A model generated the notes under the pieces. That model made no database searches. It saw only the letters and a list, made by a program, of their open reading frames with translations, and was not told the DNA's origin. Of a stretch of DNA of 64,000 nt, positions 1 through 64,000 are shown in pieces. How positions within the stretch are numbered: position 1 is the first letter of the stretch; each line of letters starts with the position of its first letter. The stretch comes from Tolypeutes matacus (taxonomy: Eukaryota > Chordata > Mammalia > Cingulata > Chlamyphoridae): the NCBI GenBank assembly GCA_026826555.1, contig JAKSZT010053883.1:24220355-24284354 (forward strand), given 5' to 3'. A program made the position numbers and the translations under genes.

Positions 1-29
1 TTTTAAACTCAAAGACAAAAACAGATTGA
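1..29 (+). mobile_element. Old L1 (host copy A), endonuclease-region fragment
   Basis: This short stretch matches the part of L1 ORF2 endonuclease that reads 'ctcaaagacaaaaacagattg' in the other copies. It is continued after the inserted repeat at about 731-755 and, beyond the younger L1, from 7082 onward. Copy A therefore was already present before the insertions at 30-730 and 756-7063, and extends leftward out of the window. Confidence 0.7.
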
Positions 30-730
30 TTTAAAATGGCCTACATCCGTTGCCACAACAGTACTCAGGACAACCTCCAACTCCCAAAGAAGCCCCTGTA
101 TTTCAACTGCTCATCCCCTCCCTACCCCAAAAGTGTCAAGTGGCCACTGGCTCCACCTCATTGTTATAATTTCTTGCATTGCTAGAATCACCATATGTGA
201 ACAAGAGAATACCCTCAAGTCCACTCTAGTCCATAGTTCTTCCCCCAATCCTGAGGGGACTGGGATGGTGATGTCCACTCCAACTCCATGTGAGAGAGGG
301 CTTATATCCCATGGATATGGTGGGTATGAGGATCCTGCCTGCAGATGCAGGGAGTGGGAGAGAGTGTGGTCTACAGTGTGAACTGTGGTCTATGGTTGGT
401 GGCAAGGCTCCAGGATGTGTAAGTTCATTGAGGGTGGTGGGCCACACTGTGGGAGATGTTTGTGTGGGATGTGGTGGGAGGTGTGGGAGGTGGGCAACAT
501 GGGAATCCCAGTGGGTTCCATGTAATATTTTGGGTAATCTAAGCACCTCTTAAAATATATGTGTATATATATATATAACATTTTTGTAAGCAAATACACA
601 TATATGCATATATATTTATATATCATTTTGCAAATGTTTGTATGTATTGTGAGAATTTTGATTTTTACCCATAATAAAAAAAATAAAAATAAAAAATAAA
701 AAAAATAAATAAAATAAAATAAAAAAAACA
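30..730 (+). mobile_element. Poly-A retroposed repeat with 5' inversion (twin priming)
   Basis: A roughly 700-bp insertion into old L1 copy A, flanked by the direct repeat 'acagattga' (21-29 and 731-739) and ending in a long A/T-rich tail (about 675-730). Positions about 352-560 run in the same direction as the repeat copies at 10,560-10,830 and 29,080-29,330 ('gagagagtgtggtctaca', 'ccacact', 'atgtaatattt'). Positions 30 to about 345, read as reverse complement, match the upstream part of the copy at 10,320-10,590 ('agtggacatcaccatcc', 'ggatgtaggccatttta'). The 5' half is thus inverted relative to the 3' half. The family is unnamed to me; its 3' end resembles old L1 3'UTRs. Confidence 0.75.
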
Positions 731-737
731 ACAGATT

Positions 738-755
738 GAAAGTGAAAGGATAGAA
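738..755 (+). repeat. Target-site duplication, left copy, of the young L1
   Basis: The 18 bases 'gaaagtgaaaggatagaa' occur here and again at 7064-7081, exactly bracketing the L1. The sequence itself belongs to the older L1 copy A into which the young L1 inserted. Confidence 0.9.
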
Positions 756-1882
756 GATGGAGGACTAGTAAGACACGGGAATCTCTTCTCCAGAAAAATA
801 GCTAGAGAACAGGCTGAAACAGCCCCGAAATAGATCTTCTAGGGTTTAGGACAGCAGGTGAAAGCTGCACACCACCCAGAGGAGAGAGGGACAAAAAGAG
901 AGAAATCGCACCGACAAAACCAGAACTGTGAGTTGGAACCAGCAGCGGCTGCTGCTGCCAGCACCCTCCCCCACACTCTTCAGAATTCTCGGGCCCCTGG
1001 GCCTGCAACCACAGACAAAGGGGGCCCCAGGGATCTACCACTCCCGGAAAGGGGAGAGATAGGGACACAGCCTAAGGCTGACTCAGGTTCTGACCCATAA
1101 ATTTGGGCTGCGGAGCCCCATGGACCCTTCTACACGGTGGCTTACCCTGGGAGCCTAGGAAGGACTGGAGAAATCTGACGCTCGCAACCTCCCTCTCTTC
1201 TAGCCTGGACTAATTGTTGAAGACTCCACAGGAGAGGGGAGAGAGAGCCTGGGGCTGACCCTGCTTTTGACTCACAGGTCGGGTCTGCCCTGTCCTGAGA
1301 GCCCTTCTAGGCCGGGTGGGGCTGCACCATTGTTTGCCTTGGAGCCAGCAAGGGGCTAAAGATATACAAACCTCCCAATCTCCTCCTCTACTAACAGGGA
1401 CTGATTGTTGAGGATTCAGAAGGGAGTGGAAATATTTCCTAGCTGAGAAAAGAGAGGGGCTACCAGAGAAGACTGGAGAACTGTCTCATAAAGTTTGAAT
1501 TACAAGGCTCTTAGCCCCCAGACAGGAAGCTGTACCACACTGATCTTGTCTGTGTCACAACAAATACACTCTGACAAGGCATTGAATTGAGAGCTGCCAA
1601 CGATCACCATCTCCTGGCAGGCCAAGGAAGTGCACATAAGAAAATTAATAAGTAGGAGAGGCTTTTCCTGGCCTCTATAGCCTCCGTGCCCAAGGCCTTA
1701 GGAAACGACTCTACAACCAATTACTGTGTCCAGTGCCCAGTTTTGAGCAACTAGCAGAACAATCCTAACAATCAAGGCTGAGCCAAAAATCAAAGAACTG
1801 CGGTAACTCACAGCCCCCTGCCACTAAAACCCTATAAAAGAGAAAGAGATAGAACAACTAAGTAAGATACAGTAAAAATAAG
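756..1882 (+). promoter_or_regulatory. L1 5'UTR (internal promoter region)
   Basis: About 1.1 kb of G+C-rich non-coding sequence precedes ORF1, as expected for an L1 5'UTR, which in this family carries the internal RNA polymerase II promoter (family knowledge). It contains an imperfect direct repeat of about 190 bp: 'gactaattgttgaagactcc' at about 1208 recurs as 'gactgattgttgaggattc' at about 1399, each preceded by a 'cccttctaca/gg' block. It differs from the 5'UTR of the second long L1 at 39,173, which is built from about 110-bp monomers. Confidence 0.75.
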
Positions 1883-2868
1883 ATGCCAAAACACCAGCAA
1901 AAAATTATGAGCCATATTAAGAAAACAGAAGACATGGCTCAAGAAAAGGAATACATCAAAGTCCCAGAAGAGATGCAGAATTTGAGAGAACTAATAGGTG
2001 AGATGAGCACAAATTTCCAAAATCAAGTTAATGAGATGAAGGACAATATAGTTAAAGAGATAAATGACATCAAAAAGACAATGAGCGAACACAAAGAAGA
2101 ATTTGAAATCCTGAACAGAAAAGTAACGGAGTTCATGGGAATGAAAGACACAATAGGTGAAGTCAAAAACACAACTGAGGCATACAACAGCAGACTCGAA
2201 ATGAGAGAAAAAATAAGTGATACCGAAGACAGAGCAGCTAAAATTGAAGAGAGAAAAGAACAGAAGGAGAAAAGAATGGAAAAAATTGAGCAGGGACTCA
2301 GAGAGTTGAATGACAACACAAAATGCAAGAACATACGTATCATGGGAGTTCCAGAAGGGGAAGAAAAAGGAAAAGGGGCAGAAAGAGTATTTGAGGAAAT
2401 AATAACTGAAAATTTCCCAACTCTCACAAAAGAAATGAATTTACATGTCCAAGAAGCACACCGTACCCCAATGAGAATAAATCCAAATAGACCTATGCCA
2501 AGACAATACTATTCAGAATGTCAAATGTAAAAGATAAAGAGAAAATTCTCAGAGCAGCAAGAGAGAAGCAAACGATCACATACAAAGGACGTCCAGTAAG
2601 ACTTAGTGCAGATTTCTCTTCAGAAACCATGGAAGCAGGAAGACAGTGGTATGATACAATTAGGAAACTGAAAGAGAAAAACTGCCAGCCAAGAATTCTT
2701 TATCCAGCAAAATTGTCCTTCAAATATGAAGATGAGTATAAAGTATTCACAAACAAACAGAAACTAAGAGAGTTTTCAAAAAAGAATCTACCTTTGCAGG
2801 AAATATTAAAGGAAGCCTTAGAACCTGAAAGAAAAAGACAGGAGAGAGAGGCTTGGAGGAGAGTATAG
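1883..2868 (+). pseudogene. L1 ORF1 (RNA-binding protein), one frameshift
   Basis: L1 ORF1 encodes the trimeric RNA-binding chaperone that coats L1 RNA (family knowledge). The first frame (1883-2530) starts with M-P-K-H-Q-Q and gives a long charged, heptad-rich coiled coil (about residues 30-130), then an RRM start ('NIRIMGVPEGEE'). A frameshift between about 2495 and 2517, at the equivalent of an 'agacacatactaatcagaatg' stretch seen in other copies, moves the C-terminal domain ('FSSETMEAGRQWYD', 'CQPRILYPAKLSFK') to the frame of 2518-2868. Total length of about 328 codons is close to normal. ORF2 follows after an 81-base spacer. Confidence 0.92.
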
Positions 2869-2949
2869 AAGAAAGAAAAGCAGAAAGGATAACCAAAAGA
2901 GTAAAAAGAGAGACAAAAACAAGATGACATATGAAAACCAAAGATTACA

Positions 2950-5900
2950 ATGGTTGAAATAAATAATGCATTTTCAGTAATATCATTGAATGTGAATGGA
3001 TTAAATTCACCAAACAAAAGAAAAAGGCTGACAGAATGGATAAAAAAAAACATGAGCCATCCATATGCTGCTTATAAGAAACTCACCTCAGACCCAGGGA
3101 TACAAGCCGGCTGAAAGTAAAAGGTTGGAAAAAGATACTCCACACGAATAGTAAACAGAAAAGAGCAGGGGTAGCTATACTAATATCAGACAAAACAGAC
3201 TTTAAATGCAAAAAAGTGATAAGAGATACAGAAGGCCTTTATATATTAATAAAAGGGACGATCTTCCAGGAAGATATAACAGTCATAAATATCTACGCAC
3301 CTTACCAGGGTGCCCCAAAATATATGAGCCAAACTCTGGCAAAACTGAAGGGAGAAATAGACATTTCTACAATAATCGTCAGAGACGTCAACACCCTTCT
3401 CACATCATTAGATAGAACAAATGACAGAAGATCAACAAGGAAACAGAGAACTTGAACAAAATGATAAACAAATTAGACCTAACAGACACATACAGAACAC
3501 TGCATCCAAACTCAGCAAGTTATACATTCTTCTCAAGTGCCCATGGATCTTTCTCCAGGATAGACCACATGTTAGGTCACAATGAAGCTCTCAATAAATA
3601 TAAAAAGATTGAAATTATACAAAGCACCTTCTCAGATCATATTGGAATAAAACTAGAAATTAATAACAGACAGGAAAAAAGTAAATTTGCAAATGTGTGG
3701 AGACTGAACAACACACTCCTAAATATTCAGTGGGTCAAAGAAGAAATTGCAAGTGAGATCAATAAATATATTGAGACAGATGAAAATGAGAATACAACGT
3801 ATCAAAACTTATGGGCTGGGATCGGATGTGGCTCAACTGGTTGGGCGTCCGACTCCCATATGGAGAGACCTGGGTTCGATCCCCGGGACCTCCCGGTAAA
3901 AAAAAAAAAAAAAAACTTATGGGCTACAGCGAAGGCAGTCTTGAGAGGGAAATTTATAGCCCTAAATGCCTATATTAAAAAACAAGAAAGAGCTAAACTC
4001 AAAGATTTAACTGAACAACTAGAGAAACTAGAAAAAGAACAGCAAACCAATCCCAAAGCAAGCAGAAGGAAAGAAATATTAAAGATTAGAGCAGAAATAA
4101 ATGAAAATGAGAACAGAAAAACAATAGAGAAAATCAACAAAACCAAAGCTGGTTCTTTGAGAAAATCAATAAAATTGACAGAAGATGCGAATAAATACAA
4201 TCAGAAATGAAAGGGGGGAAATTACAAATGACCTCACAGAAATAAAAAGAATCATAAGTGGATATTATGAGAAACTATATGCCAACAAACTAGACAACCT
4301 AGATGAAATGGACAAATTTCTAGAAACACATAACCAACCTACACTGACACAACAAGAAATACAAGAACTTAACAAACCAATCACAATTAAGGAGATTGAA
4401 TCCGTCATCAAAAATCTCCCAGCAAAGAAAAGTCCAGGACCAGATGACTTCACAGGTGAATTCTACCAAGCATTTCTAAAAGAATTAACACCAATCCTGT
4501 TTAAACTCTTCCCAAAAATTGAAGAGGAGGGAAAATTACCCAACACATTTTATGAAGCCAACATCACCCTAATACCAAAGCCAGATAAGATTCCACAAAA
4601 AAAGAAAATTACAGACCAATCTCTCTAATGAACATAGAGGCAAAAATTCTCAACAAAATACTTGCAAATCGAATCCAACAGCATATCAAAAGACTTATAC
4701 ATCATGACCAAGTAGGATTTATTCCTGGTATGCAAGGCTGGTTCAACATAAGAAAATCAATCAATGTAATACACCACATTAACAAATTGAAGGAAAAAAA
4801 CCACATGATCATCTCAATAGATGCAGAAAAGGCATTTGACAAACTCCAACATCCTTTTTTGATAAAAATACTTCAAAAGATAGGAATAAAAGGAAAATTC
4901 CTCAATATGATAAAAGGCATATATGAAAAACCCGCAGCCAACATCATACTCAATGGGGAAAGGTTGAAAGCTTTCCATCTAAGATCAGGAACAAGACAAG
5001 GATGCCCACTGTCACCATTGTTATTCAACATTGTTCTAGCTAGGGCAGTTAGACAAGACAAAAAAATTAAAGGCATCCAAATAGGAAAAGAGGAAGTAAA
5101 ACTCTCACTGTTTGCGGATGACATGATCCTGTACTTAGAAAATCCTGAAATATCCACGACAAAGCTACTTGAACCATAAATGAGTTCAGTAAAGTGGCAG
5201 GATACAAGATCGACACACAAAAATCAGTAACGTATTTATATACTAGTACTGAAGAACCTGAGGAGGAAATCAGGAGAAAAATTCCATTTTCAATAGCAAC
5301 AAAAAGACTCAAATACCTAGGAGTTAATTTAACCAAAGAAGTACAGGACCTATATGCAGAAAACTACAAAACAATGCTAAAAGAAATTTTAAAAGACCTA
5401 AACAAATGGAAAGACATTCCATGTTCATGGATTGGAAGAATAAATATCGTGAAGATGTCAATCTTGCCCAAACTGATTTATAGATTCAATGCAATCCAAT
5501 CAAAATCCCAACAGCTTACTTTACAGAACTAGAGAAGGCAATTACCAAATTCATCTGGAAGGGTAGGTGCACCCAAATAGCCAAAAGCATTCTGAAAAAG
5601 AAGAGCAATTTGGGAGGAATTTCACTACCTGACCTTGAAACATATTACAAAGCTACAGTGGTCAAAACAGCATGGTACTGGAATAAAGATTGACACATCG
5701 ATCAGTGGAATAGAATTGAGAATCCAGAAATATACCCTCACCTATACAGTCAACTGGTTTTTGACAAACCTACCAAGCCCACGCTGATGGGAAAAAACAG
5801 TCTCTTCAACAAATGGTGTTGGGAGAACTGGATATCTATAACCAAAAGAATGAAAGAGGACCCCTATCTCACCCCCTATACAAGAATCAACTCAAAATGG

Positions 5901-6826
5901 ATCAAAGATCTAAATATAAAAGCCAGGACCATAAAACTACTAGAAGAAAATGTAGGGAAACTTCTTCAAGACCTTGTAGTAGGTGGTGGTTTCTTGGACC
6001 GTGCACCCAAACACGCGTAACAAAAGAAAAAGTAGATAAATGGGACCTCCTCAAAATTAAACACTTTTGCACCTCACAGGACTTTGTCAGAAGGGTGAAA
6101 AGGCAGCCAACTCAATGGGAAAATATATTTGGAAATCACATATCTGATAATGGTTTAATATCCAGGATATATAAAGAGATGTTACAACTCAACAATAAAA
6201 AGACAAATGACCCAATTAAAAAATGGGCCAAAGACTTGAATAGACATTTCTCCGAAGAAGAAATACAAATGGCAAAAAAACACATCAAGAAATGCTCAAC
6301 ATCACTCATGATTACGGAAATGCAAATCAAAACTACAATGAGATATCATTTCACACCTATCAGAATGGCCACTATTAAAAAGACAGAGAACTACAAGTGT
6401 TGGAGAGGATGTGGAGAGACAGGAACACTTCTTCACTGTTGGTGGGAATGCAGAATGGTACAACCACTATGGAGGACTGTTTGGCAGTTCCTAAAGAAGT
6501 TGAACATAGACTTGCCACGTGACCCTGCAATACCACTACTGGGTATATACCCAGAAGAACTGAGAGTAGTGACACGAACAGACATCTGCACACCGATGTT
6601 CATAGCCACATTATTCACCATTGCCAAAAGTTGGAAACAACTCAGGTGTCCATCAACAGATGAATGGATAAACAAACTGTGGTCTATTCACATGATGGAT
6701 TATGCAGCTGTAAGAAGAAATGAACTCGTAAAGCATATGACAACATGGATGAACCTGGAGGACATTATGTTGAGTGAAGCAAGCCAGACACAAAAGGACA
6801 AATACTGTATGAATGCGTTACACTGA
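2950..6826 (+). pseudogene. L1 ORF2 (endonuclease / reverse transcriptase), broken
   Basis: ORF2 supplies the nicking endonuclease and reverse transcriptase for target-primed integration (family knowledge). It starts at 2950 (M-V-E-I-N-N) and opens with the endonuclease 'SLNVNGLNSP' block, but a stop follows at about 3113. Later endonuclease blocks are readable: 'SRIDHML' at about 3555 and 'FSDHIGIKLEINNR' at about 3630. The RT domain lies in the frames of 4185-4628 and 4628-5179, with the active-site F-A-D-D at 5111-5122. The C-terminal frame (5813-6826) keeps a cysteine/histidine knuckle, C-x3-C-x8-H-x4-C, at about 6399-6453. At least five frame breaks and a SINE insertion (3818-3911) make it inactive. 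Confidence 0.93.
3818..3911 (+). mobile_element. tRNA-derived SINE (DAS type, short form) in ORF2
   Basis: Head 'gggatcggatgtggctcaac', A-box-like and B-box 'ggttcgatccccgg' sequences, then an A tract. Flanked by the 14-bp duplication 'aaaacttatgggct' at 3804-3817 and 3912-3925. SINE plus one duplication adds 108 bases, a multiple of three, and contains no stop in the ORF2 frame, so the ORF2 frame stays open across it. Confidence 0.93.
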
Positions 6827-6882
6827 ACCAAATATATTGTGTAAATATATACAGTTTGATCAAAAAAAAAAAAAAAAAAAAA

Positions 6883-7063
6883 TTTATATGTATCCAGTAT
6901 ATTTAATTGAGAAATGTATATATTTATACATCTGTGTTTACTTTTTAGTTTTTAATTGTTTATATTTTCAATTATTAAATGTACAAATAAAGTTAAATAA
7001 AGAAAATTTTTTAAAAATTATTTTAATTTAAAAAATAATAATAATAATTTAAAAAAATAAAAA
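6883..7063 (+). other. Probable 3'-transduced flank of the young L1
   Basis: After the L1 3' end and its 21-A tract (6862-6882) come 181 AT-rich bases, with AATAAA hexamers at 6986-6991 and 6996-7001 and an A-rich end, all still inside the 18-bp target-site duplication. That is the structure of an L1 transcript that read past its own weak polyadenylation signal. The alternative is that this stretch is an unusual 3'UTR shared by the subfamily. Confidence 0.6.
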
Positions 7064-7081
7064 GAAAGTGAAAGGATAGAA
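7064..7081 (+). repeat. Target-site duplication, right copy, of the young L1
   Basis: Identical over 18 bases to 738-755. Old L1 copy A resumes directly after it with 'aaaatattccacacaaatag', the continuation of the endonuclease-region sequence. Confidence 0.9.
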
Positions 7082-7174
7082 AAAATATTCCACACAAATA
7101 GTAACCTAAAGGGAGCTAGGGTGGCTATAGTAATATCAGACAAAATAGTATTTAAATAAAAAATTGTTATAAGA

Positions 7175-7412
7175 AAAATGTTTTAAAAGCACATCAGACT
7201 GTATAATACAAATAGGGAACCCTAATGTAAACCATGGACTTCAGTGAATAGTACAATTATAATAATAGTCTTTCAACAATTGCAACAAATGTGCCACACT
7301 AATGCAAGGTGCTTAATAATGGATGAGGATAATATAGGAACTCTGTATTTTATGCAAAATATGTCGGTAAACCTATAACTTTTCTAATAAATAAAATATT
7401 ACAAGAGACAAA
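7175..7412 (+). mobile_element. L1 3'UTR-like retroposed fragment
   Basis: Contains 'gtaaaccatggacttcagtgaatagtac', 'caacaaatgtgccacactaatgcaagg' and a final 'ttctaataaataaaata', the same module as at 12,140-12,335, 21,840-21,920 and 46,180-46,410. The flanks 'ttataag' and 'ttacaag' are a likely target duplication inside old L1 ORF2. I interpret it as a 5'-truncated 3' end of an older L1 family. Confidence 0.65.
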
Positions 7413-9871
7413 GGGAGATATTAAATATTGATAAAGGGGTCGATTCAACAATAAGGTATAACAATTATAAACATATGCACTTACCAAAAGGGCCTCAAAA
7501 TATATTAAGCAAACACTAATAGAATTGAAAGGAGAAATAGTTCTATAATAATAATTGGAGATTTCAATACACCATTTTCAATACTGGAAAGAACACATAG
7601 ACAGGTGATCAACAAGGAAATAGAAGATTTGAACAACATTATAAACCAACTAGACCTCACAGACCTATATAGAACATTCCACCCATCAACCGCAGAATAC
7701 ACATGCTTTTCAAGTACACAAGGGTCATTCTCCTTGGTAGATCATATGTTAGAGTATAAGACAAGTCAAGGCATTTAAAATATTGAACTCATACAAACTA
7801 ACTTCTACAATCTCAATAGAATAAATCTAGAAAATCTTTAACAGAAGGAAAACAGGAAAATTTACAAATATGTGGGAATTAAACAACCAAGAGGTTAAAG
7901 AAGAAATCAAAAGGGAAATTATAAAATATTTAGAGATGAAAGAAAACAAAAACACAACATACCAACTCTTTGGGGTGCAGCAAAGGCACTGCTAAGAGGG
8001 AAATTTACAGCTATGAACACCTACATATAAAAGAAGAAAGACCTCAAATCAGTAGCATAACTTCACATCTTGACAAACTAGAAAAAGGAAAACAAAGAAA
8101 ACCCAAAATTAGCAGCAGGAATGAAATAAGATTAGAGCAGAGATAAATGAAATAGAAAATAGAAGAACAATTGAAGGAATCAACAAAAGTTGGTTCTTTG
8201 AAAAAAAAAAAAAAATGGACAAACATTTAGTTAAACTGAGAAAAGACAAAAATAACTAAAATCAGAAATGAAATGATGGCATTACTATGGATTTTAAGAG
8301 CTAAAAAGGATTACAAGAGAATATTACGAAAAATTGTATACCAACAAACTAGATAATCTAGACAAAATGGAAAAATTCCTAGGAACACACTAATTATCTC
8401 AATCGTCTCAAGAAGAAATAGAAATCTCAACAGATGTACAGCAAGTACAGAGTTGAATCGATAATCAAAAACCTTCCACAAAAGAATAGTCTAGGACCAG
8501 ATGGCCTCACTGGTAAATTCTACGAAACATTTAAAGAAAATTAACACCAATCTTTCTCAAACTCTTTCGAAGATTTCAAAAGGAGGGAACACTTCCTAAT
8601 TCATTCTATGAGGCCAGCATTACTCTGATACCAAAGCCTGGTAAAAACATCACAAGAAAAGAAAATTAAAGACCAATTTCCTTATGAATATTGATGCAAA
8701 CATCTTTCACAAAATACAAGCAAATCAAATTCAACAGCTATTAAAAAGATTATACACCATGACCAAGTGGAATTTATGCTAAGAATGCATATGAAAATCA
8801 ATCAACATAATACACTACATAAATAGAATGAAGAGAAAATACCACATGATCATCTCAATAGATGCATAAAAGGCATTTGATAAAAATCCAGCACACTTTC
8901 TTGATTTAAAAAAAAAAAAAAACAGAACACTAGGAGTAGAAGGAAACTTTCTCAACATGATAAAGGCTATTTATGAGAAACCCACAGCTTTCTCCCTAAG
9001 ATCAGGACCAGGAACATGACAAGAATGCCCGCTCTCACCTCTACTATTCAATACTGCACTAGAAGTTCAATCCAGAGAAATTAGGCAAGAAAAATAAATA
9101 ATAGGTATCCAAATTGCAAAGGAAGAAGTAAAACTCTCTCTTGATCTCTCATGATCTTATATATAGAAAATCTAAAGGAATCCATATGAAAACTACTAGA
9201 GTTAATAAATGAATTCAATAAAGTGCCAGGGTCCAAGATCAACATGCAAAAATCAATTGTGTTTCTATACACTAGCAATGAACAATCCAAACAGGAAATT
9301 AAGAAGACATTTCTATTTACAATAGCTTCTAAAGGAATAAAATATCTAGGAGTAAATTTAAAGATGTTAATGATTTGTACACTGAAAACACTGCTGGAAG
9401 AAAAGACCTAAATAAATGGCAAGACAGCCCATGTTCATGGATCGGAAGGCTTAATATTGTTAGGATATCAACACTACCCAAAGTGATCTAGAGAGTCAAA
9501 GTAATCCATATCAAAATTCCAGCAGCCCTTTTTTTCCCCCAGAAATGGAAAAGCCAATGCTCAAATTCATGAGAATCACAAGGGACCCTGAATAACCACA
9601 ACAATTTTGAAAAAGAATAAATTTGGATGACTCATATTTCCCAGTATCAAAATGTACAATAAAGCTACAGTAATTAAAACAAGGTTGTACTGACATAAGG
9701 ACAGACAAATGGACCCATGGAATAGGATTATAAGTCCATAAATAGACCCACACATCTATGGTTAATTGATTTTTCACAAGGATGCCAAGTACAAAAATGG
9801 AGAAGGAATAGTCTCTTCAACAAATGGTGCTGGGAAAACTTGATAACCACATTCAGAAGAATGAAGTAAGA

Positions 9872-10846
9872 GGAGGATCTCATTGACTGCCACAGTAAAC
9901 AGTGCCTTAAGCAGGGTCTCCTAAGGGCTCTAGAGACATCTAGACACTGTAGGCAGCACAGAGAACCCCAGGAATAGGGCACCCTCTCAGTGGGCCTTAC
10001 CTTGGAATATATGTTCCTCAATGTAACAGAGTTAGACTCATTTATAATTTCCCCACGCATGGCTTTTCTGCTGCTTTTATTTGAACCTACAATTAGCACT
10101 ATACTCGTTAAATATATATCCCAGAGACTTAAATCTTGGATCTGTTCATATGTCAGTTGAGCCCTGAATCTTGGCAGAGTTGCAGCCAATACCTACTCTC
10201 CAGTTCATTGGACTCACCCAAGACAACTAACAAAAGGATGATGACAGACGATGCCCATGCCACAAAACAAAGAGTATCTACAGCTGCAAGCAAGACAGTT
10301 CCATCCATCTAAGGGATCTAAGACCCCACTCAGTCAGAATCAGAGTGGGCATCACCATCCTAAAATCCTCAAGATGGAGGAATGAACAGACATAAGAGTG
10401 GAATGCAACTATGGACCAAAGTAGACTTATTATTATTCTAGTAATGAAAGAACTTGTAACACTGATAGAAGACAATGGTCACCAGAGGTTCTGAGGCGAG
10501 GGAGAGGGAAGAATAGGTTTAACATGGGGCATTTTGGGGACATTGGAATTGTTCTGAATGGCATTGCAATGATGGATACAGGCCATTATACATTTGCCAA
10601 AACCCATAAAATTGCACGGTGCGAAGTGTAAACCATAATGTAAACTACAGACCGTGGTTATAGCAATGTTTCAATATGTGGTCATCAATTGCAACGAATA
10701 TACCACACTAATGAAAGATGTTGTTAATGGAGAAAAGTGTGTGTGGTGGGTGTGGTATATGGGAACCCCCCTACATTTTCAATGTAACATTTATGTAATC
10801 TAAAGCTTTTTTAAAATTTAAATTAAATTAAATTTTTTTAAAAAAT
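9872..10846 (+). mobile_element. About 975-bp poly-A retroposed repeat (longest copy of the 30-730 family)
   Basis: Inserted in old L1 copy A: 'aatgaagt' flanks it on both sides (about 9863-9870 and 10,844-10,851). It ends in 'taatctaaagcttttttaaaatttaaatt...', an A/T-rich tail. The 3' 520 bases match the repeats at 30-730 and 29,080-29,330. The upstream 450 bases ('gggatctaagaccccactcag', 'gcctgaatcttggcagag') are present only in this copy. No convincing coding frame is visible. It could be the 3' end of a long retrotransposon whose body is not in this window. Confidence 0.65.
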
Positions 10847-11799
10847 GAAGTTGGAACCCTACTTCACACCATATACAAACATTAATTCAAAATGAATCAA
10901 AGACCTAAATATAAGAGCTAAAACCACAAAACTCTTAGAAGATAGCATAGTGGCAAATCTTCATGACCTGGAATTTATCAATGTATTCTTAAACATGACA
11001 CCAAAAATATGTGCAACCAAAGAAACAATAGATTATTACAACTTTATCAAAAGTAGAAGTTTTTAAGCACATTGCCTGGCAAAAGTCTATACATTTTACT
11101 TACAAAAGAAGGAATGAAATTAATGTCCTAAATTTTCCTTTTTTTTTTACTTAAAAAGTTAGAACAAAAAGAATAAGTTAAATCCAAAATAAGAAGGAAC
11201 AAAATAATAAAGATGAAAGTAGAAATCATTTTCTGTTAACACACAATTAATAGGGGAAAATCAATGAAACTAAAAACTAGTTCTTTGAAAAAACTAATAT
11301 AGTGATAAACCTCCAGGTAGAATGATCTAGAAAAAAAGAGAGAGAAGTTTCAAATCACAAGTATAATGAATAAAATAAGGGATGTTGCTATAAATCCTGT
11401 TAATAATAATAATAATATGCCAGTAAATTTGACAGTTCAGATTAAAATGGTTAAATTCCTTTAGAGGCACAAATCACAAAAACTGATACAAGAAGAAACA
11501 GAACATATTAATTATCCTGTATCTCCTAAACAAATTTAATTTTTAATTTAAAATCTTTCCACAAGGAAAACTCCAGGCTCAGACAGATTCACTAGAAAAA
11601 TCTAACTACTATTTAGATCAGAAATGATACCAATACTACAGAAATTCTTTCAGGAAATAGAAGAGGAACACGACCCAACTCATTTCTGGAAGGCAGTATT
11701 ACCTTGATCACAAAATCAAAGACATTTCAATGAAAGTAAACTACAAACACATGTTCCTCATAAACACAGATGCAAAATTCCTTTAAAAAATAAGGCAAT

Positions 11800-11902
11800 G
11801 GGGACGGATGTGGCTCAAATGGTTGGGCGTCCGTCTGCCACATGGAGGGACCTGGGTTCGATCCCCGGGATCTCCCGGTAAAATAAATATATATATATAT
11901 AT
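11800..11902 (+). mobile_element. tRNA-derived SINE (DAS type, short form)
   Basis: 'ggggacggatgtggctcaaa' head and B box 'ggttcgatccccgg', with an AT-dinucleotide tail instead of pure poly-A. The flanks 'aaggcaat' (11,792-11,799) and 'aaagcaat' (11,903-11,910) form the target duplication. Very close in sequence to the SINE at 3818. Confidence 0.9.
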
Positions 11903-11933
11903 AAAGCAATATATATATAAAAAGACATTATGG

Positions 11934-12336
11934 GGGTGGGGATAGGGAGTAGAAAATTAAGGCTTAAAATGTACAGGGTTCCTGTTTGGAATGATGGAAA
12001 TGTTTTGGTAATGCATGGTGGTGATGGTAGCATAACATTGTGGACACAATTAACAGCAGTGAAATACATATCCGAATGTGATTAAATGGAGAAATGTTAG
12101 ATTGTATATATGGAAATAGAATTTTTTTAAAAATTTTAAATCCATGAAACTATACTACACAAAGAACCCAAAGTTAAACTATGCACTATCGTTAATAGCA
12201 CAAATACATAAATGTTCTATCATCAGTTGTAACAACAGTTCCACACTAATGCAAGTTGTTAATAATAGGGTGGTCCTGTATTTTATGCATAATTTTTCTG
12301 TAAATGCCCAACTTCTCCAATAAAGAAAAAAAAGTC
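11934..12336 (+). mobile_element. Two L1 3'-end-like segments inserted in old L1
   Basis: The first part (about 11,934-12,130) has 'tggtgatggtagcataacattgtggacacaatta', a pattern of old L1 3'UTRs. The second (about 12,140-12,335) carries the 'ccacactaatgcaagttgtt ... aataaagaaaaaaa' module. Old L1 sequence is continuous on both sides. Confidence 0.6.
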
Positions 12337-12380
12337 ATTATGACCAAGGGGTTTATCTCAGAAATGCAAGTTTGCTTTTA

Positions 12381-15130
12381 AATTGGATCAGTTCCCTCTA
12401 GTGGCTGTGTTTGTTGCTCTTCCTGAACTCTCTCCCCGATTCACTTAGTCTACAGATATTTGTTGAGCACCTACTATGGACCAGGCTCATGGTAGGCAGA
12501 GGCAGGAAGAGCTGCATGTGACATTGTGGCTGCCCTTGGAAACCTCATGATGCAGTGTGGACGCACAGTACAAATGTAAGAAAGTACACGAAAGAAGGGA
12601 GAAGTGAGAGCAAAGTGCTCTGGAGACAGAGGGAGAATTTATTCGTTTCCCCCAGTGGAAGCGACACTTGACTTGGGCATTGACAGACATGTAGGTACAG
12701 GGAGTCCCATCCCATGTACATTTCATTTATGTGCTTTTGACTACATATATTTAGCAAAAAAAAAAATTTTTTTTTTTTATTTTTATTTTTAATGGAGAGA
12801 GCAAGAGTGATATAAGTAGTGCCAGCAAATTTGCCCGGCACTCCTCTCCACAAGCACGTGTTCAGAAAGGGGCCTGATGTGAACCTGTGTTTTCTCACCT
12901 CAGTCCTCGTGTCATGTGGCAACTCAGACCCTGATCCTCCAGGAGACGCTACTCTGCGTGTGTCAGGTAAAAGGCCAAGGGCGGGGCTCAGGGCGGTCAG
13001 AAGTGGTCAGGCAAGGGGAGCAGAAAGAACGAAGCACAGAGTGCGGAAAGGCGAGGCATGGAAGGAGGTGGTGAGGCGCTCAGGGAACCGGGGAACCAAG
13101 TATGGGGGGATGGAAAGGGAGGGACAGGAGATGAGGCTGAGGAGGTTGGCAAAGAGCAGACTTTAAATCCAGGGTCAAGATTTTAGAACATATTCCAGGG
13201 GCCAGAAGTTTTCGAGGTGCCTCCCTGGAGATGCCTTTTGAGCTGAGCAGGGTAGAGGGGAATGCAGGAGTCAGCCAACTTGGGTCCCCTCCCCACTTCA
13301 ACCTGAGAAGCTCTGCTCCAGGGCATCCATGTTAGATCCCACTTGAGAAAATGGGGGGGAGGGTGACCTTTAGTAACAATATAAAAATGTATATAACACA
13401 ATTGAATGAATAGGGTCCCTCCGGAAAGAGTCTGGAGTGTCGGCAGGAAAGATGTAGCTGCGGGAGAACAGTGTCCTTTACCCAGTCTCCCAGGCACGAG
13501 AGATGTGTCCCTAGGTGGAGGGCCTTCAGAGTCAGGAGCAGGTGCCCGGGAAAGAGAGCGACTTACTGCTGATTTGGATCCCACAGCCCTCTCTCTCCAG
13601 AGGTAGGTGACGACATCCTCCTGGGTTGTACCACCTTGAGAGCTGGTGTCTTGAACATCCGTGTTCCTTTCAGAACTCAGCAGCTGCCGGGACAGCGCTG
13701 GTTCAGTTGGGACATCAACGGGATGAGGCTTTGGATGGGGAAGCTCAGCTCCCACGGGGTGGGCACTCTGCCGCTAAGATCAGATGTCACTCTAGGCCGT
13801 CAGCCCCTGCAGGGGTCTGAGCAGCCCTGACACTTGGCCAGCAGTGGAAGAGGCCGCCTCGCTGCACCCACACACAGATAAGGCAGGGCAGGGAGAGAGG
13901 GCCCGGGTCGGGCAGGTGCCCTTGCTCCCCTATGAGGCAACACTCAGCTCTCTCCTGGAAGGACGGGTTTTCACATGTACTGTCCCTGCTCTGCCACCAC
14001 AAGGTCTTGGTCAAGTTGCTTCCCTCCCGAGCCTCCGTTTCCCCCATCCATAGAATAGGATGGGGGAGGGTGGGCTGTGGCTCTCTAAGGCCCCACCCAG
14101 CCCTGGAATTCTGGCAGTCGGAGCCAGGGCTCACACTGCTGGCGTGGGCCGTGGGCTGAGCCAAAGCCCATCACGCAGGACCACATTTTCATAGAAGTTT
14201 TTAGAAACATGAAGTTCAATTCGCCTAACAATTGCTGTAGCTCCTCACTACCCAACTCTCAGTGAGGGTGACCAGCCAGTGAACCTTTCTCTCCCTTTTG
14301 AAGCCAGCACCAGCCAATCCCCACCTTCTCCTTCTCTGAAGCCTAGCGTGGCTGCCATGAGCCAATGGCCTGTTCTCTCTATCCCTCCGGAGGTCTGAGA
14401 TCTACTTTAACCAATGACCCGAGTCCTCTCGCCGCGGTTTGCATTCTGCACCAACCAGGGTGCATGTCCCATGTCAGCCTCTTTCTGGAGCCATCGCTGG
14501 CCAATGGCTGAGCCCTGTGGGCGGGTCTAGGGTGGCCCGGATGGGCGTGGCCAGGGAAGTACTTGCACCAAGGAAAGGGCAAAAGCCTCCCGAGGACCAC
14601 GGGGGGCTGGGAGTCAGGTAACACTGAGAACAAGGGCCTGCCTGTGGCTTCTGCTTCACACTCTCCGTCCAGGGGCCTCAGGGAAAGTGGGGGTCTCTGG
14701 GAGAGGCTGGGCCTGGCCACGCAGAGGAATTCCGCCTTCTCCCTCCAGACCCAGCTTCAGAGCTAGAAGGGTCCCAAGGAGTCATCTAACCCCCACCCAC
14801 TCATTCAGACAGGAAACTGAGGCAGAGAAGGGAAGGACTTCCTGGGATCTCATGGCCAACAAATTCTTGCTCTTGGTGGTTAGCGGGAGGGGTCCAAGAT
14901 GCTAAAGACTGGAAATAGCTTTTAATCTTAATATTGTCTTTCTTCAATTCTAGGACACATATATTAACCTTTCTAAAACAAGATGCAGCTTTCAATTGAT
15001 CAAGATGTTTAATTTACTCTTTCATTTTTATTTCTTTCCTCCTCAGTTATTAAATTGTTCAAGTATTTTCTGATCTTAAAGTATATAGGAAAATGGTGAA
15101 AAACAATGCTAGTCTTAACTGTTTTCGTTG
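12381..15130. other. Intergenic, GC-rich, no recognised gene
   Basis: I see no conserved coding frame. 12,440-12,740 contains 'atatttgttgagcacctactatggaccaggc', typical of L2/MIR-class ancient repeats. 12,755-12,790 is an A/T run. The rest is G/C-rich with short chance frames on both strands, for example 13,183-13,755 on the minus strand, that have no recognisable motifs. Confidence 0.6.
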
Positions 15131-15139
15131 GTTTTGGTG

Positions 15140-15310
15140 TTTCTGGCACTGTGCTGAGTGCTGAACTTGCTCGTTCTCATGTAATCCTCCCAGCAGTCCC
15201 GTGAGGTGGGCACTAGCTTGACCTCATCTCACAGGTGAGGAAACTGAGTCTCCCAGAGGTCAGTGACTTGCCGGGTCACACAGTGAGTGGTGGAGTTGTG
15301 ATCCTGTTTA
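15140..15310 (+). repeat. MIR SINE remnant
   Basis: 'gcactgtgctgagtgctgaac', 'aggtgaggaaactgag' and 'cagtgacttgccgggtcacac' are the conserved MIR core and tail blocks. Confidence 0.75.
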
Positions 15311-16470
15311 AACCCCAGGCTGAGTGGGTGCAGAGCCCGCACTGGACACGTTACACATGCCTCGTTCCTTCCCTCACTCATTCACTCACTAATGAAAGCC
15401 CAGGGCCTGCCCTTAAGGAGCTGACCTTCAAGTGGGGACATCAGCGTCCCTCTTTCTGCCACCAGCTTGGTGTGACCTTAGAACAGGATGTCTTTCTCTT
15501 TCTGGGGGTGGGAGATCCTGTCTGTAGGACAAAGGGCGGGACCCTCAGAGCCTTCCCCACTCTTCTGCCTGCAGGGCAGCGGCTGGTGCTTTTCTCCCGC
15601 CTGGTTTCCTGCAAAGCCCCACTGCCCGGTGACAGCCGTGAGACCACGACGTGCTTTGCCTGTTATGCCCACTGTGCCCAGCATCGGCCGCTGCTGCTTA
15701 AGGACAGTTTTCGTTCTCTGGGCCCCAGGCCCTCCCCTGCTGTCTCCTTAGCCACATAGGCTGGGCAGAGGGACAGGACCCTGATCCACCATCCCACTCC
15801 CTCCAGCTCCTACAAATACAAGCTAACTCACTGCCAGTGGCCAGGGCCCTTGTAACAGGGAACTTGCACATAATTGGAAATATCTTTAATACCCTATTGA
15901 CGTCTCCTCTCTCCCCACCCTTCACTGTTGAAGGGAGAAAGATGAAAGAGTAAAAGGTATTGATTTTCCAGGACTGTGCTGGGAGACCAAAATGAAGCCG
16001 GGAAGAAGAGGGTGTGGTGTAGCCTAGACCTTAAAATGAAATTATGGTTATTGTTCTCCTGGTAGCACTTCTGTGCCCCTATGACAGACAGCTCTCTAAG
16101 TAACGACAGATTTGTATTTCATTAGGACACTTGAGTCAAAAGATCAATGATGCTTCTCGGAGCCTCTCTGCCAGTCCATGCGGGCAGATGAGCCTGGTGA
16201 GAAGCCTGCAAAGATCCAGCTAAAATTAGGCAGCTGCCCACAGAGGCTAGATTCGCAAATCATAGCATATCGATTTCCAAAGTGATGCCGAAACCGAATG
16301 ACTTTAATTGCCTCCTTTTCCTGTCTTTTTGAAGAGGGCCCTTCTGTATTTAAGTGGCTCTGTCTCTAGGGAAATGCAGCTCTTTGAAGGTCAGCTCAGT
16401 ATTTGGCGGAGTGCAAAGGTGGTTGGGGTGATGGGAGAGTTTTGTGGTTTGAATAATTGTGCATAACCTA
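15311..16470. other. Intergenic, no recognised gene
   Basis: Mixed-composition sequence with chance frames only. Nothing with a recognisable domain, splice pattern or repeat family was found. Confidence 0.5.
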
Positions 16471-16479
16471 GAACTTAGT

Positions 16480-16700
16480 TGTCAAGAGTCTGGGCAAGTT
16501 GTACATGCCCAGCTACTGACCAGCTGAGTAACCTCGGGCAGCAGCCTCTCTGGCCTCCATATTCCTTGTCTATAAAATGGGCGTAACCATGGTACCTCAA
16601 CAGGGGGTTGTTCTGAGGATTTGGTGATTTAATTCAGGCGAAGTGATTGGCCTGGCACAAAAGAACTGCTAGGTGTCTGGAGATGGTTTTAGTTAAACGC
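16480..16700 (+). repeat. MIR SINE remnant
   Basis: 'aacttagttgtcaagagtctgggcaagttg' and 'cctcgggcagcagcctctctggcctccatattccttgtctataaaatgggc' follow the MIR layout (loss-of-detail copy). Confidence 0.65.
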
Positions 16701-17269
16701 AATGTACTGCTGCGATCCACTGGGTACCAGACCACATGTTTCCCACACCTCACCTCCTCTGGTCCTCAAAATGACCTTATGCGGTCTGACTTCCGTTTCA
16801 CAGATGGAGGGAACGAGGCTCAGCAAGCTTAAGAAATCTGCCACATGGCGAAGCAGGTGGCAGGTGTGGGTCGGAAGGGCAGGTCTGCTTGCTGCCACTA
16901 CTCTCCCTTCTTGCTCCTTGGACCAGCATCAGAAGCGACCCCGAGGAGCTCGCGGCAAAGGGTGCTCAGGCCACACCCCGGGCCCTAGGGACCCAGCAGC
17001 TGTCTTCTAACAAGGACCCTGGTGGCTTGGGCAGAGATTTCATTCAGAGCAGCCTGCCCTGACCCCCAGCATCAGCCTCAGCGTTTGTCTGAGTCTGCCT
17101 CTTCCACACCACCCCCACCCCACCCCTTTCCTCTCCTCTTCCTCCTTCATCCACGTGGCCAGGCCTTCTTCTCAGGGGTCCTCCATCCCCTGGGCCCTTC
17201 TCACCTCTGCCTGGGCACCTGCTGGCCCTTCCCTCTCCTCAGGGTCACCCCTCAGGACCCAGCCCCTCC

Positions 17270-17418
17270 TGAGCCCCTCCCCAGTTCTGGGGCCGGCAGT
17301 GGCCTAAGTCACTGTCTGCCCCACAACATCTCACCCCTGCCCCACTAACATTCTGACAGGGTTTTTTAAAAATATATTTTTTGGGGGGTACCATAGTTCA
17401 GAGAGAAGAGGACTGACA
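17270..17418 (+). repeat. Local direct duplication, copy 1
   Basis: About 149 bases from 'gagcccctccccagttctgg' to 'gagagaagaggactgac' recur at 18,741-18,882. Both copies include 'ggggggtaccat' next to a T-rich run. The spacing is about 1.47 kb, same orientation. Confidence 0.85.
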
Positions 17419-17769
17419 TTAGAGCAAGACTTAAATCCTGATGCTGCCAGCTCTGAGCTACTGGGATGATATGGGGGAAAATGAACTCATTCCCCTCACT
17501 GAAACTGTGAGCAACCTGGGGCAGGCCAGAATGGGGAAGAGGGATCTTTTCTACCCCTTGGTGCCTTGGGTCGTCAGTCATTGATGCCATTCTCCCAGTA
17601 CTTCCAATTTTACTCCCGGGCACATGGTGGGATTGCATCCCAACCCCCTGGAGCTGGATAAATTCATGTGACTAGTGCCAGCCAATGAACGGTGAGCAGG
17701 AATGTTACTAGCACACAAGACGCTGCTGGGGACTCAAAGAATGTTTTCTCACTCCCACTTCCTCTCCAG

Positions 17770-17945
17770 TCTCATTTGCCACCAGGTGCTCTGACCCACC
17801 TGCAAATCCCTGACTTCAGCCTGCTGTCACACCTCCTTGCCTGTCCCTGATGCACCCTCTTCTCTCATCCACTTGTGGCCAACTTTTCCTGCTCCTTAAG
17901 AACTAGCTCAGGGAGCCCCCACTCTCTGAAGCCACCTCCCCTAGG
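17770..17945 (+). repeat. L2 LINE remnant
   Basis: 'ccaccaggtgctctgacccacc ... ccttaagaactagctcagggagcccccactctctgaagccacct' follows the order seen in L2 3' ends, heavily mutated. Confidence 0.45.
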
Positions 17946-18349
17946 CTAGCCCCAACCAAGGCTCCCGCCCCTGTAGCCCCCAGGACTCACCTCCATTGTG
18001 TCCCTTCCACTCTGTTGCAAGGGTCTGTCCACCCGACTCTCCTCCCAGGAGAGGGGGGCACAGTCCATCGGGGCAAGCACTGGGCCTATTCATCTGTTTC
18101 CCCAGGGTTATCGCAGAGATGGGATCAATAGATGCTGCAGAATGAATAAACAGTCCCACACTGGGAAAAGCCGACCCCACAGGGAGTGAATTCCCCAGTC
18201 ACTGGGCAGGATCCAGCACAAGCTCCTGAGAGGCAATTCCAACTTCATTTGAAGGGTTTGGATAGAGGAGACAATTAGAGGCAGGGTAGGGTGGCAGGCA
18301 GGGCATGGGCTTCACAGGCAGCTGCACAAGAACAGCTTTCGAAGAGCTC

Positions 18350-18540
18350 AGATTTTGGAGCCAGACTGCCTGAGTCTGAACGCTAGCAAATCCACTGGCT
18401 ACCTGTGAGACCAGGGGAAATTTGACCTCTCTGTGCCTCAGTTTCAGGGTCTGCAAAATGCTGATGACCAGAATACCTACCTCATAGGATTATGAGGAAA
18501 ATGCTAAACACTAAATGTCTGCTGTTATTTTAATCAGTTT
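18350..18540 (+). repeat. MIR SINE remnant
   Basis: 'ttggagccagactgcctgagt', 'cctctctgtgcctcagtttcagggtctgcaaaat' and 'ctacctcataggattatgagg' are the ordered MIR blocks. Confidence 0.8.
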
Positions 18541-18740
18541 GTCCTAGGTTCAAATTGAGGCTCTGCCACATCCTGGCTCTCCATTCTTGGGTAATTCTTT
18601 TAGCGGAATGAAATAGGGGGTAAGGTTCCCCACCTCTCAGGGCTGCTGTGGGGAAGGGGTACATCCTGCATGTGAAGCACACCAGGGCTCGGTCCAGGTG
18701 TGCAGCTGGCAGCAAGATGCCCCAAGTCCCCCTGAGAAGA

Positions 18741-18882
18741 GAGCCCCTCCCCAGTTCTGGGGCCTAAGTCACTGTCTGCCCCTCAGCATCTCACCCCTGC
18801 CCCATGAACATTCTGACAGGGCTTTTTTTTTTTTAATATGTTTTTTTGGGGGGTACCATGGTTTAGAGAGAAGAGGACTGAC
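18741..18882 (+). repeat. Local direct duplication, copy 2
   Basis: Second copy of 17,270-17,418, with a longer T run at 18,823-18,836 and a small deletion near the 'ggggcc' start. The unique sequence on either side differs between the two copies. Confidence 0.85.
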
Positions 18883-19362
18883 TTTTGCAAGAGGTGGTTG
18901 GTTATTCCAAAAAGGAAGCGAGGGCAGAAAAGAAACAACAGCCTCCCCATATCCCCCCGCCCCAGCACTCCTCCACCCCCACCCCAACACCATCGATTCC
19001 AGATGCCACTAGCACTGCAGGTGTATTGACTGACTGGGCCCAGACGGGCATTGCAGGCTGACACTTGCTGCATGACAATCGGTTCTGAATCTGCCCTCCC
19101 GGCGCATTGATTCCAGGGATTAAAGGTGCCCATAAAGCTGCTCAAGCAGGTACAGGGGTGAAGCTGGCTGTCCAGCAGTGTCCGTGTTCCTGAAGGAAAG
19201 ACAATGACCTTGTGCCCCCATTTGCAGGGAGGACTGCAGGTCCTACTGGGCTGTGGAGGCAGCTACTTCTGAGCAGCCAGCCAGCCAGGTCATGTGCAGG
19301 GTCGCATAGCAAAGTGGCTCACGGCTGGACTTGCTGCCTGCGTTCAAATTTCAGCTCCAGCA

Positions 19363-19720
19363 CTGTTTAGTTTCCCAGCTACTAAAACAAATACCATTCA
19401 ATGGGTTGGCTTCACATTGGAATTATTGGTTCACAGTTTCAAAGCCTGGAAGGTTTGCTTCCTCCAGCGCTTGGTGGGCAGATCCTTAGCTTTTCTGTCA
19501 CACAGCTGTGCACATGGCAGGCCTTCTTTCTCTCCTGGGTTCTGTTACTTCCAGCTTCTGGCTGCCCCCTGTGGCTTCTTTTTCTATGTCTAATTCCCCT
19601 TGTCTTTGAGGACTTCAGCCATACTGGATTAAGGTCCACCCTTACTCAGGTTAGACACGCCCTAACTAACACCTTCACAGGTCTGCCTCTTGTGGGGACA
19701 CGATTCAGTCCCCACTTGGC
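19363..19720 (-). mobile_element. MaLR-type solo LTR remnant
   Basis: 'tttagtttcccagctactaaaac', 'gggttggcttcacattggaattattggttcacagtttcaaagcc' and 'ggattaaggtccacccttactcag' are the same ordered blocks as in the LTR at 33,844-34,264, which ends in the MaLR-like 'agcaaactaaaaca' when read on the minus strand. Ends are blurred and no target duplication is visible. Confidence 0.6.
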
Positions 19721-21340
19721 AGCCGTGTGGTCTCATGCACCAGACGCCTGCACACACGTGGAAGGAGTTCCTACCTCATGGGATGATTTTGAGAATGAAA
19801 TGAGTTGTGTGATAAGCACATGTGCAGATGGCACCAAGGATTTGCTATCACTGTTCCTGCTGCCTGGAGAAGGAGGGAGGAGGACACTGGCCACCACTGG
19901 ACTGGCCAGGATTCCTCTGGTTGCTGGTAACAGGAAACCTAGCTCAAACTGGCTTTAATCTATGGGGGGATTATTAGATCTCGAACCAAGAAGCCCAGGG
20001 GCAGATCCTCACACATAGCTCATTCTGGGGTCTCAGGTGCTATCTTAGGCCTTGGTCTGTCTTTCTCCATCTCCTTTCCCCCATGTGGCTCCCATGTTCA
20101 GGCAGAGTTCCCCCCACTGTCACTGCCCACCTGCACTAGGGCTCCTCTCCCCCAGTGATGCCAAGAGCGGCCCTAGGACTGAGCCTGTCTGGCTGTGATT
20201 GGCTGGCTTGGGCTCTGAACCAATCCCGGCAGTGAGATAATCTGATTGGGCCAGAGTTGGACACGTGCTTCCTCCTCTGAGCCAGGGAGGGGGGCAGCTC
20301 TGCATTCCTTCCCCTCCCACCCTGGACTGAGATGGGAGTTGTGGTTCTCCCGGGAAACCAAACCACCAAAAGGGGTAGTAGATTCTGGACAGGGACAACT
20401 GTCACAATTCCTGTGGAATTACCTAGAACTACAGCCTTGGTCAAGTCACCTTGACTTTCACACCCATAATGTGGGTGTAACAACTCTCCACCAGCCACCC
20501 TCTGAGTCTGGCATGAGGAGATGAGAAAATGGCTCATAAACCCAGAGGCTCTGTAGTACTAGAGTCTGCACAGAGATAAAGCTGCAGCAGGAGGGCACAG
20601 ATCTGAAGGGTCACTTCTGCAAACAGGGGTCAGCATCCTCACCTCACCTACTCTGCAGGATGTCCTGGGGCTCCAGCGAGGCTTGTGACTGTACCAGCAC
20701 TTTGTGAACTGTGCTGGGCCAGCATCGACCGCTGCAGCTGCTGCCAAGTGAGACCTGCTCCCACGGCCACTCCCTAAGGGGCTTGGCTCCATGAAGAATC
20801 AGGGTGGTGCTTTTGCTGGCTACGTGGTCCCTGTGGGGCAAGGAAGGGACGGCTGGCACAACACAAGGAGTGGCACCTTATCAGCTGCTTCTGTGAGCCA
20901 CAAGCCTTCCAGGCCAGCAGGACTGTTTCCTTCAAATGCACCGGTTGTGTTGTGACTTGCTCAGGGAGTAGGAAGCCGGGAGGCCTGGGTGAACTCACCT
21001 TTGCTCCTGCCCTCTGGGTCTGAGCTGGGGCTGCTGGGGATTTCCATATAGGCAGGAAAGGGGACAGGGGTCAGGAGGGGATAGGACTGTGTGTGCTGGG
21101 GTCAGACTGCCTGTATACTGTTTTTGCCTTTGGTCCTTGGACCATACTCTTTTCCTCATCTGAAAGCTGGAGATGATAATATATACCATACAATAATGTA
21201 ACCATAAAATAAAATCTTATATTAGTGATAAAATGAGAACTGGCTCAGGAATTGAACTCCCTAAGGTCAAATCCCAGCTTGACAGCACTTATGGCTGAGA
21301 CCTGGGGAAGAAACTCAGCTTCCTTCTACAGTCATGTGTT
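19721..21340. other. Intergenic, MIR scraps, no recognised gene
   Basis: 20,420-20,525 and 21,080-21,260 look like fragments of MIR ('gtcaagtcacc...', 'tcctcatctgaaagctggagatgataat'). No coding frame with a recognisable motif. Confidence 0.5.
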
Positions 21341-21369
21341 CCTGGAATGGACCTATGCCTGCGATTCCC

Positions 21370-21550
21370 ACCACCTGGAGCAGCATCCCTGTTACCTTAC
21401 CCTTGCTCAGTCATCCTTCAGGCCTCTGCTTGGATACCACCTCCTCTGGGAAGCCGTCCTGAACCCCACAAGGCCCCACCAGTGTTTCAAAAACAAAAGC
21501 CTATCTGCGTCAGTGTGCCTGGCACATAGTAGGTGTTTGCTTGTTGAACG
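21370..21550 (+). repeat. L2 LINE 3' end remnant
   Basis: 'tccttcaggcctctgcttggataccacctcctctgggaagccgtcctgaaccc' and 'gtgcctggcacatagtaggtgtttgcttgttgaa' are hallmark L2 3' blocks in the right order. Confidence 0.8.
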
Positions 21551-21794
21551 GAGTCCCATCACTCTCGTTTCCGAACATTTGCCCAACTTGGCCCCAGGGA
21601 CCTTAGCCTTCCAGAACACGGGCGCTGTAAATGTTAGAGAAAGCCTCTGAGAAACCGAGTCTCAGCAAGTGAGTAACTCAGCCAGAACTGGAACTCGAGG
21701 ATTTGGTGTCAGTGCAGAGTTTCTTCTGGCTTCTGCTCACACAGGGGCTGCAGCGTGTGAACCTGAAACAGCGGCATGGTCACCAGATCAGGAA

Positions 21795-21925
21795 GACTAT
21801 ATAAGACCGAAGAAGATACGCACATGTTTATGTGTTAAAACACATTATCATTGGGAACTCTGTATTGTATGCATAACTGTTCTGTGAACCTACGACTTCT
21901 TTAATAACAATAGTAATAAAAACAT
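21795..21925 (+). mobile_element. L1 3'UTR-like tail fragment
   Basis: 'gggaactctgtattgtatgcataactgttctgtgaacctacgacttctttaataa' repeats the module seen at 7175-7412 and 12,140-12,335. A heavily 5'-truncated copy. Confidence 0.6.
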
Positions 21926-22309
21926 CATCACCTAAGATAAAGAAGCATAAATTGGGGGGAGGGGGGAGATGGCTCCAAATTGCAAGGCAGCAACAGAGCT
22001 AATTCCTCGGATGTTTCAGGTACGTGAGACAGGATAGATATACACTCCTTAAACCTGGTGGGAAATCATGTGCACAGAGGAAGATAAACCCACCAGAATA
22101 ATGAGTTGCAGATATCTTGACTATTTCAACTTAACAGCAATAAGAGTAGAAGACAAAAATCTAAATTATCTTTTAAAAGTACCAAACTAGCATTTTTTAC
22201 AGAAAATCAAACTTTTTACTCTAAGCAGGGAAACTGGCCATTTCTCACGTGGAAGATATGTCCTGACAGAAGAGAAAATGTTATAAAACCAGAAGGAGAA
22301 TATAATTTC

Positions 22310-22505
22310 TTGAGGACCTACTGTGTGTCTGGCACAGGGCTCGGAACTTCTAACGCACTGTTTAAATCCACACGCAAACCATGTGGAGCAGGGATTATTC
22401 CCAAAGCCCAACTGTGTGCCTGCTCCCACAAATATCTGCTGAGGAATGAATGCCCATGTGACAGGCGAGGAAATTGAGGTTCAGAGTGCTTGAGCGGCTC
22501 AGGCA
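22310..22505 (+). repeat. MIR SINE remnant
   Basis: 'ctactgtgtgtctggcacagggctc', 'tgacaggcgaggaaattgaggttcagagtg' and 'ctcaggcaaggcc' in MIR order. Confidence 0.75.
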
Positions 22506-22739
22506 AGGCCTCCTGCCCCAGCTGCTTTCTCAAGGTCTGATCCTGGTTCCACCACTTAATTGCAGGGCAGCGCTGGCCCAATCAGTTCATTGCTGTTTCC
22601 TCATCTGTAATGGGGACAGTCGTATCTGCCAGCAGCTGGCCTAGTACAAAGGGGCTCAGTGGGTGTCGGGGAGATTGTTAGTGCTGGGTGGAGCCAGCCC
22701 TCCTGACGCAGAGCTTATTTGAGCCCAGATTATATGAGC

Positions 22740-22920
22740 CCAGATCATCTTCTCAACAGCCCAGCAAGGGATGTACAACTCTAGAGGACTGTGCTGGGGC
22801 TCAGGGAGGTGAAGTAACTTCCTCAAGGTCATCTAATATTCAGTGGAGCTAGAATTTGAACCCAGGGCTGCATGGCTCAAAAGCCCATGTTCTTAACTAT
22901 TCCACTCAGCTATTTCCTGG
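22740..22920 (+). repeat. MIR SINE remnant
   Basis: 'gggctcagggaggtgaagtaacttcctcaaggtca', 'gctagaatttgaacccagggc' and 'ttcttaactattccactcagc' are MIR core blocks. Confidence 0.8.
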
Positions 22921-23388
22921 TGCTTGAAATGCCACCATTCTATTGAGAAGAAATGAGATACAACGTGTGAAAATGCCTACAGGATTCCTGGGACTCAGCA
23001 AAACACCCACAAAGGGCTCGTTGAGGGGCCAGAGGATGTGATGCCATGGATGCAGAGGCTTGGGAGCAGCCTACTGCTGGGAGGTACCCGGCTGCCCCTG
23101 CAGCTGAGACCTGGGGAGCCAGGTGGCCAAAACAATCACTGCCCAGGACCTGCTTCAGGGCCACTCTATACCCCATCCCTCCGGCCCTGGCGCAGGAGAG
23201 CAAATGTTTCAGGTCAAACCCTGCGACTAGAGAGGCTGTTCGGAGTAAGTCTCATTTCTCTGAGAGAGAAAAAGAAACGTCCTAACAAGTGATTCTGCAG
23301 AGAAAAACTCCTACCTCTGCAGGAAACTGAATCTCCTTGGCACAGTTCAGAGAAGGCAGGGCCCCTTCTATGCATCCATCCATGAGCA
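22921..23388. other. Intergenic stretch downstream of the CD24-like locus
   Basis: No recognisable repeat or gene. Similarity to the CD24 3'UTR stops at about 23,390 with no oligo-T run (minus-strand poly-A tail) at the edge, so the 3' end of the retrocopy is truncated, eroded or not processed at the usual site. Confidence 0.5.
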
Positions 23389-24157
23389 GCATTTTAAGAT
23401 TAGCTGAAATCAATGGCCTTCTACTCTTTGGAATCAGGTTAAGGGTGGTGGCTAAATGAATTTGTCATTCTTGTTGGATAGAAATATGTGATGAGAAATG
23501 CCTACCATTTGACTTTATAAGTGGATCAAGATTTACTCACTATGCTTGGATTTAGGGTAGATTCCTACCCCTCACTGCCCTGGCATGTATCAATGACCAC
23601 AAATGAATGTCAAAGCAAAGCCCCAGAGTAAGAGTCCCATTGCCAGCACGGCAGTGGAAGCTTAACAACGTAAAACTTTAAAGTGCACGGATTTACGGTA
23701 ACACCTGGAGGCTCCTTCCAAATGTACATAGAAATAGAAACCTGGAAGCATTTTATATTTTCTAATAATTTTATGGCCTCAATAAAAACAATCTCCATTT
23801 CATATCCCATCCTTTTGGTCTACACCAAGGTGAAATCTATTCTCTTTTTCAAGAGAGCGTTTTAAGAGTCCATTTGTCTTAGGCCTCTTTTAATGAAATG
23901 AAATCCGAAGCTGTGGACGTTGTGTCTTCAACCTTGTACACGAAATTCCAACATATTTAATACCGGCAAATCCTTTCGATACTCTTCCAACCGTTCAAAT
24001 TCGGGACACTCAAGCTTGTGTCAATAAAATAAAGAGTGGAATTCGCAGAATTGATGAAGAACTATTTTTCCTTACCAAACTGGATTTCAAGACGCCATTT
24101 GGTTTGGGTTTTAGAAGATGGGCTGGAGAAGTGAAGATGTTTCTCGGCCTGAATCTC
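23389..24157 (-). other. CD24-like 3'UTR
   Basis: Read on the minus strand, this stretch keeps the order of the mammalian CD24 3'UTR as I recall it: 'gattcaggccgagaaac', then 'ccaaatggcgtcttgaaatcc', 'ggccataaaattattag', 'ctccaggtgttaccgtaa', 'tgccagggcagtgagg' and 'gattccaaagagtagaa'. More than 700 bases of non-coding similarity is strong evidence that the adjoining frame is truly CD24-derived and not a chance frame. Confidence 0.8.
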
Positions 24158-24367
24158 TTAACAGTAGAGCTGGAAAAGAAGTGAAAGCGACGACAGGACG
24201 AGGACACTGGCTGCCGTCTGCAGGGCCGTGGCTCCCTCTGTCAGTGCGAGGCTCTCAGCCGTCGTCGCGGCAGCAAGCGTCGTCTCCTCTGAGTCAACCT
24301 GCGCGGGCAGGAGCAGCGCCAGGCTCAGCAGCCCCAGCCCCAGCCTGACCAACATCCCTCTGCGCAT
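24158..24367 (-). CDS. CD24: CD24-like GPI-anchored sialoglycoprotein, intronless copy
   Basis: CD24 is a very short, heavily glycosylated GPI-anchored surface protein that binds P-selectin and sialic-acid lectins (family knowledge). This frame encodes 69 residues. The start was chosen at the methionine giving M-R-R-G-M, which aligns with the CD24 signal peptide; an upstream in-frame methionine at 24,565 would only add an arginine-rich non-conserved leader. A signal peptide core (L-G-L-G-L-L-S-L-A-L-L-L-P, residues 9-21) leads into a Ser/Thr/Glu-rich mature core of roughly 25 residues, then a hydrophobic GPI signal (about 48-69, ending S-L-L-F-Q-L-Y-C). The frame is open, but the mature part lacks Asn, so N-glycosylation sites typical of CD24 are gone. 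The coding region runs straight through the point where CD24 normally has its intron (after ...P-A-Q), so it is probably a retrocopy. Whether it is functional is undecided. Confidence 0.75.
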   Translation of the reverse strand: MRRGMLVRLGLGLLSLALLLPAQVDSEETTLAAATTAESLALTEGATALQTAASVLVLSSLSLLFQLYC

Positions 24368-24560
24368 AGCGGCTCCGTCGAGGCGCGGCGGTCCTCTCTC
24401 GGCTCCAGCGGCTGGCGCGTCGCAGGTTCCCGGCGGTCGCCGACAAACTAACGAGCGCGTTGGCCGCTGGTCGTTATTTACCGGGGGCGTCACAAAGGCG
24501 TCACGTGGCGCCGCCGCCCGCCCGCGCTCGACTGCCCGCGAAGGACTTGGTATTTGCGAC
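24368..24560 (-). promoter_or_regulatory. CpG-rich 5' region of the CD24-like locus
   Basis: CpG density is far above the surroundings from about 24,190 to 24,545. On the minus strand, upstream of the start codon, lie a TATA-like TAAATAA at about 24,473-24,479, a CACGTGACG element (E-box overlapping a CRE half-site) near 24,500, and GC boxes ('gcgggcgggcggc'). Part should be CD24 5'UTR; how much is promoter cannot be decided by reading. The start codon context is 'gagccgctATGc'. Confidence 0.5.
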
Positions 24561-26240
24561 AACACGAGGAAAAGTTGCTTAAAAGAGCCTGTGCCCCACT
24601 GCCTAGAGGTTCAAGGTTCCCACTGCCTTTGTTTCCTGGTTCTTAAAAGTGATGTACGTGGTCGAAAGTCGGTAGCACAGACTACCGCGAAGAGGCGAAT
24701 ACCCGGAGATGATTCAGATATTTGGCATGTTTTAATACGGTACATTTGCCTGTCGTTTACACAATAGAGATTATATTTGGCGTCCAAAACTTTGGCTTAT
24801 CAATTATCATGAGCATTTTCCTGTTACCAAATTCTTTTTTAAAAAAACGTGATTTCATCGGCTTCTTAAAACAGTTGCAAACCCAACTCTGTCAATAGTT
24901 TCATCCTCATCTTGTGTTTGCTTGTTTTTAAGGATTCTTATGTATTTATCAGGTTGGAAAGAAAATACACCATGTGCTACTTGGTTGTTTCTAAGTAATG
25001 GGATTTCTGTATTTTCCAACTTTCCTATCGTGGTATAGATTCTTTTGAAGGTTGAACTAGTTTTTCTGAGGGGTGAGGTGGGTGGAATTCAAGCTAGACT
25101 AAAGGGTGAGGTGGGTGGAATTCAAGCTAGACTAAACCAAGGTGGAAATTGCTTTAAAAAAAGAAAAAAAAAAAAAAGACTATAGAAAGACTGAAAATTA
25201 AATAAAGACAGGAAGCTCATGGTTCTAATGGAGCACTTATAGCCTGAATGGAAACTTGAACTTTTTGAGTGACTGGAATGGAAAAAATAATACCTTCACT
25301 TATGTTTGAAATTTGAGAAATGACTTATAAGAAATTTAATTTTAAAAAAATTTTAAACCTTTGCTTCATATTTTCTTGTAAGCTTAAAGAGAAAGTTGAA
25401 AGTTACTCAATAACCTGTTTTCCTTTATTTTCCAGAATGTAAATATTTTCTTTATATTCCAGAAAATAAAAACTTACTTTCTCTGGGCTTTTCCTAAGCC
25501 ACTGCTTCCTGACTCTTCAGAAATCCAATTTGTTTTCCTAAATCCTTAGGGGACAGCCTGAAGAGTTCTCTGCTTCCTTTCTGCCATTTGGGAATTGGGC
25601 ACACACAAACGAGCCGGTCCTGCTAACTTTTTTTTTCTTTTTTAACTTTACACTAGGAAAACAAAGTGGTTATAGTAGCAGAGGTAGTAGTGGAAGCAAG
25701 CACCTTCCTGGGACACTGACTGCTTTAGTCCATATCATGGTCAGATGGGAGGAGATGAGAACAAACTGACATCCCAACCAAGGGTGTCTCGAGACACGAG
25801 GATCCTCATATTTCTCCACCTAACCTGGGCAGCCCCCATCTCCTTCACTTTCCTGGTGACTCAACAGGGAGCCAAGATGTATGATTTTGGTAAGGACGGA
25901 AACTTGTATTCCCGTCCTTCTGCTCCACCCAGCACGGCCTGGGCTTCTCCTCTGTGCTCATGCTCATCCTCCTCCTCCGTCACAGTGTGGAGTGGCCGTT
26001 TATCATTCCTGGTAGTCCCCCGGCAAGAGAAACTTCTCCCTACCATCAGGAGAGTTTCCTGTCTTAAGAGACCAAGCCTGAAAAGGTCAGAGGTTTCCAT
26101 TCCCTTTCTCCTTTACAGCTTGGATGCAATCACGTGATGAGTTTCCTCCAATTGGATGAATGCTCAGCACACATTTTGGACGAAAAGCTTCTGACAACTT
26201 TTCTGCTTAAATTGTATGGAATAACAACCCTATTTGGTAT
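24561..26240. other. Intergenic, AT-rich, no recognised gene
   Basis: No recognisable frame or repeat family, apart from the 33-bp tandem duplication at 25,071-25,136 and short A runs. A 130-residue plus frame at 25,745-26,137 has no motif I know and is treated as chance. Confidence 0.5.
25071..25136 (+). repeat. Perfect 33-bp tandem duplication
   Basis: The unit beginning 'gggtgaggtgggtggaattc' and ending 'gctagactaaa' occurs twice in a row without a single difference (25,071-25,103 and 25,104-25,136). Confidence 0.98.
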
Positions 26241-26269
26241 GTGACAGTATTGCATGTTCAAAAACTCCC

Positions 26270-26560
26270 CACCTTTTAGGACCGAGTTACAATGCTGCCT
26301 CCTCCAGGAAGTCTTCTCTGATCCCTTCAGCCAGAAATGATTGCTCCCTTATCCAATTTTCCTGTGTGCTTTACCTTATGGCATTGTAGCTCCTTGAGGG
26401 CAGTGACACCCTCTGTGCACCTCAGTCTTCAAATTACTGAAACAATACCTAATGTGTGGGTTGGTTTGCCAGTGCAATGTCTTCTCAGCCCTCAGCTATC
26501 GGTTTTTCCTTTGCACTTTGCCTCAGGGGATCTCTTTGCATGTTCTTGCTCTTCTCCTGT
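26270..26560 (+). repeat. L2 LINE remnant
   Basis: 'ctcctccaggaagtcttctctgatccc', 'tatggcattgtagctccttgagggcagtgacaccctctgtgcacctcag' are L2 3'-end blocks in order. Confidence 0.6.
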
Positions 26561-27795
26561 CCCTCTCTCAGCAGACTTGTGCTGTCCTTGTTACTGAAAA
26601 CTTACTAGGTTGATGGTAAGGGGCAGGGCAGGGGGAGAGTTCTCTGTTTAAGCTTCAGTGTTGTCCCTGGTCTCGGGGTGTGGCCCTCTCATTTCTCTCC
26701 CAGCTGTAATTGGGAGCTTTAGGGTGTATACATATCCCTCTCTCAGAAGTAGGTTTATGGCAGAGGGAGCATCACAGGCAAAGGCACTGCGGTGGGAGGG
26801 AGCGTGGCCTGTATGAGGTGCTGATGCAAGGCCAGTGCAGCTTGGTGGAAAGAAGTCGGGAATGAGGGAGTTGAGGCCAAGGGAGGTGGGACCAGGGTAG
26901 GCTGGAGTTTAGCCTCCATCCTAAAGACAAAAAGTTACTGAGGCTCTTCTCTACCTCCTGTCCTGTTTCCCAGAAGGCAACAAAAGCTGGGGGAGCTGAG
27001 AAGAAGGCAGAGCATGCTGGCCATGCGTTAGTGTCTTCTCCATTTTGCTAGTGGTAGTAGAGCACGACCGTGGGGTGATGTTTGAGTCACTATTTTCAAA
27101 TCTTGGTCCCATTGCTCATGGCTGCTACCTCCTTTGTGCCATTTCTTTTTTCCCTGGAAACGGCTTTGTTTGAAGACAAAAGGGTCTTCATTTTGGCACA
27201 TTTTGTCCCCTAGACCGGCCCCTTCCCCACACCATCACCTTTCTCTAGGAGGATAGGGCATGCCTGGACTCTGAACAGCAGGGGAGCTGAGGAGGGGGGT
27301 GGAGAGTTGCTGCCCAGGACCAGGCAAAGGCCAGTCACGGCCTGAAAGCACTTAGTCCTAGAGGCTGCAGGTGGAACGACAAGGCTCACCCACCAGGCTG
27401 AGCTCAGGGAAGAGGTCTTCCCAGGAGGCAACGCAAGGTGTCCAAGTGGACCAGCAGCATCACAGGGGTCTTCCAGGTCGCAGCAGACCCAAGACCCAGG
27501 GCTGAGGCTCAGAACAGCAGCAGCTGAGGCCCAGGCAGCACTGGCAGCAAAAGGCAGGATGCTGTTCTTTCAAAATCATCCACCCTCGGGCCGCAAGGGC
27601 CCAAGTGTCACTGCACCTGCAGACTGAGCCTGGGGCTGGGCTGAAGCTGCTCAGACTATCTGGGGGCAAAGTCAAGGTTAGACTCAGAGCCAGAGCAGAG
27701 CTGAGCCCACAGGTGCGTGGGTGGTGGTCCCAAGGCTGAAAGAGGAGGCAGCCAGAGGGAGGACCTGAGAGGGCTCAGACTGGAGCTAAACACTG
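26561..27795. other. Intergenic, no recognised gene
   Basis: 26,760-26,920 ('gcagagggagcatcacaggcaaaggcactg', 'gaatgagggagttgagg') resembles a reverse-oriented ancient LINE/MIR-type fragment. Remaining sequence is G/A-rich with only chance frames. Confidence 0.45.
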
Positions 27796-27799
27796 ATTG

Positions 27800-27995
27800 G
27801 ACAAATAATGGTGACCGCCAGTGAGTGCTGCCTTTATTCTTTGCACCTGCTAAGCTTTATCTCATTTAACTCTATGAGAAATCAGTTTTACAAATGAGGA
27901 AACCAAGGCTCCAAGGATGACATAATTGAAGCCTCATTGCACAAGGAGGTGGAGTTAGCATTTAAGGCCTGCCTGGCTCTAGAGCCAGAGCTCTT
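27800..27995 (+). repeat. MIR SINE remnant
   Basis: 'ccagtgagtgctgcctttattc', 'ttatctcatttaactctatgag', 'caaatgaggaaaccaaggctcc' and 'gttagcatttaaggcctgcctggctctagagcc' are in MIR order. Confidence 0.8.
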
Positions 27996-27999
27996 AGCC

Positions 28000-28440
28000 C
28001 TGCCCACCTCCCTGAGGTCATCCCCTTGTCACTCCCCCTGGCTCACCTGCCCTGGCCACACTGGCCCTCTGGACATTCCTCCAACACACCTCCATCAGCC
28101 TCCCCAAGGCCCTCACACATGCTGGTGCCTCCCTGTGGGACGCCCCATCCCTGACCGGCTGCCTGGCTTCCATCTCAGCCAATCACCACTTCCTCAGAGC
28201 AGCCTTCCCTGAGCCCCCAACCAAAATCACAACCCCTCATCTAACCACTTACCCTGTCCATTAGTTCCCTTTTGTTATGTCCATCACATTCCATAATCAC
28301 GCATTCATTAGCGACTTCTAACATGGGCGGCCCCTGCAAGGCCACTGGTTACCTGAGGAGAGGGCTCTGCCGAATCCCTGTGCCTGGCACAGAGCTGGGC
28401 ATAGAGTGGCCACTCAATACTGTCTTGCTGAATAAATGAA
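28000..28440 (+). repeat. L2 LINE 3' end remnant
   Basis: 'tgctggtgcctccctgtgggac', 'tcctcagagcagccttccctgagc', and 'tgcctggcacagagctgggcatagagtggccactcaatac' ending in 'gaataaatgaatgaatg' match the L2 3' region. Confidence 0.7.
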
Positions 28441-28472
28441 TGAATGGGTGGGTGAATGAATAAATGAATGAG
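28431..28472 (+). repeat. (TGAA)n-type microsatellite
   Basis: Imperfect tetranucleotide run 'aataaatgaatgaatgggtgggtgaatgaataaatgaatga' growing from the L2 3' end. Confidence 0.8.
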
Positions 28473-28905
28473 GTCTTTAATCTTTTTACAAGTTTTTGAG
28501 GCAGGTGTTATCCCTCATAGAGAAAAATAGAGTTTTGTTCAAACATTAGAGAAATGTAAAAACTAGAAAGTAAGGTTCCCAGCCTCTCACTCCCCTTATC
28601 TCCATTTTGCAGATGAGAAAACTGAGGCAGACAACACTTTCTTCACGACCCAGCCTCATTGCCTAAGAGCACGCAGCTCAGCTGGGCTCCACCTGCCAGA
28701 TGAGACACCAGCAGCTCAGGCATCTAGGGGAGGGGGCGGACCAAGACCCTGGGGACGTCTCAGGCAGTTGCAAACAATTGGTTCACTTGGATGGGCTGTT
28801 TCTCTTCTGGGTCATTTCTGGCAAATCAATATTCAATTGTGCCACCCAGTGTGGGGCCTGCCTACTCATGATCTTGCCAAAATCTACATAGAGGTGAAGG
28901 TATGA
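28473..28905. other. Intergenic with MIR scrap
   Basis: 28,595-28,700 contains 'ttgcagatgagaaaactgaggcagac' (MIR core). Nothing else recognised. Confidence 0.5.
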
Positions 28906-29372
28906 ATGAAGCCATCAAGATGGTGACATAAGACATCTCCCAGAAAAGGCTCCCTCAGAAACAACTAGAAAAAGGTCAAGTCCCACTTGCTTGGCTCCCT
29001 GGAGGAAGGTAGAGACTGGAGGACTCCAAAAACACTTATTGAAGAAACAAAAGAAAACATAAAAAAAGAAGGTAGTAGTGACATTGCAATGACAGATATA
29101 GGCCATTTTATATCATCATATAACATACAGAACTGTGTGGGAGAGAGTGTGGTCTACAATGTGAACTATGGTCCATGCTTAATGGCAAAGCCCCAGGATG
29201 TGTTTATCAACTGCAATGAATGTGCCACACTAATGAAAGATGTTAATGTGGGAGGTGTGGGAGGTGGGGCATGTGGGAATCCCTATATTTTTTGTGTAAT
29301 ATTTATGTAATCTAAGTATCTTTTTAAAAAAATAAAAAATAAAAAGAATGCATTAAAAAGAAAAAAAAAAGG
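28906..29372 (+). mobile_element. Short L1-like element: 5'UTR start joined to 3' end
   Basis: It opens with 'agccatcaagatggtgacataagacatctcccagaaaa', resembling the first bases of the L1 at 756 ('aagatggaggactagtaagacacgggaatctcttctccagaaaa'). At about 29,070 it passes into the 3' module shared with 30-730 and 10,560-10,830 ('gacattgcaatgacagatataggcc', 'ccacactaatgaaagatgttaatg') and ends in an A-rich tail. No coding region lies between. I infer an internally deleted, non-autonomous copy. Confidence 0.55.
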
Positions 29373-29724
29373 TAGGAGGTCAGTGACTTGGCCCTGCAGT
29401 CTGGACCCCTCCCCTCAATCGGTCCTGCCCAGCTCAAGAGTCACACAGTGGTGACAGCACTCCAGCCCACGTACCTCCTGCCGCAGATGCAAGCCACAGG
29501 ACAACTCACAGCATCGAGTGAGTCACCCCATGTATTTCCAGGCACAGACACCCAAGGCCACATGGACGCAGGGAGGAACCTTAGCAGCTGGCCGGCACCG
29601 TGAATACAGAAGGACCCCCAGAAACAAAGGTGATCCCCCTCGCAACTGCTGGCAAAAGGTGCACACCCAACCGGTTCTTTAACTGCTGCAGCACCTAAAC
29701 GCAAAGACGGGCATTTTGAACGCT

Positions 29725-29728
29725 GACC
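29725..29728 (+). repeat. 4-bp target-site duplication of the ERV (left)
   Basis: 'gacc' lies directly outside the terminal 'tgtgag' of the LTR and recurs at 34,364-34,367 outside the other LTR. Confidence 0.55.
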
Positions 29729-30289
29729 TGTGAGCAAGTTATACACGAACAGTGTGTCTTGGGAACACAAGTTCAGGGCACAACAGAAACTTTCAGCAAA
29801 TGATCCCTTTCTGGTACAGAATAAAGAATCCAGAAAGGACACATCATCTTGTCACTTTGTACAAAGAGTCCAAAAGAGCAGGGGGAGAAGTCCCATCATG
29901 GCCGGTCTCCCGAGGTGGCTGAAACTGCTTTGGGTCGGGGTCAATAGATGGCAGCTCCCCACTCCCCACTTCATGTTCAAGAAGAGAGAGAAATGTATAC
30001 TGTTTGAGCATAGCTTTTATACACCCTTGGCGGGGAGAGGGCCTGGCACTGAGAATTACTATTCTGATAAGCATTTGGGGCTGCTCGCTCCTGGTTTCTG
30101 GGTTTAAGGTCTAGCAGGGCCTTTCCATTAGACTTACATCTCCCCCAGATTGAAGAATGGCACACAATAAAAAAGGAGGTGGGGGTAGAGGAAGGCCTGA
30201 GGATGGCCGCTTAGCATGTATTTGTGACTTCCCCAGAGAAGGAGATGTGGATTGGTGAGGCCTGGGCAATGGCCGTGACTTCCTCAACA
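29729..30289 (-). repeat. ERV 3' LTR
   Basis: About 561 bases that match, block by block, the sequence at 33,390-34,363 ('aacagaaactttcagcaaatgatccctttctggtacagaataaag', 'gataagcatttggggctgctcg', 'ggaatggcacacaataaaaaagg'). Read on the minus strand it starts TGTTGAGG and ends CTCACA. A TATAAAAG box is present on the minus strand at about 30,012-30,020. A purine-rich stretch ('actgagggtggac') lies just upstream on the minus strand, as a polypurine tract should. Confidence 0.8.
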
Positions 30290-32111
30290 GTCCACCCTCA
30301 GTTTTTGACCAGTCCTTGCCTATTCCTCCATGTTATCTATTACAACAGAAGCCCACTTCTTATCTCGGACACAAAGGCAGAGACAGGTCGGACCTGCTGG
30401 CATGTCACCTTCAGGAGAGGTTTGGGCTGAGCATGCTGTAAACTCAGCAATGCCAGTCTAGGTAGCAGACAGAGATTGCCTATCCTATGTTCACTGGTAA
30501 ATAAACTGAAAAGATGACTGAGCCATTTGTCAGTTTCATTGCATCAAGGGTTGTCACATCTCAACAGGTAGCAGAAGAATGCACAGCCAGTGGCTGGGCC
30601 ATTGTCCTTGTTGGAGGGACTTTCTGGTATCAGTCCAGACATGAGGCAGGGAAGACCAGCTCCACACATGTCAATCTAGGGTTGGGAAAAAGCAGAGTGA
30701 GGGACCACAATGGCAGATCCAGCTCTTGGTCAAGCTCCCTGCCACACGACGGTCTGGGTCAGCTGGACAAAGGGATCTTCCTTCCAGGTTGTTGCTGGGT
30801 TAAACAAGAGAAGGGAGCAGTGACTAGTCCCGTGGGAGATACTTTTCTCAGCCTATTTGCAATAACATTTCCTTCTAAGGCCACCAGTCTGTCAGCCCCT
30901 TACCCTGAGCTATAGACTGCACCTTTTCCCCCACTGACCTCAGTGCCTTCCCATATCTTCTGGCCTACTTCCACCCCTTCCTGAGAGATGGGAGCTGCCA
31001 GGACTCCTTGAAGGTGTCCCATGACAATTCCCAAAGAGGGACGGTGGACCAGCTAGGGGTAGGTGTCGCCCACTAACCTCTGGTGGGCCCCACAGTTCTC
31101 ACCCACCAGACTATCACCCCACATGTGTTAAGCACTTATAGATCTGCTTCTGCAGTAACCTGTCCCCAAACTCCTGTGGAATGTCCCAAACCTTCCAATG
31201 CTATCTTCTGCTCCCCTCCCCTCTGCAGCTCCCAGAATGATAGTGGCTTGGGCACCTGTAATCAAAAGTGCCATAAAGGGAAGCGGCTGTGGCTCAATCA
31301 GTGGGGCTCCCGTTTACCATATGGGAGGCCCCGGGTTCGGTTCCCGGGGCCTCCTGGTGAGGGCAGGCCCGCCCGCACGGCGTGGTTGGCTGACCCGGCG
31401 AGCACAGGCAGCAAGGGGGGGGATAAATGAATAAATAAATAAATAAATCTTTAAAAAAAAAAAAAAAAAAAAGTGCCATAAAGGTTTGTTTACTGCCCCC
31501 AAATTGTATACACTCTGGGACAAAAGACCTTCAGTCCCCAGGGGGTGGGCGGGGTCCTTGGCCCCACCGCTAGACCATTTTTCATTTGCCACTTCTGGGT
31601 AGAGAGGCCACTCTCAGGGCTGAAGGGAGAGGTGGGAAATCTGCAAACTCCACCTCCTCCTCCACCACCAGGACCTGAGCTCCACGAGCGGTGTTCCCAA
31701 GGGGCATGGGCAGCCGCTGGCCCATTCCATGGGTGTGAGAGCCTACCCCGTTCCTGGGCATGCGCACGTGTCCTCCAGCCTGGCTCCCCTCTAGTCACCA
31801 TGGAGGCCACTCCCTTAGCATGAGAGCCCCTCCCCCAAGAGAGCAGGGTAGGATAAGCTTCCTCCATCTAGTTGCCCCATGGAAGCGCTGGGGTGAGGAG
31901 CAAAATTAGCTTGTCACCCCACTCAGGGAGCCCATTTCTAATAAAAGCAACAGTGACCCACCGAGAAAAGGGAATCTGGTGAGAGGAAAAATCCCTCCAT
32001 CGGGGATGGAATATCCATGCACCAATACCCAATTGTGGCAGAGTGACTGCAGCTTCATCCTTGTTACTCCAAGGCTTAGTTGGAATTAGAAGGAGGTTGC
32101 CCGGAGTGGGG
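30290..32111. other. ERV internal region, unassigned, with one SINE
   Basis: Sequence between the 3' LTR and the MaLR solo LTR. Frames such as 30,514-30,915 (+) and 31,490-31,867 (-) show no retroviral motif I can name. It probably represents decayed internal sequence of the provirus, but part may be captured host DNA. Confidence 0.4.
31278..31468 (+). mobile_element. tRNA-derived SINE (DAS type, long form)
   Basis: Head 'gggaagcggctgtggctcaatcag', B box 'gggttcggttcccgg', then a GC-rich body ('cccgcccgcacggcgtggttggctgac'), an 'aaataaataaat' stretch and poly-A. Flanked by 'aaaagtgccataaa' at 31,264-31,277 and 31,469-31,482. High CpG content means it is young. Confidence 0.95.
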
Positions 32112-32698
32112 TGTATTCATCAGCCAAAGGGGTGCTGATGCTAAGTACCAGAAATCCGTTGGCTTTTATAAAGGGTATTTATTTGGGGTAAAAGCTTACA
32201 GTTACAAGGCCCTGAAGAGTCCAACTCAAGGTACCATAAGAGGTACTTCCTCACCAAAGTCTGCTTCCATGTGTTGAAGCAAGATGGTGTGTGATCTTTG
32301 CCTGGTCTCTCCTTCTTCCTCTTAAGGCTCAGTGTGTTCAGCTTCTTCCGATCTCAGCTGTAAGCTGGGATAGGTCTCATCTCTCCTCACAGGGCTTTAA
32401 CTGTTTGAGCCTTCTCCTTTCTGTCACATGGCAGGACCGAAATAAAAGTTCTCTCCTCTACCATGTGTCTTCTTGAGTGAGAGTCATTTATCTCAGCCCA
32501 CCAAAGGGGCAGGGACTCAACCCTGAGTCATGCCCTAGTGACGTGGTTGAATCAAAGGCCCTAAATTGATTTAATTAAGTAAACTTAAAACCTTTGAATT
32601 TAATACAATCAAAGGGTATCACACCCAGAGGAACAGACCAGTTTACAAACATAATCCATATCTTTTTTGGAATTCATAAATAATATCAAACTGCTACA
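32112..32698 (-). mobile_element. Solo MaLR-type LTR
   Basis: A 587-bp element, TGTATTCATCAGCC... to ...CTGCTACA on the plus strand, flanked by a perfect 5-bp duplication 'tgggg' (32,107-32,111 and 32,699-32,703). It belongs to the same family as 35,899-36,453 and 37,465-38,123 ('caaaggggtgctgatgc', 'ttataaagggtatttatttggggtaaaagcttacag', 'ggaacagaccagtttacaaac'). The minus-strand orientation is inferred from similarity of its reverse complement to MaLR LTRs. Confidence 0.8.
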
Positions 32699-32761
32699 TG
32701 GGGTATGCTCTTCTAACTCGCTTTAGGACCCAGTCAAACAAAGGCTGGGGCTGGGCCACGC

Positions 32762-33389
32762 CTAGCTGTTTAAACCACAGCTCCTTCCCTCTTCCCCACT
32801 TCCCACTCTCAGGTCCAGGTGGCTGAGAGTCTGTTGGAGAACCAGGCTAGATATGAGGCATCGGGGACTTTTCCACTCAGCCTGGTTATTCGGGGCACTT
32901 GTCACCCCTTTATCATAAAGCCAGGACAGCCATGACAGGAGGTCCTCTCCAGTCCCCTGCCCATATTTATCTTTCATATCCCACATCTCTTTCTTCTTAA
33001 AAGCTTGCACCTTTGTCTTCACCTCTGGTTCCACGTCTTCAGTTCTAACTGTTTCCTGAATAACAATTGGTCTCATACTAACCTCAGAATCTGAGTAGTC
33101 CAACTAGCCAACTCTCTGGCGTTCATGGAGGGATTTTCAAAATCCCATTTATCACTGCCTCTTCCCCAGAGAACAGAGACAACATGCCCTAGGTATCCCA
33201 GCCCTGGGTAGGCATTTCTACTCACACTGGTAGGATGGGGGCAACCCCTCAATTTAGCCCACAAAGTCTTGAGTCCTGAGTTACCCAAGATGTATTGGCA
33301 CAAAAGGAACACAAGAGCAATAAGAAGAGCAGCCAAAAAATTAACCCACTCCATATTTCCCTGGATACCCTGCTCATTGCACCAAAATC
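32762..33389 (-). pseudogene. ERV gag-like fragment
   Basis: Two overlapping minus frames (33,417-33,073 and 33,103-32,762) follow the primer-binding site, where gag belongs. The first has a hydrophobic stretch near its start (N-F-L-A-A-L-L-I-A-L-V-F-L-L). The second contains 'EDLLSWLSWLYDKGV', a pattern I associate with the N-terminal half of ERVL/HERV-S-type Gag. A frameshift near 33,080-33,100 separates them and the gene is cut short by the MaLR LTR at 32,698. It is a structural-protein remnant with no coding capacity left. Confidence 0.5.
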
Positions 33390-34363
33390 TGTAGAGCAGA
33401 TTATTACAACAGTGCATTGTGGGACTACAGGTTCAGGGCAACAACAGAAAATTTCAGCAACTGATCCCTTTCTTGTACAGAATAAAGTGTCCAAAAAGGA
33501 CACATCTCCTTGTCACTGACTTAGTACAAAGAGTCTAAAAGAGCAGGGAAGAAGTCCCATCAAGGCCAGTCTCCCGCAGTGGCTGAAAACTGCTCTGGGT
33601 CAGGGTCAATAGATGGCAGGCAGCTCCACATGCCCCACTTCATGTCAGAGAAGAGAAATAAAATTATACTGTTTGAGTGTGTTTTTTAATCCACCTCAGG
33701 GGAAAGGGGCCCTGCCACTGAGAATTCTTGTTCTGATAAGCATTTGAGGCTGCTTGTTCCCAGTTTTAACAACTCCCAAAGGTTGTGGAATGGCACACAA
33801 TAGGAAAGGAGGTAGGGGTAATGGAGGGCCAGAGAATGGCCACTGCTTTAGTTTCCTAGGCTGCTCCAGGAAATATCATGAAATGGGTTGGCTTTAAACA
33901 ATGAGAATTTATTTGCTCATGATTTGGAAAATGTCCAAATCAAGGCATCAAGCCTACCAGTGATCCTTGGCTTCTCTGCCACATGGCAAGGCACATGGTG
34001 GCACTGCTGGCCTCTCCCTTCTATTCTGGGTTTCTTTGATTTCAACTTCTTGTTTTTTGGGTTTTCCTCTCTCTTTCTTGGTATTCATCCCATTTATAAA
34101 GGACTGCAGTAATAGGATTAAGACCCATCCTGATTGAGGTGCACCACACTTTAACTAGAGTAGCTTAAACAAAAGTTACTATTTACAATGGGTCCACACC
34201 CACAGGAATGGATTACACTTAATAACATGTTTTTCTGGAGTACATACAGCTTCAAACCACCACAGCCACTTAGCGAGTGTTTGTGACTTCCCCAAAGAAA
34301 AAGGTGGGGGTAGGTGAGGTCTGGGTGATAGCCACTTAACAGATGTTTGTGACTTCTCTAACA
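33390..34363 (-). repeat. ERV 5' LTR, split by a solo LTR
   Basis: Same LTR as 29,729-30,289 but 974 bases long because a 421-bp MaLR-type LTR (33,844-34,264) and its duplicated target were inserted. Without it the length is about 548 bases, as expected. It starts TGTTAGAG and ends TCTACA on the minus strand. Confidence 0.8.
33844..34264 (-). mobile_element. Solo MaLR-type LTR inside the ERV LTR
   Basis: TGCTTTAGTTTCC... to ...AACCACCACA on the plus strand, flanked by the perfect 5-bp duplication 'gccac' at 33,839-33,843 and 34,265-34,269. The 5-bp duplication fits MaLR/ERVL integration. It is younger than the provirus it split. Confidence 0.85.
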
Positions 34364-34369
34364 GACCCC

Positions 34370-34890
34370 ACTTGGCTGCCTGGGGTGAGATACCCTAATG
34401 TGGAAGTTAGTGGAAGCAGAAAAGTCTCAAAGATAAAAGGGAAGACTGAACTGCTTTAAGGCAGGTTGAGCTCCAAGACTGAAAAGTGTAATGAAAAGGG
34501 TGCACTGAGTGAGAGAAAGTAGTTGAGCAAATCACAGGAATTGTGGAGAAAAATATGCACAAACACAAAAACCCAAAACAAGAACATCTCAGGACTCCAG
34601 GAGAAAGAAAAGAAGAAAGAAAGACTTCCCCTGGAAGCGAAATAATTGAACATAAAATGGCAATCTGAAAAGTTGCACCATGTGTCCAGAACAAGAAACA
34701 GGTACAGAAGAGCTGAGAAAATATGAACAGTTAAACATGGGCTGCTCTAAAGTTTCGGTATAAGCCGGACCAAGCACAGAAGAACCTTAACACATAGCCA
34801 ATCTACAATACAACCTAGCAAGAGGGGAAAACTGACTTTTAGAGTTAGCACATCAAAATAATCAGATGCCCAGACATGAGAAAATAATTA
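34370..34890. other. Possible L1 5'UTR remnant or unassigned
   Basis: A-rich sequence leading into the old L1 ORF1 of copy C. It probably includes its 5'UTR ('aacaagaaacaggtacagaagagctg'), but no clear L1 5' end can be placed. Confidence 0.4.
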
Positions 34891-34914
34891 CAAGCCAACT
34901 AAGTAACAGGAAGA

Positions 34915-35837
34915 TATGGCTCAGTCAGGAGAACAAATCAAAACTTTGGAGGAGACACAGATCTTGGAACAACTAATCAAATATATTCAGTCAAATCCCT
35001 AAGTCAATACCAGGAATTGAAGTAAAATACAGATAGAAATAAACTAAATATGGATTTTGAGAGGAAGGATATTAAGAAGACAATGTGTAAGCAAAAAGAA
35101 ATATTAGAAAGTTTAAAAAGAAACTTAACAGAAATTATGGGGATGAAAAGCACAATAATGGAGATTGAAAATACACTGGAGGCATATAACAACAGATTTG
35201 AACAGGTAGAAGAAAGAATCAGTGAACTAGAAGACAGGACAATCAGAAAAACAGACAGAGAAATGAATAAAAACAAACCAAGCAGTGTCTAAAGAACCTG
35301 TATGACAGCAAGAAGTGTACCAACATACCATCATGGGAGTCCCAGAAGAAGAAGAGAAGGAGAAAAGGGAAGCAAGAATATTTTAGGAAATAATGGCCAA
35401 AAATTTCCCAACGCTTATGAAAGTCATAAATATGCGTGTCCAAGAAGCATAACAAACTCCAAACAAGGTAAAAACCTAATAGTCTTACTCCAAAAAACAT
35501 ACTAATCATAATGTCAAATGCCAAAGATAAAAAGAGAATTCTGAGTACAGCAAAAGAAAAGTGATTCATCACATACAAGGGATCTTCAATAAGATGAGAT
35601 ACCAATTTCTCATCAGAAACCATGACAGCAAGCAGACAATGGCATGAGGTATTTAAGGAACTGAAAGAGAAAAAAAACTGCCAGCCAAAAATTCTTTATC
35701 TGGCAAAACTATTCTTCAAAAATGAGGAAGAGTTTAAGACATTCACAGATAAACAAAAAACAAAAGAGTTTGTCACCAAAAGATGTACCCTAAAAGAATT
35801 GCTAAAGGGAGTTCTTCAGATTGAAGGGAAAAGATAG
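34915..35837 (+). pseudogene. Old L1 copy C ORF1
   Basis: Coiled-coil part readable at 35,050-35,292 ('LEAYNNRFEQVEERISELEDRT'-like heptads), RRM start near 35,325 ('catcatgggagtccc'), and C-terminal domain at 35,622-35,837 ('CQPKILYLAKLFFKNEEEFK'). Several frameshifts and stops. The RNA-binding function is lost. Confidence 0.85.
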
Positions 35838-35898
35838 GAGAGAGTGACTTGGAATACTATGAAAAAGTGAAACTCTTCAGTAAAGATAAATAAATGGT

Positions 35899-36453
35899 TG
35901 TGCCAGTCAGCCAAAGGGGTGCTGATGCAAAATACCAGAAATCAGTTGGTTTTTATAAAGGATATTTATGTGGGGTAGAAGTTTACAGTTATCAGGCCAT
36001 AAATCATAAATTTCTTCCTCCACCAAAGTCTGTTGCCACGTGTTAGAGCAAGACAGCTGCCAACATTTGCCAGGGTTCAGGCTTCTTGGGTTCCTCTTTT
36101 CCTGGGGCTCCATTTCTCTCCGGGCTCAGCTCCTCTGGTTCCTCCACAAGGTCAGCTGTAGACTATGAGGCTCTCTAGGCTCTGCCTCTCTCCACAAGGC
36201 CAGCTGTGAACTGTCGGCTCGTCTCTTTTCCCAGGGCCTTCTCTCCTTCCTCATCAGAACCCTGACATCAAAACTGCTCCAACTCTGTCCTTTGCCCACT
36301 CACCAAGGGGCAGGGCTCAACAGCCTACTGACATGGCCCAATCAAATCCCTAATCATAACTTAATCATGCCCAGATGAACAGACCAGTTTACAAGCATAA
36401 TCCAATATCTATTTTTGAAATTCATAACTATATCAAACTGCCAAACTGCTACA
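35899..36453 (-). mobile_element. Solo MaLR-type LTR
   Basis: TGTGCCAGTCAGCC... to ...CTGCTACA, with near-identical 5-bp flanks 'atggt' (35,894-35,898) and 'atggg' (36,454-36,458). Same family as 32,112-32,698 and 37,465-38,123 but with an internal deletion and a duplicated 'ctgccaaactgc' at the end. Confidence 0.75.
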
Positions 36454-36858
36454 ATGGGTAAATGCAAAACCCAATAGTACTGAATCCTCGATTTATAACT
36501 CTACTCTTTAACTTCAATAAGTTAGAATACAATTGAATACGAAACAGCATATTTCCTGATAAAGGACACACAAAATATAAAGAGGTAATGTGGGACAAAA
36601 ACTATAGAAAGAGGGGAAACTGAGGGATGTGGGCGCAGAGAATGTGTATGCTATTGAAGTTAAGTTGTTATCTTTTGAAATTTAGTTGGTTATAGACTTT
36701 GGTTGCACAAGACAAACCCCAGGGTAACAACAAAGGAAGTATTTTAAAAATATACAGAAAAAGAAATGAGAAAGGGATCAATCAGATACATCACAAAAGA
36801 TCATGTGTACATGAAAACTGCAATAAAGAAAAAGAGAGGCAAAAAAGATACACCATAC
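36454..36858 (+). mobile_element. Old L1 copy C, ORF1-ORF2 spacer region
   Basis: A-rich L1 sequence between two solo LTRs. No open frame. It includes 'ttggttgcacaagacaaaccccagggtaacaacaaaggaag', which resembles sequence found between ORF1 and ORF2 in old L1 families. Confidence 0.5.
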
Positions 36859-37380
36859 TGTCTTAGTTTGCTAAATTCTGCCAATGTAATATACCAGAAA
36901 ATGAGTTGGCTTTTAAAATGGAATTTATGAACTTATGAGCTTACAGTTCTGAGGCCTTGAAAATGTTAAAATCAAGGCATTATCAGATATGCTTTCTCAC
37001 TAAGCTACAGCTGTGGGTTATCAGGCACCTGTCAGGGTCTGCTGGGCCTCATTGCTTTCACCTTTTTTTCTGCTCTGTCTGTGACTTTCCTCTCTCCTGG
37101 GTTCATTAATTTCAACTTCTAGAGGCTTCTAGAAAGAAGTCTCTGCACCCTTTTTTCTCTGTCTGTGACTTTTCATTCCTCCACTTATAAAGGACTCCAG
37201 TAAGAGGATTAAGACCCACCCTGGGTCATGCCTTGCCCTACTGAAATGATCTAATCAAAAGGAAGGTCCCTTAACTGAATCTAATCAAAAGGTCCCATCT
37301 ACAATAGGTTTATATGCACAGGAATGGATTGGCATTAAGAACAGGATTTTCTGGAATCCACTCAGCTTTAAACTGTCAAA
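36859..37380 (-). mobile_element. Solo MaLR-type LTR
   Basis: TGTCTTAGTTTGCTAA... to ...ACTGTCAAA, flanked by the perfect 5-bp duplication 'catac' (36,854-36,858 and 37,381-37,385). The last bases CAAA instead of CACA indicate one substitution in the terminal dinucleotide region. Same subfamily as the LTRs of the element at 53,735-56,496. Confidence 0.85.
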
Positions 37381-37464
37381 CATACAAAAAAACAATCGCC
37401 AAAATGGCTGAAGTAATCCCTGCCTTTACAATAATAACACTGAATGTTAAAGGATTAAACTCCC

Positions 37465-38123
37465 TGTATTAGTCAGCCAAAAGGGGTGCTGATGCAAAGT
37501 ACCAGAGCTCTGTTGGCTTTTATAAAGGGTATTTATTTGGGGTAGAAGCTTATAGTCACAAGGCCCTAAAGAGTCCAACTCAAGGTACCACAAGAGGTAC
37601 TTTCTCACCCAAAGTCATTTGCTACATGTTGAAACAAGATGGCGGGCAACATCTGCAAGGTTGCAGCCTTCCTTCTTCCTCTTAAGGCTCCATAGTTCCA
37701 GCTTCTTCTGATCTCAGCTATAGGCTGGCATAAGGCTCATCTCTATTCCTGGGGCTCATTTCTTTCCGGGCTCACCTGCTCTGGTCTCTTCACAAGGTCA
37801 GCTGTAGACTATGAAGCGAATGCCTTGTCTCTCTTCCCGGGGCCTCTATGGTGTCTATGGAGCTGTCTCTCTTCCTCTGTGTATCTTCTCTGTGTGTCTA
37901 CCTCTGTGTGAGAGTCTGTTTTATCAGCCAAGGGGGCGGGGACTCAACTTTGCATGCCCTAATGACATGGTCGAATCAAAGCCCCAATCTTAACATAATT
38001 TAATCAGACATCTCAGCTGAATCTAATACAATCAAAGGGTTATCATGCCTGGAGGAACAGACTAGTTTACAAACATAATCATTATCTCTTTTTAGAATTC
38101 ATAAATAATATCAAACTGCCACA
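37465..38123 (-). mobile_element. Solo MaLR-type LTR
   Basis: 659 bases, TGTATTAGTCAGCC... to ...CTGCCACA, with a perfect 5-bp duplication 'ctccc' (37,460-37,464 and 38,124-38,128). It splits the first endonuclease block of old L1 copy C ('ggattaaactccc | ctccccgataaaaagacac'). Confidence 0.92.
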
Positions 38124-39172
38124 CTCCCCGATAAAAAGACACAAATTGGCAAAATTAATAAAAAAGCATAATCCAACTATATGTTGTTTACAAGAGATTC
38201 ACCTTAGACTCAAAGATACAAACAGGTTGAAAATGAAAGGACGGGAAAAGATAATCCATGCAAACAGTATCCAAGAGAGACCTGGAATAGCTATACTACT
38301 ATCAGGAAAAAAAAAAAAAGTTAACTCAAAAGCTGTTACAAGAGACAAAGAAGGACACTATATATTAATAAAAGGGTCAATCCACCAAGAATAAATAACA
38401 ATCATAAATATTTATTCACCTAACCACAGTGCCCCAAAATATATGAGGCAAACACTGGCAAAACTGAAGAGAAAATTAGACACCTCTACAATAATAGTGG
38501 AAACTTCAGTACACCTCTTTCATCAATGTACAGAACATCTAGACAGATGGTCAATAAGGAAACAAAAAATTTGAATAATATGATAAATGAACTAGACCTA
38601 ACAGCCACATACAGAACACTGCACCGCAAAACAGCAGGACACACATTTTTCCCAAGTACACATGGATCATTCTCTAGGATAAACCATGTTAGGTCACAAA
38701 ATAAGTCTCAATAAATTTATAAAGACTGAAATTATACAAAGCATCTTCTCTGACCACCATGGAATGAAACTGGAAATCAATAACAAGCAGAGAATTGGAA
38801 ACTCCATAAATATATGGAAGTTAAACAACACACTCTTAAGCAAGCACTGGGTCTAAGAAGAAATCACAAGGGAAATCAGTAAATATCTTGAGATGAATGA
38901 AAACAAAAATACTACATATCAAAATGTATGGGATGCAATTAAGGCAGTGCTCAGAGGAAAATTTATATCCCTAAATGTTTATATTAGCAAAGAAGAGCTC
39001 AAATCAAAGCTGTAATAGCACACCTGAAAGAACTAGAAAAAGAATGGCAAACTAAACCCAAAGTGAGCAAAATTAAATAACAAAGATTAGAGCAGAAATA
39101 AATGAAACGGAGAATAGAAAACAATAAAGAGAATTATCAAAATCAACATTGCTTTTTTCAAAAGACCAATAA
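38124..39172 (+). pseudogene. Old L1 copy C ORF2, endonuclease and linker
   Basis: Readable blocks: 'TICCLQEIHLR' (38,146-38,394), the 'GRSIHQE...PKYMRQTLAKLK'-like stretch to 38,480, 'NELDLTATYRTLH...STHGSFSRINH' (38,526-38,714) and the linker to 39,172. Frames are short. It continues at 46,417 after the inserted L1. Confidence 0.85.
39160..39172 (+). repeat. Target-site duplication, left, of L1 at 39,173
   Basis: 'aaaagaccaataa' occurs here and at 46,417-46,429, both within old L1 copy C sequence. Confidence 0.88.
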
Positions 39173-41009
39173 GAAGGGGCAAGATGGCGGCAGAGTAAGG
39201 AGATCCAAGAGTCAGCTCGTCCTACAGGGCAGTTAGTGATCACCCAGAGCTATCTAAAGCACCTGTCTGGGGGGGCCCAGGGGACCAGAAGAACATCCTG
39301 CAAAATCCTTGAATGTATGGAAGGAGGAGAGTGCCCCGTCTGCAGGGAAGATTCACGACTAGAGCCCTCCACACCACAGAGGCCGGTGCCTGCAGCGCAA
39401 GACGCCTTGGGAGCTATTCTGTGACTGGAGTTGGAAGCTCCATTTCCCAAAAACAGGAGAGGAAGAGACAGTTGGGCACCAACTTCAGCTACTGATTAGT
39501 AAACTCAGCTGGCTAAAGTATAATCCTAATTACAGCTAAAGTTTGAACCTGTCCAAGTTGGGAAAAGGCCGGTAGCCACCATTTTAACTCTGCCCCCAGC
39601 ATGAGGGGAAGTGGGGCTGACTGAAAATCACAGTGATGATAGGGACCAGCTCCTTTCCACTCATATCAGATTGCAGCCCCAGCCTAAGCCCCAGCCCCAC
39701 CTCTGGCAGGGAAGAAGCTGGGGAGACCTGCACCAGCCTCTCCAGGAAACTGCAGGCCACACTGCAGAGGCCAGTGCCCATTCTACTCTGGTGGCACAAG
39801 CCACCTTGGGAGCTATTCCCTGGCTGGAGTTGGAAGCTCCATTTCCCAAAAATGGGGGAGGAAGAGATGGTTGGCCACCAACTTCAGCTATTGATTAGTA
39901 AACTCGGCTGGATAAAGCATAATCCTAAAAACAGCTAGCCTAGCTCCAGCCCCACCTCCAGCGGGGAGGAAGCTGGGGGGATCTGCACCAGCCTCTCCGG
40001 GTACCTACAGTTTTTGCTTGCACAGACTGAAAAGCCAGACCCCTGGGGCTCCATCCCTGCACCCAAATAGGGTAGAAGAGGAGCTGTGTTTCCTCAGTCT
40101 CTCCGGGTACCTATAGGCACTTTTGGCCCACACAAACTGTTCTGTTGAGTGCCTTCGATTCCATCTCCACCTCTCCCCCCTCCCCCCCATAGGATTGGAG
40201 GGACTGGTGTTTCCTCAGCCTCTCAGGACAACTGAAGGTGCTTTTGGCCCACACAGACTGGATACTTGGGCACCTGTAGCTCCATCCCCTCCCCCCAAGT
40301 AGGATAGGTGGGAGCGGTGTTCCCTCATCCCTTCTGGACAATGGCAGGCAGTTTCAGCCTGTACAGACTGTAACTGTTGGGCACCTGTGGATCCACCCCC
40401 ACCCCCTACAGGATAGGAGGGGGCTGGTGTTTCCTCCACCCATCCAGGCAATGGCAGGTACTTTCAGCCTACAGGGACTCAACTGTTGGGCGTCCATGGT
40501 TCCACTCCCACCCCCTAAAGGGCAGAAGAGACAGCACTCCCTCAGCCTCTCAGGGAAACTGCAGGCACCTTTGTCCCACAAGGATTAGATTGTTGGGCAC
40601 TCCGGAGGGTCCATCCCCCACCCCTGGCAGGGAGGGGGTTTGGTGTTACATCAGTCTACCTGGGCAACTGCTGTAATTTTGGACCCACGTGGCATAGATT
40701 ACTACCCACACCTGCAGCTCCATCCCCACCCTAGGCAGGGGAGGAAGGGGTGTGAAGCTTTACCAGTCTCTCAAGACAACTACAGACGGTCTTGGCCTGC
40801 ATGACTTAGATAATTACACATGTTTGTGGCTCTGTCCCTAACTCTGGCAGAGGAGAAAGGTGGGAGAAGCTTCATTGGTTCAGCCTCCACAGCTTACAGC
40901 ACCAACTACATCCTCAGCTCCCATTATACAACTAGCAAGGGAGAAAAGGCAAGAGAGCCCTAAACTAAAGAGAGAAACTTCACCCAGAGTAAATACGTCT
41001 AGTAAGCCA
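39173..41009 (+). promoter_or_regulatory. L1 5'UTR built of tandem repeats
   Basis: Two levels of repetition. A block of about 165 bases around 'ggagttggaagctccatttcccaaaaa' occurs at about 39,375-39,540 and 39,770-39,935 (offset 399). From about 39,990 to 40,860 follow eight degenerate units of about 110 bp, anchored by 'cagcctctc(c/a)ggg' motifs at about 39,991, 40,097, 40,217, 40,326, 40,437, 40,545, 40,655 and 40,765. Each unit has 'ttgggcacctgt', 'tccatccccaccccc' and 'ggaggggg' blocks. Such monomer arrays act as promoters in mouse L1 (family knowledge). Promoter activity here is inferred. Confidence 0.85.
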
Positions 41010-41930
41010 GATGCCAAGACACCAACAAAAAATCACAATCCATGCCAAGAAACAGGAACATATGGCCCAGTTAAAGGAAGAAAATAAGCCTCCAAATGAC
41101 ATAAAGGAGTTGAGACAACTAATCATAGATTCTTAATTCAATGAGATGATTAAAAAGATTAGGACATTAAGAAGACACTGGGTGAGCACAAAGAAGAACT
41201 TGAAAGCATACATAGAAAAATAGCAGATCTTATGGGAATGAAAGGCATAATAAATGAAATTAAAAATACAATGGAGGCATATAACAGCAGATTTGAGGAG
41301 GCAGAAGAAAGGATTGGTGACCTTGAAGACAGGGCCTCTGAAAGTGAACATTCAAAAGAACAGATGAAGAAAAGAATGGAAAAAAATTGAACGGGGTCTC
41401 AGGGAACTAAATGATAGCAAGAGATCTGCAAACATACATGTCATGGGAGTCCCAGAAGGAGAAGAGATGGGAAACGGGGCAGAAGGAATATCTGAAGAAA
41501 TAATGGTAGAAAATTTCCCAACCCTATTGAAGGACATAGATATCCATGTCCAAGAAGCACAGCATACTCCCACCTGAATAAATCTGAACAGACCAACTCC
41601 AAGACACATACTAATCAGAATGTCAAATGCCAAAGACAAAGAGAATTCTGAAAGCAGCAAGGAAAAAGCAATGCATAACATACAAGGGATACCCAATAAT
41701 ATTAAGTCCTGATTTCTCATCAGAAACCATGGAGGCAAGAAGGCAGTGGTATGATATATTTAAGATACTACAAGAGAAAAACTGCCAGCCAAGAGTCTTA
41801 TATCCAGCAAGATTGTCTTTCAAAAATGAGGGCAAGTTTAGAATATTCACAGAAAAAACAGAAACTGAGAGCATTTATAACAAAGAAATACTAAAGGGAG
41901 TACTACAGGAAATACTAAAGTGAGTACTAT
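41010..41930 (+). pseudogene. L1 ORF1 of the 39,173 copy
   Basis: Start M-P-R-H-Q-Q-K-I, equivalent to the ORF1 start at 1883. A stop occurs after about 41 codons. The coiled coil (41,170-41,390), RRM ('VMGVPEGEEMGNG' at about 41,440) and C-terminal domain (41,627-41,923, 'FSSETMEARRQWYD') are recognisable in different frames. The 3' end shows a short duplication, 'ctaaagggagtactacaggaaata' followed by 'ctaaagtgagtactatag'. Confidence 0.88.
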
Positions 41931-42061
41931 AGCTTGAAAAGAAAAATAGCAGAGAAAGGCTTGGAAGAGAGTCTAGAAATGATGATTATATCAGGAAAAG
42001 TAGCTAAAAGTATAAAGAGTGGTGAAAATAAAACATGATAGATAAATCCCAAAGGTCAAAA

Positions 42062-45000
42062 ATGGGTAAAATAAGAACTACTTTTACAGTAATAACATTG
42101 ATTGTTAATGGATTAAACTCCCCAATCAAAAGGCACAGAATGGTGGAATGGATAAGAAAATATGAGCCATCTATATGCTGTCTGCAAGAGATTCACCTTA
42201 AATCCAAGGATACCAATAGATTGAAAGTGAAAGGTTGGAAAAAGTTACTCCATGCATGCAGTATCCAAAAGAAAAGCTGGAATAGTATATTAGTTAGGTT
42301 CTCTAGGGAAACAGAAACAGGAAATATCTGTAAATAGTATGAGATTTTATAAAACTCTCTCACGTGACTGTGGGGATGCACAAATCCAGATTCTGCAGGC
42401 TGGTGCAAATCAGGGGCTCCGATGAAAATCCAATGAACGTCCTTTATGAGTTCCTGGGAGATGTTGGCTGTCCAAAGACAAACTGAGAAATTCTCTCTGA
42501 ATGCTGAAATCATTTCCCCTTTTAAGGTATTCAACTGACTGGATAAAACATCACTTACTGCTGATGACAATCTTCCTGGTTTATCATAGATGTGATCAGC
42601 CATCTATGCAGTAAACTCACTAATGACTAAAGTCCACAAATGTCCTTGTATTACAATTAGCCCAGTGCTTGCTTGACCAAACAACTGGGCACAATTACTT
42701 GGCCAAGTTGACACATTAGCCTAACCATCATAAGTAGCTATACTTATATCAGATGAAATAGACTTTAAAAGCATCACTGTTATTGGAGATAAGGAAATAC
42801 ATTATATATTAATAAAGGGGGCAATTCACCAGGAAGAAATAACAGTCTTAAATGTGTATGCACCTAACCAGGATGCCCCAAGATACATGAGGCAAATACT
42901 GGCAAAACTGAAGGGAAAAATAGATAGCTTTACAATAATAGTTGGAGACTTCAATACACCACTCTCAGCATTGGTTAGAATATCTGGGCAGAGGATCAAT
43001 AAGAAAACAGAGAACTTGAATAATGTGATAAATGAACTAAACCTAAGAGACATATACAGACCACTGCAACCCAAAACAGTAGGATATACATTCTTCTCAA
43101 GTGCTCATGGATCTTTCTCCAGGATAGACCATATCTTGGGTCACAAAGCAGATCTCAATAAATCCAACAAGATCAAAATTATACAAAGCACTTTCTCTGA
43201 TCATAGTGGAATAAATAAAATTAGAAATCAACAAGAGGTGGAAAAAGGGAAAATTCACAAATATATGGAGATTAAACAACACACTCTTAAATAATCAATG
43301 GATTAAAGAAGAAATTTTTAGAGAAATCAATAAATATCTTGAGATGAATGAAAATGAGAACACAACATATCACAACCTACGGGATGCAGTGAAGGTAGTG
43401 CTAAGAGGGAAATTTATAGCCCTCAATGCTTAAATTAAAAAAGAAGAAAGAGCTAAAATCAGTGACCTAACTACACAGCCAGAGGAACTAGAAAAAGAAC
43501 AGCAAACTAATTCCCAAGCAAGTAGAAGGAATGAAATAACAAAGATCAGAAAAGAAATAAATCAGATTGAGAACAAAAAAAAAAACAATAGAGAGAATTA
43601 GCAAAATCAAAAGGTGGTTCTTTGAGAAGATTAACTAAATAGACAAAACCTTAGCTAGATTGACTAAAAAAAAAAGAGAGAGAGAGAAGATGCAAATAAA
43701 TGGGAAAAAGAAAAAGAAAACCAGAACATTACTACTGACCCCACAGAAATGAGAGCTCATAAGAGGATAAGACGAACAACTTTATGCCAAAAAAAACTAG
43801 ACAATGTAGATGAAATGGAAAAACCCCTAAGAAAGTACAAGCAACCTACACTGACCCTAGAAGAAACAGAAGACTGCAACAAACCAATCACAAGTAAAGA
43901 GATTGAAACCGTCAATCAAACAGCTCCCCAAAATGAAAAGCCCAGGACCAGATGGTTTCACAGGTGAGTTCTACCAAGCATTCAAAGAAGATTTAATACC
44001 AATCTTACTCAAGCTCTTCCAAAAAAATTTAACAAGAAGGAATGATACCAAACTCATCCTACAAAGCCAGTATCACCCTAATACCAAAACCAGATAAGAT
44101 ATTATGAAAAAAGAAAATTACAGACCCATTTCCCTAATGAATATAGATACAAAAATCCTCAACAAAATACTTGCTAATTGAATCCAACACATTAAAAGAA
44201 TTATTCATCATGATCAAGTGGGTTTTATACCAAGCATGCAAAGTGGTTCAACACAAGAAAATCAATCAGCATAATACACCACATTAATAAATCAAAGAAA
44301 AAAATCACATGACCTTATCGATTGACACAGAAAAGGCATTTGACAAAACACAACATCCTTTCTTGACAAAAATACTGAAGGAAACTTTCTCAACATCATA
44401 AAGGGTATATATGAAAAACCCACAGCTAATATTGCACCCAATGATGAAAGACTGAAAGCTTTCCCATTGAGAATAGGAACAAGACAAGGATGCCCACTGT
44501 CACCACTGTTGATCAATATAGTGCTTAGAGGTTCTAGCTAGAACAATCAGGTAAGAAAAAGAAATAAAAGGCATCCAAATTGGAGAAGTAAACCATTCAC
44601 TATTCATAGATAATATGGTCCTATATCTAGAAAGTCCAAAAAAAATCTACAACAAAGCTGCTAGAGCTAATAAACGATTTCAGTAGAGTGTCAGGATACA
44701 AGATCAATATGCAAAATCAGTGGCATTTCTATACACCAGTAATGAGCAATCTGAGGAGGAAGTCAGGGAGAAAATTCCATATACAATACGACTAAAAGAA
44801 TCAAATATTTAGGAATAAACTTAACCAAGAATGTAAAGCACTTGTATTCAGAAGACTATAATGTTTTGCTAAAAGAAATCAAAAAAGACCTAAATAATTA
44901 AAACATTCCATGCTTATGGATTGGAAGACTAAATATCATTAAGATGTCAATTCTACCCAAGTTTATATACAGATTCAATGCAATCCTGATAAAAAAAATT

Positions 45001-46005
45001 CCACCAGCATTTTTTAAACAAATAGAAAACACAATTTTCAAATTTATTTGGAAGGGTAAGGGCCCCAAATAGACAGAAACATCTTAAAAAGGAAAAGCAA
45101 GGTTGGAAGATTCTCACTTGTAGATTTTAAATCATATTACCTAGCTACAGTGGTAAAAAACAGCATGGTACTAGCATGAAGAGAGACACATAGACCAATG
45201 GAATAGAATTGATGGTTCAGAAACAGACCCTCACATCTATTGTCAAGTGATTTTTGACAAGCCTGTCAAACCCACCCAGCTGGGGCAGAGCAGTCTATTC
45301 AACAAACAGTGCCAGCAGAACTGGATGTCCATATCTGAAAAAAATAAAGAGGGCCCCTGTCTCGCCCCTTACACAAAATTTAACTCAAAATGGATCAAAG
45401 GCCTAAAGATAAAAACAAGAACCATAAAGCTCCAGAAGAAAATGTAGGAAAACCTCTTTAATACCTAGTGGTAGGTGGTACATTCATAAACCTTCAATCA
45501 AAAACACAAACAATGAAAGAAAACATGAATAAATGAGACCCCCTCAAACTTAAACACTTTTGTGATTCAAAGGACTTCATCAAAAAGGTGAATAGGCAGC
45601 CCACTCAATGGAAGAAAATATTTTGAAACCACATATCCAATAAGTGTTTTATTTCCAATCTATATAGAGATCATACAACTCAACAAAAAAAGAGCAAGCA
45701 ATCCAATTTAAAAATGGGCAAAAGATTTAAAGAGGTTTTAAAGATTTCTCCAAAGAGAAAATACAAATGGCCAAAAAGCATATGGAAAAAAAAAAAAAGT
45801 TCCATATCACTAGCTATTAGGGAAATACAAATCAAAACGACAATGAGGTATCATCTCACACCGCTTAGAATGGCCCTTACTTTAAAAAGAGAGAAAACAA
45901 TAAGTGCTGGAGGGGATGTGGAGAAATAGGAGTACTCCTTCGCTGTTGGAGGGAGTGGTGCAGCCTCTGTGGAAGACAGTTTGGCAGTTCCTCAGGAAGC
46001 TAAAT
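42062..46005 (+). pseudogene. L1 ORF2 of the 39,173 copy, broken and 3'-shortened
   Basis: Endonuclease start at 42,062 ('VNGLNSPIKRHRM', 'PSICCLQEIHLKSKDTN'), split at 42,287 by an LTR, resuming at 42,733. The frame 42,854-43,294 keeps 'IIVGDFNTPLSAL' and 'HGSFSRIDHILGH'. RT blocks follow at 43,903-44,650 ('[18 protein letters not shown]'); the FADD site is degraded ('ttcatagataatatgg' near 44,604). The C-terminal part survives to about 46,005. No activity possible. Confidence 0.88.
42287..42732 (-). mobile_element. Solo LTR (ERVL type) inside L1 ORF2
   Basis: Read on the plus strand it begins 'tattagttaggttctctagggaaacagaa' and ends 'ccaagttgacacattagcctaaccatca'. Read on the minus strand, its first 240 bases match the LTR piece at 59,016-59,215 next to the ERVL pol. 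Flanked by 'agta' on both sides; L1 is collinear across it. Confidence 0.7.
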
Positions 46006-46172
46006 ATGGTTGGTGGTAATAGTCTGATGATATTATCTCATAACCTGTAACAAATGTTCCACCACAGTGTGGTGTGTGGTGAGGGGGTTTTGTGTGGGAA
46101 TTCTACATATGTGCATGATTGTTTTGTAAGTTCACAACCTCTGTAATAAAAATATATTTTAAAAAATAATAA
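46006..46172 (+). mobile_element. 5'-truncated L1 3'UTR insertion
   Basis: A short tail ('taacaaatgttccaccacagtg ... gtaataaaaatatattttaaaaaa') bounded by 'tatggttgg' on both sides (about 46,004 and 46,177), so it looks like an insertion into the 3'UTR of the 39,173 L1, whose own tail (46,178-46,416) follows. Confidence 0.55.
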
Positions 46173-46710
46173 TATTATGGTTGGGGGGAAAATACACCAA
46201 ATGTAAGCTACGGACTATAGTTAGTAGCATTATTTTGACAATATTCTTTCATAATTTGTAACAAATGTTTCGCATCAATGCAAGGGGTTGGTGGTGGAGT
46301 GACGTATGGGACCCCTGTATGATGTTAGGCATGTTTGTTTTGTAAGTTCACAACTTTTACTATATACTTATTATTTATGGATGAGTGATATACTTCAATA
46401 AAAAAATTTTAATGGAAAAAGACCAATAAAATTGACAAACCTTTTGCAAAACTGACAAAGGAAAAAAGAGAGAGAACACAAATAATTAACATCAGAAATG
46501 AAAGGGTGGGCATTACTACTGACCCCACAGAAATAAAAAGAATCATAAGAGGATACTATGAACAACTGTATGCCAATAAATTACATAACTTATTTGAAAC
46601 AGAAAGTTCCTAGAAACACACAAACATCCTACACTGACGCTAGAAGAAATAGATCTCAACAGATCAATTACAAGCAAAGAGATTGAATCAGTAATCAAAA
46701 ACCTTCCAAC

Positions 46711-46887
46711 TGGGAAGCGGCTGTGGCTCAATCAGTAGGGCTCCCGTTTACCATATGGGAGGCCCCGGGTTCGGTTCCCGGGGCCTCCTGGTGAGGGCGG
46801 GCCCGCCCGCACGGCGTGGTTGGCTGACCCAGCGAGCACAAGCAGCAGGGGGGGGATAAATGAATAAATAAATAAAATCTTTAAAAA
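46711..46887 (+). mobile_element. tRNA-derived SINE (DAS type, long form)
   Basis: Nearly identical to the SINE at 31,278, with the GC-rich body and 'aaataaataaaatcttt' before poly-A. Flanked by 'aaaaaccttccaac' at 46,697-46,710 and 46,888-46,901, within old L1 copy C RT sequence. Confidence 0.95.
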
Positions 46888-47285
46888 AAAAACCTTCCAA
46901 CAAAGAAAAACCCAGGACCAGATGGCTTCACAGGTGAATTATACTAAACATTCCAGGAAGAATTAACTCCAGTCCTGCTCAAACTCTTCCAAACACTTGA
47001 AGAGAGAATATTTACTAACTCATTCTATAAGGCCAATATCATCCTAATGCCAAAGCTACATAAAGATACCACAAGAAAAGAAAATTACATCCCTTATGAA
47101 TATAAATGCAAAAATCCTTAACAAAATACTAGCAAACCAAATCCAACAGCACATTAAAAGAATTATACACCATGACAAAGTGGGATTTATCTCAGGTATG
47201 CAAGAGTGGTCCAACATAAGAAAATCAATTATTTTAATATGCCACATTAACCGAACAGAGGAAAAAAAACACATAACTATCTCAA

Positions 47286-47480
47286 TTGATGCAACTGACC
47301 ACAGACACATGAAGGAACCCAGCCAAGACCAGAGAAACTGCCCAGCCACACCCAGCCCAAGTTGCTGATTCTCAGAAACGTGAACTAAAGAAAAAGTGGT
47401 TGTTTGAAACATTAGGTTTTGGAGTGGTTTATTATGCAGCCATAGGTAAGTAATACACAGGACCTTTGCACAGGTTTTCC
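47286..47480 (+). mobile_element. Old LTR end fragment (MLT1-like)
   Basis: 'gctgattctcagaaacgtgaactaaagaaa ... tggttgtttgaaacattaggttttggagtggtttattatgcagccatag' has the order of the 3' end of ancient ERVL-MaLR LTRs. L1 copy C ends where it begins. Confidence 0.5.
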
Positions 47481-47779
47481 TAACAAAGTTCATCTACCCT
47501 GGAAAGTTGCCAAGTGTGTTGATCAATGCAGTTATCAAGACAGGATTAATAAGACTCAATATATCAGTGGCTTAAACTAGACAGAAGTGGATTATGCCTC
47601 CCCTATGTGACATTCCTGGTGTTAGCCAAAGAGGTAGGGCTGTTAATGTGATGGCTCCTCTGTGTTCCATTTTGTTGCTTTGTATTACTAAGGTATTGCT
47701 TTCATCCATTTGATCAAATATGCCACATCTCTACATCCAAATTTCAGCCAGAAGGAAGGGGGAATGAGAGCACAGGGAG
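47481..47779. other. Unassigned old repeat-like stretch
   Basis: 'cagtggcttaaactagacagaagtggatta' and 'ctacatccaaatttcagccagaaggaagg' are familiar from ancient interspersed repeats, but I cannot name the family with confidence. Confidence 0.4.
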
Positions 47780-47977
47780 CAGGGGGTCTTAACCAAGGGT
47801 CCATGACCTTGAATTGAAATTTAAAATAAAAAAAACATTATTCTTGCGGGGACATGTTGGTGTGGGTGTGACATATTTATTAAATAATACACAGTATAGT
47901 GTGGACTTAGTAAGGGGACTGTGGTTTTCACCTGACTGGCAAAGGGGTCTGTGGTACAAAAAAGGTTAAGAAGCCCG
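47780..47977. mobile_element. hAT-type (MER5/Charlie-like) MITE
   Basis: Terminal inverted repeats 'cagggggtcttaacc' at the left and 'ggttaagaagcccg' at the right, about 198 bp apart, with near-terminal 'gggtccatgacc' / 'ggggtctgtggtacaaaaaagg'. Flanks 'acagggag' and 'acatggaa' agree in 6 of 8 bases, as an aged 8-bp hAT target duplication would. No transposase is encoded. Confidence 0.65.
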
Positions 47978-48686
47978 ACATGGAAGGACCTTCCCTTCAA
48001 GGACATACACATACATGCGTGCATGCAGCTTCTACTTACATGCCATTGGCAGGACTTAGTCACATGGCCTTATCTTGCTGCAAGTGAACCTGGGAAATGT
48101 AGTTTTTATTATTTAAAGCCATATAACCAGTTGAAATGTGATGCTCTGTTACAAAAGAAATGTGAACATAAATTGAGTGGCAAAAAGCAGGGGCTGCCAA
48201 ATCAGGAAGATAAATAAGGGGACTGTTTCTGGGAATCAGGGTGGGGGTTGGTAGTTGAAGGGGAAGGAGATGGGTTCATTTTGTCCTATTTACTTTGCCT
48301 TCCTGCCCAGGGCCTCCTTTCTGCTCTGGTGAATTTTCTCAAATTTGGCACTGATGTGGTTTTTCTTGCCTTAATTTGGCTCTCTGCTTGTAAACATTTA
48401 GCTCTGGGATGTTCCAAGCTAGTGAGACCAACCTGAAAGTTTATAAAGTTTAGTTAACAAAGGCGTGTCATATTCACACCGATGGCATCTTATTCATCTC
48501 TGATAATGGCTCTTGATAATGGTTCATTCAGGGCACCATTGTTTCCTGGGGACCTGCTCTGTGTCAGACACTGTATCAGGTGCTGGGGTTGCAATCATGA
48601 GCAAGAACAGATATAGTTCCCATGCCCCTGGAGACTAGAATGAAAGCTGAGAATATTTTAAAAATAGTTATAATACACGCACATGC

Positions 48687-48710
48687 GCGTGTGTGTGAGT
48701 GTGTGTGTGT
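48687..48710 (+). repeat. (GT)n microsatellite
   Basis: Imperfect 'gcgtgtgtgtgagtgtgtgtgtgt' run. Confidence 0.85.
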
Positions 48711-49430
48711 AAAATTCTAGTTGTGGTTTAAAAGTTCGTGGTGAGGCCTAGGGTAAGCACTTATTCATCTAATTGGTGGTGCTAAACTCATTCTAATATC
48801 TACCAGCTTAATTAAAGTGTTTGGTTTGCACTCAAAAGATGTAGTCTTGCAGTCCTTAATTCAGGGATTAAGTGGTTTATAGGGTACCTCGGGGGCAATA
48901 CAACAAAGACCATAGCCAGGAGTTCCTGGATCCAGGGCAACGGGAAGGAGAAGAGGTAACCCCAGCTGCTGTTCACTGGGCACTCACTCAAGCTCTGCAT
49001 GACCTGGGGCAAAACCTTTGCCTCTAGGCGCACAGTTGGAAAAGTCACTATGTTACTTGGGCACTCCTGTAACCTCTGGGAGCCTCAATTTTCTCATCTG
49101 AAAAATGAGTGTGAGTGTGCTGTGAGATACAGATGAACTCTATTTTGTAAAGAAATGGCCCATAGCAATCCCTCCAGACCTTGGAGTCTCCTGCCCAGCA
49201 CCTTCCCTCAATTCACCACTGATCCAGCAGACACTCCCTCACCAGCTTTGTCTCTTCTCCCCTTTCACAGTCACATGACCTGCCCCATGGCCTTTTACCT
49301 TCTCTACCCCAAGAGGGCGGTTGGGGGTGACGGTGGCTGCTGGAGGCCCATGAGGAAATGGAGGCACAGGGAGCATAGGTGATTTCTCCAAAGTCACTCA
49401 GCAAGGGGATGGCCAGCGGGGCCTTCCAGA

Positions 49431-49442
49431 CCCCCCCCCCCC
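49431..49442 (+). repeat. Run of 12 C
   Basis: An uninterrupted cytosine run after 'gccttccaga'. A likely spot for length polymorphism or sequencing error. Confidence 0.9.
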
Positions 49443-51445
49443 TTATCAGTGAGACCCTCTTCTCTGCGTGCCCTCACCTGCTCTCACCCTCCCTCCCCCT
49501 TAGCTCTTCATCCGGGTCTCCGTGCTCAGGAACCCAGAAGCAGCCCGAGTGGAAAGGCAGCTGCCGGGGCCGCGCTTTCCAGGAGCGGCGTGAGGGGGCG
49601 ACGTTCCTGCCCTCACCGTGGGCAGTGGGGACCCCGCAGACCCTGTGGGTGTCCGAGAGGGGTTCACTCCCGGTAAAGGCTGCCGCGGGGCGCAGGACGC
49701 AGGACGCTGCTCCTGCCACTTGAGAAGCTGGTGTTGAAAGCGTCACTGACCAGTACAGCCCCTGACCCACAGTGCTCCCTCCTTTAGCCAAAGAAAACAG
49801 GCCCAAAGGCCCGCGGTCACCTTCACTTGGCCTTTCAACACAACCCGGGCCAGGCCCCGCACACAGAAGGTCCTTCGTCACCACGGCAGCTGAGAAAGAG
49901 GGTCAGGGGCCCTGGGGTCAGGTGTCTCTCCCTCCCCCTCCTCCCATCCTTTCAGGCAGGCTCTGAAATTAGCCCCATTTCCGGGGCAGGGATGAAGGCT
50001 CCAAGAAGCTCAGAGATTCATGTGACATGATGGGGCCAGGAAGTGGCAGGGCTGGGATTTGAACCTAGGTCTGCCGGGCTCCCAAGGCCTTGTGATCTCA
50101 ACACAACTGGCCCCCCTGGGTAATCTGGGGCAAGACACAGAGGAAGGATAGCAAGAAACAGAGAAGGTGGGGAAGAAAGAAGAGGGTAGAGAGAAAGAGG
50201 AGAGGAGAAACAGATGTCTCCAGCTTGTGGTGGTTCTTGGAAAAAATCACTTCCCTTTTTGGGGCCTCAGTTTTCCATCTGCAAAATGGGGGGAAGAAGG
50301 GTTGCACTAGAAGGTTCTGAGAGGCATTGGCCTTGGACCCAGATCCAGTCTGTCTCTAGAGGGGCAGGGTCCAGGGCTCTCCCTGCTGGGTGGGGAGTTG
50401 GGATCCCTTTTAGAGGAGATCACCTTTGGGGTTTGCGCCTTGAGTGGGTGAAATGGGATCCAGGCGCACAGGCCAGCTTCAAAGTGGGGATCTGCACCAA
50501 GGAGCCTCACGTGGTCTCCGAGCTCAAGGGCCTTAGGGTCAGGGCCCACTGCCATAGGGGGGAGGACAGAATGACCAGAAGCCCTTTCCCCATATACCTC
50601 CAAGTCCAATGGAGGGCTTCTGTCTCGAGTCCAGCACCACAGAAGAAGCCTCAGAGAAAGGGAAAGCGAAAGTGTCTGTCTTCAAGGTACCTCGGGGTAG
50701 GGAATTCAGACAGCCCTTGAGCATTTTGGGGGAGCACAGGGCGTGCCCTGATGGGGGCACCTGGGCATCCTGAGCAGAGCATGGGCAGGGGGATGTGGAG
50801 ATGCCTTCTTCACAGCCCTGGAGAGACCCAATGCTGAGAACACACCCCAGCCAAGAGCGCTGTCCCTGAGCTCAGAGCCCTGCAGCATGGTGCAGCTCCT
50901 CCCCAGCCCTCCTTGCAGGCCTGGCGGGCCACTGGGGCCCACCCAGGCGGCTCCTTGAAGTCTATCCTCAACCCCGTCCGCTGCCCACAGTTCCTCCCTC
51001 CAGGCCCTGTGTGACTTGGCTCCCAGGCCCCTGCTACCCTGCTCCATTCTCTGAATTCCCTATTAGTGGGCATCACAAGTCCCTGTACCATCTGGGAGCA
51101 AAAAGGCCTCCTTCTTCCCAGCCAGGCCTCCCACCCTGTAGCTGAGGCAGACACGTGCCCTCCCTGGGACCCAGGTCCTTTGTAGGGAGGGGTTCCAGCC
51201 CCTCAGCGCTGACTTCTTCCCTCAGAGGCCTCAGGGAGGATCTGAGCAGATAGCGGGCTCTGGCAGACTTCAGCAGACTCCAGCGGGATGGGGCATCACC
51301 CCAAACTGGGAGGATTTACTGCCCAGGGCCTCACCCATCCCACATTTCAGTTATGTCCTAAGGATGTTCGAAAGATGCTCACCATCTGAAACTGCCCAAC
51401 AGTGGCCTTGGAAGGACCAAGAATGCAGAGGGGAAACCACTGTTT

Positions 51446-51666
51446 ATTTTTTTGTTTTTTGTTTTTTTGTTGTTGTGTTGTTTTTTTTTTTTTTAAGATT
51501 TTATTTATTTATTCATTTATCCCCCACTTGCTGCTTGTGCTCGCTGGGTCAGCTAACCACGCCGTGCGGGCGGGCTTGCCTTCACCAGGAGGCCCTGGGA
51601 ACCGAACCCGGGGCCTCCCATGTGGTAAACGGGAGCCCCACTGATTGAGCCACAGCCGCTTCCCTT
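51446..51666 (-). mobile_element. tRNA-derived SINE (DAS type, long form), minus strand
   Basis: Reverse complement of the form seen at 31,278, with the poly-T tail at the left (51,450-51,494) and head 'gggaagcggctgtggctcaa' at the right. Flanked by the 14-bp duplication 'ggaaaccactgttt' at 51,432-51,445 and 51,667-51,680. Confidence 0.95.
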
Positions 51667-51680
51667 GGAAACCACTGTTT

Positions 51681-53734
51681 CATTGTTTCATTAATGGAAA
51701 ATTCACTGCAGGGAAGCCACTGCCCTTCTCTGGGCCTCAGTATCCACCTCTGTGAAATGCAGTGGGCCTGAAGGGTGGATCTCTAAGGCCCCTCTAATTC
51801 TAAGGCTCCTCTCTGAGCCTCAGTTTCCCCCACTGTGAAACAGGATGATAGCAGCACCTACCTCACTGGAGATGTGTGCACTGGGCTCAGTGCCTGCACA
51901 TGGGAGGGGCTGCTACTAGGACAAGAGGGGCTTGCAGGGCATCTGGCAGGAGCGGCTGGCCCTATTTTTACCCCACCCTGCCCCACCCGATGATATTTGC
52001 TGCCATTTCCTGGGAAACAGCTCTGTGCCATCATTGGTCTAAGCTTTGCTGCAGCATTTTACCTTTTTATTTTCATAACCCAGAGATATTAAAATAAAGG
52101 TCCTGAGTGATCCATCTGAAATGCAAAACCTTCCTGCCCTCCAGCTGTTTAAAGCAGTCATTGGTTCCCACTGCTCTTAAAGCAAAGACCAAACCCTTTA
52201 GCCAGGCTTTCAGGGCCCTGGGAGGCCCAGCTTTGAGTCCCCACACCCTCCAGTCCCATCCACATTGGCCCAAAGGTTGGACTGAGGCTCAGAGAGCTGG
52301 TGAAAGTCACCCCAGGTCATTCATTCTGAAGATGGCAAAGACAAATTCAAACCCAGGCCTGTGGAGGACCAGTCCCTGGGCCTCAGCTGGCTGCACAGGC
52401 CTTCCAGAACTACCTGCCTCCTGGTGGTCAGTGTCCATCCACTGGACCTTTAACAGCTACCAAAGCTGCTTATTCCCATATCCAGCCAAGGCCACCTGCA
52501 AGCACAGCCTCATCTGCCCCATGCATTAGGCCCTCCCTGAACTCTGATTACCCCAGCTTGCTTCTCCCCAACGTCTGTACCTCTATTCAGAAAAGATTCA
52601 GGGAGGATTCAGAAACGAGCCCTTAGGAGGCAGCGAGAGGCTCTGTTCAATATGTCGCAGCTGTTTGCTGAGAACACGAGAGCCTTTGAAGGGAATCAGG
52701 AATCCAGAACCACTGTGATTTGGGTCCCAGCCTGTGGCCCACGTGGATGCTCCCTGGGTGCCTCATTAAAGAGCCACTAGGATTTGGAGGCCCCGAGGAG
52801 GATGGTGCTGTTGATGAGTCTGTCCTGCCCTCTGAGACGTGAGTATCAGTATCAGAGCTGAGTCTGGGCAGCCTTGCTGGCATGGACACCCAGATGGAGC
52901 CTGGCCCAACCAGGGGTGGCCTTGGTCAGTCCACAAGAGCCCGGGGCCCTGGGGAGCTCCCTGCCTTCCCTGGTGTCCTTCCAGCTCTTCATAGATGATC
53001 ATCCCCAGGCACTGTCAGGCTCCTCAATCAAGTGTTGAGCCAGGACTCTGGGCTGCATCCTCCTTTTCTCCTTTATTCATCACAAAGTTGGGGAGCCCTT
53101 AGGCCCTAGGCTGGGGGGATGCAGTGTACAAATCAGGGTGTCCACACTCAGGGCCTCACAGTCTGATGGGAAGACCGGTGCAAAAATGCACAATTATGAT
53201 GCAGATGGTGAGCCCTATGGTTAGGCGAGTGTGGGAATTTAGCAGCATTGTTAGCATCACTGAAGTGAGTTGGTTCAGGGTCTGCGAGATGCCACCCACT
53301 CTGCCACCTACTGGCCCTGGCTGTGGGACTCTAGGCCAGTTACTTACCTCCCTGAGCCTGTTTTCCTATCTCTGCAGTGGAGATGATGTTAGTATCTACA
53401 CCCTGAGGGTGTGGGAGGAACAAATGAGATAATGCATTAATGTGCCTGGTGCATAGTAAGTGCTTATTAAACAGTAAGCCTTATTAATCCATCTCATCAG
53501 CAGATACTTAGTGAGCGCCTCCTGTATGCCAAACTGGAAACTGAGACTTCATTGATGAACAAAATCACATTCAGTCCTTGTTCACAGGGATCTTAGAGTC
53601 TATTGGAGGAGAAGGAAGGAAATGTTGATTAATCACAGAGATGAATGTGAATCAGCTCTGAAGGGAAGGACAGGGTCCTAGGAGAGCCTGTAACAAAGGA
53701 TCCTAGCCTAGCTGGGGGAGGGGGGAGGGAGGGT
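51681..53734. other. Intergenic with MIR/L2 scraps, no recognised gene
   Basis: MIR-class cores are visible at 51,715-51,890 ('ctctgggcctcagtatccacctctgtgaaatg', 'agcacctacctcactggagatg'). Chance frames only. 52,100-52,600 resembles L2 in places. Confidence 0.5.
53265..53480 (+). repeat. MIR SINE remnant
   Basis: 'ccacctactggccctggctgtgggactctaggccagttacttacctccctgagcctg' and 'gaacaaatgagataatgcattaatgtgcctggtgcatagtaagtgcttattaaa' are MIR blocks in order. Confidence 0.85.
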
Positions 53735-54366
53735 TGTTTTAGTTTGCTAAAAGCTGCAGGGAGCAATATACCAGAAATGGGTTGGTTTTTATAATGGGAA
53801 TTTATTAGGTTAAAAGCTTACAGTTCTGAGGCTGTGAATACGTCCAAATCAAGGCATCATCAGAGATGCTGTCTCACCAAGGGTCGGCTGCTGGCCATCC
53901 TGGACTCCTGCCACATGGCAAGACACAATGGCGGCGTCTGACTGTCTGGGTCTCTGCCTTCTCCTCCAGGCCCACTTTCTCCCAGAGATCAGCTGTGAGC
54001 GACCAGGCACATGGCAGGGCACAAAGCCAGTCCACTGGGCTCTCCCTCCTCCTCCAGGCCTCATTGCTAGTTCTGCTTCAGGCTGCTCCGTCTGACTTTT
54101 CTTTCTCCCAGGTTCCTCTCTGAGCTCCTGGGTTCCTTCTCTCCCATTCCTGCAGCTTTTTCTCTGTGTGTCTGTGGCTTTTTAGTCCTCTGATTATAAA
54201 GGACTCCAGTAAGAGGACCAAGACCCACCCTGGGTCACACTTCACTGAAGTAATCCAATGAAGGTCCCCAACTGAATCCAATCCAATCAAAGGGTCCCAC
54301 AGGAATGGATTAGCTTCAAGAGCATGATATTTTCTGGGATCCACAAAAAGCTTCAAACTGTCACGC
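53735..54366 (-). repeat. MaLR 3' LTR
   Basis: TGTTTTAGTTTGCTAAAAGC to CTTCAAACTGTCAC. Same family as 55,868-56,496, with clear divergence including several short indels. Confidence 0.88.
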
Positions 54367-55867
54367 ACCACCCTCTGGATCCCCAAAAGACATGTTCTCT
54401 CCATCTGCAAAATACATTCATCCCATCATAACATTTCAAAAAGCCTTAAATCATTTCAGTAATAATGCTAAGTACCAAAATCAACAAAATCAGTCATAGG
54501 CATAACATCTATCTTGGAGCAAAATTTCCCTCCAGCTATAGACCTGTGAAACTTAGAAAACAAGTTATCTGTTTCCAATATACAAAGGAGGGACAGTCTT
54601 AGGATAAATATTTCCATTACCAGAGGGAGAAATTGGAAGGAAAACAGGGGTCATGGGTCCCAAACAGTTCTGAAAACCTGCAGGTTTTCTCAGATTTCAA
54701 AGTCTGAGAGTCATCTATAGAACGATGGTTTGTTCTCCTTGGGGCCTCAGGGAGTGGGAGTCGCACCCCTTTCACGGGCTCACGCAGTAGCCATTTTCTT
54801 GGTTTCAGCCTCATCGAGCATCTGGGTGGCAGCCAAGCTCTAGGCCCCACCTCCAAGAACACTGGGGTGATGTCCAGATTCTCCCCAATCTCCAGAGCAC
54901 AGGCCCAAGCCCCTCAGATCAGGGGGGTGGTAACCGTCCTCTCCCTAACTCCCACGGAATGTGCTCCACCCTCTTTGAAGCCTGGGGCAGCAGTATTGGC
55001 CTTGAACTATGGGGCCTAAGGCCCACCCTCTTCAAATGCTGGGGCAAACTCACCCTTTCTGCACACATGGGTGGGGTCCCTCTCTTGGCCCTAGAAGATG
55101 CCTTAAGTTCAGACCTCAGCTTCCACATTTTTGCCCTTGAAGTCATTTTTTTCTTCAATCTCTCCCTTTTCTGTATCTTTTAGTTCAGGCTGACAAATGA
55201 TTCCATTCATACAGATCTTAGGAAAAAAAGTGTTGGTTTAACATGCAGGAAACGGGTCAAGCCCATCAGACAGTAAGACTTTCCATATATCCTTCCTGGA
55301 TAACTGCATTTCCAATGCTGACTTACACTGAAAAGACTGCCTGGTTCCATGGTCAGTTAAATTCTCATGTGGGGCTCTATTCTCTGGGCACTCATTTTCT
55401 AGAAGCTCAAAATTTCCCAAACCATCAATTTCTGGTTTCTTTGTGCCCAGGGGTTCAGGTCTCAGCTCATCCCTTTCTTCTCACATTTTGCTATAAGCTG
55501 CAAGGAGAAGCTAGGCTGCACTTTCTACGTTTAGTCTGGAAATCACCTCAGCTAAATATCCAGGTTCATCACTTTCAAATTCTGCCTTCCATCTAACATC
55601 AGTAATTTTGCCAAGTTCTCTGCCATTTAAAACAAGGCTTGCCTTCCTTCCAGTATGCAATGACACAGTCATCATTCTGTCTAAGATCTCATCAGAAGTA
55701 TCTTTAACACCCATATTTTTACAACAGTCTCTTCAAAGCAATCTAGGTCTTTTCTATCAAGCAACTCACAATCCATCCAGAAGCTACCCTTTACCCATTT
55801 ATAAAATCGTTCCAAAATGTTTAGTATTTGCATAGCAGCAGCACCCCTCTTTCCTGGTACCAGTTTC
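54367..55867 (-). mobile_element. MaLR internal region
   Basis: About 1.5 kb between the two LTRs. Minus-strand frames are short, as usual for the largely non-coding MaLR interior. The end next to the 5' LTR has the primer-binding site. No pol sequence is present. Confidence 0.75.
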
Positions 55868-56496
55868 TGTTTTAGTTTGCTAAAGGCTGCTGAGATCAAT
55901 GTACCAGAAATGTGCTGGCTTTTATAATGGGAATTTTTTTGGTTAAAAGCTTGCAGTTCTGAGGCTGTGAATACACCCAAATCAAGGCATCATCAGAGAT
56001 GCTATCTCACCAAAAGTTGGCTGTCGGTGATCCTGTACTCTTTCCACATGGCAAGGCACATGGAGGTATCTGCTTGCCAGGGTCTCTTACTTTTCCCTCC
56101 AGGCTTACTTTCTCCCAAAGCTCAGCTGTGAGCAATCAGGCATATGGCTTGTCTCTCCTCTCTCCTCTGGGCCTCCCCTCTTTGTGCATCTTGGGGACCT
56201 CTTTCTGAGCCTCTGTGCTCCACTGATTTCAGCCTCCAGCCTCTGGGACCTCTCTCTCAGCCTCTTAGGGTTTTCCTGTCCCTGCCAACTTTTTCTGTGT
56301 GCCTCTATATGTTTTACCTGTTAAGGGCTCCAGTAAGAGAACCAAGACCCACCTTTGGTCATGCCTCACTGAAGTAATCCAATCAATGACCCCCAGCTGA
56401 CTCTAATCCAGTGAAAGGGTTCCACACCTACAGAAATGGATTGATTTCAAAAACATGATCTTTTCTGGGATCCACAAAAAGCTTCAAACTGTCACA
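55868..56496 (-). repeat. MaLR 5' LTR
   Basis: 629 bases. On the minus strand begins TGTGACAGTTTGAAGC and ends AGCAAACTAAAACA, the latter being the MaLR LTR 3' signature. Confidence 0.88.
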
Positions 56497-56501
56497 GGGG
56501 T

Positions 56502-56839
56502 AGTCAAGAAGGGCTTCCCCAAGGAGGCCACAGGAGAGCTGGGATCTGAAGGATGGGTAAGAGTTAACTAGATGGAGGAGGTGGGGAAAGATACTTCCAG
56601 ACTAAGGAACAACATGTGCAGAGCCCTGGGTTAGAAGAGCCCCTGACATATGTGACCTGAGAGGTGGTCCATGTGGCTGGAGAACATAGGCCCTGGGTGA
56701 GTGGGTTAGGAGGAGTGCTGGAGGCAGGTCCAACAGGGTTCTCTCTTTTGTTGAGAGCAGTGGGAAGGCAGAGAGGGGTGATGAGGTCAGGTTGGCATTT
56801 CCACACAGAGGGCATATGGAGAGGGTGGACACCCTAGCA
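56502..56839. other. Intergenic, ancient repeat scrap
   Basis: 'aagggcttccccaaggaggccacaggagagctgggatctgaaggatgggtaagag' and 'gaacaacatgtgcagagccctgg' look like an inverted L2/MIR-class fragment. No gene. Confidence 0.4.
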
Positions 56840-57288
56840 TTTGGAGAGGGTGGGGTCTCAGCCGGGTATTCAGGAAGAGTGTGGCCACCACCCCAGCATT
56901 TGAAGAGGGTGCAGCTGCTGCTCCAGAGGGCCTGGAAGACAGAACATTAAACCACAGGTTACTCTCAGGACTTGAAATCTAGTGGAATTTTCCCTGCTGG
57001 GTTTCAGACTTGCTTGGGACCCATGATCTCTTTTTTCCTTCCAACTTCTTTTTGGAATGGGAATGTCTATCCTGAGCCTTTATTTTGGAAGCAGATAGTT
57101 TGTTTTCTAGGTTTCACAAGTCCACAAAGAATTTTGCTCCGAGATGGATGGCACCCGTGACTGATTTAGATGAGATTTTAGGCTTAGAGTTGTTACTGAA
57201 ATGGCTTAAGGCTTTTGGGATATTGGGATGGAGAGAATGCACTTGGCATATGAAAAGAACATGCCTTTTGAGGGTCCCAAGAGTGGAC
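56840..57288 (+). mobile_element. MaLR internal region, 3' part
   Basis: 'gaaatctagtggaattttccctgctgggtttcagacttg', 'ggaatgggaatgtctatcc' and 'gaagcagatagtttgttttctaggtttcac' are in the order of MLT1/MST internal sequence and run straight into the LTR at 57,289. Confidence 0.7.
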
Positions 57289-57334
57289 TGTTATGGATTG
57301 AATTATGTCCCCCACAATGACATGTTCAAGTCTT

Positions 57335-57767
57335 TTTTTTTTTTTTTTAAGATTTATTTATTTATTTTATCCAACACCCCCTTCCCCATTTGCTGTTTTG
57401 TGTCCATTCGCTGAGCAATTCTCTGTGTCTGTTTCCTGCCATCTCTTCTCATCCTCCAGTCTTCACCAGGATTCGATCCTGGAGACCTCCGATGCAGGAG
57501 ACAGTTATTCTGCCGCCTGCGCCACCTCGGCTCCTGGCTTCTGCAGCTTTCGGAGCATCTCGTCTTGTCTCTCCCCTGTTACGTCATCATCCTGCTGCAT
57601 GGCTCCCAGGGCCCGACGGCTCAGCAGCACACAGAGCCTGGCAGCCCATGCGCCTTCTGTATATATATATATTTTTTTTTTTTTTTACCAGGAGGTCCCG
57701 GGGATCGAACCCAGGTCTCTCCATATGGCAGGCGGACGCCCAACCATTTGAGCCACATCTGCCCCCC
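57335..57767 (-). mobile_element. Dimeric tRNA-derived SINE
   Basis: On the minus strand: a first tRNA-like unit ('gggggcagatgtggctcaaa', B box 'gggttcgatccccgg'), an A-rich plus (AT)n linker, then a second tRNA-like unit ('ggagccgaggtggcgcaggc', B box 'ggatcgaatcctgg') with a body and poly-A. A single duplication, 'tgttcaagtctt', flanks the whole (57,323-57,334 and 57,768-57,779), so both units entered together or one later entered the tail of the other. Confidence 0.85.
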
Positions 57768-58062
57768 TGTTCAAGTCTTAATCCCCACTCCCAGGAATGT
57801 GATCCTATCTGGAAAAAGAATCTTTGAAGACGTTATTAGTTAAGGTGTGGACAAACTGAATCAGGATGGGCCTAAATCCAATACTACTGGAATCCTTATA
57901 AGCAGAGGAAATTTGGACACAGTAGTGAGAGACACATGGCCATATGACAGAGGCAGAGATGAACTGCCAGCAAGTCCCCACCAGAACACTACAGACTTCA
58001 GAGAAAACGTGATCCGACCAACCTCTTGGTTTTAGACTAGCCTCCAGAACCACGAAATAATA

Positions 58063-58216
58063 CTTTTTTTTTAAAGGGGGAATTCTAATTTTGTTTTATT
58101 GATTGATTGATTGATTCATTCATTCATTCATTTATTTTTGGAGGTACTGGGGATTGAACCCAGGATCTTGTATATGGGAAGCAGGCTCTCAACCACTGAG
58201 CTACATTCGCTCCTCT
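58063..58216 (-). mobile_element. tRNA-derived SINE, minus strand
   Basis: On the minus strand 'aggagcgaatgtagctcagtggttgagagcctgcttcccatatac' and 'cctgggttcaatccccagtacctcc' followed by (AATG)n. Flanked by 'gaaataata' at 58,054-58,062 and 58,217-58,225. The 5' head differs from the DAS types elsewhere in the window. Confidence 0.85.
58098..58133 (+). repeat. (ATTG)n(ATTC)n tetranucleotide tail
   Basis: 'attgattgattgattgattc' followed by 'attcattcattcattt' in the 3' tail of the SINE. Confidence 0.9.
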
Positions 58217-58293
58217 GAAATAATATATTTTTGTTCTTTAAAGCTAACTACATTTTTGTGGTGCTGGTTACAGAAACCCTGGCAAACTAAGAT

Positions 58294-59012
58294 AGACTTT
58301 GGTATGAGGAAGCAAGGTATTGCTGAAACAAATATCTAAAAACCTGGAAATGGCTTTGGAATTGGGTAATGGGTAGAGGCTGGAGGAATTTTGAGGTGTT
58401 TGATAGTAAAAGCCTAGATTGCTTTGAAGAAATTGTTGGTAGAAATATGGATGAGACCTTAGAAGGAAATGATGAATGTGTTAATAGGAACTGGAGGAAA
58501 GGTGATCTTTGTTATAAAGTGGCAGAGACCTCAGCAGAATTGTGTTCTGGTGTCAGATGGAAGGCAGAAATTGTCAGCAATGAACACATATTTAACTGAG
58601 GGTATTTCCAAGCAAAGTGTGGAAGGTAAAGCCTGATTTCTCCTTGCTGCTTATAGTAAGTAAAATGTAAGAGGAAAGAGATAAATTGAGGACAGAACTG
58701 TTAAGTAAAAAGAAACAAGCACTTGATGATTTGGAAAATTCTCAGCCCATTTAGATAGCATGCTCTGAGACTAGGGCCAGAAGTAGCCCTACCAGCATCC
58801 TCCCTGAGGTCCAGGAAGGTGAGTTCCTGGAACAGGATTCCATGCACGGGTGTGGTGCAACAACTGTTTGCTAAAGAGATTAGGCATGTGACTCATGGAT
58901 CCAATCATCCACTTCAGAGTAAGTCAGTAATGGAAATTCAGGCAAGAGTCAATGTGGAAGTTGAGGCAGAAATTCTTCTGACTTCTGAAACCCTTAGTTT
59001 TCACTTTTAAGA
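58294..59012 (+). mobile_element. MaLR internal region, 5' part
   Basis: Begins directly after the LTR with 'gactttggtatgaggaagcaaggtattgctgaaac', the known start of MLT1/MST internal sequence, including 'ggaattgggtaatgggtagaggctggaggaattttgagg'. With internal 3' sequence before the same LTR, the arrangement is internal-LTR-internal. Confidence 0.78.
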
Positions 59013-59015
59013 CCT

Positions 59016-59215
59016 CCGACTGATCAGATAAGGAGATTGTATACATTGCTGAGGACAATCTCCTCTGTTGACTGTAGATGCAGTCAAAGGACTATAGATG
59101 CAAATCCCACACATGAAATGCCTTCACAATAACAAGAAGGCTGGTATTTGACCAAACAACTAGACACCAAAACCTAGCCAAGTTGATACATGATATTACC
59201 AAAACAGTTCACTCC
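59016..59215 (-). repeat. ERVL-type LTR fragment
   Basis: Read on the minus strand it runs 'catgtatcaacttggctagg ... tgtctagttgtttggtcaa', matching the solo LTR at 42,287-42,732 ('tgtcaacttggccaagtaattgtgcccagttgtttggtcaa'). Position and orientation fit the 3' LTR of the pol region at 59,841-63,260, truncated at the MaLR boundary. Confidence 0.65.
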
Positions 59216-59292
59216 TTATCAACTTAGCACCCATACTCATCTCTTTAAACCATAGTTAATCTCCAAATAAGGACAATAACATAGTTATACTT

Positions 59293-59644
59293 CTTTTTTT
59301 TTAAGATTTGGTTTATTTCTCCCCTCCCTCTCATTGTTCACACTTGCTGTGTCTGTTTGTTGTGTGCTTGTCTTCCTTTTAGGAGGTACCAAGAACCAAA
59401 CCCTGGGCCTCCCATGTGGGAGAGAGGCTCCTAATCGCTTGAACCACCTCGGCTCTCTGCTTTGTTGTGTCTCTCATTATGTTTTTCCTCCTTGTGTCTC
59501 TTGTTGCATCAGCTCGCCGTGCCAGCCTGTCATGTCAGCTCACTGTCTTGCTTATCTTCTTTTTAATAGGCACCAGTAACCAAACTCAGGACCTCCCATG
59601 TGGTAGGCAGGAGCTCAATCGCTTGAGCCACATCTGCTTCCCCA
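59293..59644 (-). mobile_element. Dimeric tRNA-derived SINE
   Basis: On the minus strand two tRNA-like heads: 'gggaagcagatgtggctcaagcgattgagctcctgcctaccacatgggagg', then an A-rich linker body, then 'agagccgaggtggttcaagcgattaggagcctctctcccacatgggagg', then body and poly-A. Older than the other SINEs (CpGs mostly decayed). No certain target duplication. Confidence 0.82.
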
Positions 59645-59840
59645 GTCACATTTCTGCCTAACATGATATAACCGTCCAGCATACAACCAAAAATGCACTA
59701 ACAGGTTCCCCAGAAGAGGAGGCAGTTCTTTGGGTGATATTCATTCTTATATTTGATATTCTGTAATTTTAACACTATGATGTAATGTTAATACAACTTA
59801 TGTTATACAAGGTGATAAGAAAGGGAAAAAACAAACACAT
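59645..59840 (-). other. ERVL 3' end of pol or untranslated stretch
   Basis: AT-rich sequence between the ERVL pol remains and its LTR fragment, interrupted by the SINE. No frame. Confidence 0.4.
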
Positions 59841-62800
59841 TCATAATAAATTATGGAAGAAATACCCATAACCATTACAGTCCTCATTTCTGTGCTTGGT
59901 CACTATGCATTCCCTATTCCCTTTACCTTCAGCAAGCACTTCAGCTATTTGTTTTTCTTTGCCTGGTGGGGTGACCCAAACCTTCATTCCTGAAGGGTCT
60001 GGGCCATTAGTAATCCTGCCTGGATGGGGTTGTTGTAATTTTCCATTGGCTTTAATCACATGGCATGGTAGTAGTAAGAGATGCCCTAAGGAACCTACTG
60101 CATCTCAGATATACTCTTCCTTACTTCCATTGTGTAATAGCAGTCCAATTTCCCCATGGTAATTAGGATCAATCACCCCAGCCAGTACAGTAATGCCTGC
60201 CTTTACCTGTTAATTCAGAGGCATGCTGAGCCCAATGTGGGTAGGTGGCAGTCTTAACTTCCAGTTCAGTGGAATTATTGTTGTGTCTCCTGGTTCAAGC
60301 ACTCCTCCCTGTGGAAATAAGACCCCTAGACCAGCAAAGTATAAGGTTGTGGGAGCAGGGAGCAAAAGTTTTTCTAGTGTAGCATTAGAGGTAATAGTGA
60401 GTGGTACCACTCCCATTTTCACTTCTTGATTTCTGCTCCCATGAATCCTGACTATGGGAGAAACAATGCCATAGAGCATATTCAGCCTCCTTGAGAACAC
60501 TGCCCCAACCCTGCAAGGTATTGCCACCCAGTTGGCACCATAATTGAGTCTTCAAAAGACCATTCCACCATTCTATCAATCCAGCTGTTTCAGGGTGATG
60601 GGGAAGATGGTAAGACAAATGAATTCCATTGTAACACTTGATTTACTGTGAAGTGAGTTCCTTGATCTGAAGCAGTACTGTGTGGAATACCATGATGTAA
60701 GTCCATGGATGGTAGTTTCGGCAGAAGCGTTGCATTCAGGGAAGGGAAATCCATACCCTGAGTAACTGTCTATTCCCAGGATGAACTAAACACTGCCTTT
60801 TCCATGATGTAAATGGTCCAATGTAATCAACCTGCCACCAGGTAGCAGACTGATCGCTTCAGGGAATGGTGGAATGGTGCCATAGCAGTGACTGTAGCCA
60901 GGTCAGCCTTGGTAAGTGGAAGTCCACATTGCTGAGCCCATGCATAACTTCCATCTCTATCACCACGGCCACTTTGTTCCTGAGGGTGTGGGGCAATGAC
61001 AGGAATGGCTAGGGAAAGAAGCTGACTGGCATCCACAGAGTGGGTCATCCTATCCACTTGATTATTAAAATCCTCTGCTGACGTCACTCTTTGGTAAGCA
61101 CTCACATAGGACACAAATGCCTTCACATTTTGTTTTATTTTGTTTGCTTTGTTTCCTTCATGTTTTTTGACAATTCAGAAAGGTCTGTCCACATATCTCT
61201 TCCTCAGACCTCCTTGTTACCAATTTACCAATCATGTTCCTTCTAAGTCCCTGACAATCCATCCAAACCACTGGCCACAGCCCATGAATTATAATACAAA
61301 CCCACTTCTAGCCATCTGTCTTCCCAAGAAAAATGAAATTAGGTGTATTGCTCAAGTTTGTGCTCACTGGGAAGATTTCCCTTCACCACTGTCTTTCAAG
61401 GATGTCCCATAAGGTGGCTACAGTGCTGCGGCTGGTCAGTTTTGGACGATGCCTGCACATCATGCAGAAGTATGTGTAAACCAGGCCTGAGCTTTTCTTT
61501 TCCTCAGTCAACTAGTCATAGGGAATTCCTGATAACCCACAGGTGCAATCTGGGAAAGAGAATCTAATGTGGCAGGTAGGAGGGTATTGGCATTTGGGCT
61601 ACTTCCTTGAGTAATTTACTAGTGCCTTCAGGACTTGCTTGAGCCTAATCTTCCATTTGATGATGGAGTGCTGCTGTGCATGCCCAGCTTTATGGCTTGG
61701 TGGATAGACACACAATTACTGATGGGCAGCTTAGGTTGCAGGGTAACTTGGTGGCCCATGGTTAAGCATTCAGTCTCTACCAAGGCCTGACAGCAGACCA
61801 AAAGCTGTTTCTCAAAAGGATGTTTCTCAGTGACAGAAGATGGGAGGGCTTTGCTCCAAAATTCTAAAGGTCTGCACTGTGATTCTCCTAGAGGGTCCTA
61901 CCAAGGCTACAAACAGCAGCTCTATCTGCCACTGACACTTCAAGCAACATCAGATATGCTGGATCATATGGCCCAGGTGGCAGAGCAGCTTGCACAGCAG
62001 CCTGGAACTATTGCAGAGCTTTCTCTTGTTCTAGTCCCCACTCAGAACTAGCAGCTTTTTGGGTCACGAGGTAAATGGGCTGGAGTAACACACCCAAATC
62101 CAAAGAGGTCAACTAAGTATTGTGCCTCTTTTTTGGTCATAGGGGCCAGATGCAACAACTTACCTTCACCTTAGAAGGGCTCTTTCGACATTCCTCACAC
62201 CGTTGTGTGCTTAGAAACGTCACTGAGATGGAAGGCCCTTGAATTTTTGTTTCCCACCCTTTGACATGTAAATGTCTTACCAGTAAATCTAGAACAGTTT
62301 CAACTTCTGATACCAGGTCCAAATCAGCACAATATTATCAATGTAATGAACCAGTGTAATGATGTCTTGTGGAAGGGAAAAGTGATCGAGGTCCCTGAGA
62401 ACTAGATTATGACATACGGCTGGAGAGTCTTGAGGTAGGACAGTGAAGATGTATTGCTGGTCTTGCCAGATGAAAATAAGCTATTTCTGGTGGTCTTCAC
62501 TAACAGGTTTTGAGAAAAAAGCACTTGCTAGATCAATAGCTGTATACCAGGTACCAGGGAATGTGTTAATTTGCTCAAGCAACGGTACTTCTAGTAAAGC
62601 AGCTGCAATTGGAGCCATTACTTGGTTAAGTTTATGATGACCCATTGTCATCCTCTAAGATCCATCTGTTTTCTACATAGACCAAATAAGAAAGTTGAGT
62701 GGGGATGTGGTGGGAATCACTACCCCTGCATCATTCAAATCCTTTAAGGTGACACTAATCTCTTCAATTCCCCCAGGAATATGATATTACTTTTGGTTTA

Positions 62801-63260
62801 CTATTTTTTTCTAGATAGAGGCAGTTCTACTGGCTTCCCCTTGGACTTTCCTACCATAATAGCTCTCACTGCACAGGTCAGAGAACCAATGTGGGTCTTC
62901 TGCCAGCTGACTATGTCTATTTCAGTTATTCATTTCAGAACTAGCGAAATAACCACCAAGTGGGTTGAGGGACCCACTGGATCCACTATGAGATGGACCT
63001 GAGTCAAAATCCTTTGATCACTTGACCACCATAAGCCTCTACCCTGACTGGTGGACCACAGTGACATTTTGGGTCTCCTGAAATTAGTGTCAGTTCAGAG
63101 CCAGTTTCCAGTAGTGCCCAAAAAAGTCTGATTATTTCCTTGCCCCCAATTCACAGTCACCCTGGTAAAAGTCTGTAGGTCCCTTTGGGAGGGCTGGAAG
63201 AAAGATTAACAGTATAAAATTTTGGCAGTGTAATACAGCCCTCCCTCAAGGGGACTCAGT
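59841..63260 (-). pseudogene. ERVL-type pol remnant (protease, RT, integrase, dUTPase)
   Basis: A decayed class III endogenous retrovirus pol, read right to left. Protease: an aspartyl-site equivalent reads E-T-G (63,100-63,108) where D-T-G is required. RT: the active-site box reads Y-I-D-N (62,331-62,348) instead of Y-x-D-D. Integrase: the frame 60,618-60,385 has 'HHPETAGLIEWWNG', the region holding the catalytic glutamate. After the integrase comes a dUTPase-like block (G-V-I-D-P-N-Y-H-G-E-I-G, about 60,124-60,187), which is diagnostic for ERVL (family knowledge). Frames are short with many shifts and stops. A GAG region upstream is not recognisable with certainty. Confidence 0.85.
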
Positions 63261-63301
63261 CTTCCCTTCATTCAAGGGGTTCTGGGTCTGTAAACTGACT
63301 C

Positions 63302-63480
63302 ATGTCTCAAGCCCGACTCCCCACTCTCCAGCCTCCTTCCCCAGCTCCTGTCCTCTCTCTCCAGAAAGTGGCTCAGGCAGAAAGCATTATGCACATTCAC
63401 ATTCCCTTCTCCTTCTCTGATATCTCCCAAATCAAACATCATCTCAAATCCTATTCCTCTGATCCTTCTCATTGTATCAA
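63302..63480 (+). pseudogene. Possible class I retroviral gag (capsid start) fragment
   Basis: The plus frame contains 'PFSFSDISQIKHHLKSYSSD', reminiscent of the beginning of gammaretrovirus-like capsid proteins, in opposite orientation to the neighbouring ERVL pol. The frame stays open to 63,565 but similarity fades after about 63,480. An opposite-strand reading belonging to the ERVL cannot be excluded. Confidence 0.35.
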
Positions 63481-63565
63481 AAATTTCAACACCCAGCTGC
63501 CCCCAATAACCTTACTTAACAAACATACAATTGCTTGCTTCTTACAAGTTTTAGCCGAATCCTAA

Positions 63566-64000
63566 GTCTGTCTAAGTGTACTTCTGAAAAGCACTGATCC
63601 AAAATATATGTGTTAAATACCTGTCTGTCTAAACTGCTAAATTAAAGCTTAACTGCATATTCCTCACTGGTTGCTGGTTATTAGTAAAAGTGTTTCCAAA
63701 AACAAGCTTGCATATTACAAGCAACACTGATTCCAGGAAAAAATCTTAAAGGCAGTAAAATCAAAGGTATAAAATAATGAAAAGCCTAAAAATAGCCATA
63801 CCAAAGGAGTAAAAATTATGAGTCAAGTTAATGAGCTTTATGTTTCTGTTGGTGTGTCATAACTTTTTTTGTGTTTGTCTGTTTGTTCAGTGTATATTTT
63901 GATACCTCCAGATGGTAATATTAAATTGATCAATGAAAATTCTTAAAAGAGCTCTATTCAAATACTTATGGCAAGTTGTAGAAGGTATTGTAGCATTGAG
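63566..64000. other. AT-rich window end, nothing recognised
   Basis: No repeat family, frame or regulatory motif that I can support. Some of it may continue the adjacent retroviral remnant. Confidence 0.4.

What the first reader, a model, noticed from the sequence alone, without database searches (positions are those of the whole stretch)
23389..24560. Intronless CD24-like gene with an intact but N-glycan-free reading frame
A 69-codon frame on the minus strand has the CD24 layout (signal peptide, tiny Ser/Thr-rich core, GPI signal) and is followed by over 700 bases of CD24-like 3'UTR. It crosses the normal intron position without interruption, yet is still open, and sits in a CpG-rich stretch with TATA-like and CACGTGACG elements. 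The mature core lacks Asn, so only O-glycans would be possible. It may be an expressed retrogene with changed ligand properties, or a pseudogene that by chance has kept its frame.
Basis: partly seen in the sequence, partly recalled or inferred. Interest (0 to 1): 0.8.

Follow-up and report, generated by a model that had tools for sequence, protein, structure and literature searches.

The report
Intronless CD24 copy with its promoter
A mammalian genome, perhaps an armadillo's or a relative's, holds an intronless copy of the small cell-surface gene CD24 that seems to have kept the old gene's switch, so it may still be on, although its protein has drifted away from other CD24s and lost its sites for one type of sugar.

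Summary
Minus strand 24367-24158 is an intact 69-codon frame descended from CD24, followed by CD24 3'UTR to 23389 (733 of 1,121 columns identical to a recalled human mRNA), with the exon joint closed.

The copy carries a CD24 core promoter.

It is the window's only CpG-rich stretch, and the richness extends into exon-2 and 3'UTR sequence (23 CpGs against 5 in recalled human), which suggests long hypomethylation in the germline.

The protein looks relaxed: 8 changes in the conserved signal peptide, no N-glycan site (all 127 other CD24s scored have one), no Pfam CD24 match. A frame open by chance is possible (3-8% at 0.12-0.20 substitutions per site).

Best reading: a retrocopy of an upstream-started transcript. 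No poly(A) tail or convincing target duplication was found, so intron loss at the native locus stays open. Expression, synteny and other individuals could not be tested.

The parts
24158..24367 (-). Open frame of 69 codons plus stop, CD24-derived: signal peptide, short N-free core, C-terminal GPI-signal-like tail; joint of the former exons 1 and 2 at 24299/24298
24368..24472 (-). 5'UTR-like stretch between the TATA-like box and ATG; no ATG in it
   Evidence: (5'UTR half 19.7 against 13.6 +/- 2.1, 0 of 40)
24453..24523 (-). Core promoter homologous to the upstream extension of P0117: CACGTGACG (24507-24499) and TAAATAA (24480-24474)
24561..24860 (-). AT-rich upstream shelf with CpG observed/expected 1.03; its relation to the parental promoter is unknown
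23389..24157 (-). CD24 3'UTR homology (proximal part); CpG-rich to about 23850, CpG-poor beyond
23850..24860 (.). CpG-rich stretch, the only one in the window at this measure

Best explanation
A spliced CD24 transcript that began upstream of the usual start site was reverse transcribed and inserted here. Because it began upstream, it carried the parental core promoter (CACGTGACG plus a TATA-like box) along with 5'UTR, the two joined exons and the proximal 3'UTR. The promoter keeps the place unmethylated in the germline; with the intron gone, exon-2 and 3'UTR sequence lies beside the promoter and has become CpG-rich. The copy is probably transcribed somewhere, at least in the germline. The frame is open, but its protein evolves under relaxed or changed constraint; if translated it would be a very short GPI-anchored chain that can carry O-glycans only. 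Shown: DNA homology, missing intron, promoter homology to one record, CpG pattern, protein divergence. Inferred: retroposition as the route, germline hypomethylation, transcription, membrane anchoring, glycan type.
For: DNA homology from 5'UTR through CDS to 3'UTR with the exon joint closed. Core promoter match in order and spacing, 27.3 against 13.3 +/- 1.9, 0 of 40; whole 54-residue extension 37.8 against 15.6 +/- 2.4, 0 of 60, and 15.8 +/- 2.5, 0 of 40. P0117 is itself one open frame from promoter into CD24 CDS, so intronless molecules or copies that span the core promoter exist in a rodent-like source. CpG observed/expected 1.03, 1.42, 0.94 and 0.90 in upstream shelf, promoter plus 5'UTR, exon-2-derived CDS and proximal 3'UTR, against 0.24 in distal 3'UTR and 0.20 in the two flanks measured; 23 CpGs against 5 in recalled human for exon 2 plus proximal 3'UTR. 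The neighbouring PCLAF retrocopy is broken and CpG-poor, 0.17. Xenarthrans have the most retrocopies in that study, 13,403 in Dasypus novemcinctus (PMC13251070, section 7; relevant only if the window is xenarthran). Promoter-carrying retrocopies have a precedent in teleost hatching enzyme genes (PMC6385490, abstract and passages).
Against: No poly(A) tail at 23389 and no poly(A) signal near it. The only target-duplication candidate (24819 and 23395) is not significant: 34% of 200 ungapped, 9.7% and 17.7% of 300 gapped null trials reach its score; its 5' copy lies inside the CpG-rich stretch, whose fitted edge is 24860 or beyond. The distal 3'UTR is missing, which ordinary retroposition does not predict. 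Exon-1-derived CDS has CpG 0.48 only. The nature of P0117's contig (RNA or genomic) is unknown, and it was seen as protein only.
Confidence: 0.6

Rival explanations
1. Neutral promoter-bearing pseudogene: a retrocopy as above whose open frame is chance. It may be transcribed, but the protein has no function and the CpG-rich stretch persists only because the inherited promoter is still hypomethylated. This rival shares the origin and differs in function.
For: 8 of 26 signal-peptide positions changed in a near-invariant segment; no Pfam CD24 match; the frame survives neutral simulation in 7.6%, 4.9% and 2.9% of runs at 0.12, 0.16, 0.20 substitutions per site, 14.3%, 8.5% and 5.2% with half the indel rate; the locus was picked because it is open. 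The frame has no near-identical protein among the database rows seen.
Against: Pairwise dN/dS to recalled human on 45 codons is 0.41 (0.55 in the signal peptide, 0.28 in the C-terminal blocks), though that path includes constrained lineages. Signal, core and tail layout are kept. The nearby PCLAF retrocopy, by contrast, is broken.
Confidence: 0.45
2. Native CD24 gene that lost its only intron, for example by recombination with its own cDNA. The promoter is simply the native one and this may be the main CD24 of the species.
For: Core promoter in place; no poly(A) tail and no convincing target duplication; no other CpG-rich stretch in the window, which would fit the long gene-free surroundings of human CD24 (recalled); no armadillo named in the 120 rows shown of either protein search, with the caveat that names are cut short, five or so rows bear none and the lists were 193 and 223 long.
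Against: Distal 3'UTR absent. Loss of otherwise near-invariant residues and of all N-glycan sites would be odd for a main CD24. Intron loss in place is rare in mammals, retrocopies are common (recalled; PMC13251070). No match to recalled MTRES1 (best E 2.8), though it would be expected outside the window.
Confidence: 0.22
3. Ordinary retrocopy from the usual start site that landed beside an unrelated CpG-rich promoter; the promoter resemblance is chance.
For: The comparison rests on one back-translated record; GC-rich DNA resembles GC-rich DNA; the near half of the extension scores only just above its shuffles (19.7 against a maximum of 19.0).
Against: None of 60 and 40 dinucleotide shuffles and none of 40 residue shuffles reach the score, and the match keeps element order and spacing and ends at the ATG.
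Confidence: 0.06

Closest known systems
Human intronless CD24 copies at 1p36, 15q21-q22 and Yq11 (PMC10358856 and PMC4490449, one passage each)
   Same: Intronless CD24-derived loci apart from the two-exon gene
   Different: Whether those carry the core promoter or a CpG-rich stretch was not examined here; the window copy lacks every N-glycan site
Promoter-carrying retrocopies: teleost hatching enzyme genes (PMC6385490, abstract and passages); Okamura and Nakai 2008 (cited there; not held)
   Same: Intron loss together with a conserved core promoter that includes a TATA box, explained there by transcripts starting upstream
   Different: There the move was shown by synteny and promoter activity by assay; neither could be done here
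HAPSTR2 retrogene (PMC9834230, passages)
   Same: Retrocopy with a CpG island near its start site
   Different: HAPSTR2's promoter does not align with the parental promoter; here the core promoter does
Sloth and anteater CD24 and CD24-like proteins P0059, P0065, P0066, P0093
   Same: Same layout; 54-57% identical to the window frame in the alignment
   Different: They keep the near-invariant signal peptide and N-glycan sites

Membership tests
CD24 protein family (Pfam PF14984) | Match to the family profile | tested here: not met
   P0001: 0 families at E <= 1; recalled human CD24: 5.5e-25
CD24 protein family (Pfam PF14984) | Descent, by DNA homology over 5'UTR, CDS and 3'UTR | tested here: met
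   E 4e-110 (human sequence recalled)
CD24 protein family (Pfam PF14984) | N-glycan sequons in the mature part | tested here: not met
   0 in P0001; 127 of 127 other scored proteins have 1-5; 11 of 139 sequences left unscored
CD24 protein family (Pfam PF14984) | Near-invariant signal peptide | tested here: not met
   8 of 26 positions differ from the consensus; of 127 others 122 differ at 0-5, one at 6, one at 7, and three at 8, 9 and 12, the last three owing to indels because the count was ungapped (sequences)
CD24 protein family (Pfam PF14984) | C-terminal GPI signal | tested here: inconclusive
   Layout and hydropathy kept; no trained predictor on hand
Processed retrocopy | Intron absent at the parental position | tested here: met
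Processed retrocopy | Poly(A) tail at the 3' end | tested here: not met
Processed retrocopy | Target-site duplication | tested here: inconclusive
   best candidate reached by 34% (ungapped), 9.7% and 17.7% (gapped) of null trials
Processed retrocopy | Different genomic place from the parent gene | not tested
   The genome search did not complete
Promoter-carrying retrocopy | Parental core promoter conserved upstream of the copy | tested here: met
   against one rodent-like record read back from protein
Promoter-carrying retrocopy | Parental transcripts that start upstream of the core promoter | tested here: inconclusive
   P0117 is open from promoter into CDS without intron, but its 1,642-base contig may be RNA-derived or a genomic copy
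Native CD24 with intron loss | Conserved neighbours | tested here: inconclusive
   No match to recalled MTRES1 (best E 2.8); six-frame Pfam of 24900-34900, a sixth of the window, found only a PCLAF copy
Native CD24 with intron loss | 3'UTR continues to its distal end | tested here: not met
   Recalled human distal 3'UTR (687 bases): no hit at 1e-3 with 1/-1 scoring; best elsewhere in the window E 0.036 with 2/-3 scoring

The most novel reading that the evidence does not exclude
This is the species' principal or only CD24: the native gene, or a retrocopy that replaced it, has lost its intron, kept its promoter and given up all N-glycan sites, so that this mammal naturally lacks N-glycosylated CD24. 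It would be a natural experiment on which glycans of CD24 matter for Siglec binding.
Probability: 0.15. Interest if true: 0.7.

Novelty: new member of a known kind. Interest (0 to 1): 0.42.

Why it matters
Most retrocopies die because they leave their promoter behind. A copy that brought its core promoter, and whose former exon 2 and proximal 3'UTR have since become CpG-rich, is a clean case for how a new gene gets a live promoter and how a hypomethylated island can spread over sequence that used to lie kilobases away. If translated, it would be a CD24 without N-glycans, a natural test of what the glycans of this innate checkpoint ligand do. If it is only an open pseudogene, it shows that an intact short frame is weak evidence of function.

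Tried and rejected
Target-site duplication: a suggestive pair (24819 / 23395) was found that would fit a tail-less, internally primed insertion. It was dropped as proof because null trials reach the same score in 34% (ungapped), 9.7% and 17.7% (gapped), and the fitted CpG edge lies further out, at 24860.

CpG edge as insertion boundary: considered; other sequence including a PCLAF retrocopy lies upstream of it, so the edge need not be the CD24 copy's own 5' end.

In-frame indels as proof of selection: dropped. A plain DNA alignment of the exon-2 CDS gives eight gaps, two of them multiples of three, against 8 of 31 in the 3'UTR; the in-frame view depends on aligning by protein.

Chance frame: my first rough guess of under 1% was replaced by the simulation, which starts from the recalled human CDS (2.9-7.6% at 0.12-0.20 substitutions per site).

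Synteny by recalled MTRES1: no match. Rfam: nothing at gathering scores in the window nor at E <= 0.5 in 20000-30000. Solved structures: one chance hit, E 0.35. Structure prediction was not run; CD24 cores are disordered (recalled). Pfam on nine neighbouring frames: one chance match at E 0.21.

Full report
What is there. On the minus strand, 24367-24158 encodes MRRGMLVRLGLGLLSLALLLPAQVDSEETTLAAATTAESLALTEGATALQTAASVLVLSSLSLLFQLYC, 69 codons and a stop, intact. [quoted passage not shown] By protein alone the kinship is weak: BLASTP to recalled human CD24 aligns 24 residues, E 0.16, and the frame alone finds no database protein at E <= 1 among 43 candidates.

The promoter is inherited. A protein search returned P0117, an unnamed CD24 whose CD24 part is one residue away from rat P0110 and whose frame is open for 54 residues upstream of the CD24 start. 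Read back to degenerate DNA, that extension matches the window upstream of ATG: 37.8 against 15.6 +/- 2.4 for 60 dinucleotide shuffles and 15.8 +/- 2.5 for 40 residue shuffles, none reaching it. The far half alone (residues 1-27) matches 24523-24453 with 27.3 against 13.3 +/- 1.9, maximum 18.1, none of 40 reaching it; the near half (28-54) is weaker, 19.7 against 13.6 +/- 2.1, maximum 19.0. This stretch holds CACGTGACG (24507-24499) and TAAATAA (24480-24474), 27 bases from start to start, where P0117 has codons for CAYGTNACN and a TATA-like GTNTAYAAR. The copy thus contains a CD24 core promoter, which a transcript from the ordinary start site would not include. The comparison rests on one record seen only as protein.

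The CpG pattern. Of 127 consecutive 500-base pieces only the three in 23501-25000 exceed observed/expected 0.55; the window mean is 0.22. By part: 24561-24860 1.03, promoter plus 5'UTR 1.42, exon-1-derived CDS 0.48, exon-2-derived CDS 0.94, proximal 3'UTR 0.90, distal 3'UTR 0.24, 22389-23388 0.20, 25800-26800 0.20. A change-point fit over 24560-25600 puts the upstream edge at 24860 (2-lnL interval 24860-25081). In exon 2 plus proximal 3'UTR the window has 23 CpGs and recalled human 5 (three further human CpGs fall in gaps and were not assigned); at the window's 23, human has CA or TG at 11, CG at 3 and something else at 9, so gains and human losses are mixed. I infer that the promoter has kept the place unmethylated in the germline for long and that sequence once kilobases away has come under its influence. 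In human the CD24 promoter region (144 CpGs in 1,157 bp) is nearly unmethylated in two breast cancer lines (PMC4596701, passages).

The protein. Of 139 sequences on hand, 128 could be scored (11 without a recognisable signal peptide were left out). P0001 has no N-X-S/T site; the other 127 have 1 to 5. Its signal peptide differs from the consensus at 8 of 26 places; 122 of 127 others differ at 0-5. It does not match Pfam PF14984 at E <= 1, whereas recalled human CD24 does at 5.5e-25. No near-identical protein is among the rows seen (120 of 223 listed). Pairwise dN/dS to recalled human on 45 alignable codons is 0.41 (0.55 in the signal peptide, 0.28 in the C-terminal blocks); since other CD24s barely change in these parts, I infer that most of the replacement happened on this lineage, near the neutral rate or above. 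Neutral simulation keeps the frame open in 7.6%, 4.9% and 2.9% of runs at 0.12, 0.16 and 0.20 substitutions per site with the indel rate of the alignment (14.3%, 8.5%, 5.2% with half of it). An open frame is therefore weak evidence. The layout for secretion and GPI anchoring is kept by eye and hydropathy, not by a trained predictor.

Origin. For retroposition: closed exon joint; inherited promoter with published precedent (hatching enzyme genes, PMC6385490, abstract and passages); CD24 known to have intronless copies in human (PMC10358856, PMC4490449, one passage each); and, if the window is xenarthran, the high retrocopy numbers there (13,403 in Dasypus novemcinctus, PMC13251070, section 7; its main text does not name CD24). 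Against: no poly(A) tail, an unconvincing target duplication, missing distal 3'UTR. The rival, intron loss at the native locus, explains the promoter without an upstream start but needs a deletion of the distal 3'UTR and a loss of constraint on a main CD24. No armadillo is named in the 120 rows shown of either protein search, which would fit the rival but may reflect what the database holds, cut names, unnamed rows or rows not listed. The search of the assembly that would decide was requested seven times and not answered.

Neighbourhood. About 1.1 kb upstream of the frame, 25738-25477 minus is a broken PCLAF retrocopy with stops and a frame change (E 6e-10 to a recalled human protein, Pfam PF15715 7e-05), CpG 0.17. 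It is what a dead retrocopy looks like here. No repeat pair found by self-comparison at 1e-10 overlaps 22000-26500.

Verdict. A CD24-derived intronless copy that brought or kept a core promoter and has a live-looking CpG-rich stretch; probably a retrocopy; probably transcribed at some stage; protein function doubtful. A new member of a known kind, of moderate interest, with a cheap decisive test. Nine literature searches showed no such copy described among the rows listed; that is no proof that none is in print.

Noticed in passing
25477-25738 minus: Broken PCLAF (KIAA0101) processed pseudogene just upstream of the CD24 copy, with stops and a frame change.
   Followed up: partly
24158-24610 minus: The CD24 frame stays open upstream through 5'UTR and core promoter to 24610 (150 codons stop to stop), as in P0117; no ATG lies between the TATA-like box and the start.
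   Followed up: partly
29748-30211 and 33408-33844: Direct repeat pair about 80% identical with retrovirus-like frames between by eye: looks like an old LTR element.
   Followed up: no
1881-9874 and 35059-47293: Several related L1-type stretches, mostly 67-80% identical to each other; the L1 label is recalled.
   Followed up: no
31281-31356, 46715-46790, 51586-51661: Three tRNA-Gly-like calls inside repeats 93-94% identical to each other: tRNA-derived SINEs, xenarthran-looking from memory.
   Followed up: no
22841-22906 minus: tRNA-Lys call that looks like an MIR-type SINE from memory, 0.5 kb beyond the end of the CD24 homology.
   Followed up: no
25071-25136: Perfect 33-base tandem duplication between the PCLAF copy and the CpG-rich stretch.
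   Followed up: no
23389: The CD24 homology ends within a few bases of the place where, in the recalled human 3'UTR, an Alu is inserted (AAAATGC site); possibly a shared L1-endonuclease-prone site, or chance.
   Followed up: partly
40183-40521: Imperfect tandem repeat of about 110 bases, 3.1 copies.
   Followed up: no
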